In this document: positions 1 to 64,000 of the stretch, piece after piece
Layout of the letters: each line of letters begins with the position of its first letter
How positions within the stretch are numbered: position 1 is the stretch's first letter
Assembly: GCF_009687865.1 (NCBI RefSeq)
Contig: NZ_BLAE01000011.1
Location: forward strand, 84,774 to 148,773
DNA length: 64,000 nt
Reading direction: 5' to 3'
Source of the DNA: Acrocarpospora macrocephala
Lineage (GTDB): Bacteria; Actinomycetota; Actinomycetes; Streptosporangiales; Streptosporangiaceae
Made by a program: the position numbers and the translations under genes
The notes under the pieces: model-generated
What the model saw: the letters and a program-made list of their open reading frames with translations, nothing else
What the model was told of the DNA's origin: nothing
Databases searched by the model: none

Positions 1-723
1 TGGCCGAACCGGGTGGTGGGCGCCCGATACGTGTTCGCCGACGAGTGCTTCGAACTCCCGGTCAACGAGCCCGACCGGGGTCACGCGCTGCACGGGTTCG
101 TCGCGGACGTGCCGTGGACGGCGGTGGAGTTCGCGTCCATCGAGGACGAGCACGCGTTCATCCGGCTGACCCACACGCTGGAGCCGAAGCCGGGCTACCC
201 GTTCCGGCTGCGGTTCGAGCTGCGGCACGACCTGTCGGCGAACGGCCTGACGACCACCATGACCGCCGAGAACGTGGGCGAGACCGCCGCGCCGTACGGC
301 ACCGGGCCGCACCCGTGGCTGCTCGCCGGTCCGGACGTGCGGGAGTACGAGCTGGATCTGCCCGCGGCCAAGGTCCTGCTCGTCAACGACATCCTCGCGC
401 CCGTGACGCTGGAGGACGTCACGTACACGCCGTACGACTACCGCGCCCCCCGCCAGATCGGGGAGACGGCGATCGACCACGCCTTCACCGGCCTGACGGC
501 CGGGCGGGTGCGGGTGCGCGGCCCGGAAGGCGGCCTGGAGATGTCGTGGGACCCGCGGGTGCTGCCCTGGGTTCAGGTCTGCACCGGGACCGGGCTCGGC
601 TTCCGCGGGCTGGCCGTCGAACCCATGACCTGCCCGCCGGACGCGTTCAACTCCGGCACCGACCTGATCGTGCTCAAGCCCGGAGACACGCACGAGGCCG
701 CCTGGACCCTCGCCATCATCTAG
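1..723 (+). CDS. Aldose 1-epimerase (galactose mutarotase) family protein, 5' end missing
   Basis: The reading frame is open from the first base and already reads WPNR before the first possible GTG at position 13, so the true start lies upstream of the window. WPNR, then a basic strand and LPVNEP followed by HALHGF match the start of the aldose 1-epimerase fold, where the first His of such an NxxHGF block is catalytic. GTGPHPWL and a late Glu in AVEPMTCPPDAFNSG complete the active site as known for the family. The expected reaction is interconversion of alpha and beta aldoses in the cytosol; the substrate sugar is not evident. It ends 12 bases before the next gene, so the two are probably cotranscribed. 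Confidence 0.85.
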   Translation, partial: WPNRVVGARYVFADECFELPVNEPDRGHALHGFVADVPWTAVEFASIEDEHAFIRLTHTLEPKPGYPFRLRFELRHDLSANGLTTTMTAENVGETAAPYGTGPHPWLLAGPDVREYELDLPAAKVLLVNDILAPVTLEDVTYTPYDYRAPRQIGETAIDHAFTGLTAGRVRVRGPEGGLEMSWDPRVLPWVQVCTGTGLGFRGLAVEPMTCPPDAFNSGTDLIVLKPGDTHEAAWTLAII

Positions 724-735
724 GAACCCACACCT

Positions 736-1722
736 ATGGACAGCAGGACGAAACGGCGGCTCTCCGCCGCCGAACTGGACGCCCTCGTGCTTGGCGCGCT
801 GGGCGTCGGGATGGTCTCCTCCGAGGAGTTACCCGACGGCTTCGCCAACGCCGTCTGGCGGCTCGGCCTGGAGGACGGCCGGGACGTCGTGCTCAAAGTC
901 GGCCCCCCACCCGACCTGAAACTCCTCACCTACGAGCGGGACCTGCTGCGCACCGAGGCGATGGTCTACGACCTCGCGGCCGGCGCCGGCCTGCCGCTCC
1001 CCGCGCTGCTGCACGCGGGTTTCGACGACGCTCTGATCGGCGGCGACTACCTGATCCTGGCCGCTCTGGACGGGGTGCCGTGGAACCATGCCACCCTGGA
1101 GCCCGCCCAGGACCGCGAGATCCGCTTCGAGCTCGGCCGCCACCTGGCCACGCTGCACACGATCCCGGGCACGGGCGTGTTCGGCTACCCGTACGCGGGA
1201 CTCACCGGCGGCACCTGGCGGGAGGCGTTCCTGGTCATGGCCGGGGCGCTGCTGGACGACGCCGTGCGCTACGACACGCCGCTGCCCGCCACCATCCTGG
1301 AGATCGCCCGCCTGTTCCACACCAACGCCGCCGCGCTGGACGAGATCGTCACCCCCCATCTGGTGCACTTCGACATCTGGCCCGGCAACGTCTTCCTCAA
1401 GGACGGCAGGATCGAGGCGCTCATCGACCACGAGCGGGCGTTCTGGGGCGACCCGATCGCCGACTTCGTCACCCCGACGATCTTCGGCGAGATCCAGGGC
1501 GACGACCCGATGCTGGCCGGATACCACGACGGGGGCGGCGGGCGCGGCCTGTTCACCCACACCACCGAGGTCAGGGTCGCGCTCTACCGGGCCTATCTCT
1601 ACCTGATCCTGCTGGTGGAGAACGGCCCCCGGCAGTACCCCGAGGAGTCCTACGCGCGGATCCGCGGGCTGGCCACCGAGAGCCTGGTCCGGGCCCTGGA
1701 GGTGCTCAGGCGAGCTTCGTGA
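736..1722 (+). CDS. Aminoglycoside phosphotransferase/fructosamine kinase-fold protein
   Basis: A 328-residue small-molecule kinase-like protein. The catalytic loop HFDIWPGN (residues about 211-218) fits the HxDxxxxN motif of the APH fold, and LIDHERAFWGDP about 15 residues later supplies the metal-binding Asp region. An N-terminal VLKVGPPP provides the nucleotide-binding Lys. The family phosphorylates hydroxyls of sugars, amino sugars, choline or antibiotics; the substrate cannot be told from sequence. Its position directly after a sugar mutarotase makes a sugar or glycated substrate slightly more likely (inference). The 3' end overlaps the convergent rskA by 17 bases. Confidence 0.75.
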   Translation: MDSRTKRRLSAAELDALVLGALGVGMVSSEELPDGFANAVWRLGLEDGRDVVLKVGPPPDLKLLTYERDLLRTEAMVYDLAAGAGLPLPALLHAGFDDALIGGDYLILAALDGVPWNHATLEPAQDREIRFELGRHLATLHTIPGTGVFGYPYAGLTGGTWREAFLVMAGALLDDAVRYDTPLPATILEIARLFHTNAAALDEIVTPHLVHFDIWPGNVFLKDGRIEALIDHERAFWGDPIADFVTPTIFGEIQGDDPMLAGYHDGGGGRGLFTHTTEVRVALYRAYLYLILLVENGPRQYPEESYARIRGLATESLVRALEVLRRAS

Positions 1723-2446
1723 GCAGGATCGGCGTGGTGGTCGGCTGCCGGGAACCGCCCGCGGGCTCGACCGTCACGCCGAACCGCTCCGCCTCGCCGG
1801 GGACGGCCAGCGTGGCCGTCCTGACCCCGCCGCCGCCGTCCACCAGACCGGCCGAGTGGATCCCGGTCGGGCCGATCAGCCACATCTGGTACGTCTGGTC
1901 GGACGGCAGCCCGGGCATGTCCGAGGCGAACATGAGCTTGCCCTGGTGCGGCGAGAGCACGATGGTCGCCCCGCCGCCGCCCGTCATCGGCACCCGCCGG
2001 ACCACGGCGTCCGGCGCGGCCAGCAGGTTCTGGGTCGCGGCCAGCAGCTGCTGGGTCTCCTCCAGCGTGCGGTCCCGCTGCTGGACGGTGTTGACCGCCA
2101 CCACCCCGACCGTGACGGCCGCGGCCACCGAGGCCGCCGCCAGCCCGACGGCCAGCCGGGACCGCCAGCGCGGAGCCAGCGGCACCACGTTCGCGCGCTC
2201 GGTCCTGACCGGCCTCGGCGGCTCCTGCCGCACCTGCGCGATCTCGGCCAGCACCCGCCGCTTCAAGGCGAGCGGCGGCGGCTCGGCCACCCCCGCGGCC
2301 AGCCGCGCCGCGGTCTCGCGCAGCCCGCGCACCTCGTCCGCGCACGCCTCGCAGCGCGCCAGGTGCTCCTCGAACAACCCTTGATCCCGGTGCGGCAGTG
2401 CGTTCAGCGCGTACGCCCCCGAGAGGGTGTGGAGGTCGTCGTTCAT
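1706..2446 (-). CDS. rskA: Anti-sigma factor RskA
   Basis: Membrane-anchored anti-sigma factor of 246 residues. The N-terminal zinc-binding anti-sigma motif is visible as His28, Cys32 and Cys35 in EEHLARCEACADEV. A single membrane segment follows near residues 96-117, then an extracytoplasmic domain with the MWLIGPTG and GEAERFGVTVEPAGGS blocks typical of RskA. By family knowledge it holds SigK at the membrane until regulated proteolysis frees it. It starts inside the end of sigK (4-base overlap), so the two are translationally coupled. Confidence 0.9.
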   Translation of the reverse strand: MNDDLHTLSGAYALNALPHRDQGLFEEHLARCEACADEVRGLRETAARLAAGVAEPPPLALKRRVLAEIAQVRQEPPRPVRTERANVVPLAPRWRSRLAVGLAAASVAAAVTVGVVAVNTVQQRDRTLEETQQLLAATQNLLAAPDAVVRRVPMTGGGGATIVLSPHQGKLMFASDMPGLPSDQTYQMWLIGPTGIHSAGLVDGGGGVRTATLAVPGEAERFGVTVEPAGGSRQPTTTPILLTKLA

Positions 2447-3024
2447 TTGTCCACCCCCATGCAGTCGCGCAGTCGAACCAGTCCGTCGCGCATGCGTGTC
2501 TTGACTGTGCCCAGTGGCACCTTGAGCAACCCGGCTACTTCCGGGTAGCTGTATCCCCCGTAATACGCCATCGTGACCGCCTGGCGTTGCAGGTCGGTCA
2601 GGCCGTCGAGGCAGCGACGCACCCGTTCGCCCTCCAGCCGGGTGGTCACCGCCTCGGCGACCTGGTCGTAGGCGACGTCGTTGTCCAGCCGGGCGGCGCG
2701 TTCCTCCCGGTCGGTGGCGGCCTGCGCCGACCTGACCCGGTCGACCGCGCGGCGGTGCGCCATCGTCAGGACCCAGGACAGGGCGCTCCCCCTGCCGGGG
2801 TCGAACCGGGCGGCCGTGCGCCAGATCTCGACCAGGACCTCCTGGGCCACCTCCTCGGCCTGGGCCCGGTCCCGCAGGACCCGGCGGATCAGCCCGAAGA
2901 CCTGGCCGCTGACGCGGTCGTAGAACCGCTCGAAAGCCGCTTCATCGCCGCGCGCGACCTCGCCCAGCAGCTCCTCGAGCCCCGGGCCGCGTCCCGCCGC
3001 GAGCATGGACACAACCTCGTTCAC
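2443..3024 (-). CDS. sigK: ECF RNA polymerase sigma factor SigK
   Basis: A 193-residue group 4 sigma factor. Region 2 is seen around residues 25-90 (DEAAFERFYDRVSGQVFGL, then EEVAQEVLVEIWRTA) and region 4 around 135-185, with the helix-turn-helix YSYPEVAGLLKVPLGTVKTR. The partner downstream is the RskA anti-sigma factor. An internal Met at residue 7 is an alternative start. A divergent FAD monooxygenase begins about 120 bases upstream and may belong to the regulon, but no SigK promoter motif was recognised. Confidence 0.9.
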   Translation of the reverse strand: MNEVVSMLAAGRGPGLEELLGEVARGDEAAFERFYDRVSGQVFGLIRRVLRDRAQAEEVAQEVLVEIWRTAARFDPGRGSALSWVLTMAHRRAVDRVRSAQAATDREERAARLDNDVAYDQVAEAVTTRLEGERVRRCLDGLTDLQRQAVTMAYYGGYSYPEVAGLLKVPLGTVKTRMRDGLVRLRDCMGVDK

Positions 3025-3142
3025 ACTGGGCTATTCGCCACCAGGGTCCCCGTGGATTGGCGGGGTTGCCGGGATTTTTCCCGGGTAGGCGGCTTCAGCC
3101 GGCCACCGGCGGGTGACACCATATTTCAAGGGGTGATGAATT

Positions 3143-4414
3143 ATGACCGACACCACGTGCGTGATCGCGGGCGGCGGGCCCGCGGGGGCGATGCTGGGGC
3201 TGCTGCTGGCCCGGGCCGGGATCGACGTGACCCTGCTGGAGAAGCACGCCGACTTCCTGCGCGACTTCCGGGGCGACACCATCCATCCGTCGACCCTGCA
3301 GGTCCTGGACGAGCTGGGCCTGATGGCGGAGTTCGAGAAGCTGCCGCACCACACCCTGCCGTTCCTGGCGCTGAACACCGGCGAGGAGCTGGTGCCGCTG
3401 GCCGACTTCCGGCGGCTGCCGTGCCGGTACCGGCATGTCGCGATGGTGCCGCAGTGGGATTTCCTGAACATGATCACCGCGGCCGCCGCCCGGCTGCCCA
3501 ACTTCAGGCTGATCATGCGGGCGGAGGCGTACGACCTGGTCAGGGACGGCGACATTAAGGACAGAGGAGCCGTACGCGGCGTGAAGTACCGGGAGGAGGG
3601 GCGGGAGCGGGAGATCCGGGCGGCGCTCACCGTCGCGGCCGACGGGCGGGGGTCCGACCTGCGGCGGGCGGCCGGGTTCCAGCCGGTCGAGCTGGGCGCG
3701 CCGATGGACGTGGCCTGGTTCCGGCTGGACCGGCACGACGGCGACCCGGTGGAGACGTTCCTGCGGCCGGGCGTCGGCGTCGGCGTCGCGGCGATCAACC
3801 GGGACACCTACTGGCAGCTGGCCTATCTGATCCCGAAGGGCGGCTACGAGGCGCTCAAGGCGCGCGGCGTGGCCGCTTTCCGGGACACCGTCCAGCGTCT
3901 GGTGCCCTTCCTCGAGCCGGACGCGCTGACCTTCGACGACGTGCGCGTGCTCACCGTGCGCGTGAACCGGCTGCGCCGATGGCACCTGCCCGGGCTGCTG
4001 GTGATCGGTGACGCCGCGCACGCCATGTCCCCGATCGCCGGCGTCGGCATCAACCTGGCCGTGCAGGACGCGGTGGCGGCGGCCAACATCCTGGCCGGGC
4101 CGATGGCGAAGGCCGAGCGGCGCAGGCGCCCGGTGCTCGACCCGGTGCCGGACTCGCTGCTGGCCCGGGTGCAGCGGCGGCGGATGTACCCGACGGTGGC
4201 CACCCAGTTCCTGCAACTGCTGATCCAGAACCGGGTCATCGCCAAGGTCCTGTCCGGCCAGGAGCTCTCCCAGGACCTCGGCGGCGCGGCCAGAAACATC
4301 CCCGGACCGCTGAAGCGGCTGGCCGGGCGGGTGGTCGGGCTCGGCTTCCTGCCGGAACATGTACGGTCTCACCACGTGGACATGAGGGCGGTGACGGTGG
4401 ACGCCGTGCAATAA
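3143..4414 (+). CDS. FAD-dependent aromatic-ring-hydroxylase-type monooxygenase
   Basis: A 423-residue flavoprotein of the UbiH/p-hydroxybenzoate hydroxylase family. The N-terminal Rossmann motif IAGGGPAGA (residues 8-16), a central DG motif (VAADGRGSDLR) and GDAAHAMSP near residue 289 are the three FAD/NAD(P)H signatures of the family. It should use FAD and a reduced nicotinamide to hydroxylate an organic substrate that is not identifiable here. The ATG is preceded by AAGGGGTGA. It sits 11 bases before a DAHP synthase, so transcription may be shared. Confidence 0.85.
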   Translation: MTDTTCVIAGGGPAGAMLGLLLARAGIDVTLLEKHADFLRDFRGDTIHPSTLQVLDELGLMAEFEKLPHHTLPFLALNTGEELVPLADFRRLPCRYRHVAMVPQWDFLNMITAAAARLPNFRLIMRAEAYDLVRDGDIKDRGAVRGVKYREEGREREIRAALTVAADGRGSDLRRAAGFQPVELGAPMDVAWFRLDRHDGDPVETFLRPGVGVGVAAINRDTYWQLAYLIPKGGYEALKARGVAAFRDTVQRLVPFLEPDALTFDDVRVLTVRVNRLRRWHLPGLLVIGDAAHAMSPIAGVGINLAVQDAVAAANILAGPMAKAERRRRPVLDPVPDSLLARVQRRRMYPTVATQFLQLLIQNRVIAKVLSGQELSQDLGGAARNIPGPLKRLAGRVVGLGFLPEHVRSHHVDMRAVTVDAVQ

Positions 4415-4425
4415 CCTGGGTTGTC

Positions 4426-5760
4426 GTGAGCGCTCTGAACCTCGATACCTGGCGTGACCTGCCCGCCGCCCAGCAGCCCGAATGGCCCGACCGGGCCGCG
4501 TTGGACCACGTGGTGGCCGAGCTCAAGGGGCTGCCGCCGCTGGTCTTCGCCGGCGAGTGCGACCAGCTCAAGGACCACCTGGCCGCGGTCGCCCGGGGCG
4601 AGGCCTTCGTGCTGCAGGGCGGCGACTGCGCCGAGACCTTCGCCGGGGCCACCGCCGACAACGTGCGGAACAAGCTCAAGACGCTGCTCCAGATGGCGAT
4701 CGTGCTCACCTACGCGGGCCGGGTGCCGGTGGTCAAGATCGGGCGGCTGGCCGGGCAGTTCGCCAAGCCGCGCTCCAAGAACACCGAGACCCGGCAGGGC
4801 GTGGAGCTGCCCGCCTACCGGGGCGACATGGTCAACGGCTTCGACTTCACCCCCGAGGCCCGGGTCCCCGACCCGGGCCGGTTGCTGCGCGCCTACCACT
4901 CCTCGGCGGTGACGCTCAACCTGGCCCGCGCCTTCACCAAGGGCGGCTACGCCGACCTGCGCCAGGTGCACGCCTGGAACCAGGACTTCGTGGCCGGTTC
5001 CCCGGCCGGGCAGCGGTATGAGCGGCTGGCCCGCGAGATCGACCACGCGCTCGCGTTCATGCGCGCCTGCGGGGCCGAACCCGAGGAATTCCACACTGTT
5101 GAGTTCTACTCCTCGCACGAGGCGCTGATCCTCGACTATGATCACGCGCTGACCCGGATCGACTCGCGTACCGGGCTGGCCTACGACGTGTCCGCGCATA
5201 TGGTCTGGATCGGCGAGCGCACCCGGCAACTGAACGGCGCGCACGTGGAGTTCTTCAGCAAGATCCGCAACCCGATCGGGGTGAAGCTGGGCCCGGCCAC
5301 CACGCCGGAGGAGGCGCTCACCCTGGTCGAGAAGCTCAACCCGGACAACGAGCCGGGGCGGCTCACCTTCATCACCCGGATGGGCGCGGGCAAGGTCCGC
5401 GAGGCGCTGCCGATGCTGGTGGAGAAGGTCACCGCCAGCGGGGCGGCGGTGGCCTGGGTGTGCGATCCGATGCACGGCAACACCTTCGAGGCGGCCGGGG
5501 GCTACAAGACCCGGCGGCTCGACGACGTGCTGGACGAGGTGGCCGGGTTCTTCGAGGTGCACCGCGCGCTGGGCACCCACCCGGGCGGCATCCACATCGA
5601 GTTCACCGGCGACGACGTCACCGAGTGCGTGGGCGGCGGCCACCCGATCGTGGAGGGCGATCTGGCGCTGCGCTACGAGACCGCGTGCGATCCCCGGCTC
5701 AATCGGGGTCAGTCGCTCGACCTGGCGTTCCGGGTCGCCGAACTCTACCGGGCCCAGTGA
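4426..5760 (+). CDS. aroG: 3-deoxy-7-phosphoheptulonate synthase, class II
   Basis: Catalyses the first step of the shikimate pathway: phosphoenolpyruvate plus erythrose 4-phosphate to DAHP. The 444-residue length and the motifs LQGGDCAE, RVPVVKIGR, AGQFAKPRS, THEL-type YSSHEALILDYD, WIGERTR, GVKLGP and CDPMHGNT are those of the class II enzyme of plants and actinobacteria. The conserved early Cys in GGDCAE and the late DPMHGNT Asp/His residues bind the metal in this family. The start is GTG at 4426. It ends about 50 bases before a methyltransferase gene. Confidence 0.96.
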   Translation: MSALNLDTWRDLPAAQQPEWPDRAALDHVVAELKGLPPLVFAGECDQLKDHLAAVARGEAFVLQGGDCAETFAGATADNVRNKLKTLLQMAIVLTYAGRVPVVKIGRLAGQFAKPRSKNTETRQGVELPAYRGDMVNGFDFTPEARVPDPGRLLRAYHSSAVTLNLARAFTKGGYADLRQVHAWNQDFVAGSPAGQRYERLAREIDHALAFMRACGAEPEEFHTVEFYSSHEALILDYDHALTRIDSRTGLAYDVSAHMVWIGERTRQLNGAHVEFFSKIRNPIGVKLGPATTPEEALTLVEKLNPDNEPGRLTFITRMGAGKVREALPMLVEKVTASGAAVAWVCDPMHGNTFEAAGGYKTRRLDDVLDEVAGFFEVHRALGTHPGGIHIEFTGDDVTECVGGGHPIVEGDLALRYETACDPRLNRGQSLDLAFRVAELYRAQ

Positions 5761-5814
5761 TGATATTTCGGGATTTCGCCGTATGATCGTCTCTCCGCTG
5801 TCAGGGGAGAACCG

Positions 5815-6600
5815 ATGAGCCAGCCGCCGCCCGGCGTCGATCCGAATACGCCCAATGTGGCCCGCATGTATGACTACTACTTGGGGGGCAAGGACAACTT
5901 CGCCGCCGACCGGGCCGCGGCGGAGCAGATGACCAGTCTGTTCCCCGACGTCAGGGCGGCGGCGCTGGAGAATCGGGCATTCCTTGCCAGGACCGTGCAC
6001 TGCCTCGCCGAGGCGGGGATCCGCCAGATCGTGGACATCGGCTCGGGCCTGCCCACCCAGGGCAACGTGCACGAGATCGCCCACCGGGTCGCGCCGGACT
6101 GCAAGGTGGTCTATGTCGACTACGACCCCGTCGTGGTCGCGCACGGGCAGGCCCTGCTCAGCCGGGGCGAGAACGTGGAGGTCGTCATGGGCGACTTCCG
6201 CCAGCCCGACGACCTGCTGGCCAAGGTCAGCCAGGAGATCGACTTCGACCGCCCGGTGGCGTTCCTCCTCTTCGCGCTCCTGCACTTCGTCCACGAAGCC
6301 GACAAGCCGTACGAGATCGTCGCCCAGATGCGGGACCTGAGCGCCCCCGGCAGCTACCTCGCCCTCACCCACGCCACACCCGCGATCCCCGACGTCAGCG
6401 AAGCGGCCCTGGAGATCTACAAGAAGGCCACCGCAGCCCTGGCCCTACGCGAATACGAGGAAATCCTCCCGTTCTTCGACGGCTACGAACTCCTCGACCC
6501 CGGCCTGGTCGCCCCCCGCGACTGGCGCCCCGACGCAGACACCTACCTCCCCGACACCCACGCCTCAGTCGGCTTCGGCGGCGTCGGCCGCAAGCTCTAA
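5815..6600 (+). CDS. SAM-dependent methyltransferase (DUF574 / Methyltransf_19 family)
   Basis: A 261-residue protein starting with VARMYDYYLGGKDNFAADR, the hallmark of the large actinobacterial DUF574 family, followed by a methyltransferase motif I (QIVDIGSGLPT) and the acidic strand VVYVDYDPVVVAH that would bind the SAM ribose. The ATG at 5815 follows AGGGGAG. Family members are abundant in actinomycetes and their substrates are mostly unknown. A strong hairpin follows the stop codon. Confidence 0.85.
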   Translation: MSQPPPGVDPNTPNVARMYDYYLGGKDNFAADRAAAEQMTSLFPDVRAAALENRAFLARTVHCLAEAGIRQIVDIGSGLPTQGNVHEIAHRVAPDCKVVYVDYDPVVVAHGQALLSRGENVEVVMGDFRQPDDLLAKVSQEIDFDRPVAFLLFALLHFVHEADKPYEIVAQMRDLSAPGSYLALTHATPAIPDVSEAALEIYKKATAALALREYEEILPFFDGYELLDPGLVAPRDWRPDADTYLPDTHASVGFGGVGRKL

Positions 6601-6637
6601 CCGGCCGCTTCCAAATCGGCCATGAACTCCAACAACG

Positions 6638-6665
6638 AACAGGGCCTCCGGTGGGAGGCCCTGTT
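6638..6665. terminator. Bidirectional intrinsic terminator
   Basis: Perfect 12-bp inverted repeat (left arm 6638-6649, right arm 6654-6665) around a 4-base loop, ending in T-rich sequence on the plus strand and starting with A-rich sequence. It lies between the convergent methyltransferase and trxA genes and can serve both. Confidence 0.85.
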
Positions 6666-6673
6666 TCGTTTGC

Positions 6674-7039
6674 CTAGCTCGGCTTCAGCTCGGAGTTGAT
6701 CTCAGCGCGGATCGCGTCCATGTCCAGCGCCCGCAACTGCTTGATCAGATCCTCGAGCGCCGCCCCCGGCAGGGCTCCCGGCTGGGAGAACACCACGATG
6801 CCATCCCGGACCGCCATGATGGTGGGAATCGCGGTGATGTCGAAACCCTGCGCCAGCGCGGGCTGCGCCTCCGTGTCGATCTTGCCGAACGTGATGTCCG
6901 CGTGCTGCTCGGACGCCTTCTCAAAGATCGGCCCGAACGTCCGGCAGGGCCCACACCACGCCGCCCAGAAGTCGAGCAAGACGATCCCGCTGTCCGCGAT
7001 CTCGTTGAAGTTCTTCTCGGTTACCTCGATCGTCGCCAC
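6674..7039 (-). CDS. trxA: Thioredoxin
   Basis: A 121-residue thioredoxin with the redox motif WCGPC (Cys29 and Cys32) after DFWAA, and the cis-proline loop AIPTIM. It reduces protein disulfides in the cytosol. The start is GTG at 7039 behind GGGAG. The C-terminus carries an extra helix of about 15 residues beyond the core fold. It lies close to the cydDC genes, whose products export cysteine and glutathione-type thiols in other bacteria, although it is not in the same transcription unit. Confidence 0.93.
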   Translation of the reverse strand: MATIEVTEKNFNEIADSGIVLLDFWAAWCGPCRTFGPIFEKASEQHADITFGKIDTEAQPALAQGFDITAIPTIMAVRDGIVVFSQPGALPGAALEDLIKQLRALDMDAIRAEINSELKPS

Positions 7040-7142
7040 ACACGACTCCCTTCTTCATCGGACACAACCATGTGCCCACGCCCAGCATTCCAAGCCTTCT
7101 CGCGTCAGACTCCAAGGAGAGAACCCTAGACGAGGAGAGGCC

Positions 7143-7226
7143 ATGTTCCCCGGATGCGGCTCGTGCTCCTGCAGCGATGAAATCCTGTCCACCCTCAAAC
7201 CACCGCGAATCACCCAGCTCGGCTAA
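7143..7226 (+). CDS. Putative cysteine-rich micro-protein
   Basis: A 27-residue reading frame (begins MFPGCGSCSCSDE, three Cys at positions 5, 8 and 10) with a good ribosome site, GAGGAG, 5 bases before the ATG and a strong hairpin 4 bases after the stop. It is divergent from trxA. CxxCxC could bind a metal or take part in thiol exchange. I do not recognise the family. The signals at both ends make translation plausible; expression is unproven. Confidence 0.45.
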   Translation: MFPGCGSCSCSDEILSTLKPPRITQLG

Positions 7227-7230
7227 GGGG

Positions 7231-7268
7231 CGATGGGCGCTCCCGGTGGTGGCCGGGAACGCCCATCG
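7231..7268. terminator. Bidirectional hairpin terminator
   Basis: Outer 9-bp arms (7231-7239 and 7260-7268) enclose an inner 6-bp inverted repeat, TCCCGG/CCGGGA. The structure lies between the micro-protein frame on the plus strand and the end of cydC on the minus strand. There is no strong T-run, as is common in high-GC actinomycetes. Confidence 0.7.
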
Positions 7269-7309
7269 GTGGCCAGACCCGCCGGTTCAGATACGCACAG
7301 TGGTCCGCG

Positions 7310-8998
7310 TCAGGTGTGGAGCATGGCTTCGGATTGCCAGAGGGTGCGGTAGTAGCCGTCGGTTGTGGTGAGGTCGGCGTGGGTGCCGCGTTGGGTGATC
7401 TGGCCGTCTTCGAGGACGAGGATTTCGTCTACCGCTTCCAGGCCGCGCAGGCGGTGGGTGATGAGGAGGGTGGTGCGGCCGTGGGTGGCGTCCAGGAGGT
7501 CGGCCATCAGGGCGGCGGCGGTCTGTTCGTCCAGGGCTTCGGCGGGTTCGTCGAGGAGGAGGATGGGCGGGTTGTAGAGGACGGCCCGGGCCAGGGCGAG
7601 GCGTTGGAGTTGGCCGCCGGAGAGGGTGCGGCCGTCCTCGCCCAGAGAGGTGTCCCAGCCGGTGCGGTCGGCCCAGGTGTCCAGGTGGGCGGCCTGGACG
7701 GCGTGGGCGAGCTCCTCGTCTGAGGCTTCGGGGCCGGCCAGGCGGAGGTTGTCCTTGAAGGACGCCTGGAAGACGTAGGGGTCCTGGGTGAGACCGGTCA
7801 TGAGGTGGCGGACGGTTTCGGAGGGGAGGTCCCTCGCCTCGACCTCGTTGATGGTGATATTTCCGGATTCGTAGTCGACGGTGCGCATCAGGGCGGAGAG
7901 CAGGGTGCTCTTTCCGGCACCGCTCGGGCCCACGATGGCGACTCGGCGCCCGGGAGTGAGGGTGAGGCTCACCCCGTTGAGAGCGGGCCGGGCTTGGCCG
8001 TGCCGCACCACCAGGTTGGAGACCCCGATGGTGAGCGGACCCGACGGGGTGGCAGCGGGGACGGCAGGTTCGGTCACGGCCGCCGGGAGGGAGCGAAGAT
8101 CGGTGAGACGGCGCAGGGCGGCGAGGACTCCGGTGAGGCGCTCTCCGGCCGCGGCCAGGGGAAGTACGGGTTCGAAGGCGACCAGGGACATCAGGGCCAG
8201 GACGGCCGTCGCCACCGAGCCCGTCCCGGTGGCCTGGCAGATCCAGACGATGGCGACGACGGTGAGGCCCTGGGTGAGGACCCCGGTCAGCAGCGCGGTG
8301 GCACTCACCCGGGACTGGCCGCGTTCGAGGGCCGCGAGACGGTCGTCCGCCGACATCCCCGCGGCCAGTGCCTCCCCCTTCGCGCCGTACGCGGCGAGGT
8401 CGGCGGACCCGTGCACCAGATCGGCGACGCGGGCGGCCAGGTCGGCGCGGGCCGGAGCCAGCCGGGCCGACCAGCGGCGGGAGGCGGCGGCCGTGCCGAG
8501 CGGCAGCAGAACTCCGGCGATCACGAGACCGGCCAGCAGCGCGAAGGCCGCCGCGGGCAGCAGGAAGAGCGCGATCACCACGGCCGCCGCTCCGGTGACG
8601 AGAGCGGCGATGGCGGGCAGCAGGCACCGCACCAGCAGATCCTGGACCGCGTCGGTGTCATCCACCATGCGGCTGAGCAGATCCGCGCCACGATGGCTGA
8701 GCGGACCGGACGGGATCAACGCCTCATAGAGCCGCTCCCGGGTCGCCGCCTGAGCACGCAACGCGACGTCATGCCCGGCAAGCCGCTCCGCGTAACGGAA
8801 AACGCCCCGGCTGGTCGCGAACGCGCGCACCCCGACGATCGCCACAGAAAGCGCGGCCAACGGCGGCTGCTCAGCGGCCCTGGTGATCAGCCACGCGGCG
8901 GAGGCAATCAACCCAAGCCCAGCCAGATCGGCCGCCGACCCGGCCAACGCGGCGACGACCAGCCGCCGATTCAGCCCACTCGGAATCAACCCGCTCAT
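7310..8998 (-). CDS. cydC: Thiol reductant ABC exporter, CydC subunit
   Basis: A 562-residue half transporter with an N-terminal six-helix membrane domain and a C-terminal ATPase. Walker A GPSGAGKST is near residue 356, the signature is LSGGQLQRLALARA and Walker B is ILLLDEPAEALD. The last has PAEALD in place of the common PTxxLD. With CydD it exports cysteine or glutathione-type thiols needed to assemble cytochrome bd. It is the last gene of cydABDC. The ATG follows GGGGGGATTCC and is separated from cydD by a 268-base repeat array. Confidence 0.9.
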   Translation of the reverse strand: MSGLIPSGLNRRLVVAALAGSAADLAGLGLIASAAWLITRAAEQPPLAALSVAIVGVRAFATSRGVFRYAERLAGHDVALRAQAATRERLYEALIPSGPLSHRGADLLSRMVDDTDAVQDLLVRCLLPAIAALVTGAAAVVIALFLLPAAAFALLAGLVIAGVLLPLGTAAASRRWSARLAPARADLAARVADLVHGSADLAAYGAKGEALAAGMSADDRLAALERGQSRVSATALLTGVLTQGLTVVAIVWICQATGTGSVATAVLALMSLVAFEPVLPLAAAGERLTGVLAALRRLTDLRSLPAAVTEPAVPAATPSGPLTIGVSNLVVRHGQARPALNGVSLTLTPGRRVAIVGPSGAGKSTLLSALMRTVDYESGNITINEVEARDLPSETVRHLMTGLTQDPYVFQASFKDNLRLAGPEASDEELAHAVQAAHLDTWADRTGWDTSLGEDGRTLSGGQLQRLALARAVLYNPPILLLDEPAEALDEQTAAALMADLLDATHGRTTLLITHRLRGLEAVDEILVLEDGQITQRGTHADLTTTDGYYRTLWQSEAMLHT

Positions 8999-9031
8999 CG
9001 GAATCCCCCCAGAAAGAGGACCGTCCGCACT

Positions 9032-9290
9032 CTGGCCGGGGATGCGGTGATCACCGCACGCCTCCCAGGAAGGGGAGCGCCAGCCGGATCGCCCGCAACC
9101 CGGCTGGCCGAGGGCGCGGTGATCAACACAGACCTCCCAGGAAGGGGAGCGCCAGCCGGATTACCCGCAATCCGGCTGGCCGGGGATACGGTAATCAACG
9201 CAGACCTCCCAGGAACGGGAGAACCCGTCAGATTGTCCGCAGTCCGGCTGGACGGGGATGCGCTGGTCACCGTAGGCCTCCTACGGGGCG
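9032..9290. repeat. 72-bp tandem repeat array between cydD and cydC, about 3.6 copies
   Basis: The anchor CTGGC recurs at 9032, 9104, 9176 and 9248, and CCTCC at 9061, 9133, 9205 and 9277, giving an exact 72-base period. Each unit has an inverted repeat; in the unit at 9151-9180 it is a perfect 12-bp stem with a 6-base loop, and at 9079-9108 a 9-bp stem. On the coding (minus) strand each unit begins with a GGAGG-like ribosome site, and the first unit overlaps the cydD stop codon. The array probably arose by duplication of the cydD 3' end. It may set mRNA stability or relative CydD/CydC output (inference). Confidence 0.9.
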
Positions 9291-10901
9291 TGCGTGGTCT
9301 TCGGTGATCGCGCCGTCGGTTATGCGGATCACGCGGTCGGCGAGGTCGATCATGGCGGGGCGGTGGGCCACGATTACGGCGGTGCGGCCTTCGGCGAGGT
9401 GGCGGGTGGAGTCGAGGACGGCGGATTCGCTTCGGCCGTCGAGGCGGGCGGTGGGTTCGTCCAGGAGGAGGACCTCGGCGTCGGGGCGGCAGAAGGCGCG
9501 GGCCAGGGCGACGCGCTGGCGTTGCCCGGCCGACAGGTTGGCGCCGCGTTCGCCGAGAACCGTGTCGTAGCCCTCCGGCAGGGATTCGACGAACTCGGCG
9601 GCCTGCGCGGCGGCGGACGCCGTACGGATCTCGTCGGAGGAGGCGGCCGAGCCGAGCCGGATGTTGTCGGCGACCGAGGTGGCGAACAGGTGGGGGCGCT
9701 GTGGCACGAAGGCGAGGCGGCGACGCCAGGCGTCCAGGTCCAGGTCGGCCAGGTCGACGCCGCCGACCAGCACCCGGCCGGACGAGGGGGTGACGAAACC
9801 GAGCAGCAGGTGGAGCAGCGTGCTCTTGCCCGCTCCGCTCGGACCCACCAGCGCGACCCGCTCCCCCGCCTCGATCACCAGGGACACATCGGTCAGCGCC
9901 GCGTCCTCCCGCCCGGGATACCGCACGGTCACCGACTCCAGCCGGATCTCCGGCACCCCCTCGGGGGCCGTCAGCCGCCCGGACTCCCCCGCACGTTCCT
10001 CGCCCAGCAGCGCGAACGCCTGATCGGCGGCCGTCACCCCCTCCATCGCGGCGTGGAACCTGGTCCCCATCGCCCGCAACGGCAGATACGCCTCCGGCGC
10101 CAGCAGCAGCACCAGCAGCGCCGTGCTCAGATCCAGCGACCCCGACAGCAGCCGCAACCCCACCGGCACCGCCACCAGCGCCAGTGACAACGACGCGACC
10201 AGTTCCAGCACCAGCGACGACAGGAACGCCACCCGCAGCGTGCGCATGGTCGCCGACCGGTGCTGATCGGCCACGTCGCGGATCACCGACGCCTGGTAGC
10301 GCGCCCGCCCGAACGCGCGCAGCGTCGGCAGCCCGCGCACCACGTCGAGGAAATGGCCGCCCAGCCGCGCCAGCGCCCGCCACTGCCGCTCGGTCACCGC
10401 CTTGGTGGTCATCCCGACCAGCGCCCCGAAGATCGGAATCAGCGGCAGCGTCAGCAGCACGATGATCGCCGTCGCCAGATCCGCCACGAAGAGCCGGATC
10501 AGCACCGCCACCGGCACCACCGCGGCCACCGCCACCGACGGCAGATATCCCGTCAGATAGGGATCGAGCGCGTCCAGACCCCGCCCGGTCAGCGTCACCA
10601 GCTCACCCGAGCGATGCTCGGCCGGGCTCATGTCCTGGAACCGGGACAGCAGCCGATGCCGCAGCAACGACTTCACCCCGCTCGCGGTGCGCCCGGCCGC
10701 GACGCCCTGCGCCCAGCCGAGCGCCCCGCGCAGCCCGATCACCAGCGCCAGCGGCAGCAGCGCGCCCACCGCGAACCGCCCGGACAGCACCCCGGCCAGC
10801 AGTTCGGCCTGCACCAGCACCAGCAGCCCGGCCACGATCGCGGCGCCCAGGCAGACCGCCAGGTGCCGCCGCGGCAGCACCCGCATCAGATCCCGGTGCA
10901 C
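9267..10901 (-). CDS. cydD: Thiol reductant ABC exporter, CydD subunit
   Basis: A 544-residue half transporter, partner of CydC. The membrane domain is N-terminal; the ATPase has Walker A GPSGAGKSTLLHLLLG near residue 352, signature LSAGQRQRVALARA and Walker B VLLLDEPTARLD. I chose GTG at 10901 (VHRDLMRVLPRR), which has GGGGGGATC before it and starts 13 bases after cydB. The frame is open a further 30 codons into cydB, but that extension has no ribosome site. The stop codon lies within the first unit of the 72-bp repeats. Confidence 0.9.
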   Translation of the reverse strand: MHRDLMRVLPRRHLAVCLGAAIVAGLLVLVQAELLAGVLSGRFAVGALLPLALVIGLRGALGWAQGVAAGRTASGVKSLLRHRLLSRFQDMSPAEHRSGELVTLTGRGLDALDPYLTGYLPSVAVAAVVPVAVLIRLFVADLATAIIVLLTLPLIPIFGALVGMTTKAVTERQWRALARLGGHFLDVVRGLPTLRAFGRARYQASVIRDVADQHRSATMRTLRVAFLSSLVLELVASLSLALVAVPVGLRLLSGSLDLSTALLVLLLAPEAYLPLRAMGTRFHAAMEGVTAADQAFALLGEERAGESGRLTAPEGVPEIRLESVTVRYPGREDAALTDVSLVIEAGERVALVGPSGAGKSTLLHLLLGFVTPSSGRVLVGGVDLADLDLDAWRRRLAFVPQRPHLFATSVADNIRLGSAASSDEIRTASAAAQAAEFVESLPEGYDTVLGERGANLSAGQRQRVALARAFCRPDAEVLLLDEPTARLDGRSESAVLDSTRHLAEGRTAVIVAHRPAMIDLADRVIRITDGAITEDHARPVGGLR

Positions 10902-10914
10902 GATCCCCCCGAGG

Positions 10915-11649
10915 TTAGAAGAACGTCGGAACGGCACCCCTGCGGAACACGCGCCAGACCCAGATCTGCGCGCCAACCATGAGGGGAACAACTGGCAACA
11001 CCATAAGGCTCAGCACCGACAGTGTCGCCGACGGGGCGGCCTCACCGAGCACGTCAGAGGCCAGGACCGCCAGCGGCGCCACGACCGGCGCGACGGCCAC
11101 GGCCGCCGACAGCGCCAGCCCCCGGCCGGTACGGCTCGCGCCCTGCGCCACCGCCTCCCCGGGCAGCCGCCAGGCCAGGAACGTCCACCCGTGGAACGCG
11201 AACACCAGCGCGACCACCACCCCGTACGCCACACCCAGCAGCGCGGGCGCCCCGGTGATCCCCGCGATCACACCACCCCAGGACAGCGCCAGCCCCAGCG
11301 ACCCCGCCGCGACCGCCCCCGTCCAGAACGACCGCCAGCCGCTCCCGTCCAGCCTGCGCCGGAACCACAACCCCGCGTCCCGTACGACCCACGACACCAG
11401 CAACCCCACCACCACCGGGTAGAGCCCGCTCAGCACCTCCCCTTCCAGCACCGGGAAGGCCCCGAACAGCACGCCCGCGAGCGCGACCAGCCACACCTCG
11501 TTGGCCAGCACGAACGGCGCGATCGCCCCCACCGCCCGATCGCGCTCCCCGGTGAAGGGCAGCAGCAGCCCGACCCCGATGTCGAAGCCCTCCAGGGCGA
11601 AGTAGCCGGCCAGCAGGACGGCGAGAATCCCGAACCAGAGGATCTCCAC
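10915..11649 (-). CDS. cydB: Cytochrome bd oxidase subunit II, short form
   Basis: Membrane subunit of the quinol oxidase. It begins with VEILWFGILAVLLAGY and the family signature GYFALEGFDIGVG, and ends with a final helix QIWVWRVFRR. At 244 residues with about seven predicted helices it is some 80-130 residues shorter than common CydB proteins of 330-380; the segment usually carrying FPNVMPSS is reduced. The GTG start at 11649 follows AAAGGAG. It is 265 bases from cydA and directly upstream of cydDC. Confidence 0.88.
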   Translation of the reverse strand: MEILWFGILAVLLAGYFALEGFDIGVGLLLPFTGERDRAVGAIAPFVLANEVWLVALAGVLFGAFPVLEGEVLSGLYPVVVGLLVSWVVRDAGLWFRRRLDGSGWRSFWTGAVAAGSLGLALSWGGVIAGITGAPALLGVAYGVVVALVFAFHGWTFLAWRLPGEAVAQGASRTGRGLALSAAVAVAPVVAPLAVLASDVLGEAAPSATLSVLSLMVLPVVPLMVGAQIWVWRVFRRGAVPTFF

Positions 11650-11914
11650 GACAGCTCCTTTCAACGCGATCTAGCCAGGAACCTAGGGCGTTCGCGCCCG
11701 AGAGGAATGGCTTCCCTATTTGTGGTTGCGCTGTTACTGTTGGTGATGCGGTGACGGGATTGAACGCACCCGGCTTGCCGGGGAACGGCTCCACGATCTG
11801 TTATCGGCACCGCGATACGCGGCATGGCCTGCCATGCCGGGCAGTGAGTCACGCTGCCGTACGCGGCCTGAACTGTCGAAACCATCGACGGCGAGGAGCT
11901 GCGAGCTCGGTCGT
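11650..11914. other. cydA-cydB spacer with a short hairpin
   Basis: cydA and cydB usually abut; here 265 bases separate them. No convincing gene was seen. The near-perfect palindrome CGGCATGGCCTGCCATGCCG at 11820-11839 could attenuate readthrough or act as a processing site. A separate cydB promoter is possible but none was identified. Confidence 0.4.
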
Positions 11915-13084
11915 TCATAGCCGAGAAGCTGACAAAGTCAGGACGGGCTGCTCGCCCAGCGCGATCAGCGCGGGACCGCGCCGGATCAGGCGGGCGATCA
12001 GCAGGTAGTCGACGACGGCCAGCATGCCGAGCACCCCGACGAAGGCGAGGAACGACAGCATGATCTGCCCCGCGGTCAGCCCGGGGGTGAGCGCGTCGGC
12101 GACGGTGAGCTTGCCGTAGATGAGCCAGGGCTGGCGGCCTTCCTCGCGGGCGATCCAGCCGAGCACCAGGGCGATGAACGGCAGCGGCGTGAGCAGCATC
12201 AGCACCGGCTGGGCCCACCGCCAGCGCGGCAGCCACTTGACGCACGCCAGCAGCAGGAAGGTGATCAGCTGCAGCGTCTCGCCGATCGTCTGCATGCTGC
12301 CGAGCCCGATTCCGGCGAGCGTGTTCGCGGACCATTTGTCCGGCTGAGCCGTCTCGACGAACCCGAACTGGGCGTATCCGAAGCCGACCGTGAGGAACCC
12401 GCCCACGAAGGCCGTCACCACGCCGATCCGCAGCGAGGTCGTGAAGAACGCCCGTTCCGCGGTCCGCCGGAACAGCTGGTACGCGCTCGCCCCCATCACC
12501 ACGCACCCCGCGGTCAGCAGCCCGGCGGAGAGCACGTGGGGCAGCGCCATCACCAGCGTCGGATTGCCGAGCAGCGCCCCGAAGTCGGTGAGCGCCAGCC
12601 GGTCGCCCTGAACGGTCGCCCCGGCGGGGTTCTGCAGGAAGGAGTTGGCCACCATGATCCAGAACGCCGACGCGTACGCGGTCAGCGTCACCAGCCAGAT
12701 GCAGGCCAGATGGAGCCGTTTCGGCAGCCGGTGCCACCCGAAGATCCACAGGCCCAGGAAGGTCGACTCAAGGAAGAACGCGACCAGCGTCTCGATGGCC
12801 AGCGGCGCGCCGAACACGTCGCCCGCGTAATGCGAGAGCCCGCTCCAGCTCATCCCGAACTGGAACTCCATCACCAGGCCGGTGACGATGCCGAGCGCGT
12901 AGTTGGTGACATAGATCTGACCCCAGAACCGGGTCATCCGCTCGTGTTCGGGGTTGCCGGTGCGCACGTAGCGGGTGTTCATGATCGCGACAAGGGGGGC
13001 CAGGCCGAGTGTCAGCGCCACGAACAGGAAGTGCAGGCTTCCTGTCACGGCGAACTGCAGCCGGGCCAGGTCAAGAACGTCCAT
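11915..13084 (-). CDS. cydA: Cytochrome bd oxidase subunit I, lacking the Q-loop
   Basis: A 389-residue heme and quinol-binding subunit with nine predicted membrane helices. Conserved features are His18 in GSLHFLFVALTLG (heme b595 ligand), the helix IETLVAFFLESTFLGLWIFG with both family Glu residues, a His in ALPHVLSAG, and GRQPW after helix 8. Only about 20 residues separate helices 6 and 7, where Escherichia coli CydA has a periplasmic Q-loop of over 100. In my hand alignment the Met that ligates heme b558 falls on Leu. The ATG follows AGGAG, and the divergent padR lies across a 78-base operator region. Confidence 0.88.
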   Translation of the reverse strand: MDVLDLARLQFAVTGSLHFLFVALTLGLAPLVAIMNTRYVRTGNPEHERMTRFWGQIYVTNYALGIVTGLVMEFQFGMSWSGLSHYAGDVFGAPLAIETLVAFFLESTFLGLWIFGWHRLPKRLHLACIWLVTLTAYASAFWIMVANSFLQNPAGATVQGDRLALTDFGALLGNPTLVMALPHVLSAGLLTAGCVVMGASAYQLFRRTAERAFFTTSLRIGVVTAFVGGFLTVGFGYAQFGFVETAQPDKWSANTLAGIGLGSMQTIGETLQLITFLLLACVKWLPRWRWAQPVLMLLTPLPFIALVLGWIAREEGRQPWLIYGKLTVADALTPGLTAGQIMLSFLAFVGVLGMLAVVDYLLIARLIRRGPALIALGEQPVLTLSASRL

Positions 13085-13102
13085 GAGGCTCCTTATGTGT
13101 GA

Positions 13103-13141
13103 CTACATATAGGGAGCCTACATGTAGACTGCCTACATGAG
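13103..13141. promoter_or_regulatory. Three-box operator between cydA and padR
   Basis: CTACAT occurs at 13103, 13118 and 13133, exactly 15 bases apart. The middle box, CTACATGTAG (13118-13127), is a perfect palindrome and the first, CTACATATAG, is nearly so. ATGT/ACAT dyads are the known type of PadR-family site. The position between divergent cydA and padR suggests autoregulation and control of the oxidase operon. Confidence 0.7.
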
Positions 13142-13162
13142 AAATCCGGATAAGGTAAAGGC

Positions 13163-13498
13163 GTGAACGCCGACGCGCTCCGCGGGCATCTGGACGCCCT
13201 GCTCCTCTCGGTGCTCGAACACGAGCCGCAGCACGGCTACGCGATCATCGAGGCGCTGCGTGACCGCAGCGGCGGCGTGCTCGACCTGCCCACCGGAACG
13301 ATCTATCCCGCCCTGCGCCGGTTGGAGCGCGCGGGCTACCTGGCCAGCGAGTGGGCCACCGTCGGCGGCCGCAGACGCCGCACCTACCGCCTGACCGGCG
13401 CGGGCCGCGCCGAACTGGCGGGTGAGAGATCCGCCTGGACCTCCTTCACCAGCGTGATCGGCAGCGTGCTCAACCCCTCGCGTGAACCTTCGAGCTGA
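13163..13498 (+). CDS. PadR family transcriptional regulator
   Basis: A 111-residue winged-helix protein. LDALLLSVLEHEPQHGYAII, TGTIYPALRRLERAGYLAS and RRRRTYRLTGAGRAEL are the characteristic PadR helices and wing. Short PadR proteins of this type bind ATGT/ACAT dyads as dimers. It is divergent from cydA across a matching operator, and its 3' end overlaps by 29 bases a convergent gene for a prefix-domain membrane protein, the usual neighbour of PadR genes. The start is GTG. Confidence 0.9.
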   Translation: MNADALRGHLDALLLSVLEHEPQHGYAIIEALRDRSGGVLDLPTGTIYPALRRLERAGYLASEWATVGGRRRRTYRLTGAGRAELAGERSAWTSFTSVIGSVLNPSREPSS

Positions 13499-14156
13499 CC
13501 TTCGAGCTGACACTGAGGCAGCGCGCCGCGCCCCACAGCTGCCACCCCCACAGCGCCACGCTGAGTAAGGTCGCCACCGTTCCAGGCGGGTACGCCGCCA
13601 TGTTCACCGCGTGCTGCGAACCCCAGATCAGCCCTCCGCACAGCACGGCCATCACCGGCATCTGCCCGATCACGAGCAGCCCGAGCGAGCGGGTCAGCAC
13701 GCGTGGGCGGCGGCCGCGGCGCAAGCCGTACAGGACGAGGCCGCTCAGGATCCCGGTGCCGAACTGCAGGTAGTCGACGGTGACCGCGACCCCGCCGAAC
13801 CAGCCGGGCTTGGCCGCCGTCTCGGCCGCCGGGAAGACGTGCCAGATCAGCGACCACATGAGCGCGGTGAGCGGCACGGTGATGAACAGCACCGCCGCCG
13901 TCCTGCGGCCCTGACCGGCGGTGAGCTCCTCCTGGTAGCCGGGCGCGATCACGTCGATCGGCCCGAACTCCTCGACCGCGAGCCGCTCGGCGCGCTCCCG
14001 GTCGAGCCCGCCGGCCTGGTAGGCCTCGGCGGCGTCGAGCAGGCCGTCGCGCGCCTCCGCGAGCATGTCCCGCTTCAACCGCCCAGGCCCGTGCAGGGTA
14101 CGGCCCAGCCGGGCGACATACCCCTCGACGGTCTCTGTGGCGGTTAAAGTCTCCAT
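13470..14156 (-). CDS. Membrane protein with permease prefix domain 1
   Basis: A 228-residue protein. The first 75 residues (GYVARLGRTLHGPGRLKRDM, then REDAL-like RERAERLAVEEFG) match the permease prefix domain often paired with PadR regulators. About four to five hydrophobic helices follow from residue 85. The C-terminus contains SSKVSSKV, encoded by a 12-base tandem duplication at 13487-13510 that also contains the padR stop codon. Function unknown; pairing with PadR suggests an export or stress role. Confidence 0.75.
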   Translation of the reverse strand: METLTATETVEGYVARLGRTLHGPGRLKRDMLAEARDGLLDAAEAYQAGGLDRERAERLAVEEFGPIDVIAPGYQEELTAGQGRRTAAVLFITVPLTALMWSLIWHVFPAAETAAKPGWFGGVAVTVDYLQFGTGILSGLVLYGLRRGRRPRVLTRSLGLLVIGQMPVMAVLCGGLIWGSQHAVNMAAYPPGTVATLLSVALWGWQLWGAARCLSVSSKVSSKVHARG

Positions 14157-14237
14157 GGTCGCCTGACAGGCTACGCGTTCCCGCGGCCGGGCGGCATCAG
14201 GGTGAACCCTGACCCCGGCCTCGGGGAACCCTCATGC

Positions 14238-15488
14238 TCAGCCGTGCAGCCCGTCGTGCTGGGTGGCGACCGGCGGCACGGTGGGCCGGTGCCCGATCGG
14301 GCGGCGCGAGCTCGGCTGCGGCGTGGCCGACAGCACCAGCGCGGCCACCGTCACCACGGCCACCAGCGCGAACCAGGTGACCTTGACCATGCGTAACCGC
14401 GGCGTCTTCTTCTCGCGGTTCTCGCGACGAAAGGGCCAGCGGGGCGGCCAGCTGAGCCGCAGCTGGTGGCCGCCGCGCGGCGTGCTCGCGAACACGCAGT
14501 CCCGCAGCCGCAGCCGCTCGGGCCCGACCACCCCCGGCAGGTGGCAGCCGCTCAGGTCGGCGCCGTCGATGGTCAGCTCCTCGGCGTCCAGCCGGTCCAC
14601 CGACACCACCCGGATCTCCCCGCCGCGCCGGGTCACGCTGGACGTCCCCCGGCTGACCAGGCCGCGCAGATCCAGGTCCGCGTCACCGAGCCGGACCACC
14701 AGCCGCCCCAGCACCCGGGCCCCGTCCAGCACCACCGGACAGCCGCTCGCGTCGATCTCCACCGCTCCCTGCGCCCGCGCCTCGGTCAGCACCAGCCTCC
14801 TGGCCACCGCCGACGGCGCCAGGAACGCCTTCCCGACGAACCGCACCGACTCGAACCCGGACGAACCGTCGAACCCGGTCCGCCGGAACGACACCGCCCG
14901 CCAGAAGCGCGCGCCCCGGAAGGTGGCGTCCCCATGGAAACGGGTCCGGTCGAAGGACGCGAACCCGTGGAACTCGGCCGTGCGGAACGACGCCGAGCCC
15001 AGACACGCCTCGCCGAACAGGGCGTCGCTGGTGAGCACGGCCTCGTCCAGCGAGAGGTGGCCGCGCACGCGGGAGCCGTACAGGGAGAATTCACGGGCGA
15101 AGCGGACCCGGTGGAAGCTGGCGTTGCCGCCGAAGCTGGTGCCGAAGAACGAGGCGAGGCCGTCGAAGCGGGCGCCGTCGAAGGAGGCGTCGCCGGTGAA
15201 CGTGGCGTCACCGAAGCGGACCGCGGACAGGAACCTGGCCTGGTCGAATCTGGCCCGGCCGATGGTGTGGCGGGTGGCGGCCAGGATCCGGGCGAGTAAC
15301 TCGCCGGTGATCACGGTGCCGCGCAGGTCAACCGCCTGCCCGGGGAACAGACCCCGGAGGCACTCCCCCAGCTCATCGGCGTCCAGATGGCGCAGGCAGC
15401 GTCCGTAAGGCTGCCACGCCACCCCTATGCAGTCGGCACTTGTGGTGCACACGCTCCAGGACAGCAGATGCCTCATAGCCAAGGGCAT
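14238..15488 (-). CDS. Pentapeptide-repeat-like protein with C-terminal membrane anchor
   Basis: A 416-residue protein from the chosen ATG at 15488; the frame is open 32 codons further but that part looks non-coding. A Cys-containing N-terminal region (CTTSADCIGVAW, then CLRHL) precedes VDLRGTVITGEL. Residues about 90-240 repeat an A-x-F pattern every five residues (ATFTGDASFDGARFDG), predicting a right-handed quadrilateral beta helix. A single hydrophobic segment near the C-terminus (WFALVAVVTVAALVL) would anchor it, with the tail outside. Function unknown. Confidence 0.7.
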   Translation of the reverse strand: MPLAMRHLLSWSVCTTSADCIGVAWQPYGRCLRHLDADELGECLRGLFPGQAVDLRGTVITGELLARILAATRHTIGRARFDQARFLSAVRFGDATFTGDASFDGARFDGLASFFGTSFGGNASFHRVRFAREFSLYGSRVRGHLSLDEAVLTSDALFGEACLGSASFRTAEFHGFASFDRTRFHGDATFRGARFWRAVSFRRTGFDGSSGFESVRFVGKAFLAPSAVARRLVLTEARAQGAVEIDASGCPVVLDGARVLGRLVVRLGDADLDLRGLVSRGTSSVTRRGGEIRVVSVDRLDAEELTIDGADLSGCHLPGVVGPERLRLRDCVFASTPRGGHQLRLSWPPRWPFRRENREKKTPRLRMVKVTWFALVAVVTVAALVLSATPQPSSRRPIGHRPTVPPVATQHDGLHG

Positions 15489-15925
15489 ACCCAGAAGTGG
15501 CTCCCCCGCTCCCTTCGGAGGCAGCTTATCGCCACCACTTCCACGACTCGGCGAAGAATAAGCACCGCCTGCCACGGCAGGCACCGCTATTTCTTCCTGC
15601 GAGCTTCAGTACGAAGTGTCAAATATGACGCTGTTTCCGTTTTAGGACACCGATGGGCTGAGATGTCGGGATCAAGTGCCTTCACGCTGCGGATCATGCG
15701 TGCGTTACGGCCGCGTCACCGAGTTCAGCGGCTGGACCGAGCTCTCCCTGGTCACCCAGGTGGACGTCTGCAGAATAGGCCGAAGCAACGGTCTCCTCGG
15801 GCGGTCGTACCTTCCAGCGCACCGACCGAACTCCTACGGCGAGGAAGTCCCCTTGACGTCCGAGTGGGAGACGACGGAAGGTCTGAAGCGCACGCTCCAC
15901 CCACACTTCGGCGAAGAGGATGGTC
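15489..15925. other. Gene-poor stretch at the edge of the accessory region
   Basis: About 437 bases with frames open on both strands but no composition, start site or family I can support. A 95-codon plus-strand frame at 15676-15963 overlaps the next small gene and has no ribosome site. GC content drops locally near 15600-15650. I see no gene here. Confidence 0.5.
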
Positions 15926-16093
15926 ATGCGGCTGACGTTTCTCGGCAAGGACACCAAAGATGACGGCTCGCCGACCCTCTACTCAACTGAGCGCGACACC
16001 TATCTGATCCAGGGATGGATCGTCACCGACACGGCCGTACTCGCCAAGTTTCGGCTATGCCCCCGCACGAGACCTCATCCGCGGCCGAGATGA
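15926..16093 (+). CDS. Small actinobacterial protein (MRLTFLGKD type), possibly frameshifted
   Basis: A 55-residue frame starting MRLTFLGKDTKDDGSPTLYS, with GAGGA before the ATG. From memory, small actinobacterial proteins of this kind read LTFLGKD..SPTLYATD..TYLVQGW and end with an (M/I)PxHET segment. Here the end in frame is Arg/Pro-rich, while an adjacent frame reads MPPHETSSAAEM at the expected point, so a single-base indel near 16050 may have broken the C-terminus. It lies about 100 bases upstream of the radical SAM gene. Confidence 0.5.
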   Translation: MRLTFLGKDTKDDGSPTLYSTERDTYLIQGWIVTDTAVLAKFRLCPRTRPHPRPR

Positions 16094-16190
16094 ATGCTGA
16101 CCTATTGGCATCGGAGCTCTTCTGCCCGCCTCGGACGGGGCCTTCGAAGTTCGCTGAGATCACCGATCCGATTCCTCTGGGAGGTTGATC

Positions 16191-17294
16191 GTGCGAAAGT
16201 CCCTGATCGTCGAAACCTCGGCCAACTCATGCTATTTCAGGACATCCGTCGGCGGCGAGGGCCGCAAGGCCCTCATACAGATCAGTGAGCGCTGCAATCT
16301 TCACTGCGCGCATTGCTTCGTGTCTTCCGTCAAAAAGGGCCGCGACATCTCCTACACCGATCTGGTCGAGAAGGTCATCCCCAGACTGCAGCGTGCCCGA
16401 GTCGAGCGGATCACCCTGACCGGCGGCGAGCCGTTCGTACATCCCAGCATCATGGATATCTGCCGCCACCTCACCTCCCTCGGAATACCGGTAGGGATCT
16501 GCACCAACGCCACCCGCACCTCTGATGAGCAGATCATCGAACTGGCGGCCATGGGCGACATTCACATTAACGTGAGCCTGGACGGTTTCCGGCCGCAGAG
16601 CCACGGCAAGTTCCGGGGCGACGTCGCCTCTTTCGATCTCACTGTGGCGACCGTCCGCAAGTTCGCCGGAGCAGGACTGCTGCAAGGGCTGCTGTCCACC
16701 CCGAATGTACTCACTGACGTCGAGGAGTTCGCGGCGCTGTGCGAGTTCGCCGTCGAGGTGGGCGCCACCTACGTGCTGATGAACCCGCTCTCATCGATGG
16801 GCCGAGGGGTCATGAGTAAGGGCCGGATGGCCGCGGCCGATGACAAGATGCGGGCCATCCGCGAGACCACCGAGCAGTTCCGGGAACGCGGCGTGAACCT
16901 GGTCCACATCCGTTTCCCCAACGATGACCTTCCCCTCGCCGGATGCGACGCGGGCAAACTCGTGTACGTCTTCGCTGACGGTGCCACAGCGGTATGCCCC
17001 TACTTGGTCTTCGCCGCTCGCACCCCTCAATCGCGCTACTCCGACGACGACTTCCTGGTGGGCAACATACTGGACGGCGAGGTCACCGGGCCGCTGGATG
17101 ACTACGACCTGGCCGGGATACTCCAGATGGGTACCAACGCCACCTGCCGGTCGTGCTCCCTCAACAGTTCCTGCGGCAAGGGCTGCCCCGCCGCGGTGAT
17201 CTCGCGGGGCATGGCGATCGGGGACGTTGACGCCGAACAGTGCCCCGTGACTGACGGCCGACCGCTGCTGCAGATCCAACGGCGATCGGCATGA
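16191..17294 (+). CDS. Radical SAM protein with C-terminal SPASM-like Cys cluster
   Basis: A 367-residue radical SAM enzyme. The [4Fe-4S] motif CNLHCAHC gives Cys35, Cys39 and Cys42; LTGGEPFVHPSI is the SAM-binding GGE motif. C-terminal Cys residues in VCPYLVF and CRSCSLNSSCGKGCP suggest auxiliary clusters as in SPASM/twitch proteins that modify peptides or small molecules. I chose GTG at 16191 because GGGAGG is 6-7 bases before it; a TTG two codons upstream is less likely. It overlaps the next gene by 4 bases. The substrate is unknown and no precursor peptide was found next to it. Confidence 0.85.
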   Translation: MRKSLIVETSANSCYFRTSVGGEGRKALIQISERCNLHCAHCFVSSVKKGRDISYTDLVEKVIPRLQRARVERITLTGGEPFVHPSIMDICRHLTSLGIPVGICTNATRTSDEQIIELAAMGDIHINVSLDGFRPQSHGKFRGDVASFDLTVATVRKFAGAGLLQGLLSTPNVLTDVEEFAALCEFAVEVGATYVLMNPLSSMGRGVMSKGRMAAADDKMRAIRETTEQFRERGVNLVHIRFPNDDLPLAGCDAGKLVYVFADGATAVCPYLVFAARTPQSRYSDDDFLVGNILDGEVTGPLDDYDLAGILQMGTNATCRSCSLNSSCGKGCPAAVISRGMAIGDVDAEQCPVTDGRPLLQIQRRSA

Positions 17295-17893
17295 CGTCCC
17301 CACTGTTCATCGCCGTGGAAGGCCCGAACGGGGTGGGCAAATCAACATCGGCGGCGCTGCTGGCCAAACGGCTTGCCGAACGGGGAGCGTCCGTCCATCT
17401 GACCACCGAACCGTCCGACAGCCCGCTGGGGCGGCTCGCGCGCTCCAGTGAATCGGGGTTGGCCGGGCGGGCGCTGGCCCTGGCGATCGCGGCTGACCGG
17501 GCCGCGCACCTCGATGCCGAGATCCTGCCCGCATTGGGAACCGGCCAGCATGTGATCAGTGATCGCTATGTCCAGTCCTCCCTGGTGCTCCAGCGGCTCG
17601 ATGGGCTGGGGCCGGCCGAGATATGGCGCTACAACGCCTTCGCCCGGCCACCGGACCTGTCGTTCTACCTCCAACACGACCCGCAGACCATTCAGACCCG
17701 ATTGAATGAACGCCGAATCCAGTCACGTCTGGAACGCGTCGGGACACCGGAGCGAGAACTGGAACTGTACGACGCGGCGTTCCGCTTTCTCGGACAGCGC
17801 GGGTGGCACCAGTTCCGCGTCGACTGCCGCGATCTAGACCCTGACGGTGTCGTCACCATAATGATCAACCAGCTCGACTTGCTGGCCACCTGA
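17291..17893 (+). CDS. Thymidylate kinase-like protein
   Basis: A 200-residue nucleoside-monophosphate kinase fold. The P-loop EGPNGVGKST is at residues about 10-19 and the DRY-type motif ISDRYVQSSLVLQ near residue 90 matches dTMP kinases. The lid region (LNERRIQSRLERVG) is Arg-rich as expected. The housekeeping tmk would not be expected here, so this is probably a specialised paralogue acting on a modified or unusual nucleotide (inference). It is translationally coupled to the radical SAM gene. Confidence 0.8.
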   Translation: MTSPLFIAVEGPNGVGKSTSAALLAKRLAERGASVHLTTEPSDSPLGRLARSSESGLAGRALALAIAADRAAHLDAEILPALGTGQHVISDRYVQSSLVLQRLDGLGPAEIWRYNAFARPPDLSFYLQHDPQTIQTRLNERRIQSRLERVGTPERELELYDAAFRFLGQRGWHQFRVDCRDLDPDGVVTIMINQLDLLAT

Positions 17894-17904
17894 AAGGGCG
17901 AATC

Positions 17905-18702
17905 ATGTTCTCCGTGCTCACGGTTAACATCGGCGCGGCAGCTCGTGACCGCGCTGAGCGCATGCTGGGCTGGCTCGCTTCCCGGCCTGAGCAGGTTTTC
18001 CTGCTGACCGAGACCAGCGCGGGCACCGGCACCACCTACCTGCTCGACCGGTTTCGGCAGGCTGGATGGGCGGTGATCAACACTCCCGATGTCGGGGACC
18101 GGGGCGCCGCGCTGGTCAGCCAAGTGCCAGTTGTAGACCAGGCGTGGCCACTGCGCGAGGTGTCCATCCCCGGCCGAGTCGCCGCCGCGCTCCTGGACAC
18201 CCAGCCCGCCACCTATGTCGTCGCGCTCTATGTGCCATCCAGGGATCGCAGCCAAGCCAAGACCGAACGCAAGCAGATATTCATCCGCTCTGTGGTGGAC
18301 GCTCTCGCCGGACTACCCGCTGACTACCGTGACAATCTTGTGCTCGGCGGCGACTACAACGTGATCACCCGCACCCACCGGCCCCTTCACCCGGGCTTCC
18401 TGCCGTTCGAGTTCGCATTCCTGGAAGCCCTCCAGGAGCACGGGCTGGCCGACGCCCACGATCACTGCTGGCCCGGCTCCCAGCCCTACAGCTGGATCGG
18501 CCGGACCGGAGATGGCTACCGCTATGACTACCTCCACGTAGGCAAGGCCCTGGCCGACCGCATCGGCTCCTGCGCCTACCTACACGAAACACGCGAACAG
18601 TCCTTGACCGACCACGCGGCCCAAACCCTGACACTGCATATCGATGCCACCATCCTGGACACGGGCGAGATGGCCGAGTCGGGGAAAATCGCGCTGTTCT
18701 AA
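17905..18702 (+). CDS. Endonuclease/exonuclease/phosphatase (EEP) fold protein
   Basis: A 265-residue metal-dependent phosphoesterase. EEP motifs in order: LTVNIG (residue 4), LLTETSAG (about 33), LGGDYNVI (about 150), YRYDYLHVGK (about 205) and SLTDHAAQ with the catalytic DH pair (about 232). This superfamily cuts DNA, RNA ends, nucleotides or inositol phosphates. It is 11 bases downstream of the kinase gene with GAAAGGG before the ATG, so the three genes form one operon. The 3' end overlaps the convergent CYTH gene by 4 bases. Confidence 0.8.
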   Translation: MFSVLTVNIGAAARDRAERMLGWLASRPEQVFLLTETSAGTGTTYLLDRFRQAGWAVINTPDVGDRGAALVSQVPVVDQAWPLREVSIPGRVAAALLDTQPATYVVALYVPSRDRSQAKTERKQIFIRSVVDALAGLPADYRDNLVLGGDYNVITRTHRPLHPGFLPFEFAFLEALQEHGLADAHDHCWPGSQPYSWIGRTGDGYRYDYLHVGKALADRIGSCAYLHETREQSLTDHAAQTLTLHIDATILDTGEMAESGKIALF

Positions 18703-19268
18703 GCCGGTGCCAGGGCCGCTCGCACCAGCGAATCGTAGGTGTCGGTGGTGCGCTCCAACGCCACCCCGAACGAGCGGGCGAAGGTGTCCAGGTGCTCCTG
18801 TGCGGCGGTTCCGGACTCGTTCGTGTCGAGGACTTTCTCGATCTCCAGGAACTGTCCCGCGTGCTCGACCTCGTCGACGCACAGCGCCATCCCGGCCACG
18901 TGCGCGGTCCGGCGCGTCTTCACGATGCGGACGGTCGGCTGGAATCCCATCTGGAGGATCGCCTGGTGCATTTGGTCGCGGTCGGCCACCTCGGATTCAT
19001 GTTCCAGGCAGGCCAGTTCGTTGGCCAGGGGCGTCTTCACCGTGAACAGATGCCGACCGTCCTGGGTACGGAGACGGGCGAACGGCACACCGATCTTGGA
19101 CTGGCCATACGCCCAGTCAGGATGCGCGTACGCCTGATCGTCCTGAAATATCGGGGCAGAAAGAACCAGCCCACGCTCTACCAGGGCACGCTCCAGGCCA
19201 GGCAGATCAAACAGCCGATACTTGACCTCGATCTCCTGCACTCTGGCCGCCCCTGTATCACCGCTCAC
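18699..19268 (-). CDS. CYTH-domain protein (CyaB/thiamine-triphosphatase-like)
   Basis: About 189 residues if the GTG at 19268 is used; a GTG at 19241 (VQEIEVKYR) is an equally possible start. EIEVKYR near the start is the ExExK signature, followed by PFARLRTQDGRHLFTVKTP, VKTRRTAHV and LCVDEVEHAGQFLEIEKVL, which supply the basic and acidic ring of the triphosphate tunnel. CYTH enzymes act on triphosphates: class IV adenylate cyclase, thiamine triphosphatase and polyphosphate types. It is convergent with the EEP gene, suggesting it belongs to the same functional group. Confidence 0.8.
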   Translation of the reverse strand: MSGDTGAARVQEIEVKYRLFDLPGLERALVERGLVLSAPIFQDDQAYAHPDWAYGQSKIGVPFARLRTQDGRHLFTVKTPLANELACLEHESEVADRDQMHQAILQMGFQPTVRIVKTRRTAHVAGMALCVDEVEHAGQFLEIEKVLDTNESGTAAQEHLDTFARSFGVALERTTDTYDSLVRAALAPA

Positions 19269-19406
19269 TTCTGTCGCGTGAAGCCTAGCGGGGACCTCCT
19301 TGGGGAACCCAGACATCGGGAAAAGGCAAGAACGCCTTCCGGGCGGGCCGGACGAGCACCGCAAGGCGCACACGCTGCTCGGCCTGTCACCCCGAGGCGG
19401 CACCTC

Positions 19407-19703
19407 ATGAGCGAGCACGCTGACGACATCGACCCGAAGGACTTCCCGGCCGACCTGCTGGATGCCGTATACCTGAGGGTGCTGGCCAACGGCATCCCCT
19501 GGCACCCCGACGCGGTCCGCATCCTCGCCGCCGCGCTGCTCACCGAGGCGCGCGAGCGAATCGCTCAGGCCGTGGAAGAGGCATGCATCGACCCTGACTG
19601 GCCGAGCGACGACGTCTCCAGCAACGGAGCCCTGGCCGTTGCCGTTGTGCGCGGCTGGCCCGACACCAACCCCAACTCCGAAAGCGAGGCGACACCGCGA
19701 TGA
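19407..19703 (+). CDS. Small acidic hypothetical protein
   Basis: A 98-residue frame starting MSEHADDIDPKDFPADLLDA, acidic and mostly helical, ending Ser/Pro-rich. The start follows GAGGCGG. Its TGA overlaps the ATG of the next frame by 4 bases, a sign of coupling. I do not recognise the family. No membrane segment or signal peptide. Confidence 0.55.
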   Translation: MSEHADDIDPKDFPADLLDAVYLRVLANGIPWHPDAVRILAAALLTEARERIAQAVEEACIDPDWPSDDVSSNGALAVAVVRGWPDTNPNSESEATPR

Positions 19704-20519
19704 GTATCCACAGCATCCCCGAAATTGCTCCGCAGCAGGAGAACTTCCGCCTGGAGGACGTGCCCGGGCTGGGCATGGTGACGCCACGCCGCGACCCTGT
19801 CGAGCCGGTCCCGGTCGGCTCCTACATCGCACGCGTCTTCCGCGTGAAGGCTACGACCCCGACTGCGATGGGTCGCTCATGGCACGCTTGGAAGGTGTCG
19901 ACCTGGACGGCGAGACGACCGGGTGGACGGAGACCCACCTCGGCATGTACCGCGACTGCAGCTGGTTGCTGGACGGCCCGGGTGATCTGGACGCGCTGGC
20001 CGGCAGGAAACCGCCCCTCCCGTACATCCAGTGGACGCCGAGCGAGCCGCCCTTCCCGCGGGTCGTGGTGGACGAGAGTACCGGCGGGCCGGTCGACCAG
20101 CTGGTCCGTGTGGGCCTTCGCCACCACGATGTGGGCCAACAGCCCGGAGGCCCGTGCCGCGATGCCGCCGAGCCAGGCGGCCACGGGCGAGCTCCGGGAG
20201 GCGCTGCTGCAGCTGCTCGAACTCGGCGTGATCGACGTGGACCAGGAGCGGTTGAAAGCGCTGTACGCGTCGGGTCTCAGACCAGCCCTGGACCGCCCTG
20301 GCGCACAATGCGAACTTCTCGTACAGGTTCCCGCTCGTGCCATGCCAGCTAAAGTTCCCCGACGGCTGCCAAGGGGCGGGCTGGATGACCGCGTCGAAGG
20401 GCGGCCTCGTCGAGCTCGGCGGCGACGGCTCGTTCCCCGCCGCACCCGCCACAGGACCAGGCGGCCGAGGAGACCGGCGTTCTCCTGAAGCAGACAAGTC
20501 GTTGGGCGGGACCACCTGA
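19700..20519 (+). pseudogene. Decayed hypothetical gene with about three frameshifts
   Basis: It starts with ATG coupled to the previous gene and reads MSIHSIPEIAPQQENFRLED in frame 2 to about 19845. Protein-like sequence then continues in frame 1 (GYDPDCDGSLMARLEGVDLD, LGMYRDCSWLLDGPGDLDAL) to about 20115, returns to frame 2 (VWAFATTMWANSPEARAAM, LREALLQLLELGVIDVDQ) to about 20280, and shifts to frame 3 (WTALAHNANFSYRFPLVPCQ, GWMTASKGGLVELGGD) until the stop at 20519. The pieces look like one protein of about 270 residues broken by indels. No family was recognised. Local sequence error is the alternative. Confidence 0.55.
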
Positions 20520-20592
20520 AGCTTCTTGAACTCGGTGCCCTCGTCGAATTCCTCGGCGTCGACGGCAGTGGCATGACCTCTCGCCGTACGTG

Positions 20593-20736
20593 ATGACTGC
20601 GCACGACCAGCAGGTAGAGGAGGCCCGGAGGATTCGTCAGCTCGTACATGGAATGTACGAGGGTGCGCGTTTTGTGGGGGAATTGCGGATGGTTGAGCCC
20701 TACCTCAGGGCGACCTTCGGGAAGCCGCGTGGTTGA
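20593..20736 (+). pseudogene. Short frame, possible 3' remnant of a gene
   Basis: A 47-codon frame reading MTAHDQQVEEARRIRQLVHG and ending ATFGKPRG, helical and protein-like, with no ribosome site before the ATG. The same frame is open upstream but becomes Arg-rich and unlike protein, suggesting a truncated gene end. A strong hairpin begins 2 bases after the stop. Confidence 0.35.
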
Positions 20737-20738
20737 AC

Positions 20739-20772
20739 CTCCGGGCCGCACCGGGAAGGGGGCGGCCCGGAG
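20739..20772. terminator. Bidirectional hairpin terminator
   Basis: Perfect 11-bp stem (20739-20749 with 20762-20772) and a 12-base loop, lying exactly between the stop codon of the plus-strand fragment and the stop codon of the minus-strand micro-protein. Confidence 0.7.
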
Positions 20773-20778
20773 TCACGC

Positions 20779-20913
20779 TCACACCGGGAGCATCGAAGCG
20801 TCGACGCCCAGCACTGCACCAACCACGATGATGATCGTGATCACGATGACGCGCAGGTGGCGACCCCAGGATTCGGGGAGTGACAGTGTGCAGTTGAGCT
20901 CGAGTTGTGCCAT
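20779..20913 (-). CDS. Single-pass membrane micro-protein, unrecognised
   Basis: A 44-residue protein. After MAQLELNCTLSLPESWGRHL a strongly hydrophobic helix (RVIVITIIIVVGAVLGV) spans residues about 21-37, followed by DASMLPV. GGAGG lies 5 bases before the ATG and a strong hairpin follows the stop, so both gene boundaries are supported. Such proteins may be toxins, regulators of membrane complexes or parts of surface systems; nothing here decides. It is missed by a usual length cut-off. Confidence 0.6.
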   Translation of the reverse strand: MAQLELNCTLSLPESWGRHLRVIVITIIIVVGAVLGVDASMLPV

Positions 20914-21402
20914 GCGGACCTCCGACGAGTTGAACCTTCGTGACTCGCACTTGGCCGCCGGGCTTCGCGGGCCGGGCTTTCGAATCCGCAGTACTCTGGC
21001 GCTGGATGAACGGGTACTTAGCGGCTCGGGTCCCGGACGGGGCCTGACGGCTGTACCTCTGGAGGGGCTCGGACCGCGTCAACGGTCCGAGCCCTTCGTC
21101 GTGCGTGAGGTACGGGCAGAACCATAGCGACCGTCACCTACAGGCTGGGGACAAGCCGCAATGACGTCACGAGGCCCCCGGTTGGTCGATTGTTGGCTTC
21201 TTGTATGTGTTTGTCCTTGCAGTTACTTCGACGAAAAGGGAGTGGGGAAAGTGTTCGCGCTCATACAGTCACACCCCTACCGACACATAGGATGATCCAC
21301 AAAGAGGTGAGGCGGCCCGGGCGCCAACCCCGAGACCGCCCCAAACCTCATCCGCACCATGCTTCACGGCTGTCCCAAATGTACGTCCTTGGGGAGGCCG
21401 TC
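20914..21402. other. Gene-poor stretch with one strong hairpin
   Basis: About 490 bases containing the 21063-21096 hairpin and an AT-richer patch near 21180-21260 that could hold the promoter of the downstream decayed gene. Plus-strand frames here read as low-complexity Arg/Pro/Ser and are not supported as genes. Confidence 0.5.
21063..21096. terminator. Strong hairpin, probable terminator
   Basis: A perfect 12-bp GC-rich stem (21065-21076 with 21083-21094), extended by a G:T and an A:T pair, around a 6-base loop. No gene clearly ends just before it on either strand, so it may insulate the micro-protein from upstream transcription. Confidence 0.55.
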
Positions 21403-22082
21403 ATGTCCGATGACCAGCACATTTCACCACCCGGCGCGTGTCTAGGCCTCTGCAATCACGGCGCACGCCAACTGCTGCGGAAGTTCCACGAAATCCTGCT
21501 CCTCCATGCCGCAGAAGTCGACGCCTGGTACGCCGACGGCGAGAAGGGCTCCATACCCCTCCCTTGGGCGCAACAGGGGTCGAATGCATGTTCGCATCCA
21601 GGACGCCGGATACACCTGGACCGGCGAGTTGATTACGAAGCGACACTGCACGTGGTCGTGGCTACTGGCCTATGCACACACCAAGAACGGGCCGCGCTGG
21701 CTGGACCTCTGCGCCGCCTGTGACCTCTGCGGGCCATCCCGCAGACGCTCGCCGCCGACCTTCCCGAAGGCGCAAAGGATGTCGCCCGCCACTGGTGCAC
21801 ATCCTGCGGCCCGACCGACCCGCCGATGCCCGCCACCAAGTGGACCGGCATTCCGCCCTGTCCGCGCAGTGGCTCGCAATGGCGCTGGTATGGCCGGATA
21901 GCCGATCGAGACGGTACCGCCATCGAGCCGCCGCCCGGGGAGTGCGCAGACTGCTGGGAGTGGCGCCGCTACCGCCTGCCCAGGAGCACTTCGGCTGGGC
22001 ATGGTGGGGTATCTGTACACACCGAACCATGGACTGCGAGCACGGTCACGACCACCACGGCGGCGAGGTGTGGCTGGCCTGA
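21403..22082 (+). pseudogene. Decayed Cys-rich hypothetical gene with about three frameshifts
   Basis: The ATG at 21403 has an excellent GGGGAGG ribosome site and reads MSDDQHISPPGACLGLCNHG onward in frame 1 to about 21575. Protein-like sequence continues in frame 2 (MHVRIQDAGYTWTGELITK, WSWLLAYAHTKNG, LCAACDLCG), returns to frame 1 (VARHWCTSCGPTDPPMPATK, PPPGECADCWEWRRYRLP) and finishes in frame 3 (EHFGWAWWGICTHRTMDCEH) with TGA at 22080-22082. Several CxxC pairs suggest zinc binding. The first shift coincides with one copy of the 24-bp repeat. Family not recognised. Confidence 0.55.
21571..21594 (+). repeat. 24-bp direct repeat, copy 1
   Basis: 23 of 24 bases match the copy at 23574-23597 (mismatch G/A at the ninth base). 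The core TCGAATGCATGTTCG is nearly palindromic. This copy lies inside a decayed gene, at the point where its reading frame changes. Confidence 0.8.
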
Positions 22083-22242
22083 GCCGAATTGGCCATTGCA
22101 TGATCGAGCCCGTCAACTGATGCCGCCTGACCCGCTCGCCGCGCCTCCCGACCAGCACTTCGAGCAGTAGCCCCTGCGGAGCTTCCCCGCCGTCGCCTCG
22201 GTCTTGCACGCCTTGCCTCAGCATGCCACCTACGGCTGCGGG

Positions 22243-23508
22243 ATGATGCGGTTCATGAAGGACTCAAACACCCGCTGGACGCCGAAGTCTGAAGCGGAGC
22301 TGAAGGCCGCCGTCGATGGCCGTCTTCTGGGGGAGGGCCATTTCCTTGACTTCAAGGAGCAGCCCAACAGCAACAACAAGGAGTCGGCGCGGGACATGGC
22401 GTCGTTCGCCATCGACGGCGGCATGCTGATCATCGGGGTGAGCGAGGATAAGGACGCGGGCACGTTCGACCTCGCTCCGCAGCCGCTCAAGGGGCTGGGC
22501 GAGAAGTTCGAGCAGATCGCCCGCTCTGTTCCTACTCCGTCCCTCGCCGTTCTCACGGAGCTGATCCCGTCGGAGGCTGACCCCACCCAGGGGTACCTTG
22601 TGATCCACATTCCCGTCAGCCCGGGAGCCCCGCACATGGTGGAGGGCCGCTACTGGGGGCGGGGCGACAAGACGAAGCACTACCTGTCCGATCCTGAGGT
22701 TGCCCGACTCCACCAGCTGCGACGGAATGTCGAACAGGACGCGCTCGGACTACTCGCCCAGGAGATGGCCGAAGATCCGATCCCGGCGGAGCTGCGTCAT
22801 CAGGCCCACCTGTTCGTCGTAGCCCAGCCGGTCGGCGGCCGCGACGACATGCTGGACGGTCTGATCAATGGGCCCGGCTGGCGTCTGGACATCGCCGAGT
22901 TGGTCCGCGGCGCCGCCTATCCGCAGGTGCCCGACTACGACCCGGCCTTCTCCTACGCCAACGGCGGATACCGTCGGCGTGAGGGCATCGCACTCTCCTC
23001 CCGCAATCTCGGCGAGGGCCGCATATTCACCGGAAGCCCCGACCAGAAGCTGTCCACCTGGGAAGAGGTTCTAGAACTGCGCTTCCATGAGGACGGCGGG
23101 ATGCGCCTCTACTACAGCCGGCTGTCCGACCGCCTCGACGGCAGCGGTCAGCAGGCGATCCTGGACGCCGTCATGGTGAGCTACACGCGCCGATTCCTGG
23201 CCCTGCTGACCGCGGTGTCGGAGCGGGCCGGCTTCTACGGCAACTGGGCTCTGGCCGTGGGTGCCAACGGTCTGGACGGACTGTCTGCGATGCCCACGGG
23301 CAGCATGTCCCGATTCGACACGCTCGGCACGTATGACGGCGACACCTACACCAAAGGCGTCCAGGTGACCTGGGCCGAGCTTACGAGCACACCAGCGGCG
23401 ATCACGCGTAAGCTCACCGGCCGGTTTCTTCGGGCCATCGCCCGTGAAGAGCGGAATGAGGCGTACCTCACCGATCCCGCGGGCCAGGCGCAGGCCCAGC
23501 CGGTGTAA
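22243..23508 (+). CDS. AlbA_2 (Schlafen-type) putative nucleic-acid/ATP-binding protein
   Basis: A 421-residue protein from the ATG at 22243; other nearby starts are possible. Residues about 15-150 form an AlbA_2 domain: GEGHFLDFKEQ, KESARDMASFAIDGGMLIIG and APHMVEGRYWGRGDKTKHYL are the usual blocks with the Gly-rich turn after the substrate-contact FKE. The remaining 270 residues are not recognised. AlbA_2 domains occur in Schlafen RNases and in many bacterial regulators and defence proteins. It stands alone, with a perfect hairpin after its stop, between two copies of a 24-bp repeat. Confidence 0.75.
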   Translation: MMRFMKDSNTRWTPKSEAELKAAVDGRLLGEGHFLDFKEQPNSNNKESARDMASFAIDGGMLIIGVSEDKDAGTFDLAPQPLKGLGEKFEQIARSVPTPSLAVLTELIPSEADPTQGYLVIHIPVSPGAPHMVEGRYWGRGDKTKHYLSDPEVARLHQLRRNVEQDALGLLAQEMAEDPIPAELRHQAHLFVVAQPVGGRDDMLDGLINGPGWRLDIAELVRGAAYPQVPDYDPAFSYANGGYRRREGIALSSRNLGEGRIFTGSPDQKLSTWEEVLELRFHEDGGMRLYYSRLSDRLDGSGQQAILDAVMVSYTRRFLALLTAVSERAGFYGNWALAVGANGLDGLSAMPTGSMSRFDTLGTYDGDTYTKGVQVTWAELTSTPAAITRKLTGRFLRAIAREERNEAYLTDPAGQAQAQPV

Positions 23509-23573
23509 CCGCCGACCCGGGTTCGGGCGCAGGCAAGCGTGTACTGGACACGATCAAGCTGGAGCACTCGTAA

Positions 23574-23597
23574 CAACAGGGATCGAATGCATGTTCG
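23574..23597 (+). repeat. 24-bp direct repeat, copy 2
   Basis: Second copy of the 21571-21594 sequence, 2003 bases away. Here the repeat forms the left arm, loop and part of the right arm of the hairpin at 23575-23606. The core TCGAATGCATGTTCGA also resembles the Gram-positive LexA box, with one mismatch in the half-sites. Confidence 0.8.
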
Positions 23598-23606
23598 ATC
23601 CCTGTT
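23575..23606. terminator. Hairpin terminator after the AlbA_2 gene
   Basis: Perfect 13-bp stem (23575-23587 with 23594-23606) and a 6-base loop, followed by AGTTT on the plus strand, 66 bases after the AlbA_2 stop codon. Confidence 0.75.
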
Positions 23607-24206
23607 AGTTTGGCCGTGTGAATGATTTGCGCCCAGTAGTCCAGATTTCAGGTGGCGGGTGGGCCCACCTGCACTCTGGCTGCACCGACCGTCCGGGAAG
23701 TGGCGTTCACGAGCAAGCTGGTGATGCTGGTGGCCACCTGGAGAGCCGGGCTAATCAGGCCGACGCGCGCCTGGAGGGCAGCGACGGCGGTTCACGTGCT
23801 GCGGAACGGGAGGCCGCCCACTACCGGAGCGGGGCCGACGAGCTCGCGCAGCTGCTCGCCGCTCCCCGTCGGGCGGCGGCCAAACCGGGAGCCCGTTCAC
23901 GATCAACAAATCCGGCATCAACCGCTACGCGGTGACCGTCGACGGGATCAGTTCGACCAGGGCGATGCGCCTCATTCTGCTGGTTCTGCTGTCTGACGCC
24001 ACCAACATCACCGCCAACACGGCGGCGTTCATCAGCGGCGTCTCATCCACCGCGGCGTCCAGCTGCATAGCCGACCTCGAAACCCGCGTCTGGGTCAGCG
24101 GGCAGCCGGTCAGCGGCCAGGTCGTCTACCGGCTCGCGGAGGGCATGTGGTGGTTCTTCATGAGTTTGTTGTGTATGTACGTCACGGCAGCCGAATGCGG
24201 AACGCG
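23607..24206. other. Gene-poor end of the accessory region
   Basis: About 600 bases. A GTG frame at 23618-23935 has an Ala/Glu-rich helical stretch (REAAHYRSGADELAQLLAA) and a later plus-strand frame near 23900-24170 reads partly hydrophobic, but neither has a ribosome site or a recognisable family. They may be remnants of one broken gene. No complete gene can be supported. Confidence 0.45.
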
Positions 24207-24240
24207 GATCGGCCGCGCCTCCCGAGTGGCGCGGCCGATC
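24207..24240. terminator. Hairpin terminator downstream of the htrA-like gene
   Basis: Perfect 13-bp stem (24207-24219 with 24228-24240) and an 8-base loop, 10 bases after the minus-strand stop codon of the serine protease gene. Confidence 0.75.
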
Positions 24241-24249
24241 TGGGCTGGG

Positions 24250-25587
24250 TTAGTTGGTGGCGGTTTTTTCCTCTAGGGAGATGGTGACCGTGGTGGGCTG
24301 GCCGTTGCGGATGTAGGTGAGGGTGATCTTGTCGCCGGGCTGGTGGCCGCGGATGATGCCGACCACGGTTTCGCCGGCGTCGATGGGGGTGTCGTCGATC
24401 TTGGTGATGATGTCGCCCTGCTGGAGGCCGGCCTTGGCGGCGGGGCTGTCGGGGGTGACGGGGCCGACGAGGGCGCCGGGGGTGTCGCCGGTGGCGTCGC
24501 TGACGCTGACGCCCAGGTAGACGTGGACGGCCTTGCCGGTGTTGATCAGTTGTTCGGCGACCTGCTTGGCGGTGGTGATCGGGATCGCGAAGCCGACGCC
24601 GATGTTGCCGTTGCCGCCCGAGGTGGCGATCGCGGTGTTGACGCCGATGACCTGGCCGGCGGCGTTGACCAGGGCGCCGCCCGAGTTGCCGGGGTTGATC
24701 GCGGCGTCGGTCTGGATCATGCCGCCGATGGTGGTCGGCTCTTCCTGGGAGGGCTGGAGCTGGCCCCATCCGGGCGGCATCTGCTGCTCGGGCTGGCCGC
24801 CACCGGAGGTGACCGTACGGTCGAGGGCGCTGATGATGCCCGCGGTGACCGAGCCTTCCAGGCCGAGCGGGCTGCCGATCGCCAGCACCGAGTCGCCGAC
24901 CTGGAGGCGGTCGCTGTCGCCGAGGGAGGCCTTGGTCAGGCCGGACACGTCCTGGGCGCGGATGACCGCGATGTCGGTGGTCGGGTCGGTGCCGACCAGG
25001 GTCGCCTGCGCGGTGCGGCCGTCGCTGAACTTGACGCTGAGCTGGGCGTTGTCGCCCGCGCCCGTGACGACGTGGTTGTTGGTGAGGATGAGCCCGTCGT
25101 CGGAGAGGATGACGCCGGATCCCTCGCCGCCGCCCGTCTGCGAGGTGACGGTGATCATCACGACCGAGGGCTGCACCCGGCGGGCGACGTCGGCGATCGT
25201 GGTCCCGGTGGACGAACCGGAGTTGACCACGGGGCTGGAGATCACGGTCTGCGGGCCGGAGATGGCGTTGGTGACGAGGGCCCCCGCGACCCCGCCGCCC
25301 AGTGCCATGGCGGCGAGTGCGAGGACCGCGGCGCCCTTCTTGATCCCGCTTCCGGATGGTTTGGCCGCGGCCCCTGCGGGTGGGGGCGGGGGCGGGACCG
25401 CGAAGGTGGCGGTATTGCCGGAGCGGAACTCCCCGGTCGCCGGAGGACGGTCCCCGAACTGGCTCCACCCCTGCGTGTTCAGGACCTCGGTCTGCCCGGT
25501 AGCTCCCGGGTCGTCCGGGGTTCCGGTCTCGTGCGCAGCGTTCGCCGGAGAACCCGGAGTCTGCTCGCGCGGCTCGTCAGCGTTCAT
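24250..25587 (-). CDS. HtrA/DegP-like membrane-anchored serine protease with PDZ domain
   Basis: A 445-residue protein. A Pro/Gly-rich cytoplasmic N-terminus of about 80 residues leads to one membrane helix (about 85-106), then a trypsin-like domain with the triad His (TNNHVV, about 171), Asp (TTDIAVIRA, about 204) and Ser (GNSGGALV, about 302). A C-terminal PDZ domain (about 340-435; AAKAGLQQGDIITKIDDTPI) binds exposed C-termini. Family members handle misfolded or signalling proteins at the cell envelope. AAGGGGATGG precedes the ATG. Confidence 0.92.
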   Translation of the reverse strand: MNADEPREQTPGSPANAAHETGTPDDPGATGQTEVLNTQGWSQFGDRPPATGEFRSGNTATFAVPPPPPPAGAAAKPSGSGIKKGAAVLALAAMALGGGVAGALVTNAISGPQTVISSPVVNSGSSTGTTIADVARRVQPSVVMITVTSQTGGGEGSGVILSDDGLILTNNHVVTGAGDNAQLSVKFSDGRTAQATLVGTDPTTDIAVIRAQDVSGLTKASLGDSDRLQVGDSVLAIGSPLGLEGSVTAGIISALDRTVTSGGGQPEQQMPPGWGQLQPSQEEPTTIGGMIQTDAAINPGNSGGALVNAAGQVIGVNTAIATSGGNGNIGVGFAIPITTAKQVAEQLINTGKAVHVYLGVSVSDATGDTPGALVGPVTPDSPAAKAGLQQGDIITKIDDTPIDAGETVVGIIRGHQPGDKITLTYIRNGQPTTVTISLEEKTATN

Positions 25588-25710
25588 GTGTGTGCCATCC
25601 CCTTACAGAAGCCCCCGGCTGTCCGCCGGTACTCCTCTACGATGACAAAGCCGCGATAAGGCCCGGCTAAGCGATCAACCCGCTGACCTCGCGAAAGCCC
25701 TACAGGATCC

Positions 25711-27240
25711 TTATCCGCGCTGTTCGGATGGCCAGTACTCGGCGCGAAGAATCCGCTTGAAAAGTTTGCCGGTCGGGTGGCGCGGCAGCTCGGCCCGGAA
25801 GTCCACGCTCTTGGGGCACTTGTAGTGGGCGAGATTGGCCCGGCAGTACTCGATCAGCTCGGCTTCCAGGCCGGGCCCGGCCTCCTCCGGCACGACGGCC
25901 TCGACGACGGCCTTGACCTGCTCGCCCATCTCCTCGTCCGGCACCCCGAACACCGCCACATCCGCCACTTTCGGATGTACGGCCAGCAGGTTCTCCGCCT
26001 CCTGCGGGTAGATGTTCACCCCACCCGAAATGATCATGTACGACCTGCGGTCGGTCAGGTAGAGGAATCCTTCCTCGTCCAGGTACCCGATGTCGCCCAG
26101 CGTCGTCCACCCACGCCCGAGCGGATCCTGCGCGGACCGCGTCTTGGCGGGGTCGTCGTGGTATTCGAAGGCCGGCCCGTCGGAGAAGTACACGGTTCCC
26201 TGCTCGCCCGGCGGCAGCTCGCGGCCGTCCTCGTCACACACGTGCGGCACGCCGAGCAGCGGGCGCCCCACCGTGCCGCGATGTTTGAGCCAGTCCTCGG
26301 GGCTCGCGTAGAGGAAGCCGTTGCCTTCGGTGCCCGCGTAGTACTCGTGCACGATCGGCCCCCACCAGTCCATCATCTGCTCCTTGACCGGGACCGGGCA
26401 GGGCGCGGCGGCGTGGATGGCGCAGCGCAGCGTCGACAGGTCGTGCCGGGTCCGCGCCTCGGCCGGGAGTTTGAGGAGTTTGATGAACATGGTGGGAACC
26501 CACTGGGCGTGGGTCACGCCGTACCGCTCGATGGCGGCCAGGGCGGCCTCGGGGTCGAATCTCTCCATGACGACGACGGTGGCGCCGAACCGGAGGAAGG
26601 CCAGGCAGTAGCGGAGCGGGGCGGCGTGGTAGAGGGGCGCGGGCGAGAGGTAGACGCTGTCGGCGGTGGGCGCGAACAGCAGGCTCACCAGCCGCATCAA
26701 AGGCCCGGGCGTGTCGAGCGGGGCCAGGCTCAGCGCCGGTTTGACGCCTTTCGGGCGGCCGGTGGTGCCGGACGAGTAGAGCATGTCGGAGCCCTGGCAT
26801 TCGTCCGCGATCGGCGTGCCGGGGTGGGCGGCGGTGGCCTCCTCGTAGGAGGCGAATCCGGGGGCGACGCCGTCCAGCATGAGCTGGAGTTCGACGCCGG
26901 TGACGGTGGCCGCGACCCCTTCCATGGCCTTGGCCGAGATGAAGGCGCGGGCCTGGCAGTTCGCCAGGATGTACGCGAGTTCGCCGGCCTGGAGGCGGGA
27001 GCTGATGGCGGTGTAGTAGAGGCCGGACCGGTGGGCGGCCCAGGCGATCGCCAGGAACAGCGGGTGGTTCTCCAGCATGAACGCGATGTGGTCCCCGGGC
27101 CGCAGCCCGGCCGCGCGCAGCAGGTGGGCCAGCCGGTTGGACTCCTCGTCGAGTTCGCGGAAGGTGACGACCCGCCCGGACCCTGCCATGATCACGGCGG
27201 GTTTGTCCGGAGTGGCGGCGGCGATGGCTCCCGGGTGCAT
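25711..27240 (-). CDS. AMP-dependent acyl-CoA synthetase (FadD-like)
   Basis: About 509 residues from the ATG at 27240 (MHPGAIAAATPDKPAVIM), the usual N-terminus of the family; the frame is open 34 codons upstream but that part is Arg/Ser-rich. Motifs: YSSGTTGRPKGVK (P-loop), YAGTEGNGF, GRGWTTLGDIGYLDEEGFLYL and the C-terminal PTGKLFKRIL with the catalytic Lys. It should activate a carboxylic acid to its CoA thioester; chain length is not evident. It has no clear ribosome site, so its transcript may be leaderless. Confidence 0.88.
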   Translation of the reverse strand: MHPGAIAAATPDKPAVIMAGSGRVVTFRELDEESNRLAHLLRAAGLRPGDHIAFMLENHPLFLAIAWAAHRSGLYYTAISSRLQAGELAYILANCQARAFISAKAMEGVAATVTGVELQLMLDGVAPGFASYEEATAAHPGTPIADECQGSDMLYSSGTTGRPKGVKPALSLAPLDTPGPLMRLVSLLFAPTADSVYLSPAPLYHAAPLRYCLAFLRFGATVVVMERFDPEAALAAIERYGVTHAQWVPTMFIKLLKLPAEARTRHDLSTLRCAIHAAAPCPVPVKEQMMDWWGPIVHEYYAGTEGNGFLYASPEDWLKHRGTVGRPLLGVPHVCDEDGRELPPGEQGTVYFSDGPAFEYHDDPAKTRSAQDPLGRGWTTLGDIGYLDEEGFLYLTDRRSYMIISGGVNIYPQEAENLLAVHPKVADVAVFGVPDEEMGEQVKAVVEAVVPEEAGPGLEAELIEYCRANLAHYKCPKSVDFRAELPRHPTGKLFKRILRAEYWPSEQRG

Positions 27241-27359
27241 GAACCGAACGTTAATCGGTCGCACGCTCGATGGGAAAGGGCGGCGGGCACGGGTACGGCC
27301 CGCGCGGGAGAGGGAGCGCGAGCCGTCTTTTCTACTGTTCACATGGCCTGACGAGGGGA

Positions 27360-27935
27360 TCAGACGTGGTCGTACACGGCGCCCCAGGGACCGAAGAAGC
27401 CCTTCGGGCCCCAGTGGTCGCCGCGGGAAACCTTGACCGAGATGTGCTCGGCGTTCTTACCGCTGAACCAGAAGTGCTTCGGGTCCTCGTGGCAGTTCTT
27501 GAACCTCTTGAAGTAGGTCGGGCCGGAGAACGGCTCGATCTTGAAGGTCGCCCACGCGCAGCGGTACTTCTTGTGGTGGTCGTCCCAGGCGTGGTTGACG
27601 AGCTTGCCCTTCACGGTGAACTTGTACTCGTCCACCCACTTCCAGGCCTTGAACTTCTTCCAGACGTACTTCCAGTCGCACTTCTTCTCGCCGTGCTTCC
27701 AGTAGCACTCCTTGACCAGGACCTTCTTCTTGTCCCAGTACCACTTCTTGGTCTTGTGCTTCTCGACCGAAACGAAGCCGCTGGCCTCAGCCTTGTTGTC
27801 GGAGGAGAAGTAGGGGCCCCAGGGGCCGTCGAAGTAGGGCACGGCCGCGTTCGCCGAAGCCGGCGAAAGCAGCGCGCCCCCGATGAGCGCAGCGGCTGCG
27901 ACCGCGCTCACCGCGAACTTCTTGATGAATCGCAT
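27360..27935 (-). CDS. Secreted basic Lys/Trp-rich protein, unknown function
   Basis: A 191-residue protein with a Sec signal peptide (MRFIKKFAVSAVAAAALIGG, cleavage expected after the AxA near residues 28-30). The mature part is very rich in Lys, Trp, Tyr and His, with clusters such as KTKKWYWDKKK and WKYVWKKFKAWKWVDEYKF, and four Cys (KECYW, KKCDW, RCAW, NCHED) that could make two disulfides. GPWGPYF near the start and GFFGPWG near the end are similar. The family is not recognised. Possible roles include cell-wall, DNA or anionic-polymer binding. Confidence 0.75.
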   Translation of the reverse strand: MRFIKKFAVSAVAAAALIGGALLSPASANAAVPYFDGPWGPYFSSDNKAEASGFVSVEKHKTKKWYWDKKKVLVKECYWKHGEKKCDWKYVWKKFKAWKWVDEYKFTVKGKLVNHAWDDHHKKYRCAWATFKIEPFSGPTYFKRFKNCHEDPKHFWFSGKNAEHISVKVSRGDHWGPKGFFGPWGAVYDHV

Positions 27936-28088
27936 TGCGGGTCCTCTCGGGAAGGATTTCTGACGCCTAATGAATAAGCGCAGTCAGTTAACGACCGCTT
28001 TCAAGGCGCTTTAACCACCTGCTCAGGCCCCTGATCACGGCTTTCTCCGCAATCTCAGCCAGCCGAGAGCACCCCAGGAAAGGCCCCT

Positions 28089-29222
28089 TTAACCCTTCCG
28101 ATAGGGATCGACCGGTGCCAGGGCGCGTGTGGCGAAACCCTCCTTGACCTCGAGAATTCGCGGTCCTGGCGCGTAGAACCGGCCCTTGGTCTCGCCGGAT
28201 GACGCCAGCCATCCCTTCGCCGCCAGTTCCCGCAGATCACGTGACGCCTGCCCCTGGCTGAGCGACTCTTCCCCCTGGTAGACGACACGGCGCAGGCGAT
28301 TGCTCACGAAAACCTGATACATCGCGGAGACGCACCTGGTGTGCAGCCCGTCGGCCTCGGCGAGTTCCTCCAGCAGGAGCCAGACCTCCGCCGCCTCGGC
28401 CAGTCGGCGCCGGACCCGCTGCGCCTGCATGTGGTGGGCGCGCAAACAGAACCGCACCCACGTCAGCGCGTCACGATGCGGCGACCAGTTGCCCCGCTGA
28501 ACCTCGCCGAGCGCCCGGTAGTAGTCGACGGTGTTCTCGTAGATGCCGAGCCATTCCTCGATGGAGGAGAACTCGGGCGTCAGGATCTGATCACGTCCGA
28601 GCACGAGCGTCTGCAGCGCCCGCGACATGCGCCCATTGCCATCACGCCAGGGATGAATCGCGACAAGGTTCAGATGCGCCATCGCCGCCCGCACGTAGCT
28701 TGGCTCTTCGAGATCCCCGGTATTGAGCCATTCGACCAGCTCACGGAGGAGTCCGGGCACCGCGAGGGCGTCCGGGCCCTCGTAGACGACCTCGCCCGTC
28801 GACGAGTTGCGGACATAGATCCCGCCTGGCCGCACCAGCCCCGGCGACTTGTTCAGATGGTGGCCGATCATCATGAAGTTGAGGGAGTGCAGCAGCCCTG
28901 TGTCGAACTCGAACACCGGCGCCCGGGCGAGCTGGCCGATGTACGTGAGCGCTTGGCGGTAGCCGGTGATCTCGCGGGTCACGTTCGGAGTCGCGTCCAG
29001 GGGCTCCTCTCCTGCCATGATCGACTCGATGTCCTCGACCGTCGCCCGGTATCCCTCGATCGAGTTGGAGCCCTGAATCGCGCGTGCTTCGAGGTGCTTC
29101 CGGAGCGCGCCGTCCCAGCGGTGCGGCTCGGCGAGGCGATATTTGAGATCGCGACGCATGTCCTCGATCTCGCCGAGGACCGTGCGATCGGCATCCGCCA
29201 GTTCCGGGGTCGCATAGAGCAT
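28089..29222 (-). CDS. Fic family protein (AMP-transferase type) with C-terminal winged helix
   Basis: A 377-residue Fic protein. The catalytic loop HPWRDGNGR (His about 191) fits HPFxDGNGR with Trp for Phe. The N-terminal helix carries the inhibitory motif SNSIEG (residues 52-57), fitting [ST]xxxE[GN], so the protein is probably self-inhibited (class II type). The C-terminal 100 residues look like a winged helix. Such enzymes transfer AMP to target proteins; the target is unknown. A 32-base dyad lies 20 bases upstream, pointing to autoregulation. Confidence 0.9.
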   Translation of the reverse strand: MLYATPELADADRTVLGEIEDMRRDLKYRLAEPHRWDGALRKHLEARAIQGSNSIEGYRATVEDIESIMAGEEPLDATPNVTREITGYRQALTYIGQLARAPVFEFDTGLLHSLNFMMIGHHLNKSPGLVRPGGIYVRNSSTGEVVYEGPDALAVPGLLRELVEWLNTGDLEEPSYVRAAMAHLNLVAIHPWRDGNGRMSRALQTLVLGRDQILTPEFSSIEEWLGIYENTVDYYRALGEVQRGNWSPHRDALTWVRFCLRAHHMQAQRVRRRLAEAAEVWLLLEELAEADGLHTRCVSAMYQVFVSNRLRRVVYQGEESLSQGQASRDLRELAAKGWLASSGETKGRFYAPGPRILEVKEGFATRALAPVDPYRKG

Positions 29223-29241
29223 GCATCCATGGAACTATGAA

Positions 29242-29273
29242 TGAATCATTCAGTCAAATGACTAGATGATTCA
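29242..29273. promoter_or_regulatory. 32-bp AT-rich dyad upstream of fic, probable operator
   Basis: The outer arms TGAATCAT (29242-29249) and ATGATTCA (29266-29273) and the inner arms AGTCA (29252-29256) and TGACT (29259-29263) share one centre, giving a palindrome with only two mismatched pairs. It ends 19 bases before the fic start codon and is AT-rich in a GC-rich genome, as expected of a regulator site. Confidence 0.65.
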
Positions 29274-29280
29274 GTTATTA

Positions 29281-29317
29281 GTACGGCTCCCGCTACGCGT
29301 GTTCGCGGGAGCCGTAC
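29281..29317. terminator. Terminator of lon
   Basis: Perfect 13-bp stem (29281-29293 with 29305-29317) and an 11-base loop, 10 bases after the minus-strand lon stop codon, followed on that strand by TAATAACT. Confidence 0.75.
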
Positions 29318-29326
29318 CAGCAGGGT

Positions 29327-31681
<2,355 letters not shown>

Positions 31682-31695
31682 GCGTACTCCCAAAG

Positions 31696-31716
31696 GTTGA
31701 GTTATGCACGCTCAAC
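31696..31716. promoter_or_regulatory. HAIR-like operator (HspR box) of lon
   Basis: GTTGAG-N9-CTCAAC, a perfect 6-bp inverted repeat. It fits the known HspR-associated inverted repeat CTTGAGT-N7-ACTCAAG in the TTGAG-N9-CTCAA core. HspR represses lon and dnaK in Streptomyces, so heat-shock control is expected here. Confidence 0.7.
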
Positions 31717-31845
31717 TAACAGGAGTGCGCCCGTGTTCCCACATCTGCGCGTGTTCGCTGTGAGCGAGCGTAATCGTGTAATCAGCACTCTGGGATGATG
31801 CGCAGGCCATCGTCTACGCGTACGAGATTGGCTTGGTCCGGCCGG

Positions 31846-31912
31846 GTTCATGACACACTGTCGTCAAACCGTTGACGGCGCTCATCTGTTTTTGTGACAC
31901 TTCGTCATGAAC
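31846..31912. promoter_or_regulatory. Paired inverted operators upstream of the heme oxygenase operon
   Basis: GTTCATGAC-N4-TGTC-N3-AAA occurs at 31846-31868 on the plus strand and again at 31890-31912 on the minus strand. The facing copies leave a 21-base spacer. They lie 20-86 bases before the heme oxygenase start and are good candidates for binding by the TetR protein encoded in the operon. Confidence 0.65.
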
Positions 31913-31931
31913 GACCATTAAAGGAGAACAG

Positions 31932-32567
31932 ATGGGCTTTTCCGAGGTATTGCGGGCCGCGACCTGGAGCGATCACGAGTCCGCCGAGGATGACGGCTAT
32001 CTGAAGAGCCTGATGGCCGGGCGGCTCAGCCGGGAGGCGTACGGCGAGATGGTGGCGCAGCACTACTTCGCCTACCTGGCCCTGGACGGAGCGTCGAAGG
32101 CGCTCGCCGGCCACCCGGTCGCGGGCGCCTTCGTCTTCCCCGAGCTCTACCGGGAGCAGGCCCTGATCCGCGACCTGACCACGATCTTCGGCCCCGGCTG
32201 GTCGGACAGGATCCAGCCCAGCAAGCCGACCAGGACGCTGGTCGCCCGGATCGACCAGGTCGCCGACTGGCCTGGCGGATATATCGCCCACCACTACACT
32301 CGTTACCTCGGTGACCTGTCCGGAGGCCAGTTCATCCGGATGGAACTGCAGAAGATCTACGGGTACGAGAGGGGCGGCGGGGTGGACTTCTACTACTTCG
32401 ACATCGGCAGCCTGCCCCGATTCAAGGACGAGTACCGCCGCCGCCTGGACGCGCTCGATCTCGACGAGGCCGAGCGGCAGCGCATCATCCGGGAGACCAA
32501 GCTCGCCTACCAGCTCAACACCGAGGTCCTCGGCGACCTCGGCCGGCTCGCCCGGGCAGCGGCCTGA
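31932..32567 (+). CDS. hmuO: Biliverdin-producing heme oxygenase
   Basis: A 211-residue cytosolic enzyme that opens heme to biliverdin, iron and CO. The proximal His15 is in WSDHESAEDDGY, and the distal helix has GDLSGGQFI near residue 127, both diagnostic. AAAGGAG precedes the ATG. The TetR gene follows one base after the stop and an MFS transporter follows that, so the operon may combine iron release from heme with regulated efflux. Confidence 0.93.
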   Translation: MGFSEVLRAATWSDHESAEDDGYLKSLMAGRLSREAYGEMVAQHYFAYLALDGASKALAGHPVAGAFVFPELYREQALIRDLTTIFGPGWSDRIQPSKPTRTLVARIDQVADWPGGYIAHHYTRYLGDLSGGQFIRMELQKIYGYERGGGVDFYYFDIGSLPRFKDEYRRRLDALDLDEAERQRIIRETKLAYQLNTEVLGDLGRLARAAA

Positions 32568-32568
32568 C

Positions 32569-33159
32569 GTGCCCCGGATCTCGGCCGCGACGATCGGCGA
32601 GCACCGCGCCCAGACCCAGGAGCGCGTCCTGGAGGCGGTGGCGCGGCTGTCCCGCCGCCAGGGCATCGACGCGATCTCGATGACGGACGTGGCGGCCGAG
32701 GCGGGCATCACCCGCACGGTGCTCTACAACTACTTCCCGGACAAGGCGTCCCTGCTGCTGAGCTTCACCGAGCGGGTCACCCAGTATTTCGTGGAGAGCT
32801 ACGCCCGGGACCTCCCGGCCGGGGCCTCTCCCTCGGTGCGGCTGGGCGCGTTCATCCGGCTCCAGCTCACCGGGCTGATGGCGCACCCGCATCCCGGCGC
32901 GGCCGACCTGTCGGCCACCCTCGGCCCGGACGCCTACCAGCAGCTGGCCGCGCACGTCGCGCCCATGCAGCGCATCCTCTGCGAGATCATCCAGAGCGGC
33001 GTGGACTCGGGCGAGTTCCAGACCTCCGATGTGACCGCGACAGCCCGGATCGTGCTGGCCATCCTGGGCGCGGAACGCCTTCCGCTGATGGACGGCTCGG
33101 TCACGGTCGACGAGGCGGCGGAGTTCGTCACCGGCTTCATCCTCCGCGCGCTCTCCTGA
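32569..33159 (+). CDS. TetR/AcrR family transcriptional regulator
   Basis: A 196-residue regulator. The N-terminal helix-turn-helix covers residues about 20-60 (GIDAISMTDVAAEAGITR, then TVLYNYFPDKASLL). The C-terminal ligand domain is typical in length. The start is GTG at 32569, one base after the heme oxygenase stop codon. It most likely controls its own operon through the inverted repeats at 31846-31912. The ligand is unknown; heme, a tetrapyrrole or the MFS substrate are candidates. Confidence 0.88.
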   Translation: MPRISAATIGEHRAQTQERVLEAVARLSRRQGIDAISMTDVAAEAGITRTVLYNYFPDKASLLLSFTERVTQYFVESYARDLPAGASPSVRLGAFIRLQLTGLMAHPHPGAADLSATLGPDAYQQLAAHVAPMQRILCEIIQSGVDSGEFQTSDVTATARIVLAILGAERLPLMDGSVTVDEAAEFVTGFILRALS

Positions 33160-33179
33160 TCGGCAGGTACCACACCCCC

Positions 33180-34541
33180 ATGGATTCCGTTCAGCTGAAG
33201 TCCGGCGCAGGCCGGTGGATCGTGTTCACGACCGTGCTCGGGTCGGGGATCGTGATGCTGGACGGCACCGTGGTCAACGTGGCCCTGCGCGTGCTCGGCA
33301 CCGACCTCGCGGCCGACGTGGCCGGGCTGCAGTGGACGATCAACGCGTACACGCTGACGCTGGCCGGGCTCATCCTGCTGGGCGGCTCCCTCGGCGACCG
33401 GTACGGCCGGCGCAAGGTCTTCCTCATCGGGGTGGTCTGGTTCGCGGTGGCGTCGGCGTTGTGCGGGATCGCCCCCAACATCGAGGTCCTGATCCTCGCC
33501 CGCGCGCTGCAGGGCGTCGGCGGCGCGCTGCTCACGCCGGGATCGCTGGCGATCATCCAGTCGAGTTTCGCCCGGGTGGACCGGCCCCGGGCGATCGGCC
33601 TGTGGTCGGGGCTCGGCGGCACGGCCGCGGCGATCGGGCCGCTGCTGGGCGGGTGGATCGTGGAGGCGGCCGGCTGGCGCTGGGTGTTCCTGATCAACCT
33701 CCCGCTGGCGGCGCTGGTGATCGCGGTGGCTCTCCGGCACGTGCCGGAGAGCAGGGACGAGAGCACGTCGGGCGACTTCGACCTGCTCGGCTCCGCGCTG
33801 GCGGCGCTGGCGCTGGCCGGGCTCACCTACGGCCTGATCGAGGAGCTCATCCTGCCGATGGTCGGGGGATTCGCGCTGCTGGTGGTGTTCGTGCTGGTCG
33901 AGCGTTCCCGGCGCAACCCGCTCATCCCGGTGGACATCTTCACCTCGCGCACGTTCACGTCGGTGAACATCGTCACCCTGTTCATGTACGCGGCGATGGG
34001 CGCGGTGTTCTTCCTGCTGGTCCTGCAACTTCAGGTGTCGTCGGGGTTCACGCCGATCGCGGCCGGTTCGGCCATGCTGCCGGTGACGATCCTCATGCTG
34101 CTGCTCTCCCCCCGGGCCGGGGAGGTGGCCCGGCGGATCGGGCCGAAGATCCCGATGACGGCCGGGATCCTCCTGTGCGGGCTCGGGTTCCTGATGATGA
34201 GCGGGATCGGGGCGGGGACGAGCTACCTGACGGGGGTGCTGCCCGCGGCCACGGTGTTCGGGCTCGGGCTGTCCGCGGCCGTCGCGCCGCTCACCGCGAC
34301 CGTGCTGGCCAGCGCGGACGAGCGGCACGCGGGCATCGCCAGCGGCATCAACAACGCGGTCGCGCGCACCGGGAGCCTGCTGGCGGTGGCGGCGATCCCG
34401 CCGATCGTGGGGCTCACCGGGGAGGCCTATGACAACCCGGCCGTGTTGTCGGCCGGGTTCCAGCTGGCGATGTTCATCTGCGCGGGGATGATGGCGCTGT
34501 CGGCGCTCATCTCGTTCGTGGCGGTTCAGATCAGGCTGTAG
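33180..34541 (+). CDS. MFS transporter, DHA2 (EmrB/QacA) type
   Basis: A 453-residue membrane protein with about 14 predicted helices. Motif A (GGSLGDRYGRRKVF) lies after helix 2 and the early motif LDGTVVNVALRVL is that of DHA2 drug:H+ antiporters, with motif C-like GPLLGGWIVEAAGW. It probably exports a toxic compound under control of the upstream TetR, 20 bases away. The 3' end overlaps the convergent FG-GAP gene by 16 bases. Confidence 0.88.
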   Translation: MDSVQLKSGAGRWIVFTTVLGSGIVMLDGTVVNVALRVLGTDLAADVAGLQWTINAYTLTLAGLILLGGSLGDRYGRRKVFLIGVVWFAVASALCGIAPNIEVLILARALQGVGGALLTPGSLAIIQSSFARVDRPRAIGLWSGLGGTAAAIGPLLGGWIVEAAGWRWVFLINLPLAALVIAVALRHVPESRDESTSGDFDLLGSALAALALAGLTYGLIEELILPMVGGFALLVVFVLVERSRRNPLIPVDIFTSRTFTSVNIVTLFMYAAMGAVFFLLVLQLQVSSGFTPIAAGSAMLPVTILMLLLSPRAGEVARRIGPKIPMTAGILLCGLGFLMMSGIGAGTSYLTGVLPAATVFGLGLSAAVAPLTATVLASADERHAGIASGINNAVARTGSLLAVAAIPPIVGLTGEAYDNPAVLSAGFQLAMFICAGMMALSALISFVAVQIRL

Positions 34542-35869
34542 CCGTACAGGCCGGGGCCTTTGCCCAGCCGCACGCCCTTCGTGGTGACGCCCGGGTAGGA
34601 GCCGATCTTGCGGTGGCCGCGGAAGAGGGTGATCTCGCCGAGCATGGGGGCGCCGACGATCAGGTTGCCACCGACGATGGTGAGGGCCGCGCCGAACTCG
34701 CCGCCCTCAGGGCCGGGGATGAGCAGGTTGTGGTTCTTGGTGAGGCCGCCGGACTTGGTGCCCGCCAGGACCTGCACGGCGTTCTCGCCGGGGATGCCCA
34801 CGGCCAGTTCCGCGTCGCCGTCGCCGTTGAGGTCGCCGGCCGCCAGGGCGGAGCCGAATCTGTCGTACATGCGGGGGACGCCGGCCAGGCTGTTCTGGGT
34901 CCAGCCTTCGGTGGTGGAGGTCTTGAGGCCGCCGCTGGAGCCGTAGATGACGTGCACGGTTCCCTCGCCGTACTCCATGGCGCGCGGGTAGACCGACAGG
35001 CCCTCGCCGGGGACGCCGATGGCCAGGTCGTCGCGGCCGTCGCCGTTGAAGTCGGCGGCGGCCAGGGCGGAGCCGAAGTAGTCCCAGCTCTCCGCGAAGC
35101 CCTTCACCCAGGGGCTGTCCTGGCTGTAGAGCGTTCTGCGGCCCTTCTCGACGACGGTGACCGTGCCTTCCGCCTTCTTCTCCAGGTTGTCGCCTGGCGC
35201 GCCGATGGCCAGTTCGGCGGTGCCGTCGCCGTCGAAGTCGCCGGTGGCCAGGGCCGCGCCGAACTGGTCGGTCGACGTGCCGGAATTCTTGATCATTTTG
35301 ATCTTGGCGCCGTGGATCACGACCGCGCCGCCGCCCTCGTAGCCGGGGGCGCCGATGGCGAGCTCGTCGTCGCCGTCGCCGTCCAGGTCGCCCGCGGCGA
35401 GGGCGGCGCCGAACCGGTCGGTGTCGTGTTCCGGCAGGTCGAGGAGCTTGGCGTGGTGGAGTCCCGTGCGGGAGCCGTACAGCAGGTGGACCATGCCGTG
35501 GCCGTCCGCGCCGGTGACCGGCTCGCGGCCGACGAACTCCTCCGACGCGCCGACGGCCAGGTCGGCGCAGCCGTCGCCGTTGAAGTCGCCGGTGGCCAGG
35601 GCCGCGCCGAACGAGTCGCCGCGTTCGGCCTCGCCGGGAATGCCGTCGCTGTCCTGGGAGATCACCGGGCCCTTGCGGAAGCCGCCGCTCGTGCCGGTGA
35701 ACAGCGCGACCGCGCCCGCGCGGTCGTGGCCGCCCACCGTCGCGTACGGCATGGCGACCGCCAGGTCGGGGCGGCCGTCGCCGTTGTAGTCAGCCGCAAC
35801 GCCCGGGCAGGCGGCGGCCGTGCCCTGCAGGACGGGAACCAGCAGGGTGGCGACGAGCAGGGTCTTCAC
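34526..35869 (-). CDS. Secreted FG-GAP (integrin-like) beta-propeller protein
   Basis: A 447-residue protein with a Sec signal peptide (MKTLLVATLLVPVLQGTAAA) and six clear calcium-binding loops of the DxNxDGxxDLAxG type (for example DYNGDGRPDLAVA, DFNGDGCADLAVG, DLDGDGDDELAIG), plus a degenerate seventh repeat, giving a seven-blade propeller. Its ATG overlaps the end of phoD by 4 bases, so the two are coupled and probably exported together. It may bind a surface ligand or phosphorylated polymer (inference). Confidence 0.88.
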   Translation of the reverse strand: MKTLLVATLLVPVLQGTAAACPGVAADYNGDGRPDLAVAMPYATVGGHDRAGAVALFTGTSGGFRKGPVISQDSDGIPGEAERGDSFGAALATGDFNGDGCADLAVGASEEFVGREPVTGADGHGMVHLLYGSRTGLHHAKLLDLPEHDTDRFGAALAAGDLDGDGDDELAIGAPGYEGGGAVVIHGAKIKMIKNSGTSTDQFGAALATGDFDGDGTAELAIGAPGDNLEKKAEGTVTVVEKGRRTLYSQDSPWVKGFAESWDYFGSALAAADFNGDGRDDLAIGVPGEGLSVYPRAMEYGEGTVHVIYGSSGGLKTSTTEGWTQNSLAGVPRMYDRFGSALAAGDLNGDGDAELAVGIPGENAVQVLAGTKSGGLTKNHNLLIPGPEGGEFGAALTIVGGNLIVGAPMLGEITLFRGHRKIGSYPGVTTKGVRLGKGPGLYGYSLI

Positions 35870-37413
35870 ACCAGGCTCCGCTCGCCGGAGGGGATCGTGA
35901 AGCGGGCCGAGGTGCGGGCGGGCGCGCCCCGGCGGCTGATGTAGTCGAGGGTGCGGAAGTCCGCGGTGAGCGCGTCCTGGGTGAGCCTGGCCATGATGTA
36001 GCCGCGCCGCTGGTCGATGTAGGAGATGTGCGGATTCTCGGCGAGGGTCGCGGCGGTGCGCTCGGTGTCGCGGTAGCCGTCGCCGTCACTGGCGATCGAC
36101 GAGGTGACCAGCTCGACGGCGGCCTTCGTGTCCGGGTCGCCGGGGTCGGCGTAGAGCTCGGCGGCGTGGTGCATGTGCGCGTCACCCGTGAGCACGACCG
36201 GGTTGGCGACGTCCTTCAGCCCCTTGAGCAGCGCGGCGCGCTCGGCGGCGTAGCCGTCCCAGGAGTCGAGGTTGACCTCGGTGCCGGGGCCGAGCTTGAA
36301 GTCCTTCTGGGCCATGATGATCTGCTGGCCGATCAGGTTCCAGCGGGCCCGCGAGCCCCGCAGGCCGTCCTGCAGCCAGCGGTGCTGATCCTCGCCGAGC
36401 AGGGTGCGGTCCGCCGCGAGACGGTCGTCGCAGCCCGCGCGCACCCCGTCCTCGCAGGCCTGGTCGTCGCGGAACTGGCGGGTGTCGAGCAGGTGGAACT
36501 GGGCCAGCTCGCCCCAGGCGACCCGCCTGTTGATCTTGATGGCGGCGCCGTGCGGGATGCTGGTGCGGCGCAGCGGCATGTTCTCGTAGTAGGCCTGGAA
36601 GGCGTTGGCGCGGCGGCGCTCGAACGCGGGCGCGCCGGTGCTCGACTTCGGGCCCGCCCAGTTGTTCTCGATCTCGTGGTCGTCGAAGGCGACCAGCCAG
36701 GGGGCGACGGCGTGCGCGGCCTGCAGGTCGGGGTCGCTCTTGTACTGGGCGTGCCGCATCCGGTAGTCGGCGAGGGTGGCGCACTTGTGCCCGCCGGAGT
36801 GCTGCCGGATGTTTCCGCCGGGGGCGGTGTATCCGTCGGGCTGGTATTCGTACATGTAGTCGCCGAGATGCACGACCAAGTCGGGCTCCTGCTCGGCGAG
36901 CCGCTTGTACGCCGTGTAGTAGCCGTGCTCGTAGTGCGCGCACGCCGCGATCGCGAACGACAAGGCCGACAACCCCGGCGGTGAGGTCCGCGTCCTGCCG
37001 GTCGGCGACACATACCCGTCCGCCTTGAACCGGTAGAAGTACTCCCGCCCCGCCTGGAGGCCCTTCAACTCCACGTGCACGCTGTGCGCCGCCCGCCACG
37101 ACGCCGTCTCCGTGCCGGTACGGACGATGTCCGCGAACCGCTCGTCCGTGGCCACCTGCCACTGCACGTCGTAGTCCCGGGACGGCATGCCACCCCGGCC
37201 GTTCAAGCCAAGGGGATCTAACACCAGCCGGGTCCAGAGCACGAATCCGTCGGCGGAGGGGTCACCCGAGGCGACACCGACCCCGAACGGGTCCTGACGG
37301 AGGGATCGAGTGGGCGCGTATCCGGCTCCGGTCAGAAGGAGCCCCCCGGCGGCCACACTGGACAGGAACACTCTGCGTGACGCTTTTCCCTGCACCCTAA
37401 CAGGAAAGCCCAC
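35866..37413 (-). CDS. phoD: Alkaline phosphatase/phosphodiesterase PhoD
   Basis: A 515-residue secreted enzyme with a Tat signal (SRRVFLSSVAAGGLL, residues about 12-26). PhoD motifs: FGVGVASGDPSADGFVLWTR, LGDYMYEY, FDDHEIENNW and TGDAHMHH, which ligate the Fe3+/Ca2+ centre. It releases phosphate from mono- and diesters outside the cell. The GTG at 37413 was taken as start; a GTG six codons downstream is possible. A PHO-box-like repeat lies upstream. Confidence 0.93.
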   Translation of the reverse strand: MGFPVRVQGKASRRVFLSSVAAGGLLLTGAGYAPTRSLRQDPFGVGVASGDPSADGFVLWTRLVLDPLGLNGRGGMPSRDYDVQWQVATDERFADIVRTGTETASWRAAHSVHVELKGLQAGREYFYRFKADGYVSPTGRTRTSPPGLSALSFAIAACAHYEHGYYTAYKRLAEQEPDLVVHLGDYMYEYQPDGYTAPGGNIRQHSGGHKCATLADYRMRHAQYKSDPDLQAAHAVAPWLVAFDDHEIENNWAGPKSSTGAPAFERRRANAFQAYYENMPLRRTSIPHGAAIKINRRVAWGELAQFHLLDTRQFRDDQACEDGVRAGCDDRLAADRTLLGEDQHRWLQDGLRGSRARWNLIGQQIIMAQKDFKLGPGTEVNLDSWDGYAAERAALLKGLKDVANPVVLTGDAHMHHAAELYADPGDPDTKAAVELVTSSIASDGDGYRDTERTAATLAENPHISYIDQRRGYIMARLTQDALTADFRTLDYISRRGAPARTSARFTIPSGERSLV

Positions 37414-37434
37414 CTGGTTGTCGAATACAGGTTA

Positions 37435-37467
37435 GCCTGCTGACCTGCGAAGAAACCATAAGTGAAC
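37435..37467 (-). promoter_or_regulatory. Possible PHO box upstream of phoD
   Basis: On the minus strand three successive 11-base units start GTTCACTTATG (37467-37457), GTTTCTTCGCA and GGTCAGCAGGC. The first fits 10 of 11 positions of the actinomycete PHO unit G(G/T)TCAYYYR(G/C)G; the others fit poorly. The location 22-54 bases before phoD supports PhoP control. Confidence 0.45.
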
Positions 37468-37634
37468 AGACATGCGGATTACCCACGGTAATTGAACGCA
37501 TGCCGAACGAGTGACGTCGAGTAAGCGAAGGTGCAATGTTCAAACCACCGCGCCCCGTTAACGGCCGATAAATGCGTTGATCAATGGGTATATCCCCCGG
37601 GTACCCTGAACGGCATCGAGAGGAGGAGAACCCC

Positions 37635-38057
37635 ATGCCAGGACCACTCATCGTCACCGCTTCCATCACCGTCCCCGAAGTCGAACTGAGCTGGCGTTTC
37701 TCCCGCTCCTCCGGCCCCGGCGGGCAGGGCGTCAACACCACCGACAGCCGCGCCGAACTCACTTACGACGTGGCCGCCACCACCGCGCTGCCCCCGGCCC
37801 TGAAGGCCCGCGCCCTCACCCGCCTGGCCTCCCGCCTCGTCGACGGCGCCATCACCATCGCCGCCTCCGAATACCGCTCCCAGCTGCGCAACCGCGAAGC
37901 CGCGGAGCTGCGCCTGGCGCAACTCCTCCGCGAGGCCATCGCACCCCCACCCCGCAAGCGCCGCCCCACCCGCCCGTCCAAGGGCGCGGTCGAGCACCGC
38001 CTGGCGAGCAAGAAGCACCGCTCCGCCGTCAAACGCCTCCGCCGCCTCGACGACTGA
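37635..38057 (+). CDS. arfB: Alternative ribosome-rescue factor ArfB (peptidyl-tRNA hydrolase)
   Basis: A 140-residue release-factor-like protein. The catalytic GGQ is at residues 29-31 in SRSSGPGGQGVN, and the basic tail (RKRRPTRPSKGAVEHRLASKK) is the part that enters the empty mRNA channel in known ArfB. It frees stalled ribosomes by hydrolysing peptidyl-tRNA. The ATG at 37635 follows GAGGAGGAGAA. Confidence 0.93.
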   Translation: MPGPLIVTASITVPEVELSWRFSRSSGPGGQGVNTTDSRAELTYDVAATTALPPALKARALTRLASRLVDGAITIAASEYRSQLRNREAAELRLAQLLREAIAPPPRKRRPTRPSKGAVEHRLASKKHRSAVKRLRRLDD

Positions 38058-38196
38058 GCACTCGCAGCCGGTTCAGGAGTGCCGGGTGCGGAGCCATACG
38101 CCGGTCTGAGCAAGCCGTTCGCCAGGAGCGCGTTCTCGCGCTCCACCAGTCAGACTGGATAGTGGGTCGGGGGACGTCGCCGCGAAGGGCGAGACG

Positions 38197-41121
38197 ATGC
38201 CGCTGGATTTCGCCGGAGCCTTGCTGGGCGCCTTGGTGCAGTGGGTCGGCGGCGCGGCCGGCAACCGGCTACGCCGCCTGGGTTCCGGCAGCCCCGCCCA
38301 ATCCGCGATACGACGCGTCGTGAATGCCTCGATTGAACCAGCACTGGTCGATCTGGGCACCCCACCAGCTAGCGCCGGACCAGTTCTTGAGGCACTCCGG
38401 CTCCACCTGGCACACCGGCTGGACATCGATCTGGTGGCGATGAACGATCCGGGAGCCGTGCTGGCGACGTGGCTGGCGCCACTAGATGATCCCGGCCAGC
38501 ACCTGGCCGGGACCGGCTACTTGAGCTCGCACAACATCCTCATCAGTGACCTCAGCGACCGGCTGCGCCAGCACATTCTGCTGGGTATTCAGGCCGACGC
38601 CCTGGACAACGGTCCGCTCGCGCCGCTGTGGCACGCCCTCGCGGCCGCCCACCACGAGCGGCGTGCCATCGCGCACGATGAAAAGCTGTATGCCACGCTG
38701 ACCGAGATCCAGGCGCAGACCAGGGCGATCCTGACCAGCCTGAACCCCGGTCCCCGCCATGCGCGGCCGGGCAAGCGGACACTGGGCCAGCCCATAGACC
38801 GGGTACGGCCATTGGATCTAGGAGTCCACCCGTCCATCGCGGTCGGCACCGCCGCCAATCCGCCCGGCGAACTGCCCGCCTACGTCCCGCGCGCCCACGA
38901 TGACACGTTGCAAGCGCTCGTGACCGATGCGCAGGCCAGCGGCGAGGTGCGAATGGCCGTGCTGGTGGGTGGGTCGTCGACTGGCAAGACCCGAGCCCTG
39001 TGGGAGGCCGTCCGCCGGCTGCCACCCCCGTGGCGGATCTGGCATCCGCTGCGCCCGGACCAGCCCAGTGCGGTCCTGACCGACCTGGACGCGGTGGGAA
39101 CGCACACCGTGATCTGGCTGAACGAGCTCCAGCGCTACCTGTTCACTCCCGGCGGCAAAGCGGGTGAGCAGGTCGCCGCCGCCCTGGGTGAACTGCTGGC
39201 CAGGCCCAAACGGGGCCCGCTACTGATCGTGGGGACTCTGTGGCCGGACTACTGGGACATCCTTACGCGAATCCCGAAACCCGGTTCACCTGATCCCCAT
39301 CCACAAGCAGGTGACCTGCTCAGAAACATCGGTATTCGCGTACCGGACGTGTTCACCGGCACTGACCTTGAGGCCGCCATGACCCTTGCGGACGAGCAAG
39401 GGGATCTCCGCTTGGCCGAGGCGCTCCGCAAGGCACCGGATGGGGCGCTGACCCAATATCTGGCCGGTGGCCCGGCGTTGATCGAACGCTATGACAAGGC
39501 GAACACCCTGGCGCAAGCGTTGCTTCACGCGGCGATGGACGCTCGCCGCCTTGGTCACGGCGCGGGCCTGTCACGGCGAATGCTCGAAGCGGCGGCCGCC
39601 GGCTACCTCAGCGACCAGCAGTGGGATCTTGTCGCCGCTGACGGGCTGGAGCAGGCGTTCTCCTATCTGACCGACCCGCTTCCCTGTCGTGGCGCCCGCC
39701 CGCCGCTGACCCGCATTCGCCCCCGGCCTGGCTTCGATCGGCGAGTGGCCCCGGCCAGGGACGCGGAAGACGAGCAAGGGTACCGGCTGGCCGACTACCT
39801 GGAAGAGTTCGGCGCGAACGCACGGCGTCTGATCTGCCCTCCGGCCAGTCTGTGGAACGCCGTCACCGAGCATTCCGAACCCAGCGATTGCGCCGCACTC
39901 GCGAAAGCAGCCTCCGATCGGGGACGATACCGGCATGCATTCCATCTGTCGCAACGCGGAGGAAATCCGGCAACGTTATGGCAATTAGCGTCGATCCGGG
40001 AGCTATTGGGGGACGAAGAGGGAGCCGAGAGGCTGTACCGTTCCGCCGCCGACGTGGCAGATCCCGACGCGCTGTGGAAGCTGGCGGAGCTGAGAGAACT
40101 CGCCGGCGATGGCGCGGAAGCCGAACGTCTCGTCCGCAGGGTGGCTGACACCAGCCATGTGCTGTGGAGAATCGCCGAGCAGCGAATAGCGGCGAAGGAC
40201 GCGGACGCCGTCAAGCACCTGCATGCGGCGGTGAATGCCAGCACCGTACTTGGGGACCTTGCCGTGTTACGGGAAGAGACCGGAGACCACGAGGGCGCGG
40301 AGCGACTGGCTCATGAAGCCGCCGCCCAAGGTGACACCAGCACGTTGCGAGACCTCGCTGAAATGCGCGAGGAAGCCGGAGACCTCAGCGGCGCGGAGCG
40401 GCTCTACCGCGCGGCCGCAGACGCCGGCGACGCCCGGGCCCTGTCGAGCTTGGCGGTACTGCGGCAGGAAGCTGGAGATCGGATAGGCGCTGATCGACTG
40501 TACCGCGCGGCCGCGGCCGCTGGTGACGTGCAGGCCCTGTCGAACCTAGCCGTCCTGCGTGCGGAAGCAGGAGATGCCAAAGGCGCGGCGAAGCTGATGC
40601 GTGCGGCCGCTGACGCGGGAAGTACCGACGCGCTGATCGACCTTGCCATCCTCCAGGAACGGGCGGGTGACCACGAGAATGCCGAACGGCTGTATCGCGA
40701 CGCCGTCGGTGCCCGTGGTATCGGCGCGGTCGTCAATCTTGCCCTGCTGCTCGAACGAAACGGCCACGGAAAAGCCTTCGAGCGGCTGTCCGAGTTGACG
40801 ATGCACAACGGGCGCCCCGGTGGGCTGCTGGCCATAGCGCTGCTGCGAGAAGAGGCTGGTGATCACGCCAGGGCTGAGCGGCTCTGCCGAGCGGCAGTCG
40901 ATTCTGGCGACACCATCGCGCTGTGGCACCTGGCCGAGATACGGGAGAGGGCCGGAGACCGAGAAGAGGCCGAACGGCTGGCCCGTTCCGCCGCCGATGC
41001 CGGGCACATCGGCGCCCTCCTGAATGTGGCGATACGAAGGGAACAGGCGGGAGACGCACGCTGGCCGGGGCTCCTGCGGTTTGGTGTGGAAGCGGACGGC
41101 AGGGTTGCGGACCCGTGGTGA
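38197..41121 (+). CDS. P-loop NTPase with C-terminal TPR/Sel1-like repeats (STAND-like)
   Basis: A 974-residue protein. Residues 1-240 are a helical N-terminal region of unknown type. The NTPase has Walker A VLVGGSSTGKTRALWE (about 256-270) and a Walker B-like TVIWLNELQRYL about 55 residues later. From about residue 570 to the end there are 13 helical repeats of close to 32 residues (for example LAEMREEAGDLSGAERLYRA), like TPR or Sel1. Sensor-repeat plus P-loop plus N-terminal effector is the plan of STAND proteins, many of which are antiphage. No membrane helix. It stands alone between housekeeping genes and uses more A/T-ending codons than its neighbours. Function is inference. Confidence 0.75.
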   Translation: MPLDFAGALLGALVQWVGGAAGNRLRRLGSGSPAQSAIRRVVNASIEPALVDLGTPPASAGPVLEALRLHLAHRLDIDLVAMNDPGAVLATWLAPLDDPGQHLAGTGYLSSHNILISDLSDRLRQHILLGIQADALDNGPLAPLWHALAAAHHERRAIAHDEKLYATLTEIQAQTRAILTSLNPGPRHARPGKRTLGQPIDRVRPLDLGVHPSIAVGTAANPPGELPAYVPRAHDDTLQALVTDAQASGEVRMAVLVGGSSTGKTRALWEAVRRLPPPWRIWHPLRPDQPSAVLTDLDAVGTHTVIWLNELQRYLFTPGGKAGEQVAAALGELLARPKRGPLLIVGTLWPDYWDILTRIPKPGSPDPHPQAGDLLRNIGIRVPDVFTGTDLEAAMTLADEQGDLRLAEALRKAPDGALTQYLAGGPALIERYDKANTLAQALLHAAMDARRLGHGAGLSRRMLEAAAAGYLSDQQWDLVAADGLEQAFSYLTDPLPCRGARPPLTRIRPRPGFDRRVAPARDAEDEQGYRLADYLEEFGANARRLICPPASLWNAVTEHSEPSDCAALAKAASDRGRYRHAFHLSQRGGNPATLWQLASIRELLGDEEGAERLYRSAADVADPDALWKLAELRELAGDGAEAERLVRRVADTSHVLWRIAEQRIAAKDADAVKHLHAAVNASTVLGDLAVLREETGDHEGAERLAHEAAAQGDTSTLRDLAEMREEAGDLSGAERLYRAAADAGDARALSSLAVLRQEAGDRIGADRLYRAAAAAGDVQALSNLAVLRAEAGDAKGAAKLMRAAADAGSTDALIDLAILQERAGDHENAERLYRDAVGARGIGAVVNLALLLERNGHGKAFERLSELTMHNGRPGGLLAIALLREEAGDHARAERLCRAAVDSGDTIALWHLAEIRERAGDREEAERLARSAADAGHIGALLNVAIRREQAGDARWPGLLRFGVEADGRVADPW

Positions 41122-41195
41122 ATTCCTAGACCCTGCCGCCTTCCGCGGCACTTCCCGACGCGGCCCGGCTCCCACGCCCGCCGCCATCCGGCCGG

Positions 41196-41822
41196 TCAGG
41201 TTGAGCGGTCCTGCATTTCCCACAGGTGGTCCAGGACGTGCCAGATGATGCGGCGGGTGGCGTAGCGGGCGGGCCAGCCGTGTTCGGCGCCGCCGGGGGA
41301 AGGGGCGCCGAGGGTTTCGGTGATGGCGGTGCGCATGGTGGTGAGGTCTTCGGGGGACTTGAGGGGTTTGTGTTTCAGGCCGATCTTGCGGGCGTAGGCG
41401 CGTTCGGCTTCGGTGACGTGGGCGATCATCTTGGTGCGGTCGCGGCCGCCGCCCCGGGGGCCCTTGCGGAGTTCTTCGGGGGCCACCGTGGCGTAGGCGT
41501 CGAATTCGGCCCAGGCGGCGGTGAGGAGGGCGGCGGCGCGGGTGGCTTCCGTTTCGGTCACGGGGGCGTGGTCGCTGGGCGGGATGGCGCCGGGGGCGCC
41601 GAAATCGGTGGTGGTGTCGCCTTTGACGTGTTCGGTGATCACAGGATCGCCGGGGGTGAAGGGGAGGCCCGCGCGGTCGGCGATGACGCGGTAGCGGGGT
41701 TCGTAGGTGAGGAACGCCTCGATCGCCTGGTCCTCGGAGTTGCCGACCCGACACCAGCCGGGCCAGTCGATGGAGCAGGCGAAGACCTTCTTGGGGCCGA
41801 TCTCCAGGTAGAGGTGGTTCAT
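41196..41822 (-). CDS. DinB-like fold hypothetical protein
   Basis: A 208-residue protein. The first 50 residues ([28 protein letters not shown]) look like a small beta-sheet domain reminiscent of HicB. The rest is helical; its last part ([19 protein letters not shown], then [20 protein letters not shown]) has the spaced His residues of DinB-type metal-binding bundles. Catalytic role unknown. It lies 39 bases from the convergently oriented end of no other gene and is followed upstream by a HAD phosphatase on the same strand. Confidence 0.6.
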
Positions 41823-41861
41823 CCCGTCAGCCTCGCACGGGATGCTGACAGGACGTGGCAG

Positions 41862-42644
41862 CTACTCGACAAGATCGATCAGATCCGCGACCGAGGGGAC
41901 GATCTGGGACGGGCGGAACGGGAAACGGTCGATCTGGTCGCGCTGGGTGACGCCGGTGAGGACCAGGATGGTGTGCAGCCCGGCCTCCATGCCGCAGACG
42001 ATGTCGGTGTCCATCCGGTCGCCGATCATGGCGGTGCTCTCGCTGTGGCCCTCGATGCGGTTGAGCGCGCTGCGCATCATCATCGGGTTGGGCTTGCCCA
42101 CGAAGTACGGCTCGACTCCGGTGGCTTTGGTGATCATGGCGGCCACGGCGCCGCAGGCGGGCAGGTTGCCCTCGTGGGAGGGGCCGACCGCGTCGGGGTT
42201 GGTGGCGATGAAGCGGGCGCCGTTCTCGATCAGGCGGATGGCGCGGGTGATGTGGGAGAAGCTGTAGGTGCGGGTCTCGCCCAGGACCACATAGTCGGGG
42301 TCCAGGTCGGTGAGGATGTAGCCGGCCTCGTGCAGGGCGGTGGTCAGGCCCGATTCCCCGATCACGTACGCCGAGCCTTCGGGGCGCTGGGCGGACAGGA
42401 AGTCGGCGGTGGCCATGGCGGAGGTCCAGATCGCCTCCGGCGGCACGTTGAGGCCGGCCACGCGGAGCCGTACGGACAGGTCGCGGGGGGTGTAGATGGA
42501 GTTGTTGGTGAGGACGAGGAAACGTTTGCCGGACTCGCCCAGCTTCTGGATGAACTCGTCGGCGCCGGGCACGGGCTTGCCCTCGTGGACCAGGACGCCG
42601 TCCATGTCCGACAGCCAGCAGTCGATGGGCTTGCGCTCAGTCAT
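41862..42644 (-). CDS. HAD superfamily (class IIA) phosphatase, NagD-like
   Basis: A 260-residue hydrolase. Motif [15 protein letters not shown] holds the nucleophile and acid/base Asp; [11 protein letters not shown] is motif [11 protein letters not shown] holds the motif III Lys and [13 protein letters not shown] motif IV. The cap between motifs II and III is of C2a type as in NagD and sugar/nucleotide phosphatases. The ATG at 42644 was chosen because [11 protein letters not shown] is the usual N-terminus; the open frame upstream is the antisense of a neighbouring gene. Confidence 0.88.
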
Positions 42645-42713
42645 GGTCCAAGCATCGCAGGTGCGCGGAGGATTCCAGAAATATCCGGAGCGCATCTCCG
42701 GTTGTCTGCGTTC

Positions 42714-43736
42714 ATGGAGAACATTCGCGGCGTCGCGCGAGGTGCGGCCGAAGTTCCTTTGTCGGTGCTTGAGCTGGCCACGGTCGGGGAGGGCGGCAGC
42801 CCGGGCGAGGCGCTGCGGGGCGCGACCGAGCTCGCGAAGCGGGCGGAGGAGTGGGGATATCACCGGATCTGGGTGGCCGAGCATCACGGCATGCCGGGGG
42901 TGGCCAGCTCCTCCCCCGCCGTGATCATCGCGCACCTGGCGGCGTCCACGAGCACGATCAGGCTGGGGTCCGGCGGGGTGATGCTGCCCAACCACGCGCC
43001 GCTGGTGATCGCCGAGCAGTTCGGGACGTTGCACGCGTTGCATCCCGGGCGCATCGATCTCGGTCTTGGCCGGGCGCCGGGGACGGACATGGTCACCGCG
43101 CAGGCGCTGCGCCGCAGCGCGAACGTCGACCCGGACGAGTTCCCGCAGGAGGTCGCCGCGCTGACCGCGTTCCTGGACGGCGCCAACCCCCGGGTCCAGG
43201 CGATCCCGCGCGGGGACGACCGGCCGCCCATCTGGCTGCTGGGTTCCAGCGGGTTCAGCGCGCGGCTGGCCGGGCTGCTGGGGCTGCCGTTCGCGTACGC
43301 GCACCACTTCAGCGCGGCCGGCACCGAGCCCGCGCTGGAGCTCTACCGCACCTCGTTCCGTCCGTCGGAGGTGCTCGCGGAGCCGTACGCGATGATCGGG
43401 GTCTCCGCGCTGGCGGCCGAGAGCGAGCAGGAGGCGCTGCGGCAGGCCATGGCGGGGGCGCTGGCGTTCCTGCGGATGCGGCTCGGCCGTCCCGGACGGT
43501 TCCCGACGCCGGAGGAGGCGGCCGCGTATCCGTATTCGGCGGCGGAGACCGAGTTCGTGTACGGGCGGCTGGCCGACGTCGTCTACGGCGACCGCGATCA
43601 GGTGAGGACCGGCCTGGAGGAGCTGCGCAAGCGCACCGGCGCGGACGAGCTGATGATCACCACGACCGTGCACGGCACGGAGACGCGAATCCGGTCGTAC
43701 GAACTGATCGCGCAGGCCTACGAGATGACTCCCTAG
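42714..43736 (+). CDS. Luciferase-like monooxygenase (MsnO8-type LLM oxidoreductase)
   Basis: A 340-residue TIM-barrel flavoprotein. [56 protein letters not shown] and [16 protein letters not shown] are typical of the FMN-dependent LLM group. The substrate is unknown. The ATG at 42714 was chosen; the large frame open upstream is the shadow of genes on the other strand. It is divergent from the HAD gene and overlaps the next convergent gene by 4 bases. Confidence 0.88.
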
Positions 43737-44623
43737 GGTTTGAGCGCCTCCAGGGCCTCCTCGGCGCGGCGCATGGACACGGCGGGGTCGGCGTCGACGG
43801 AGCCGAACTCGGGGTTGAAGTTGAGGTCGTGGAAGACCTCGGTGACCCCCTGCTCGGCCAGGGCCGCGACGTCTTGCCGGATCTTCTCGTACGAACCGGC
43901 GAGCGGCGCGGAGCTGTCTGATCCAGGGCGGGTCACCCCGCGGCAGATGAAACGCAGCGCGCCGGGGTCGCGCCCGGCCTCGCGGGCCGACTCCTTCACC
44001 ATGGAGATCTGCTCGTGGATCTTGGTGAGATCCATCCGGCTGGAGCTGATCCAGCCGTCGGCCAGGCGGCCCGCGCGGCGCAGGGCGACCGGCGCCGCGC
44101 CGCCCATCAGGATCGGCGGCACGGGCGCGGGCTTGGGGTCCTGGTGGACCGGAGGCAGCGCGTAGAACTCGCCCTTGTGCTCGACCGGGTCCTCGGTCCA
44201 GAGCTTGCGGAGCAGCTGCACATACTCCTCGGCGCGCTTGCCGCGGCGTTCCATCGGGACCGCGGAGGCGGCGAACTCCTCCTCCACCCAGCCCAGGCCG
44301 ACCCCCACGTCCAGCCGGCCGCCGGAGACGATCTGCAGGGTGGCGAGCTGCTTGGCCAGCATGGCCGGGGAGTAGAAGGGCAGGTTCAGGACGGCAACGC
44401 CGAGCTGGATGCGAGAGGTGACCCCCGCCACGTACGACAACGTGACGATCGGGTCCTGAACGCTCCGATAGCTGGACCCCATCGAATGCCCGACCGGGTA
44501 GAGCAGCCGCTGGAACGTCCACACCTCGTCATAGCCCAGCTCCTCGGCCCGGGTCGCCACCCGCGCCATGGTGCCGGGCGTCGCCCACGACCCGGACACC
44601 GGCACCGCGAATCCAATCCTCAT
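43733..44623 (-). CDS. F420-dependent LLM-class oxidoreductase
   Basis: A 296-residue protein of the luciferase-like fold beginning [20 protein letters not shown], with [53 protein letters not shown] and [20 protein letters not shown]. These blocks fit the F420-dependent subgroup common in actinomycetes. The substrate is unknown. It is convergent with the other LLM gene, so the pair may result from an old duplication of the fold but not of a gene: their sequences differ strongly. Confidence 0.85.
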
Positions 44624-44659
44624 ACGGCAACCCTAGAGCCCGCCGGGTAGATTGAGCCG

Positions 44660-45481
44660 GTGCCCCCCGACCTGGTCTCTCAGCTGGTACGGCTGTCCGG
44701 CCGCGAAGGCCCGCCCACCGTGCTCAAGGACACCCGCGTCCTGGTGATCAGGGTGGGCGACGTCGTGGTGAAGGCGCACCCGGCCGGGACCGACGAGGCC
44801 GAGCTGAAGGCCCGCCTGGAGGTACGGCTGCCCGGCCTGCTGCTGGAGCCGCTGGGAACCGACCGGGTGGGAGACCGGTTTGTCACCATCTGGCCCGCCG
44901 GGGAGCCGCTCACGCCCGACGATCTCGAGACGCCGCCGTGGGAGGAGGGCGGGCGGCTGCTGGCGCGGTTACACGCCCAGCCCCTGCCCGCCGGGTTACC
45001 CCCGATGGGCGGGCCCGCGCGGGTCACCCGGGCCGTCGCCCAGCTCGAACCCGGCGACCTGCCCCGCAAGGCGTACCAGACGCTGGATCTCCGGCAACGG
45101 GGCAGCGGGCTGACGCATGGCGACTGGCATCTGGGGCAGCTCATCCGCTTGGATGGCGCGTGGCTGCTGATCGACCCCGACGACCTCGGGTACGGCGACC
45201 CCGCCTGGGATCTCGCCCGGCCGGCCGCCTGGTTCGCGTCCGGGCTCGTCTCGCCGGACGAATGGAACCTGTTCCTCGGCTCCTACCTGGCCGCCGGGGG
45301 GACCGCCGTCTCGCCGGGCGACCCGTGGCGGGAACTCGACGGGCCGGCCCGCGCGTTGACAGTCCAACTGGCCGCCACGGCAATGGCGACCGCGCGCCGC
45401 GACAACACCGCCCTTGACGAGGCGGCGGAGGCTCTGATCTCCTCCTGCGAGAGGATCCTGGCCACACCGCCACCGTCGTAG
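44660..45481 (+). CDS. Phosphotransferase of the APH fold
   Basis: A 273-residue kinase-like protein. THGDWHLGQLI carries the catalytic Asp, and LLIDPDDLGYGDPAWDLARP the metal-binding Asp. The N-terminal VVVKAHPAG would supply the nucleotide Lys. The Asn of the usual HGDxxxxN motif is replaced by Gln in HGDWHLGQ, which is seen in some family members. Substrate unknown. It ends 27 bases before a zinc-ribbon gene. Confidence 0.78.
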   Translation: MPPDLVSQLVRLSGREGPPTVLKDTRVLVIRVGDVVVKAHPAGTDEAELKARLEVRLPGLLLEPLGTDRVGDRFVTIWPAGEPLTPDDLETPPWEEGGRLLARLHAQPLPAGLPPMGGPARVTRAVAQLEPGDLPRKAYQTLDLRQRGSGLTHGDWHLGQLIRLDGAWLLIDPDDLGYGDPAWDLARPAAWFASGLVSPDEWNLFLGSYLAAGGTAVSPGDPWRELDGPARALTVQLAATAMATARRDNTALDEAAEALISSCERILATPPPS

Positions 45482-45508
45482 GGTGAATGGTTAACGCCTC
45501 TTAAGGAG

Positions 45509-45772
45509 ATGACGCTCATGCAGTGCCCCAAGTGCCGCGGGAACATGCGGACTTTTGACCGTAACGGCGTCCACATCGAGCAGTGCGACAACTGCCGTGG
45601 AATCTTCCTGGACTACGGCGAGCTGGAGACGCTCTCCCGCATGGAGAACCAGTGGAACGCGGCTCCCCCGCCCCCCGCTCCCGGCCCGGCCTGGGGCGGC
45701 GGCCACCACGGCGGCCACGGCTACCACCATGGCCACCGCAAGAGCTGGGTGAACGCGCTCTTCTCCAGCTGA
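45509..45772 (+). CDS. TFIIB-type zinc-ribbon protein
   Basis: An 87-residue protein. MQCPKCRGNM and IEQCDNCRGIFLDYGELE form the four-Cys zinc ribbon of the zf-TFIIB family. The C-terminal half is Pro/Gly/His-rich (HHGGHGYHHGHR) and could bind extra metal. AAGGAGATGACGCTC precedes the ATG. The role of this widespread family is unknown. Confidence 0.88.
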   Translation: MTLMQCPKCRGNMRTFDRNGVHIEQCDNCRGIFLDYGELETLSRMENQWNAAPPPPAPGPAWGGGHHGGHGYHHGHRKSWVNALFSS

Positions 45773-45779
45773 GCTTCCC

Positions 45780-45806
45780 AGCCGCGGTCCCGTGGGGACC
45801 GCGGCT
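45780..45806. terminator. Bidirectional terminator
   Basis: 12-bp stem (45780-45791 with 45795-45806) and a 3-base loop, followed by TCTCC on the plus strand. It lies between the convergent zinc-ribbon and lipoprotein genes. Confidence 0.8.
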
Positions 45807-45815
45807 TCTCCATGC

Positions 45816-46751
45816 TCAGCTGGGGAAATCGTCCGGGTCGACCTTGCTCGACGGCGCGTTGCCGCCGGTGACCTTGTTGAGGGTGAGCGTCCAGTCGCTC
45901 CAGCGGATCGTGCTGCCGCTGAACGTGGTCTTGAACCGCACCGCGTCGTCGAACCGCTCGAAGTCGCAGGTCCGGTTGAACCGCCGCTTCTTGCTGTCGT
46001 AGTCGACCCCGGTCGCGAAGAACACCCGGTAGTTGCCGTCCTTGATGTTCGGCACGGTGGCCCGGCTCTTCTTGCGCACGTAGACCGACACCGCCTTGCG
46101 CTTGCCCAGCATCATGGTGAGCACCGCGTCCTGCGCGCCGCCGTTCTTCACGATCAGCTTGCTCCGCCCGCCGCGTACGGCGGAGCGCAGCACCTTCCCG
46201 TTGGCCTGCCGCCGGTTCTGCTCCTTGGGCGGTTTGACGGAGACCTTGCCGCCCGGGTAGTCGCCGAGCGAGGCCAGGTCGATGCCCGCCTCCTTGAGCG
46301 CGGCGAAGTCGTCGGACTTGCCTAACCGGGCCAGCACCGCCGTGGCCGTGCACAGCGACAGCTCGTCCACGCCGGTCCGCAGGTCGCCGAGGGTGGTCTC
46401 CATGCCGCGCAGCGCGGCCAGATAGTCGGAGTGCTCTGTGGTGATGTCGGCGGGCGGCTGGACCGGTTCGAGCTGGGTCAGGGCGTCGCCGACCGCCGTC
46501 TCGGCCCGGGTCAGCCGGTCCCCCAGCGTCTTCGGGGTCTTGGCCTTGGCCAGGTCCTTGAGCGCGGTGTCCACCGGACCGCCCGCCGAGTCCAGGGTGG
46601 TGCGGTAGGCGGCGGGGCTGAGGCCCGACGGCGAGGGTGACCCGGCGGCGGGGGCCGAGGAACCGGGGTCGCCCGGCGAGGCCGGGGCCGCGGTGCACGC
46701 GCTGAGTGTGACCGCCGCCGCGGCGGCGGCGAGGAACCGGGGAGTGATCAC
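45816..46751 (-). CDS. Lipoprotein of unknown function
   Basis: A 311-residue protein with a lipoprotein signal: MITPRFLAAAAAAVTLSACT, lipid attachment on Cys19. A Ser/Pro-rich linker is followed by a helical region (residues about 45-140) and a C-terminal domain of beta character (VLTMMLGKRKAVSVYVRKKS). No family recognised. Its ATG overlaps the stop of the ABC-F gene by 4 bases, so it is read from the same transcript. Confidence 0.75.
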   Translation of the reverse strand: MITPRFLAAAAAAVTLSACTAAPASPGDPGSSAPAAGSPSPSGLSPAAYRTTLDSAGGPVDTALKDLAKAKTPKTLGDRLTRAETAVGDALTQLEPVQPPADITTEHSDYLAALRGMETTLGDLRTGVDELSLCTATAVLARLGKSDDFAALKEAGIDLASLGDYPGGKVSVKPPKEQNRRQANGKVLRSAVRGGRSKLIVKNGGAQDAVLTMMLGKRKAVSVYVRKKSRATVPNIKDGNYRVFFATGVDYDSKKRRFNRTCDFERFDDAVRFKTTFSGSTIRWSDWTLTLNKVTGGNAPSSKVDPDDFPS

Positions 46752-48367
46752 CTGTCCAACTGTTTCCCGTCAAGTCCGGAAGTGTCAATTCGGCGAGTCG
46801 GATTGATCGACTCCAGGAACGGAAGATCGTGGCTGGCCACGATCAGCGCGCCCCGGTAGGCGGACAGCGCCTGGGCGAGTTGCCGCACGCTGGCCAGGTC
46901 GAGGTTGTTGGTGGGCTCGTCCATGAGCAGGAGCTGGGGTTCGGCGAGCAGCAGCGCGGCCAGGACGGCGCGGAATCGTTCGCCGCCGGAGAGGGTGCCG
47001 ACGGGCTGGCCGACGCGGGCGCCGCGGAAGAGGAATCGCGCCAGACCGGCGCGGATGTTGTTCATCGACGTTTCCGGTGCGACCGCGCGGACGTTCTCGA
47101 GCACGCTCAGGTCGTCGTCGAGGATGTCCAGGCGTTGCGGGAGATATCGCATCGGCACGAAGACGCCGTCGGGGGATCCCACCTCGCGGGTGTGGTTCGC
47201 GATGCGCTCCAGCAGGGTCGTCTTTCCTGAGCCGTTCGGGCCGACCAGGGCGATTCGTTCGGGGCCTTTGACGATGAGGTGGCTCAGCTCCAGTCCCGAA
47301 GTCACGCTATCGACCGAAATTTCGGAAATATCGTGGTCTGTTGCGGTCAGGCCGTACAGCGGGAGTGAAAGGACAATACGCCCGGTGGGGACGGTCGTCG
47401 CGGGGAGGGCGACGCGGATCTCGGCGTCGTCGCGGACGGCCTGCTCTGCCTCGGTGAGGCGTTCGCGGGCCTGCTCGACCTTCTCCTCGTGCAGGGTGCG
47501 GTGTTTGCCCGCCGACACCTCGGCCTGCCGCTTCCGGTTTCCCATGACGATCTTCGGCTCGTTCTTCTGCTCGCTCATCTTCTTGCCGTACCTGGCGCGC
47601 CGGTCGAGTTTGACCCGCGCCTCGGCCAGATCCCGCCGCTGCCGCTTGAGGTCCCCCTCGGCCGTCCGCACCGCCCGCTCGGCGGCGGTCCGCTCCGCGG
47701 CCAGGATCTCCTCCTGCGCGTCGAAGTTCCCCCCGAACACCCGCGCGGACGGCAGCTCGACGATCTGGTCGACCAACCCGAGCAGCGTCCGGTCGTGGCT
47801 GACGACCACGAGCGTGCGGTTCCACGCCAGGACCGCGTCGTAGAGGCGGCGGCGCGCCGCCAGGTCGAGGTTGTTGGTGGGCTCGTCCAGCAGCAGCACG
47901 TCGGGCTCCAGCAGGAACCGCGCGGCCAGCCCGACCAGCACGGTCTCCCCGCCCGACAGCGCGGCGACCTGACGGTCGAGCCCCACGTCGCGCAGCCCGA
48001 GCCGGTCGAGCTCGCCGCGGGCCCGCTCCTCGACGTCCCACACGACGGCCGCGTAGTTGGCCTCCGACACGTCCCCCCGCTCGATCGCGTGCAGCGCCTC
48101 GCGGGCCGCCGTGATGCCGAGCAGGTCGGACACCGTCCTGGCCACCCCGAGCGGCAGGTTCTGCGGCAGGTACCCGATGACCCCGCCCGCGCGCACGCTC
48201 CCCCGGCTGGGCGTCAGCTCGCCCGCCAGCACCCGCAACAGCGTGGATTTCCCGGACCCGTTGACCCCGACCAGGCCGGTACGCCCCGGCCCGAACGCGA
48301 GCTCCACCCCGTCGAACACCGGAGTGCCATCCGCCCACGCGAAAGAAAGATCATGAATTGCCAACAT
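46748..48367 (-). CDS. ABC-F family ATPase (ribosome-associated or antibiotic-resistance type)
   Basis: About 539 residues with two ATPase domains and no membrane segment. Walker A motifs GVNGSGKST and GPNGSGKTT; signatures LSGGETVLVGLAA and LSGGERFRAVLAA; Walker B motifs VLLLDEPTNNLD and LLLMDEPTNNLD. The interdomain linker of about 80 charged residues is where ABC-F proteins contact the ribosome. I chose ATG at 48367 (MLAIHDLSFAW) behind AGGGA; the frame extends 11 codons upstream. Whether it confers antibiotic protection is open. Confidence 0.88.
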   Translation of the reverse strand: MLAIHDLSFAWADGTPVFDGVELAFGPGRTGLVGVNGSGKSTLLRVLAGELTPSRGSVRAGGVIGYLPQNLPLGVARTVSDLLGITAAREALHAIERGDVSEANYAAVVWDVEERARGELDRLGLRDVGLDRQVAALSGGETVLVGLAARFLLEPDVLLLDEPTNNLDLAARRRLYDAVLAWNRTLVVVSHDRTLLGLVDQIVELPSARVFGGNFDAQEEILAAERTAAERAVRTAEGDLKRQRRDLAEARVKLDRRARYGKKMSEQKNEPKIVMGNRKRQAEVSAGKHRTLHEEKVEQARERLTEAEQAVRDDAEIRVALPATTVPTGRIVLSLPLYGLTATDHDISEISVDSVTSGLELSHLIVKGPERIALVGPNGSGKTTLLERIANHTREVGSPDGVFVPMRYLPQRLDILDDDLSVLENVRAVAPETSMNNIRAGLARFLFRGARVGQPVGTLSGGERFRAVLAALLLAEPQLLLMDEPTNNLDLASVRQLAQALSAYRGALIVASHDLPFLESINPTRRIDTSGLDGKQLDR

Positions 48368-48570
48368 AAGTCGTCCCTGTGAGGTCGTGTTCATGGACAC
48401 GCGAGGACGCCGGCGATCAGACAGTGATCAGACCTGGCGTCGACCTCAGAACCTCAATGGAAGCTCCCGGGAACGGGGATGGGACGCGAACAAAGTTACG
48501 CGGCTCATCCGCGCGCATCAAACGAATTACGACCCACCCCCACCGGCGTGGCCGCCCGCTCGTATGGGTA

Positions 48571-48606
48571 AGGTAAAGCTCGCCTAAATTAGGCAAGCCT
48601 CACCTT
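48571..48606. promoter_or_regulatory. Two facing iron boxes upstream of efeU
   Basis: TTAGGCAAGCCTCACCTT at 48589-48606 fits the IdeR/DmdR consensus TTAGGTTAGGCTAACCTAA at 13 of 19 positions. TTAGGCGAGCTTTACCT lies on the other strand at 48571-48587. They face outward from TAAATTA. Iron repression of efeUOB is expected. Confidence 0.7.
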
Positions 48607-48620
48607 GTGGAAGTGATCGC

Positions 48621-49445
48621 GTGTTCGCCAGTTACCTCATCGGGCTCCGGGAAGGGCTGGAGGCGACCCTGGTCGTCTCCATCCTGGTGGCCTTCCTCGT
48701 CAAGAGCGACCGGCGAGACAGGCTGTCCCTGGTCTGGACGGGCGTCGCCGCCGCGGTCGCGCTGTCGGTCGCCTTCGGCGCGCTGCTCTCCTTCACCGCC
48801 GCCCACCTGGCCTTCGAGCAGCAGGAGCTGTTCGAGGCGGTCGCCTCGATCGCGGCGACCGTCTTCGTCACCTGGATGATCTTCTGGATGCGCGGCGCGG
48901 CCCGCAAGATCGCCTCGGATCTGCGCGCCAAGCTGGGCGAGGCGCTCCAGGTCGGCTCGGTCGCGGTCGCCGTGATGGCGTTCCTCGCGGTGGTCCGCGA
49001 GGGCCTGGAGACCTCGCTGCTGTTCTTCGCCTCGGCCCAGGGCGCCGCCACCACCGCCACCCCGCTCATCGGCATCACCCTCGGCCTGCTCACCTCCATC
49101 CTCATCGGCTGGGGCCTGTACGCCAGCGCGATCCGCGTCAACCTCACCAAGTTCTTCACCTGGACCGGCCTGCTGCTCATCCTGGTCGCCGGGGGCATCC
49201 TCAAGTACGGCGTGCACGACCTCCAGGAGGCCGGGATCCTACCGGGCCTGAACACCCTCGCCTTCGACATCAGCGGCGTGCTCGACCCGAGTGCCTGGTA
49301 TTCGGCCCTGCTCAGCGGCATGTTCAACATCACCGCCACGCCGAGCGTGCTGGAGGTGACCGCCTGGGTGGCCTACGTGCTGCCGGTGCTGTACCTCTTC
49401 CTCCGCCCGGCCGCCCCGGCCAAGCTCGCCGAGTCCATTTCGTAA
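48621..49445 (+). CDS. efeU: Ferrous/ferric iron permease EfeU (FTR1 family)
   Basis: A 274-residue membrane protein with about seven helices. The two REGLE motifs (LREGLEATLVV at residue 9 and VREGLETSLLFF near 131) carry the iron pathway and are diagnostic. It moves iron across the cytoplasmic membrane with EfeO and EfeB. The start is GTG at 48621, 15 bases after the iron box, with GGAAGTGA between. Confidence 0.95.
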   Translation: MFASYLIGLREGLEATLVVSILVAFLVKSDRRDRLSLVWTGVAAAVALSVAFGALLSFTAAHLAFEQQELFEAVASIAATVFVTWMIFWMRGAARKIASDLRAKLGEALQVGSVAVAVMAFLAVVREGLETSLLFFASAQGAATTATPLIGITLGLLTSILIGWGLYASAIRVNLTKFFTWTGLLLILVAGGILKYGVHDLQEAGILPGLNTLAFDISGVLDPSAWYSALLSGMFNITATPSVLEVTAWVAYVLPVLYLFLRPAAPAKLAESIS

Positions 49446-49458
49446 CGGGAGTACATCC

Positions 49459-50595
49459 ATGCGCAACGCCCTTCTCCTCGGCGCTCTCGCCCTGGCCACC
49501 CTCACCGCCTGCGGCGGCACGGAGCCGGCCGCCCCCGCCGCGAGCGGCTCGGCCCCGGCCGGGAACGGGAAGGTGGCGGTGGCCGCCAGCGACACCGCCT
49601 GCCAGGTCGGCACGGCCGAGGTCGCGGCCGGCACCGCGACGTTCTCGATCACCAACGGCGGCAGCAAGGTCACCGAGTTCTACGTGTACGCCCCTGGCGA
49701 CCGGGTCATGGGCGAGGTGGAGAACATCGTCCCCGGCCTCACCCGGGACCTGGTGATCGAGCTGCCGGCCGGGACGTACGAGACGGCCTGCAAGCCCGGC
49801 ATGATCGGCAAGGGCATCCGCGGCCCGCTCAAGGTGACCGGCGAGCACAAGCCGCTCACCGACGACGCCCAGCTGGCCGAGGCCACCGCCAGCTACCAGC
49901 GTTACGTGCGGAGCCAGACCGACGCGCTGCTGGTCAAGACGCAGGAGTTCGTGGACGCGGTCAAGGCGGGCGACCAGGAGAAGGCCAAGGCGCTGTTCCC
50001 GGTGTCGCGGACCTACTGGGAGCGGATCGAGCCGGTGGCGGAGATCTTCGGCGACCTGGACCCGAAGATCGACGGCCGGGAGGAGGTCATCGAGGAGGGC
50101 ATGGAGTTCACCGGCTACCACCGGCTGGAGAAGGACCTGTGGGCGACCAAGGACATCAGCGGCTCCGGCCCGATCGCCGACCAGCTGATGAGCGACGTGA
50201 AGCTGGTGGTGGAGAAGGCGAACGCGGAGAAGTTGTCGCCGCTGCAGCTGGGCAACGGCGCGAAGGAGCTGCTGGACGAGGTGGCCACCGGGAAGATCAC
50301 CGGTGAGGAGGACCGCTACTCGCACACCGACCTGTGGGACTTCGCGGCCAACCTGGAGGGCTCGCAGGCCGCCGTGCAGGCGCTGCGCCCGGTGCTGGAG
50401 GCGCGGGACGCGGCCCTGGTCAAGACCCTGGACGAGAAGTTCACCGCCGCCGAGACCGCCCTTGAGGCGCACCGCAAGGGCGACGGCTGGAAGCTCCACA
50501 CCGAGCTGAGCAAGGACGAGCTGAAGGTCCTCTCGGACACGATCAACGCCCTCGCCGAGCCGGTCAGTAAGATCGCCGCCGTGGTGGCACAGTAA
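49459..50595 (+). CDS. efeO: Iron uptake protein EfeO (cupredoxin + M75 domain)
   Basis: A 378-residue lipoprotein: signal MRNALLLGALALATLTACGG with Cys18 as lipid site. Residues about 35-125 form the cupredoxin-like domain (ATFSITNGGSKVTEFYVYAP) and about 130-375 the imelysin/M75 domain with the HxxE motif in GYHRLEKDLW. It captures and presents iron at the cell surface to EfeU. It starts 13 bases after efeU. Confidence 0.94.
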   Translation: MRNALLLGALALATLTACGGTEPAAPAASGSAPAGNGKVAVAASDTACQVGTAEVAAGTATFSITNGGSKVTEFYVYAPGDRVMGEVENIVPGLTRDLVIELPAGTYETACKPGMIGKGIRGPLKVTGEHKPLTDDAQLAEATASYQRYVRSQTDALLVKTQEFVDAVKAGDQEKAKALFPVSRTYWERIEPVAEIFGDLDPKIDGREEVIEEGMEFTGYHRLEKDLWATKDISGSGPIADQLMSDVKLVVEKANAEKLSPLQLGNGAKELLDEVATGKITGEEDRYSHTDLWDFAANLEGSQAAVQALRPVLEARDAALVKTLDEKFTAAETALEAHRKGDGWKLHTELSKDELKVLSDTINALAEPVSKIAAVVAQ

Positions 50596-50620
50596 GACCG
50601 CACGACTACTAGGAGCGGAT

Positions 50621-51871
50621 ATGCCGGGCATCAGCCGCCGGAAACTGTTCGGCCTCGGCGCGGCCGGGGTGGCCGCCGCGGGGGCGGGCACGCTGGCGGT
50701 GGCGTCCCTGCCGGAGGAGGCCGCCCCCGCGCGGACCGGGTCGGCCTCCGACCCGGTGCCGTTCTACGGCGAGCACCAGGCCGGGATCGTCACGCCCGCC
50801 CAGGACCGCCTGCATTTCGTGGCCTTCGACGTCACCACGAAGGACCGCGCCGAGCTGGTGGACCTGCTGCAGGAGTGGACGTCCGCCGCCGCCCGGATGA
50901 CCCAGGGCCAGGACGCCGGGACGTTCGGCGCGGTCGGCGGCGTGCCTGAGGCCCCGCCGGACGACACCGGCGAGGCCCTGGGCTTGCCCGCCTCCGGGCT
51001 GACCCTGACGATCGGCTTCGGCCCGTCCCTGTTCGACGGCCGGTTCGGGCTGGCCGACCGCAAGCCGGCGGCCCTGGCCGAGCTGCCCAAGTTCCCCGGC
51101 GAGGCGCTGCTGCCGGAGATCTCCGGCGGCGACCTGTGCGTGCAGGCGTGCGCGCACGACCCGCAGGTGGCCGTGCACGCGATCCGCAACCTGGCCAGGA
51201 TCGGCTTCGGCAAGGTGTCGGTGCGCTACTCCCAGCTCGGTTTCGGCCGGACCTCCTCGACCTCGCGGGCCCAGGCCACGCCGCGCAACCTGATGGGCTT
51301 CAAGGACGGCACGGCCAACCTGAAGCTGGAGGACACCGACATGCTCCGCGACCACCTGTGGGTGGCCGAGGAGGACGGCGCGGCCTGGATGGCCGGGGGT
51401 AGCTACCTGGTCACCCGCAAGATCAGGATGCACATCGAGACCTGGGACCGCACCTCGCTCACCGAGCAGGAGGCGATCTTCGGCCGCACCAAGGGCGAGG
51501 GCGCCGCCCACGGCATGGCGAAGGAGTTCGACGAGCCCGACTTCGCGAAGAAGGGTCCCGACGGCCAGCCCTTGATCGCCGACATCGCGCACGTCAAGCT
51601 CGCGCACCCGTCCAGCCACGGCGGGGCGCGCCTGCTCCGCCGCGGCTACAACTTCGTGGACGGCTCCGACGGCCTGGGCCGCCTGGACGCCGGGCTGTTC
51701 TTCATCGCCTACCAGCGCGACCCGCACCGCCAGTTCGTCCCCGTGCAGCTGGCGCTGGCCCGGCAGGACGTGCTCAACGAGTACATCAAGCACGTCTCCA
51801 GCGGCCTGTTCGCGATCCCGCCCGGGGTGCGGGACGCCGGCGACTACTGGGGCCGGACCCTGTTCAGCTGA
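50621..51871 (+). CDS. efeB: Deferrochelatase/DyP-type peroxidase EfeB
   Basis: A 416-residue Tat-exported heme protein: SRRKLFGLGAAGVAAAG is the twin-arginine signal. GFKDGTANL is the DyP GxxDG motif and the proximal His lies in HPSSHGGARLLRRGYNF. In the EfeUOB system it oxidises Fe(II) or removes iron from heme outside the membrane. The ATG follows AGGAGCG. Convergent overlap with the aldo/keto reductase gene is 8 bases. Confidence 0.95.
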   Translation: MPGISRRKLFGLGAAGVAAAGAGTLAVASLPEEAAPARTGSASDPVPFYGEHQAGIVTPAQDRLHFVAFDVTTKDRAELVDLLQEWTSAAARMTQGQDAGTFGAVGGVPEAPPDDTGEALGLPASGLTLTIGFGPSLFDGRFGLADRKPAALAELPKFPGEALLPEISGGDLCVQACAHDPQVAVHAIRNLARIGFGKVSVRYSQLGFGRTSSTSRAQATPRNLMGFKDGTANLKLEDTDMLRDHLWVAEEDGAAWMAGGSYLVTRKIRMHIETWDRTSLTEQEAIFGRTKGEGAAHGMAKEFDEPDFAKKGPDGQPLIADIAHVKLAHPSSHGGARLLRRGYNFVDGSDGLGRLDAGLFFIAYQRDPHRQFVPVQLALARQDVLNEYIKHVSSGLFAIPPGVRDAGDYWGRTLFS

Positions 51872-52853
51872 CTCCGGCCGCGTCCAGCCGGGCCCGCTGC
51901 GCCACGGTCAGGTCCAGGTCGACCGCGCCCAGCGCCTCGTCCAGCTGGGCCACGGAGGAGCAGCCGACCAGCGGCAGCACCGGGATCTCCCCGCCCATCA
52001 GCCAGGCCAGCACCACCTGGTTGACGGTCGCCCCCGTCTCCGCCGCGATCTCGGCGACCGCGGCCAGCCTCGGCTCCTTGCCCGGCCCGTCAAGCCCCGC
52101 GTCGAGCCGGTCCGCCCGGACGTAGCCGCCCCTGAGCAGCGGCCCGTACGCCACCAGCGTCAGCTCGGGGTTCTCCCGCACATAGCTGAGCAGATCCCCG
52201 CTGGTCGCGCCCAGGTCGCCGTCCACCGACAGCTGGGAGGGCCGGTCGGTACGGCGGCGCACGTAGCTGTGCTGGTACTGGAGCACCTCGTAGCCGGGCA
52301 GGCCCGCCGCCGCCGCGAGGCTGCGCGCCCGCTCGACCCGCCAGGTCCAGTGGTTGCTCACGCCCAGCAGGCCGACCGTGCCGTCGGCGACCAGCTCCGC
52401 GAAGCCCTCCACGGTCTCCCCGAGCGGCACCCGGGTGTCCTCGATGTGCGCGTACATCAGGTGCAGCCGGTCCATGCCGAGGCGTTCCCTGCTGCGCTCC
52501 GCCGACTCCCTGATCACCTTGGCCGACAGGCCCTCGGGATTGTCGGTGTAGCTGGTGCCGGGTGCGAGCGGACGGGCGCCCACCTTGGTAGCGATGACGA
52601 TCTCGTCCCCGATCCCGCGGCTGCGCCGCCAGCGGCCGAGCACGCCCTCGCTCTCGCCGCCCTGGCCGCCGTTCTCCCAGAACGCGTAGTTGCCCGAGGT
52701 GTCGATGAAGGTGCCCCCGGCCTCGACGTACCGGTCGAGGATGGCCATCGACGTGGGCTCGTCGGTGGCGGTGCCGAACAACATCGCGCCGAGGCTGAGC
52801 ACGCTCACCTCGCGGCGGGTGTCCGGGTTCGTGCCGATTGTGCGGTATCTCAT
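51864..52853 (-). CDS. Aldo/keto reductase
   Basis: A 329-residue NADPH-dependent oxidoreductase with a TIM barrel. FIDTSGNYAFW contains the catalytic Asp and Tyr, VIATKVG the Lys and LMYAHIED the His of the AKR tetrad. GRWRRSRGIGDEIVIATK and LGVSNHW are further family blocks. Substrate unknown. The ATG at 52853 begins MRYRTIGTNPDTRREVSVL, the usual N-terminus. Confidence 0.9.
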   Translation of the reverse strand: MRYRTIGTNPDTRREVSVLSLGAMLFGTATDEPTSMAILDRYVEAGGTFIDTSGNYAFWENGGQGGESEGVLGRWRRSRGIGDEIVIATKVGARPLAPGTSYTDNPEGLSAKVIRESAERSRERLGMDRLHLMYAHIEDTRVPLGETVEGFAELVADGTVGLLGVSNHWTWRVERARSLAAAAGLPGYEVLQYQHSYVRRRTDRPSQLSVDGDLGATSGDLLSYVRENPELTLVAYGPLLRGGYVRADRLDAGLDGPGKEPRLAAVAEIAAETGATVNQVVLAWLMGGEIPVLPLVGCSSVAQLDEALGAVDLDLTVAQRARLDAAGVS

Positions 52854-52925
52854 CCGGATTCCTCTCCCGCGCCCGAGCCAGATCGGGCGCTGGATGGAAG
52901 TCTGGGAGCTGGAGCGCGCTCCAAG

Positions 52926-54887
52926 TCAAACCCGGGAACGGTAGACGGCCGTCGCCTTCTCGATCAGGTCGAGGTGGTCGCGGAGCTGGTCGGGCGAGTC
53001 GAGGCGGGCGTGCTCGCGGACGGTGCCCGCCAGCAGGGTGAGCCACTCCAGGCACCAGCGCACGTCCTCGGCCCGGGCCACGTGGCGTCCGGCCACGTCC
53101 AGGTAGACCGGGCTGGTGTGGGCGTACACCTCGCGGTGGAGGGATCGGGGGTGGCGCCCGCCGGAAGCCGCGGCGACGACATAGGTGGGTTCCAGGACGT
53201 CGAGGGTGGCCGACAGCTCACCGGCGGGGCCGACGGCGAGCAGGCCGCCCGCGGTGTGCAGTTCGAGGCGCTCCACCTCGGGACCGATGGTGCGGGCGGT
53301 GACGGTGACCCGGTCGCCGGGCCGCAGGTGCAGGGTGTCGCCGACGTCGCAGGCGACGCCGGTGTTCTCGTCGGTCACGCGGAGTTCGAGCCAGGGACCG
53401 GTCGTGGCGAAGGTCCGGCCGTGCCGTACGGCGTTCGCGAACGACTCGGCGGAGAGGGGGCCGCCGAGGCGCGCGTAGACGCGTTCCCAGCCGGGCGGGC
53501 TGGAGACGGTGTCCTGCCGGGTGAAGGAGAGCATGGTGTCGGTGCCCGCCAGGGCCGCCAGGCGGTTGCCCGCGCCGATCAGGCGGCGGTAGACGCTCAC
53601 CGTGCCGGAGATCTCGGAGAAGTGCAGCAGCTCCATGCCGTCCACCAGGCCGAGCGCGGCGTCCACGACCAGGGCGCGGGCGTCGCAGTTGCGCTCGCCG
53701 GAGCCGGTGATCTCGCGGGCCTCCAGGATCGGGCCGTGGAAGGGGTGCGCGTAGCCGAGCACGGCCCGCAGTTCCTTCAGCTCGCCGCAGGCGGCGCCGT
53801 TGGGCGGCCAGTCGGCCTGGCCGAGGAAGCCGGTGTGGTAGATCGACGGGGGCGCGGTCAGGCCGAACGCGTGCACGTGGCCGAGCAGGTCGTTGCGGTA
53901 TTCGACGCCCATCCTGGCCACGTGCGAGGCGTCCGACCAGGGCAGGTCGCGGCCCGCCCAGTGCTGCAGCGCCTCGCGGTCGTAGACGCGCTCGCCGGAG
54001 ACGTTCCCGGCGACCAGGTTGAGCACGTGCAGGTCCTCGCCGTGCTGCATGGCGGCGGCCGCGGCGGGGGTGGCCACGATGTCCCCGGCCCAGTTGAGGT
54101 GCACGTGCAGGTCCGCGCCGTACCAGCCGCGGGCGGCGGCGTCGTAGAGGCGCTCGGGGGCCAGTTCGACCAGGGTCTCCCGCCAGGGGGCGGGGTGCAC
54201 GGCGGCCTCGGCGGTGCCGTACTCCATGCCGCGGCAGGACCGCACGGTGAGGGGTTCGGCGGGGACGTCCAGCACCAGGTCGTCGCCGTGGAAGAACGGC
54301 ACGCCGTGGTAGTCGCGGCGGCGGTCGGCGCCCGCCGGATACCACCCCTGGCCGTCGGTGGTGGTGACGCTCCACCGGCACGGGAAGCCCGCCCGGAGCC
54401 GCAGCCGGGCGGGCACGGCGGCCCTGGTCAGCACGGACAGGTCCACCTCCTCCCCGGACACGGTGAGGGTGCTGCCGGTGGTGATCTCGATCAGCCGGGC
54501 CCCGCCGGCCGGGACGAGATGGGTCTGGCCGTCCACGCGGACGGGCGTCGCCGTGTCGCGGGCGGAGTCGATCAGCAGCACGCACGGCAGCGGGTGCTCG
54601 GAGAGCACGGCCAGCGGGCGGGCCTCCAGGCGGAGCCCGGCGGGGAGCAGCCGCAGGACGGTCAGCCCGTCCGGCGTGGGATGGCCGTCCAGCGCGTCCC
54701 GGAACGCCCGGTCCAGGTCCGGCTCTTTGGACATCTGGTACGCCTCATCCGGGAACCGGAGGAAGCTCATCATTCGCACGTAACCCAGCGGTGGTTCCCC
54801 CCAGGTGATGCCGTGTTCGGCCAGCAGCGTGCGGTACTCCGCCAGCGCTCTGGCCACGACCGGCGGCAGCATCGGATCGCGGTACAC
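52926..54887 (-). CDS. CehA/McbA-like metallohydrolase with PHP-type domain
   Basis: A 653-residue protein. The N-terminal 250 residues are beta-rich and of unknown role. From about residue 258 YGADLHVHLNWAGD is the metal-binding DxHxH strand of the PHP/amidohydrolase group, followed by GHVHAFGL, GYAHPFHGP and a late LAGTDTML. A beta domain of about 130 residues completes the protein. Family members hydrolyse esters or carbamates; the substrate here is unknown. No signal peptide. Confidence 0.72.
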   Translation of the reverse strand: MYRDPMLPPVVARALAEYRTLLAEHGITWGEPPLGYVRMMSFLRFPDEAYQMSKEPDLDRAFRDALDGHPTPDGLTVLRLLPAGLRLEARPLAVLSEHPLPCVLLIDSARDTATPVRVDGQTHLVPAGGARLIEITTGSTLTVSGEEVDLSVLTRAAVPARLRLRAGFPCRWSVTTTDGQGWYPAGADRRRDYHGVPFFHGDDLVLDVPAEPLTVRSCRGMEYGTAEAAVHPAPWRETLVELAPERLYDAAARGWYGADLHVHLNWAGDIVATPAAAAAMQHGEDLHVLNLVAGNVSGERVYDREALQHWAGRDLPWSDASHVARMGVEYRNDLLGHVHAFGLTAPPSIYHTGFLGQADWPPNGAACGELKELRAVLGYAHPFHGPILEAREITGSGERNCDARALVVDAALGLVDGMELLHFSEISGTVSVYRRLIGAGNRLAALAGTDTMLSFTRQDTVSSPPGWERVYARLGGPLSAESFANAVRHGRTFATTGPWLELRVTDENTGVACDVGDTLHLRPGDRVTVTARTIGPEVERLELHTAGGLLAVGPAGELSATLDVLEPTYVVAAASGGRHPRSLHREVYAHTSPVYLDVAGRHVARAEDVRWCLEWLTLLAGTVREHARLDSPDQLRDHLDLIEKATAVYRSRV

Positions 54888-55003
54888 GTTCGCCTCCCCG
54901 TAGTCGAAAACCCAAGCATCGTCACATCAGGCCAGGACTGAAAAAATGCAATCGTGCGTTCTGGAGGGGTTCTCTGCGCCCGGGTGGGATAACAGGCAGC
55001 CCC

Positions 55004-55021
55004 GGGGGGAGTCGACCCCCC
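55004..55021. other. GC-rich inverted repeat upstream of the solute-binding/TelA operon
   Basis: GGGGGG (55004-55009) and CCCCCC (55016-55021) flank AGTCGA. It lies 83 bases before the first gene of the divergent operon and could be an operator or a weak terminator for leftward transcripts. Confidence 0.4.
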
Positions 55022-55103
55022 AATTACCCCAAAATGAACACGCGCTGAATTCTGTCTTTCGGACCCACCGGGCAAAGCGGGCGGTCACATAATTCAGGGT
55101 GAG

Positions 55104-56168
55104 ATGAGTAGTAGACGCTGGATTGGCGCCGTGCTGGCGCTCCTGCTCTGCGGCGGGGTCGCCGCCGCCCTGGTGCTGGGGAACCGGGAGGGCTCGGAGC
55201 TCACCGTGGTGCGCGGGGTGATCGGTTCGGAGAAGAAGCCGTTCTTCGACGACCCGGAGGTCAAGGCCGCCTTCGCCCGGCACGGGCTGCGGGTCGAGGT
55301 GGACACGGCCGGGTCGCGGGAGATCGCGAGTTCGGTGGATCTGAGCGGGTACGCGTTCGCGTTCCCGTCGAGCGTGCCGGCCGCCGAGAAGATCAAGAAG
55401 GATCGCGGGGCGAGCGTGACGTTCTCCCCGTTCCACTCGCCGATGAGCGTGGCGACCTTCGAACCGATCGTGGACGCCCTGACGCGGGCGGGCGTGGTCA
55501 CCGGCGAAACCCTCGATATCCGGAAATATCTTGATTTGGTGGCGAAGGGGACTCGGTGGGATTCTTTGCCGGGTTCGTCGTATAAGGCGCGTAAGCGGGT
55601 CCTGCTGACGACCACCGATATCCGTACCTCCAACTCGGCCGCTATGTACCTGGCGATGACCAGCTATGTCGCTAACGGCGACGATGTCGTGACATCGGCG
55701 GAACAGTCGGGGAAGGTGGCCGAGGCGGTGGCGCCGCTCTTCCTCGACCAGGGCTACTCCGAGTCGACGACCGAGGCGCCCTTCGAGGACTATCTCGCCA
55801 TGGGCATGGGCAAGACGCCCATGGTCGTGATCTACGAGGCCCAGTACGCGGCGCACCTGTTCGCCGCCGACGGCGCGATCCGCCCGGAGATGCGCCTGCT
55901 GTACCCCTCGCCGACCGTGCTCAGCAAGCACACCCTGGTCCCCTTCGACGAGCCGGCCACCCGGGTCGGCCGCCTGCTCACCGAGGACCCCGAGTTCGCC
56001 GCCCTCGCCGCCCGGTACGGCTTCCGCACCGCGAACCCCCAGGTCTTCGCCAACCTCGCCAAGAACACCCCGCTCACCACGAACCTCGTCAACGTGGTCG
56101 AGCCCCCGACATATGACCACTTGGAGCAGCTCATCTCGTTGATCGAGGAGCGCTACCTCAAGCCGTAG
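55104..56168 (+). CDS. Membrane-anchored solute-binding-like protein
   Basis: A 354-residue protein with one N-terminal hydrophobic segment (WIGAVLALLLCGGVAAALVL) and an extracytoplasmic domain. LTVVRGVIGSEKKPFFDDPE, SGYAFAFPSSVPAAEKI, TDIRTSNSAAMYLAM and MGKTPMVVIYEAQYA resemble periplasmic binding-protein folds of the molybdate/iron type. No ABC permease is near, so it may act as a sensor or structural part rather than in transport. It is the first gene of a four-gene operon. Confidence 0.7.
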   Translation: MSSRRWIGAVLALLLCGGVAAALVLGNREGSELTVVRGVIGSEKKPFFDDPEVKAAFARHGLRVEVDTAGSREIASSVDLSGYAFAFPSSVPAAEKIKKDRGASVTFSPFHSPMSVATFEPIVDALTRAGVVTGETLDIRKYLDLVAKGTRWDSLPGSSYKARKRVLLTTTDIRTSNSAAMYLAMTSYVANGDDVVTSAEQSGKVAEAVAPLFLDQGYSESTTEAPFEDYLAMGMGKTPMVVIYEAQYAAHLFAADGAIRPEMRLLYPSPTVLSKHTLVPFDEPATRVGRLLTEDPEFAALAARYGFRTANPQVFANLAKNTPLTTNLVNVVEPPTYDHLEQLISLIEERYLKP

Positions 56169-56187
56169 AAGCCGTAGAAGCCGTGAG
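56161..56187 (+). repeat. Three copies of a 9-bp tandem repeat at a gene junction
   Basis: AGCCGTAGA is repeated (56161, 56170) and followed by AGCCGTGAG (56179). The first copy contains the stop codon of the solute-binding-like gene and the third forms the GTGAGG ribosome-site region of the next gene. Confidence 0.75.
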
Positions 56188-56195
56188 GATCCCTG

Positions 56196-57287
56196 TTGGA
56201 CCTAGTACTGACCCCGCCCGACCCGGTTCCGCCGGTGCCCGCCGAGAAGGCCGCCTCGATGCTGCCGATCCCGGCCGACCGCGCCGCCGAGCTCGCCGAG
56301 CGGGCCCGCGGATTCGCCGCGGAGCTGGCCGCGATGGACCCGCGCGCGCCGGAGTTCACCCGCAAGGTCGCGGGCATCACCGCCATGGGCGACACCGAGA
56401 TCCGCTCGTCCGCCCAGGTGGCCAACCGCATGCTGAAACGCCCGGTGGCGAGCGCCTCCGGACCGGTCCCCGGCCAGCTGGTCGCCCTGCGCCGCACGAT
56501 CGTCGACTTAGACCCCCGCCAGGCCACCGGCGCCCGCAAGTTCCTCGGCCTCATCCCCGCCGGTCTGCGCGACTATTTCGCGAAATTTCACAGCGCGCAG
56601 AAGCATCTGGACGACATCGTCCGCGCCCTCAAATCCGGCCAGGACGAGCTGCTGAAGGACAACGCCGCGATCGAGGGCGAGCGCCGCGTGCTCTGGGAGT
56701 CGATGCTGAAACTCCAGGAGTACGCGACGCTGGCCGCCGCCCTGGACGCCGAGCTGGAGAACCACCTGCTCACCGCCGACGAGGAGCACGCGGTCGCGCT
56801 CCGCTCCGACGCCCTGTTCGGCGTGCGCCAGAAACACCAGGACCTGCTCACCCAGCTCGCCGTCTCCGCGCAGGGCTACCTCGCCCTCGACCTGGTGCGC
56901 AAGAACAACCTGGAACTCATCAAGGGCGTGGACCGCGCCACGACCACCACGATCGCGGCCCTGCGCACCGCCGTCACGGTGGCCCAGGCCCTGGCCGGGC
57001 AGAAACTGGTCCTGGACCAGATCAGCGCCCTCAACCAGACCACCTCCGACCTGATCGTGGCGACCAGCGAGCTGCTGCGCACGCAGGCCGCCGAGATCCA
57101 GACCCAGAGCGCCTCGACCACGGTCAACCTGGACTCGCTGCGCCGCGCGTTCGACAACATCTACGCCACCATCGACATGATCGACACCTTCCGCGCGCAG
57201 GCCACCGAGAACATGGCGACCACCGTGTCGAGCCTCACCGTGGAGCTGGAACACGCGCAGACGTACCTGGCCAGGAGCGCCGAATGA
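56196..57287 (+). CDS. TelA-like toxic anion resistance protein
   Basis: A 363-residue, mostly alpha-helical and coiled-coil protein of the TelA family. GDTEIRSSAQVANRMLKRPV near residue 72 and the long helices with LKSGQDELLKDNAAIEGER, LWESMLKLQEYA and KNNLELIKGVDRATTTTIAA are characteristic. Despite its name the family has roles in stress and envelope functions, often with Ter and VWA proteins. The likely start is TTG at 56196 behind GAGGAT. Its end overlaps the next gene by 4 bases. Confidence 0.85.
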   Translation: MDLVLTPPDPVPPVPAEKAASMLPIPADRAAELAERARGFAAELAAMDPRAPEFTRKVAGITAMGDTEIRSSAQVANRMLKRPVASASGPVPGQLVALRRTIVDLDPRQATGARKFLGLIPAGLRDYFAKFHSAQKHLDDIVRALKSGQDELLKDNAAIEGERRVLWESMLKLQEYATLAAALDAELENHLLTADEEHAVALRSDALFGVRQKHQDLLTQLAVSAQGYLALDLVRKNNLELIKGVDRATTTTIAALRTAVTVAQALAGQKLVLDQISALNQTTSDLIVATSELLRTQAAEIQTQSASTTVNLDSLRRAFDNIYATIDMIDTFRAQATENMATTVSSLTVELEHAQTYLARSAE

Positions 57288-58792
57288 CCCGTCTGGCCCG
57301 CGTGATCTGCGTGGTTTTAGCCGCCTTCGCGCTGCTGGCGAGCGCGGCCTGCTCCGGCGAGGAGGACACCTTCCGCATCCTCGCCGGAAGCGAGGTCAAA
57401 GACCTGGAACCCCTGCTCAAGGAGTCCGGGCTGAACGTGGAGCTCACCTACACCGGCACCCTGGACGGCGCCGAGCAGGTGGCGAGCGGCGGCGCGGACG
57501 GCCGCTACGACGCGATCTGGTTCTCCTCCAACCGCTACCTGTCGCTGATCGACGGCGCGCGGGAACGGCTGTCCACCCAGACCAAGGTCATGGTCTCCCC
57601 GGTCGTGCTCGGCCTGAAGCCGGCCAAGGCCAAAGAACTGGGCTGGGACACCGCTCCCCCGTCGTGGTCGGACATCGCGGCCGCGGCGACGCAGGGCCGG
57701 TTCACCTTCGGCATGACCAACCCGGCCTCCTCCAACTCCGGCTTCTCCGCGCTCGTGGGCGTGGCGGCGGCGCTGTCGGACGCCGACGAGGCGCTCAGCG
57801 CGGAGCAGATCGACGCGGTCACCCCGAAGCTGAAGGGGTTCTTCTCGGCTCAGCGGCTGACCTCGGGCTCCTCCGGCTGGCTGGCCGACGCGTACGCCCG
57901 CAGCCCCGGCGTGGACGGCCTGATCAACTACGAGTCCGTGCTGCGGGGCATGAACCTCACCCTGATCTACCCGAGCGACGGCGTGGTCTCCGCCGACTAC
58001 CCGCTGACCCTGCTGACGGCCTCCCCCAACAAGGCCGCCTACGACGAGCTCGCCGCCTGGTTGCGCACCCCGGACACTCAGCGGAAGATCATGACCACCA
58101 CGTTCCGGCGGCCGATCGTGCCCGGCATCGGCACCGCGCAGCCCGTCCTGGAGCTGCCGTTCCCGAACCGGCGCTCGGCGGCCGACGAGCTGATCGCCGC
58201 GTACCTGAACGAGGTGCGGGTGCCCGCGCGGGCCAGGTTCGTGCTGGACACCTCGGGCTCCATGGAGGGCGACCGGATCGCCGCGCTGCGCCAGGCCCTG
58301 GTCACCCTGACCGGCGCGGACACCTCGGCCTCCGGCACGTTCTCCCGGTTCCGCAACCGCGAGGCGGTCACCATGATCCCCTTCAACGACGCGCCGCTGC
58401 CGCCCCGCGCGTTCACGCTGCCGGAACGGGACCCGGAGGCGGCGCTGGCCGAGATCCGCTCGTTCGCCGAGAGCCTCCAGGCCGGGGGCGGCACGGCCAT
58501 CTTCGACGCGCTCCGCACCGCATACCAGGAGCCGGTGGAGCCGGGCCACTACACCTCGATCGTGCTGATGACCGACGGCGAGAACACCGACGGCTCCGGC
58601 GCCGGGGACTTCGACGCCTTCTTCCGCGGGCTCCCGGAGGAGCAGCGCAGGGTGCCCACCTTCGTCGTCCTGTTCGGCGACAGCGACGTGGATGAGATGA
58701 CCCGGATCGCCGAGCTCACCGGCGGCGCGGTGTTCGACGCGCGCACCGGTTCGCTGGCCGCCGCCTTCAAGGAAATCCGTGGCTACCAGTAA
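57284..58792 (+). CDS. Solute-binding domain fused to a VWA domain, lipoprotein
   Basis: A 502-residue surface protein. Lipoprotein signal with Cys23 (VLAAFALLASAACSG). Residues about 28-300 are a type 2 solute-binding fold (RILAGSEVKDLEPLLKESG, FTFGMTNPASSNSGFSALVG). A VWA domain follows: MIDAS DTSGSMEG near 322, a Thr-containing GGGTAIFDAL and MTDGEN near 429. The metal site is complete, so ligand-dependent protein binding is expected. It starts within the end of telA and overlaps the next gene by 14 bases. Confidence 0.85.
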   Translation: MTRLARVICVVLAAFALLASAACSGEEDTFRILAGSEVKDLEPLLKESGLNVELTYTGTLDGAEQVASGGADGRYDAIWFSSNRYLSLIDGARERLSTQTKVMVSPVVLGLKPAKAKELGWDTAPPSWSDIAAAATQGRFTFGMTNPASSNSGFSALVGVAAALSDADEALSAEQIDAVTPKLKGFFSAQRLTSGSSGWLADAYARSPGVDGLINYESVLRGMNLTLIYPSDGVVSADYPLTLLTASPNKAAYDELAAWLRTPDTQRKIMTTTFRRPIVPGIGTAQPVLELPFPNRRSAADELIAAYLNEVRVPARARFVLDTSGSMEGDRIAALRQALVTLTGADTSASGTFSRFRNREAVTMIPFNDAPLPPRAFTLPERDPEAALAEIRSFAESLQAGGGTAIFDALRTAYQEPVEPGHYTSIVLMTDGENTDGSGAGDFDAFFRGLPEEQRRVPTFVVLFGDSDVDEMTRIAELTGGAVFDARTGSLAAAFKEIRGYQ

Positions 58793-59372
58793 CCGGGTGC
58801 TGACCTACCTGGGCTCCACGAAGAACATCGTCGGCTCGATCCTCGCCCTGATCGGCGTCGGCCTGGTCTTCGCGGGCGTCGCGGGCGCGTTCTGGCCGGT
58901 GGTCGTCGCCGGTCTGTACGGCATCGGCGCCCTGCTCGCCCCGCCCGACCGCACCCGCGTGGTGCTCTCGCACGCCGAGGTCGAGACCGCCGAGCTGCGC
59001 GCGGACCTCGACACGCTGCTCGCCGGGCTTCCCGGGCGGTTTCCGGACGATGTGCTGCGGCAGGCGTACGAGCTGGGCGGGCTGCTCAAAGAGGTGCTGG
59101 ACCGCGCGGAGGTGCTCACCACCGCGCCCGACCAGCTGCACGTGGTGTCGCAGACGATCCGCGACTACCTGCCCACCAGCCTCAACGCCTACGCCAACCT
59201 GCCGGTGTCCCGCCGCCCGGCCGCCCACGCCGAGCTCCTGGGGCAGCTGGAGCTGCTCCGAGCCGGTCTCGGCAGGGTGGCCGACGCCGTCTACCAGGGC
59301 GACGAGCAGGCCCTGAAAGCCCAGAGCCGCTTCCTTCAGGACCGGTTCGGCGGTTCCGAACTCGACCTGTAG
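58779..59372 (+). CDS. Membrane-anchored helical protein of the TelA/VWA operon
   Basis: A 197-residue protein. Two hydrophobic segments near residues 17-52 (IVGSILALIGVGLVFAGVAG, FWPVVVAGLYGIGALLA) form a hairpin in the membrane, then a helical cytoplasmic domain (residues about 60-195). The start is GTG at 58779, within the VWA gene. It is probably a partner that connects the membrane to TelA (inference). It overlaps the convergent meaB by 37 bases. Confidence 0.75.
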   Translation: MATSNRVLTYLGSTKNIVGSILALIGVGLVFAGVAGAFWPVVVAGLYGIGALLAPPDRTRVVLSHAEVETAELRADLDTLLAGLPGRFPDDVLRQAYELGGLLKEVLDRAEVLTTAPDQLHVVSQTIRDYLPTSLNAYANLPVSRRPAAHAELLGQLELLRAGLGRVADAVYQGDEQALKAQSRFLQDRFGGSELDL

Positions 59373-60289
59373 AGCAGGTCGGCGGCCTGGACGGGCGTGA
59401 GCGTGCCGTCCAGGACCTGGGCCTCCACCAGCGGGGCGAGTGCGTCGGTGCGCTCCCGGAGATCGGCGAGCACCCGGTCCCGCACCATCGCCCAGGTCCA
59501 GTCGACGGCCTGGCGCTGGCGTTTGGCGACCAGGTCGGTCCGCTCCTGATGGCGGAGCACCTGCGCCCACAGCTCCTCGAGTCCGGCGCCGGTGAGGCCG
59601 CTGCAGGTGAGCACCGGTGTCTCGGACCGGATGAGCCGCAGCGCGCCACTGAGCTCGCGCGCGGCCCGCTTGGCGGACATCTCGTGCTCCCCGTCGGCCT
59701 TGTTGACCGCGATCACGTCGGCCAGCTCCAGCACGCCCTTCTTGATGCCCTGCAGCTGGTCGCCGGTGCGGGCCAGGGTGAGCAGCAGGAAGGTGTCCAC
59801 CATCTCGGCCACGGCGGTCTCCGACTGGCCGACGCCGACGGTCTCCACCAGGACGGTGTCGTACCCGGCGGCCTCGACCACGACCATCGCCTCCCGGGTG
59901 GCCTTGGCCACGCCGCCGAGGGTGCCCGCCGTCGGGGACGGGCGGATGAACGCCTTCGGGTCCACGGCCAGCCGCGCCATCCTGGTCTTGTCGCCGAGGA
60001 TGCTGCCGCCCGACCGGGTGGAGGACGGGTCCACCGCGAGCACGGCGACCTGGGCGTCCAGGCCGGTCAGGTGCGTGCCCAGCGCCTCGATGAAGGTGGA
60101 CTTGCCGACCCCGGGCACGCCGCTGATCCCCACCCGGCGCGCCTTGCCCGCGTGCGGCGCCAGCTCGGCGAGCAGCTCCTGGGCGAGCTCCCGGTGGTCG
60201 GCCCGGGTGGACTCGACCAGGGTGATCGCGCGCGCGATGCCCCGGCGCGAGCCCGACAGCACGCCGTCCGCGTAGGCCCGCACGCTCAT
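59336..60289 (-). CDS. meaB: Methylmalonyl-CoA mutase-associated GTPase MeaB
   Basis: A 317-residue G3E-type GTPase. P-loop GVPGVGKST near residue 59, [19 protein letters not shown], and the base motif NKADG are diagnostic of MeaB/ArgK. It guards the loading of adenosylcobalamin into the mutase and releases damaged cofactor. It overlaps mutB by 4 bases, a classic pairing. Confidence 0.95.
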
Positions 60290-62394
60290 CGGCGCAGCTG
60301 TCGCAGCAGGTCCAGGGCCGCCTCGGCGATCACCGTACCGGGCGGGAAGATCGCCGCGGCCCCGGCGGCGCGCAGCGCCTCGAAGTCGCCGGGCGGGATC
60401 ACGCCGCCGACCGCGACCATGATGTCGCCCGCGCCCAGCTCGTCCAGGGCCTTCTTCAGCGCGGGCACCAGGGTCAGATGGCCGGCCGCGAGCGAGGAGA
60501 CGCCGACGATGTGCACGTCGGCCTCGACCGCCTGCCGGGCGACCTCCTCCGGCGTCTGGAACAGCGGGCCGACGTCCACGTCGAAGCCGAGGTCGGCGAA
60601 GCCGGTGGCGATCACCTTCTGGCCGCGGTCGTGGCCGTCCTGGCCCATCTTGGCGACCAGGATGCGCGGGCGGCGGCCCTGCTCGCGGGCGAACTCCTCG
60701 CAGGCGGCGCGCACCTCGTCCACGCCGGATCCCACTTCCTCCCGATACACCCCGGTGATGGTGTGGATCCGCGCCTCGTGCCGCCCGAACACCTTCTCCA
60801 GCGCGTCGGAGATCTCCCCCACGGTGGCCTTCGCCCTGGCCGCGTCCACGGCCAGCTCGAGCAGGTTCTCGGTGCCGGCGGCGGCCTTGCCGAGCGCGTC
60901 GAGGGCGGCGGCGACCTCGGCGGGCGAGCGTTCCTCGCGCAGCCGGCGCAGCTTGGCCAGCTGCTGGTCGCGCACCGAGGTGTTGTCCACCTTGAGCACC
61001 TCGATCGGCTCGTCCGCCTCAGGCCGGTAGCGGTTGACGCCGATGACCGGCTGGCGGCCGGAGTCGATCCTGGCCTGGGTGCGCGCCGCCGCCTCCTCGA
61101 TGCGCAGCTTGGGCAGGCCCTTGTCGATGGCGCGGGCCATGCCGCCGAACTCCTCCACCTCCTGGATGTGCGTCCAGGCGCGTTCCGCCAGCTCGGCGGT
61201 GAGGCGCTCGACGTAGTAGGAGCCGCCCCAGGGGTCGATGACCCGGGTCGTGCCGGACTCCTGCTGGAGCAGCAGCTGGGTGTTGCGGGCGATTCTGGCG
61301 GAGAAGTCGGTGGGCAGGGCGAGCGCCTCGTCCAGCGCGTTGGTGTGCAGCGACTGGGTGTGGCCCTGGGTGGCGGCCATCGCCTCCACGCAGGTGCGTA
61401 CCACGTTGTTGAAGACGTCCTGGGCGGTGAGCGACCAGCCGGAGGTCTGCGAGTGGGTGCGCAGCGAGAGTGATTTCGGGTTCTTGGCGCCGAAGCCGCG
61501 GACCAGCTCCGCCCAGAGCAAGCGGGCGGCGCGCAGCTTGGCGACCTCCATGAAGAAGTTCATGCCGATGCACCAGAAGAACGACAGGCGCGGCGCGAAC
61601 GTGTCCACGTCCATGCCCGCCGCGACCCCCGCGCGCAGGTATTCGACCCCGTCCGCCAGGGTGTAGGCGAGCTCCAGGTCGCAGGTGGCCCCCGCCTCCT
61701 GGATGTGGTAGCCGGAGATGGAGATCGAGTTGAACTTGGGCATGCGGGCGGAGGTGTAGGCGAAGATGTCGGAGATGATCCGCATCGACGGGCCCGGCGG
61801 GTAGATGTAGGTGTTGCGGACCATGAACTCCTTGAGGATGTCGTTCTGGATGGTCCCCTGCAGCTGCTCCGGCGCGACGCCCTGCTCCTCGGCGGCCACG
61901 ATGTAGAGCGCCAGGATGGGCAGCACGGCGCCGTTCATGGTCATCGAGACTGACATCTTGTCCAGCGGGATGCCGTCGAAGAGCTGGCGCATGTCGTAGA
62001 TGGAGTCGATGGCCACGCCCGCCATGCCGACGTCGCCCGCCACCCGCGGATGGTCGGAGTCGTAGCCGCGGTGGGTGGCCAGGTCGAACGCGACCGACAG
62101 GCCCTTCTGCCCGGCGGCCAGGTTGCGGCGGTAGAAGGCGTTGGACTCCTCGGCGGTGGAGAATCCGGCGTACTGGCGGATCGTCCACGGCTGGTTGACG
62201 TACATGGTCGGGTACGGCCCGCGCAGGTACGGCGCGATCCCCGGATAGGTCGGCAGGTAGCCGGGGAGGTCGGCGGCGTCGTAGCGGGCCTTCACGGCGA
62301 TGCCCTCGGGCGTGTCCCAGGGTTCCGCGTCCGGGACGGGGAGGTGGTCCTTCCCGATGCCGAGCCCGATGCCGGAGAAATCAGGAATGCTCAT
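60286..62394 (-). CDS. mutB: Methylmalonyl-CoA mutase large (catalytic) subunit
   Basis: A 702-residue enzyme converting (R)-methylmalonyl-CoA to succinyl-CoA. The TIM barrel has the substrate residues in [20 protein letters not shown] and [15 protein letters not shown]. The C-terminal cobalamin domain has DGHDRG near residue 584, where the His is the lower cobalt ligand. It starts 4 bases inside the end of mutA. Confidence 0.97.
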
Positions 62395-64000
62395 CGGGTG
62401 TCTCCCTTCACGTCGATGCCCAGGTCGGCGAATGTCTTTCCGAGCACGTCCAGGGCGTCGCCGCCGGCGCGGATCGTGCCGTCCACTCCGGCGTACTCGC
62501 CCTTGCCGGCCAGCCAGATCCGCCTCGCCCCGGCGGCGCGGAGCGCGGCGGCCACGGCTTCCGCGTGCTCGCCGTACAGGCGGTCGCTGGAGCAGATACA
62601 GGCGACCGGCGTGCCGGCGTCGCGGAAGGCCTCGGCCATCGCGGCCGGGTCGACGCCGGGGCCGCTGGTGACGGTGGCGACGCCCCCGGCGGCGAACAGG
62701 TTGGCCGCGAACGAGGCCCGCGCGGTGTGCACGGCGACCGGGCCGATCGTGGCCAGGAACACCAGCGGCCGCTGCGGCTGAGCGTCGGCCTGGTCACGCA
62801 GGGCCTCGAACTCGGCCGCGTAGCGGACCCGCCCCGGGGAGGCGGGCAGCCCGGGGCCCGGCTCGCGCACGACGGCGCGTTCGGTCAGGTTGGGGAACTC
62901 GCTGACGCCGGTGATCGGGCTCTTCCTGCGGGCGAGGTCCCGGGCCCTGGCCTCGCGGGTGCCGGCCAGCCGCTCCGGGATCAGCGTCTCGGATGCCGCC
63001 GCGAGCCCGCCCGCGCGCTCGATCTCCTGGAACCACGACCAGGCGCGTTCGGCCAGGGCGGCGGTCAGATTCTCCACATACCAGGAGCCGCCCGCCGGGT
63101 CGCTCACCCGCGCCACCCCGGCCTCCTCGACCAGCAGCGACTGGGTGTTGCGGGCGATCCTGCGGGCGAAACCGTCCGGCAGGCCGAGCACCGCGTCGAA
63201 CGGCTGCACGGTCACCGCGTCCGCGCCGCCGACGCCCGCGCCGAAGCAGGCCAGCGTGGTGCGCAGCATGTTCACCCACGGATCGCGGGCGGTCATCATG
63301 GCCGAGGAGGTCACCGCGTGCTGCCGCTGCACGGCCCCCGGCACCCCGCAGACCTCGGCCACCCTGGCCCACAGGCGGCGGGCCGCCCGGAACTTGGCGA
63401 TGGTGAGGAACTGGTCGGCGGTCGCCGCGTACCGGAACTCCAGCTGGCCGAAGGCCTGCTCGGCGGAGATCCCCGCGTCGGTGAGCGCGCGCAGGCCCTC
63501 CACCCCGGCCGCGATCGAGCAGCCCAGCTCCACCGCGTCCCCGGCGCCCGCGTCGTGGTACGGCAGCGCGTCCACGGTCACCGCCAGCACGGCGGGCTGC
63601 TCGGCGACGCAGCGCCGTACCAGCTCGGCCAGGCCGGGGTCGAGCGGACTAGCGCCGAGATTGCCCCCGGCCAGCGCGGTCCCGGCGGCGAGCTCCAGGA
63701 AGATCGTGGCAGCCTGCTCGGTGCGCGGCCCCGCGTCCAGGATCACCGGGGCGAGATCCAGATACACCCCGTCCAGCACGGCCGGCAGCGCGGCGGGGTC
63801 GAGCGAGGTCAGGTCCAGCCAGATCGAGGTGACCCCGTTCTCCAGGTCGGCCTGGATCGCCTCCCTGGTCACCGCCGGGTCCGGGTGCGCGTGCCGCTGC
63901 CGCACATCCCAGCCGGTGCCCGGCCGCAGCACCCGGGGGGCGGCGGGCAGCCGGTCGTAGAGGGGCGCGATCTCGATCCCGTCATACGTCCTGGAGGACA
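62391..64000 (-). CDS. mutA: Methylmalonyl-CoA mutase small subunit, 5' end beyond the window
   Basis: The frame is open to the end of the window and reads [20 protein letters not shown] before the first internal Met/Leu start candidates, so the true start lies upstream. At least 535 residues are present. It has the mutase barrel ([40 protein letters not shown]), but the C-terminal domain lacks DxHxxG, as expected of the non-catalytic subunit. Confidence 0.94.

What the first reader, a model, noticed from the sequence alone, without database searches (positions are those of the whole stretch)
16191..19268. Radical SAM / thymidylate-kinase-like / EEP operon with a convergent CYTH gene
Three tightly coupled genes (4-base overlap, then an 11-base gap) encode a radical SAM enzyme with auxiliary Cys, a dNMP-kinase-like protein and an EEP phosphoesterase; a CYTH triphosphate-tunnel protein overlaps the end. 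All three companions handle nucleotides or phosphates. I infer a pathway that makes or destroys a modified nucleotide, which could be a signalling molecule, a nucleoside product or part of a defence system. I know of no characterised system with this set. The intact genes sit among decayed ones, which suggests selection.
Basis: partly seen in the sequence, partly recalled or inferred. Interest (0 to 1): 0.72.

Follow-up and report, generated by a model that had tools for sequence, protein, structure and literature searches.

The report
Radical-SAM nucleotide cassette with repair enzymes
Four neighbouring bacterial genes form a conserved, mobile cassette that probably makes an unusual DNA building block and carries enzymes to protect its own DNA from it; the product and purpose are unknown, which makes it a good target for finding a new nucleoside antibiotic or an anti-phage weapon.

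Summary
In detail: an intact radical SAM (rSAM, SPASM type), a TMK-like kinase, an EEP enzyme and a convergent CYTH gene lie at 16191-19268. It is a conserved, horizontally spread unit. Of 56 loci with enough downstream DNA, 53 keep kinase and EEP beside the rSAM. The genome's second copy is similar over these four genes only, with dN/dS about 0.10-0.25. Relatives of the kinase sit beside other kinds of rSAM, and companions swap by role. The DNA-excision slot holds EEP (ExoIII/APE1 fold), a DEDDh exonuclease or an AlkA-like glycosylase; the triphosphate slot holds CYTH, Nudix or MazG. Two unrelated nucleases share a C-terminal LF tail: 34 of 51 EEPs, 8 of 8 DEDDh. Best reading: a maker of a deoxynucleotide analogue (antibiotic or anti-phage) with pool-cleansing and DNA-excision enzymes for self-protection. 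Chemistry and role are inferred, not shown; the test for nearby defence genes was inconclusive. Closest known: viperin-CMPK2 and the 4'-thiothymidine genes thmA-C. PADLOC apparently already lists an rSAM-TMK pair (PDC-M51) as a defence candidate.

The parts
16191..17294 (+). Radical SAM/SPASM enzyme (367 aa), core CxxxCxxC (C35, C39, C42) plus 7-Cys SPASM set (C252, C269, C319, C322, C328, C332, C351)
   Evidence: AlphaFold2 model mean pLDDT 80, Foldseek SuiB, SkfB, BlsE, anSME, viperin
17291..17893 (+). TMK-like nucleoside monophosphate kinase (200 aa); P-loop K17 invariant and R92 conserved in at least 95% of 52 sequences
   Evidence: (TIGR00041 102.1 bits, cut-off 83.25)
17905..18702 (+). 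EEP enzyme of ExoIII/APE1 fold (265 aa), catalytic-type residues N8, E36, D150, N152, D208, D236, H237 invariant in 21 sequences
18691..18699 (+). Codons for the C-terminal ALF tail of EEP, resembling a sliding-clamp-binding motif (reading recalled, not tested)
18699..19268 (-). CYTH triphosphate-tunnel protein (189 aa; possible shorter start at 19241), ExExK motif kept; convergent with EEP
16139..19293 (.). Extent of similarity (87.8% over 3160 columns) to the second copy in the same genome (G000 contig C29, locus L099): the likely mobile unit

Best explanation
The four genes are a mobile cassette that makes a modified (probably deoxyribo-) nucleotide and protects the maker from it. Proposed steps: (1) the SPASM rSAM enzyme chemically alters a nucleotide or nucleoside (inferred). 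(2) The TMK-like kinase phosphorylates the altered monophosphate, or supplies the rSAM with its substrate as CMPK2 does for viperin (inferred; the kinase family and motifs are shown). (3) The analogue triphosphate poisons DNA synthesis of a phage or of a competitor (inferred). (4) CYTH, replaced elsewhere by MazG or Nudix, destroys the analogue triphosphate in the producer (replacement shown, activity inferred). (5) The ExoIII/APE1-fold EEP removes the analogue from the producer's DNA 3' ends, perhaps docked on the replication clamp through its C-terminal LF tail (fold and tail shown; activity and partner inferred). Related cassettes use other rSAMs with a DEDDh exonuclease or an AlkA-like glycosylase in the same role.
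For: Synteny in 53 of 56 loci, with members in Patescibacteria (L056: TMK-rSAM-EEP-CYTH-Nudix) and Bacteroidota (L059: CYTH-rSAM-TMK-dNK-EEP). Among 51 loci with at least 3 kb downstream, 38 have CYTH, MazG or Nudix within 3.5 kb: CYTH 27, CYTH+Nudix 3, MazG 4, MazG+Nudix 1, Nudix 3. Of 21 other TMK-family loci examined, 10 are AlkA-like glycosylase / B12-rSAM / TMK followed by Nudix (8) or CYTH (2); 7 are SPL-like rSAM (a label by eye) / DEDDh / TMK, one also with a MazG-like gene; 1 has B12-rSAM and TMK with a DEDDh, an AlkZ-like and a weak MazG-like gene nearby; 3 are TMK alone. In a midpoint-rooted TMK tree without outgroup the other types nest among the SPASM-type kinases. Glycosylase call: NCBIfam AlkA 1.2e-5, PDB AlkA 5.6e-6 by profile. 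EEP fold: NExo, ExoIII and APE1 among the best Foldseek hits. C-terminal LF in 34 of 51 EEPs and 8 of 8 DEDDh proteins, against 0 of 923 other called proteins. Purifying selection between the two genomic copies. The 4'-thiothymidine genes have the same logic: rSAM, kinase and a triphosphatase that alone gives resistance (PMC12691670, section 7 read).
Against: No substrate, product or activity is known. SPASM rSAMs mostly modify peptides (recalled), and the best Foldseek hit is a peptide maturase, SuiB. The best Foldseek hit of EEP is Crc, an RNA-regulating relative, just ahead of the DNA enzymes. CYTH occurs in 21 of 200 family genomes without the rSAM, so it may have another job. In 3 of the 12 rSAM-bearing family genomes the rSAM frame is broken or split (G027, G098, G178); 3 more (G004, G068, G187) have EEP and CYTH but no rSAM match at the limit used, and L058 has the rSAM alone. 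13 of the 51 loci with at least 3 kb downstream lack a triphosphate enzyme within 3.5 kb; 6 of them have a CYTH within 9 kb and 7 none. 17 of 51 EEPs lack the LF end; the clamp reading rests on recalled motif knowledge, and most tails lack the usual Q. The MazG calls in L196 and L207 are below Pfam's cut-off. Pfam finds no family for the AlkA-like proteins. A repair or pool-cleansing system would use some of the same parts.
Confidence: 0.5

Rival explanations
1. Anti-phage defence in particular: the analogue triphosphate is made inside the cell and stops phage DNA synthesis (viperin-like), and EEP and CYTH spare the host. This is the intracellular branch of the best explanation.
For: In two of four IMG/VR contigs an endolysin gene, and in one of them a holin-like gene, lie about 4 kb upstream of the rSAM, as for prophage cargo; sporadic spread, 12 of 200 family genomes and 3 of 396 phylum genomes, the window's own included; PADLOC models PDC-M51A and PDC-M51B are matched by the rSAM and TMK of related cassettes, and our TMK matches PDC-M51B at 3.5e-11; GajA and GajB hits among the neighbours, which I place in L037 from the gene list; the viperin-CMPK2 parallel (PMC9132166, passages).
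Against: No clear enrichment of defence genes could be shown: strong hits come from few proteins both among 138 neighbours and among 135 control neighbours, and only 25 of 113 matched families were shown for the first set. P0001 matches no PDC-M51A. PDC systems are candidates, not tested; the two models carry no description.
Confidence: 0.3
2. DNA-modification pathway: MazG/Nudix/CYTH makes the monophosphate that rSAM alters, TMK lifts it back to the diphosphate, and the modified nucleotide is put into the cell's own DNA; the excision enzyme polices placement.
For: MazG and Nudix enzymes release NMPs from NTPs (family knowledge), which would feed rSAM and then TMK; the excision-slot enzymes are relatives of DNA enzymes. 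The phage Z-genome MazZ/PurZ logic is a recalled parallel.
Against: I noticed no dedicated polymerase and no recurrent regulator in the gene lists that I read, but I did not search for them.
Confidence: 0.12
3. Nucleotide-pool and DNA repair unit: rSAM reverses a base lesion, the triphosphate enzyme clears damaged dNTPs and the nuclease or glycosylase cuts lesions out of DNA.
For: The type C rSAM looks like spore photoproduct lyase (by eye only); AlkA, ExoIII, DnaQ, Nudix and MazG relatives are repair or cleansing enzymes.
Against: A kinase that activates the damaged monophosphate would be harmful (inference); rare, mobile, sometimes two-copy spread is unlike housekeeping repair; a profile of the type C rSAM found no solved relative of any kind.
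Confidence: 0.12
4. Peptide (RiPP) or cofactor maturation by the SPASM rSAM; the other genes attach or recycle a nucleotide on the product.
For: 7-Cys SPASM, Foldseek SuiB and SkfB, NCBIfam mycofactocin maturase 93.6 bits.
Against: Score far under that model's cut-off of 265; among 783 small ORFs in the 900 bases upstream, the 12 largest shared clusters printed are all confined to seven Micromonospora loci (regions downstream not scanned); the swaps to other rSAM kinds around the same kinase do not fit a peptide maturase.
Confidence: 0.08

Closest known systems
4'-thiothymidine genes thmA-C of Photorhabdus (PMC12691670; passages and section 7)
   Same: Minimal mobile cluster of radical SAM, nucleoside kinase and nucleoside triphosphatase; the triphosphatase gives self-resistance.
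   Different: Kinase is an AbmG relative rather than TMK-like; no DNA-excision enzyme in the section read; sequence kinship to our proteins not tested.
Viperin-CMPK2 (vertebrates) and prokaryotic viperins with kinases (PMC9132166, passages; PADLOC models)
   Same: rSAM beside a TMK-domain kinase, making a chain-terminating nucleotide against viruses.
   Different: Our rSAM is not a viperin (54.1 bits, cut-off 180), carries SPASM cysteines, and comes with CYTH and an ExoIII-fold enzyme.
PADLOC candidate PDC-M51 (A apparently an rSAM, B TMK-like)
   Same: Our TMK matches PDC-M51B; the rSAMs of L195 (3.5e-6) and L207 (8.9e-10) match PDC-M51A.
   Different: Our SPASM rSAM does not match PDC-M51A; PDC-M51 is an untested candidate. 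None of the 12 papers shown of 20 found holds its name; it was not searched for alone.
DNA-glycosylase self-resistance in biosynthetic clusters (AlkZ: PMC9040887, abstract; YtkR2 and TxnU from the search listing)
   Same: A DNA-excision enzyme kept beside toxin-making genes; an AlkZ-like gene even lies in L207.
   Different: In our cassette the excision enzyme is an ExoIII/APE1-fold protein; product unknown.
Oxetanocin OxsAB and albucidin (PMC7074753, passages)
   Same: rSAM acting on a deoxynucleotide; for oxetanocin also a phosphohydrolase.
   Different: Other rSAM kinds; no TMK-nuclease pair described in the passages seen (a thymidylate kinase gene lies on the same cloned albucidin fragment).

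Membership tests
Viperin / pVip | Scores above the family model over its whole length | tested here: not met
   NF038283 54.1 bits, cut-off 180; PADLOC pVip matches only residues 30-138
SPASM radical SAM | CxxxCxxC core plus seven auxiliary Cys in SPASM spacing (spacing recalled) | tested here: met
   All invariant in alignment A3, 21 sequences
RiPP maturase system | Conserved precursor peptide gene nearby | tested here: inconclusive
   None shared across genera in the 900 bases upstream, in the 12 largest clusters printed; downstream not scanned
dTMP kinase family (TMK) | Curated model score | tested here: met
   TIGR00041 102.1 of 83.25; PF02223 103.8 of 27
dTMP kinase family (TMK) | Phosphorylates dTMP | not testable with these tools
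   Substrate unknown
ExoIII/APE1 (EEP superfamily) | Fold and catalytic residues | tested here: met
   Foldseek E 1e-14 to 1e-13 to NExo, ExoIII, APE1 (best single hit Crc, 1.2e-14); catalytic-type residues invariant
ExoIII/APE1 (EEP superfamily) | Exonuclease III equivalog score | tested here: not met
   43.1 of 182.55 and 40.9 of 99.05: a divergent branch, not ExoIII itself
CYTH / TTM | CYTH domain score and ExExK | tested here: met
   PF01928 56 of 23.2; TIGR00318 59.1 of 57.95; E12, E14, K16 conserved in at least 95% of 37
CYTH / TTM | Triphosphatase or cyclase activity | not testable with these tools
   No assay
PDC-M51 (PADLOC candidate) | Both components A and B present | tested here: not met
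   B matched by our TMK (3.5e-11), A not matched by P0001; the type B locus L195 matches both weakly; for L207 only the rSAM was scanned
thmA-C (4'-thiothymidine) | Homology of each gene to thmA, thmB, thmC | not tested
   No sequence of those genes was at hand

The most novel reading that the evidence does not exclude
A modular class of mobile DNA-poison systems: different radical SAM enzymes paired with one family of TMK-like kinases make toxic deoxynucleotides. Each comes with antidotes, a triphosphate destroyer (CYTH, MazG or Nudix) and a DNA-excision enzyme (ExoIII-like, DnaQ-like or AlkA-like). The two nuclease kinds have each gained the same C-terminal LF tail, perhaps to ride on the sliding clamp and proofread the poison out of the host's own DNA. 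Phages and plasmids carry it as anti-phage cargo.
Probability: 0.33. Interest if true: 0.9.

Novelty: new variant of a known kind. Interest (0 to 1): 0.74.

Why it matters
If right, these cassettes form a compact family of natural makers of deoxynucleotide analogues whose products are unknown, with their own antidotes next door. That gives a direct route to new nucleoside antibiotics or antivirals and to the enzymes that resist them. It would also link bacterial anti-phage nucleotides (viperin-like) with DNA-repair self-resistance, and make a precise prediction: rSAM plus kinase should harm a cell that lacks the nuclease and the triphosphatase.

Tried and rejected
Viperin membership was rejected on score and architecture. 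A RiPP system was disfavoured: no upstream small ORF shared across genera in the clusters printed. Defence-island enrichment was tested with 138 neighbours of 29 type A loci against 135 control neighbours from 12 CYTH-only and 3 orphan-TMK loci. Two of the 140 proteins chosen were left out of the first set: the L100 CYTH, which belongs to the cassette, and one L101 protein (an omission of mine). At E 1e-15, 113 PADLOC families were matched in the first set, of which 25 were shown; most are repeat models of single GajA, GajB and pAgo-associated proteins, plus a type I methylase and OLD/AriA-like hits. The control matched 15 families (CRISPR genes, AbiLi, AriA and others). The tally does not name members, so this is inconclusive. 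Literature searches for the set listed no paper whose title or abstract start describes it; of the listed papers I opened only the two named. Profile A6 (type C rSAM) found no solved relative. P0003 found nothing in viral contigs, although one search shows contigs that hold such a gene, so that search simply missed them. Searching Patescibacteria and Bacteroidota found only the seed genomes, 1 of 332 and 1 of 296. My gene caller failed on some loci (L051, L063, L068), so synteny counts rest on HMM hits to ORFs of all frames. The APH-like label of a gene upstream in Micromonospora is by eye; Pfam finds nothing there.
Full report
OBSERVATION. Overlaps and gaps are as stated. Pfam and NCBIfam confirm radical SAM, thymidylate kinase and CYTH; EEP is below Pfam's cut-off but matches ExoIII models and folds as ExoIII/APE1 (mean pLDDT 91.8; Foldseek, where the single best hit is Crc, followed by NExo, AP endonucleases, ExoIII and APE1). 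The rSAM has all seven SPASM cysteines. The window lies in a 12.1 Mb genome. One same-genus genome, G027, has the same coordinates as the Acrocarpospora corrugata locus L060, so the genus is probably Acrocarpospora (inference).

CONSERVATION. A scan of one genome for each of 84,980 species gave 159 relatives, of which 80 were kept. 51 of these (L019-L069) are relatives at about 45% identity or more in the best segment; of the rest, L071 is a fragment, and L070 and L072-L098 lie at 23-36% and show no TMK or EEP hit. I examined 62 loci: the window, its second copy, L019-L069, L071, and eight from viral, plasmid and other genome searches. 61 have the rSAM, 56 have at least 1.8 kb downstream, and 53 of these keep both TMK and EEP. 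In the family sample 12 of 200 genomes have the rSAM (E 1e-40); by handle, all 12 also have EEP and CYTH. EEP was found in 17 (two of them distant, 33% identity; three, G004, G068 and G187, with CYTH but no rSAM match) and CYTH in 33 (E 1e-30). In three of the 12 (G027, G098, G178) the rSAM frame is broken or split. Spread is sporadic: 3 of 396 in the phylum, the window's own genome included, and only the seed genome in the Patescibacteria sample (1 of 332) and the Bacteroidota sample (1 of 296). Identity of 47-56% across phyla with such patchiness suggests horizontal transfer (inference).

MOBILITY AND SELECTION. The same genome carries a second copy on contig C29. Comparing window 8001-28000 with 19 kb around that copy, nucleotide similarity covers 16139-19293 only, that is, the four genes and little else. 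NG86 dN/dS: rSAM 0.043/0.293, TMK 0.086/0.336, EEP 0.061/0.242, CYTH 0.086/0.851: all under purifying selection, with CYTH more diverged at silent sites. Four IMG/VR contigs hold the rSAM, three of them with TMK and EEP in the stretch held; L113 ends with the rSAM. In L113 and L114 an endolysin gene, and in L114 a holin-like gene, lie about 4 kb upstream of the rSAM. In L100 a neck-protein-like gene lies about 3 kb away. Two records of the plasmid collection hold it, one of them a 5.7 Mb linear record.

THE FOURTH SLOT. In 51 loci with at least 3 kb downstream, CYTH lies within 3.5 kb in 30, MazG-like in 5 (Streptomyces, Embleya and one IMG/VR contig), Nudix alone in 3 (Lentzea, Nocardia, Saccharothrix), and none in 13, of which 6 have a CYTH within 9 kb. 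CYTH is convergent in the actinomycete loci listed but lies in the operon's direction in L056 and L059. L059 also has a deoxynucleoside kinase (PF01712, 1.6e-28): a nucleoside-to-nucleotide route in one operon. In seven Micromonospora loci an HD-like gene (below Pfam's cut-off) and a gene that looks APH-like by eye lie directly upstream.

OTHER CASSETTES WITH THE SAME KINASE. The TMK search found 54 places in 46 of 200 genomes at E 1e-20. About 13 belong to the SPASM-rSAM loci. Of the others I fetched 20, taken mostly from the top of the list, and had one more (L170). Three are orphans from the same genus. Ten are AlkA-like glycosylase, B12-rSAM, TMK, then Nudix (8) or CYTH (2). Seven are SPL-like rSAM (label by eye), DEDDh exonuclease, TMK (one with a MazG-like gene). 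One (L207) has B12-rSAM and TMK, with a DEDDh gene, an AlkZ-like glycosylase (PF06224, 1.4e-32) and a weak MazG-like gene nearby. The AlkA-like call rests on NCBIfam 1.2e-5 and a PDB profile match at 5.6e-6, with an HhH-GPD-like motif by eye; Pfam finds nothing there. Two further loci (L178, L179) pair a distant EEP with an aldo/keto reductase and a third kind of B12-rSAM (Pfam scores below cut-off in L178). In a FastTree tree, midpoint-rooted and without outgroup, the kinases of types B, C and D form one clade (18 tips, support 0.83) among the SPASM-type kinases, which suggests that rSAM and companions were exchanged around the kinase.

A SHARED TAIL. 34 of 51 EEPs end in LF, mostly ALF or TLF; all 8 DEDDh proteins examined end in LF (ALF, TLF, ELF). 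None of 449 other proteins around type A loci does so, and in the two later sets (240 and 244 proteins) the only LF ends are EEPs (2) and DEDDh proteins (8): 0 of 923 others, a number that includes up to three EEPs without the tail (L175, L178, L179). The sequences within each family are related, so this is two events at least, not 42. The distant EEPs of L178 and L179 carry QMSLL and QLSLL near the N-terminus. I recall QL(S/D)LF as the bacterial clamp-binding motif; this is a lead, not a test.

MECHANISM. See Best explanation. Shown: gene set, synteny, folds, catalytic-type residues, slot exchange, tail, selection, mobile context. Inferred: nucleotide as rSAM substrate, analogue product, target, self-protection by CYTH and EEP, clamp docking. 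The kinase argues for making rather than repairing: a repair unit should not activate a damaged monophosphate. The thmA-C precedent shows that rSAM, kinase and triphosphatase suffice for a nucleoside antibiotic and that the triphosphatase alone gives resistance (PMC12691670, section 7). An example of a 3' exonuclease undoing an rSAM-made chain terminator is nsp14 and ddhCMP (PMC9415739, abstract). Excision enzymes as self-resistance are known (PMC9040887, abstract).

DEFENCE OR ANTIBIOSIS. Open. For defence: prophage-like and plasmid carriage, the PADLOC PDC-M51 pair, and Gabija genes beside L037 (placed). Against or neutral: the neighbour test was inconclusive. PDC means 'phage defence candidate' (PMC11514479, passages).

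NOVELTY. Seven searches of the held library for the gene set listed no paper whose title or abstract start describes it. Parts and logic are known; the combination and its modular variants are, as far as these searches go, not described. I call it a new variant of a known kind (rSAM nucleotide-analogue makers).

Noticed in passing
window 22243-23505 (+): Schlafen/AlbA_2-domain protein (PF04326, E 8.3e-6), the next gene my caller accepts after 19703; in L037 a 482-aa protein that looks AlbA_2-like by eye (no Pfam match) lies just after EEP.
   Followed up: partly
window 7310-13084 (-): Run of genes that looks like cytochrome bd oxidase with its ABC exporter (cydAB-cydDC), with a thioredoxin-like gene at 6674-7039; read by eye.
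   Followed up: no
window about 15924-16060 (+), read by eye: Short reading frame resembling a 68-aa gene upstream of the second copy (L099 11267-11473), probably a decayed regulator-associated gene.
   Followed up: no
G000 contig C29:10691-11266: A further TMK-family kinase (45% identity), about 7 kb from the second copy of the cassette; neighbours not fetched.
   Followed up: no
L190, L191, L192 (G000 contig C31 and two same-genus genomes): Orphan TMK-family gene (58-61% identity to P0002) without rSAM, among the same neighbours in three genomes of the genus.
   Followed up: partly
L178 6597-10705; L179 5420-9560: Conserved cassette: aldo/keto reductase, EEP (33%) with an N-terminal QMSLL/QLSLL motif, a ~715-aa B12-rSAM-like protein, and a small protein with a nucleotidyltransferase-like pattern (by eye; weak DUF4269 match).
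   Followed up: partly
L066 4922-7905 (same region in L121): Zeta-toxin-like kinase (PF06414, 1.6e-25) and an HTH/metallopeptidase-like gene beside a second, divergent EEP next to a broken rSAM.
   Followed up: no
L063, L066, L068: Loci of other bacteria (two Dormibacterota, one Solirubrobacteraceae) with two EEP genes, one on each side of the rSAM.
   Followed up: no
CYTH copies, window against L099: CYTH silent divergence (dS 0.85) is 2.5 to 3.5 times that of the other three genes (0.24-0.34), which hints at a separate exchange of CYTH between copies.
   Followed up: no
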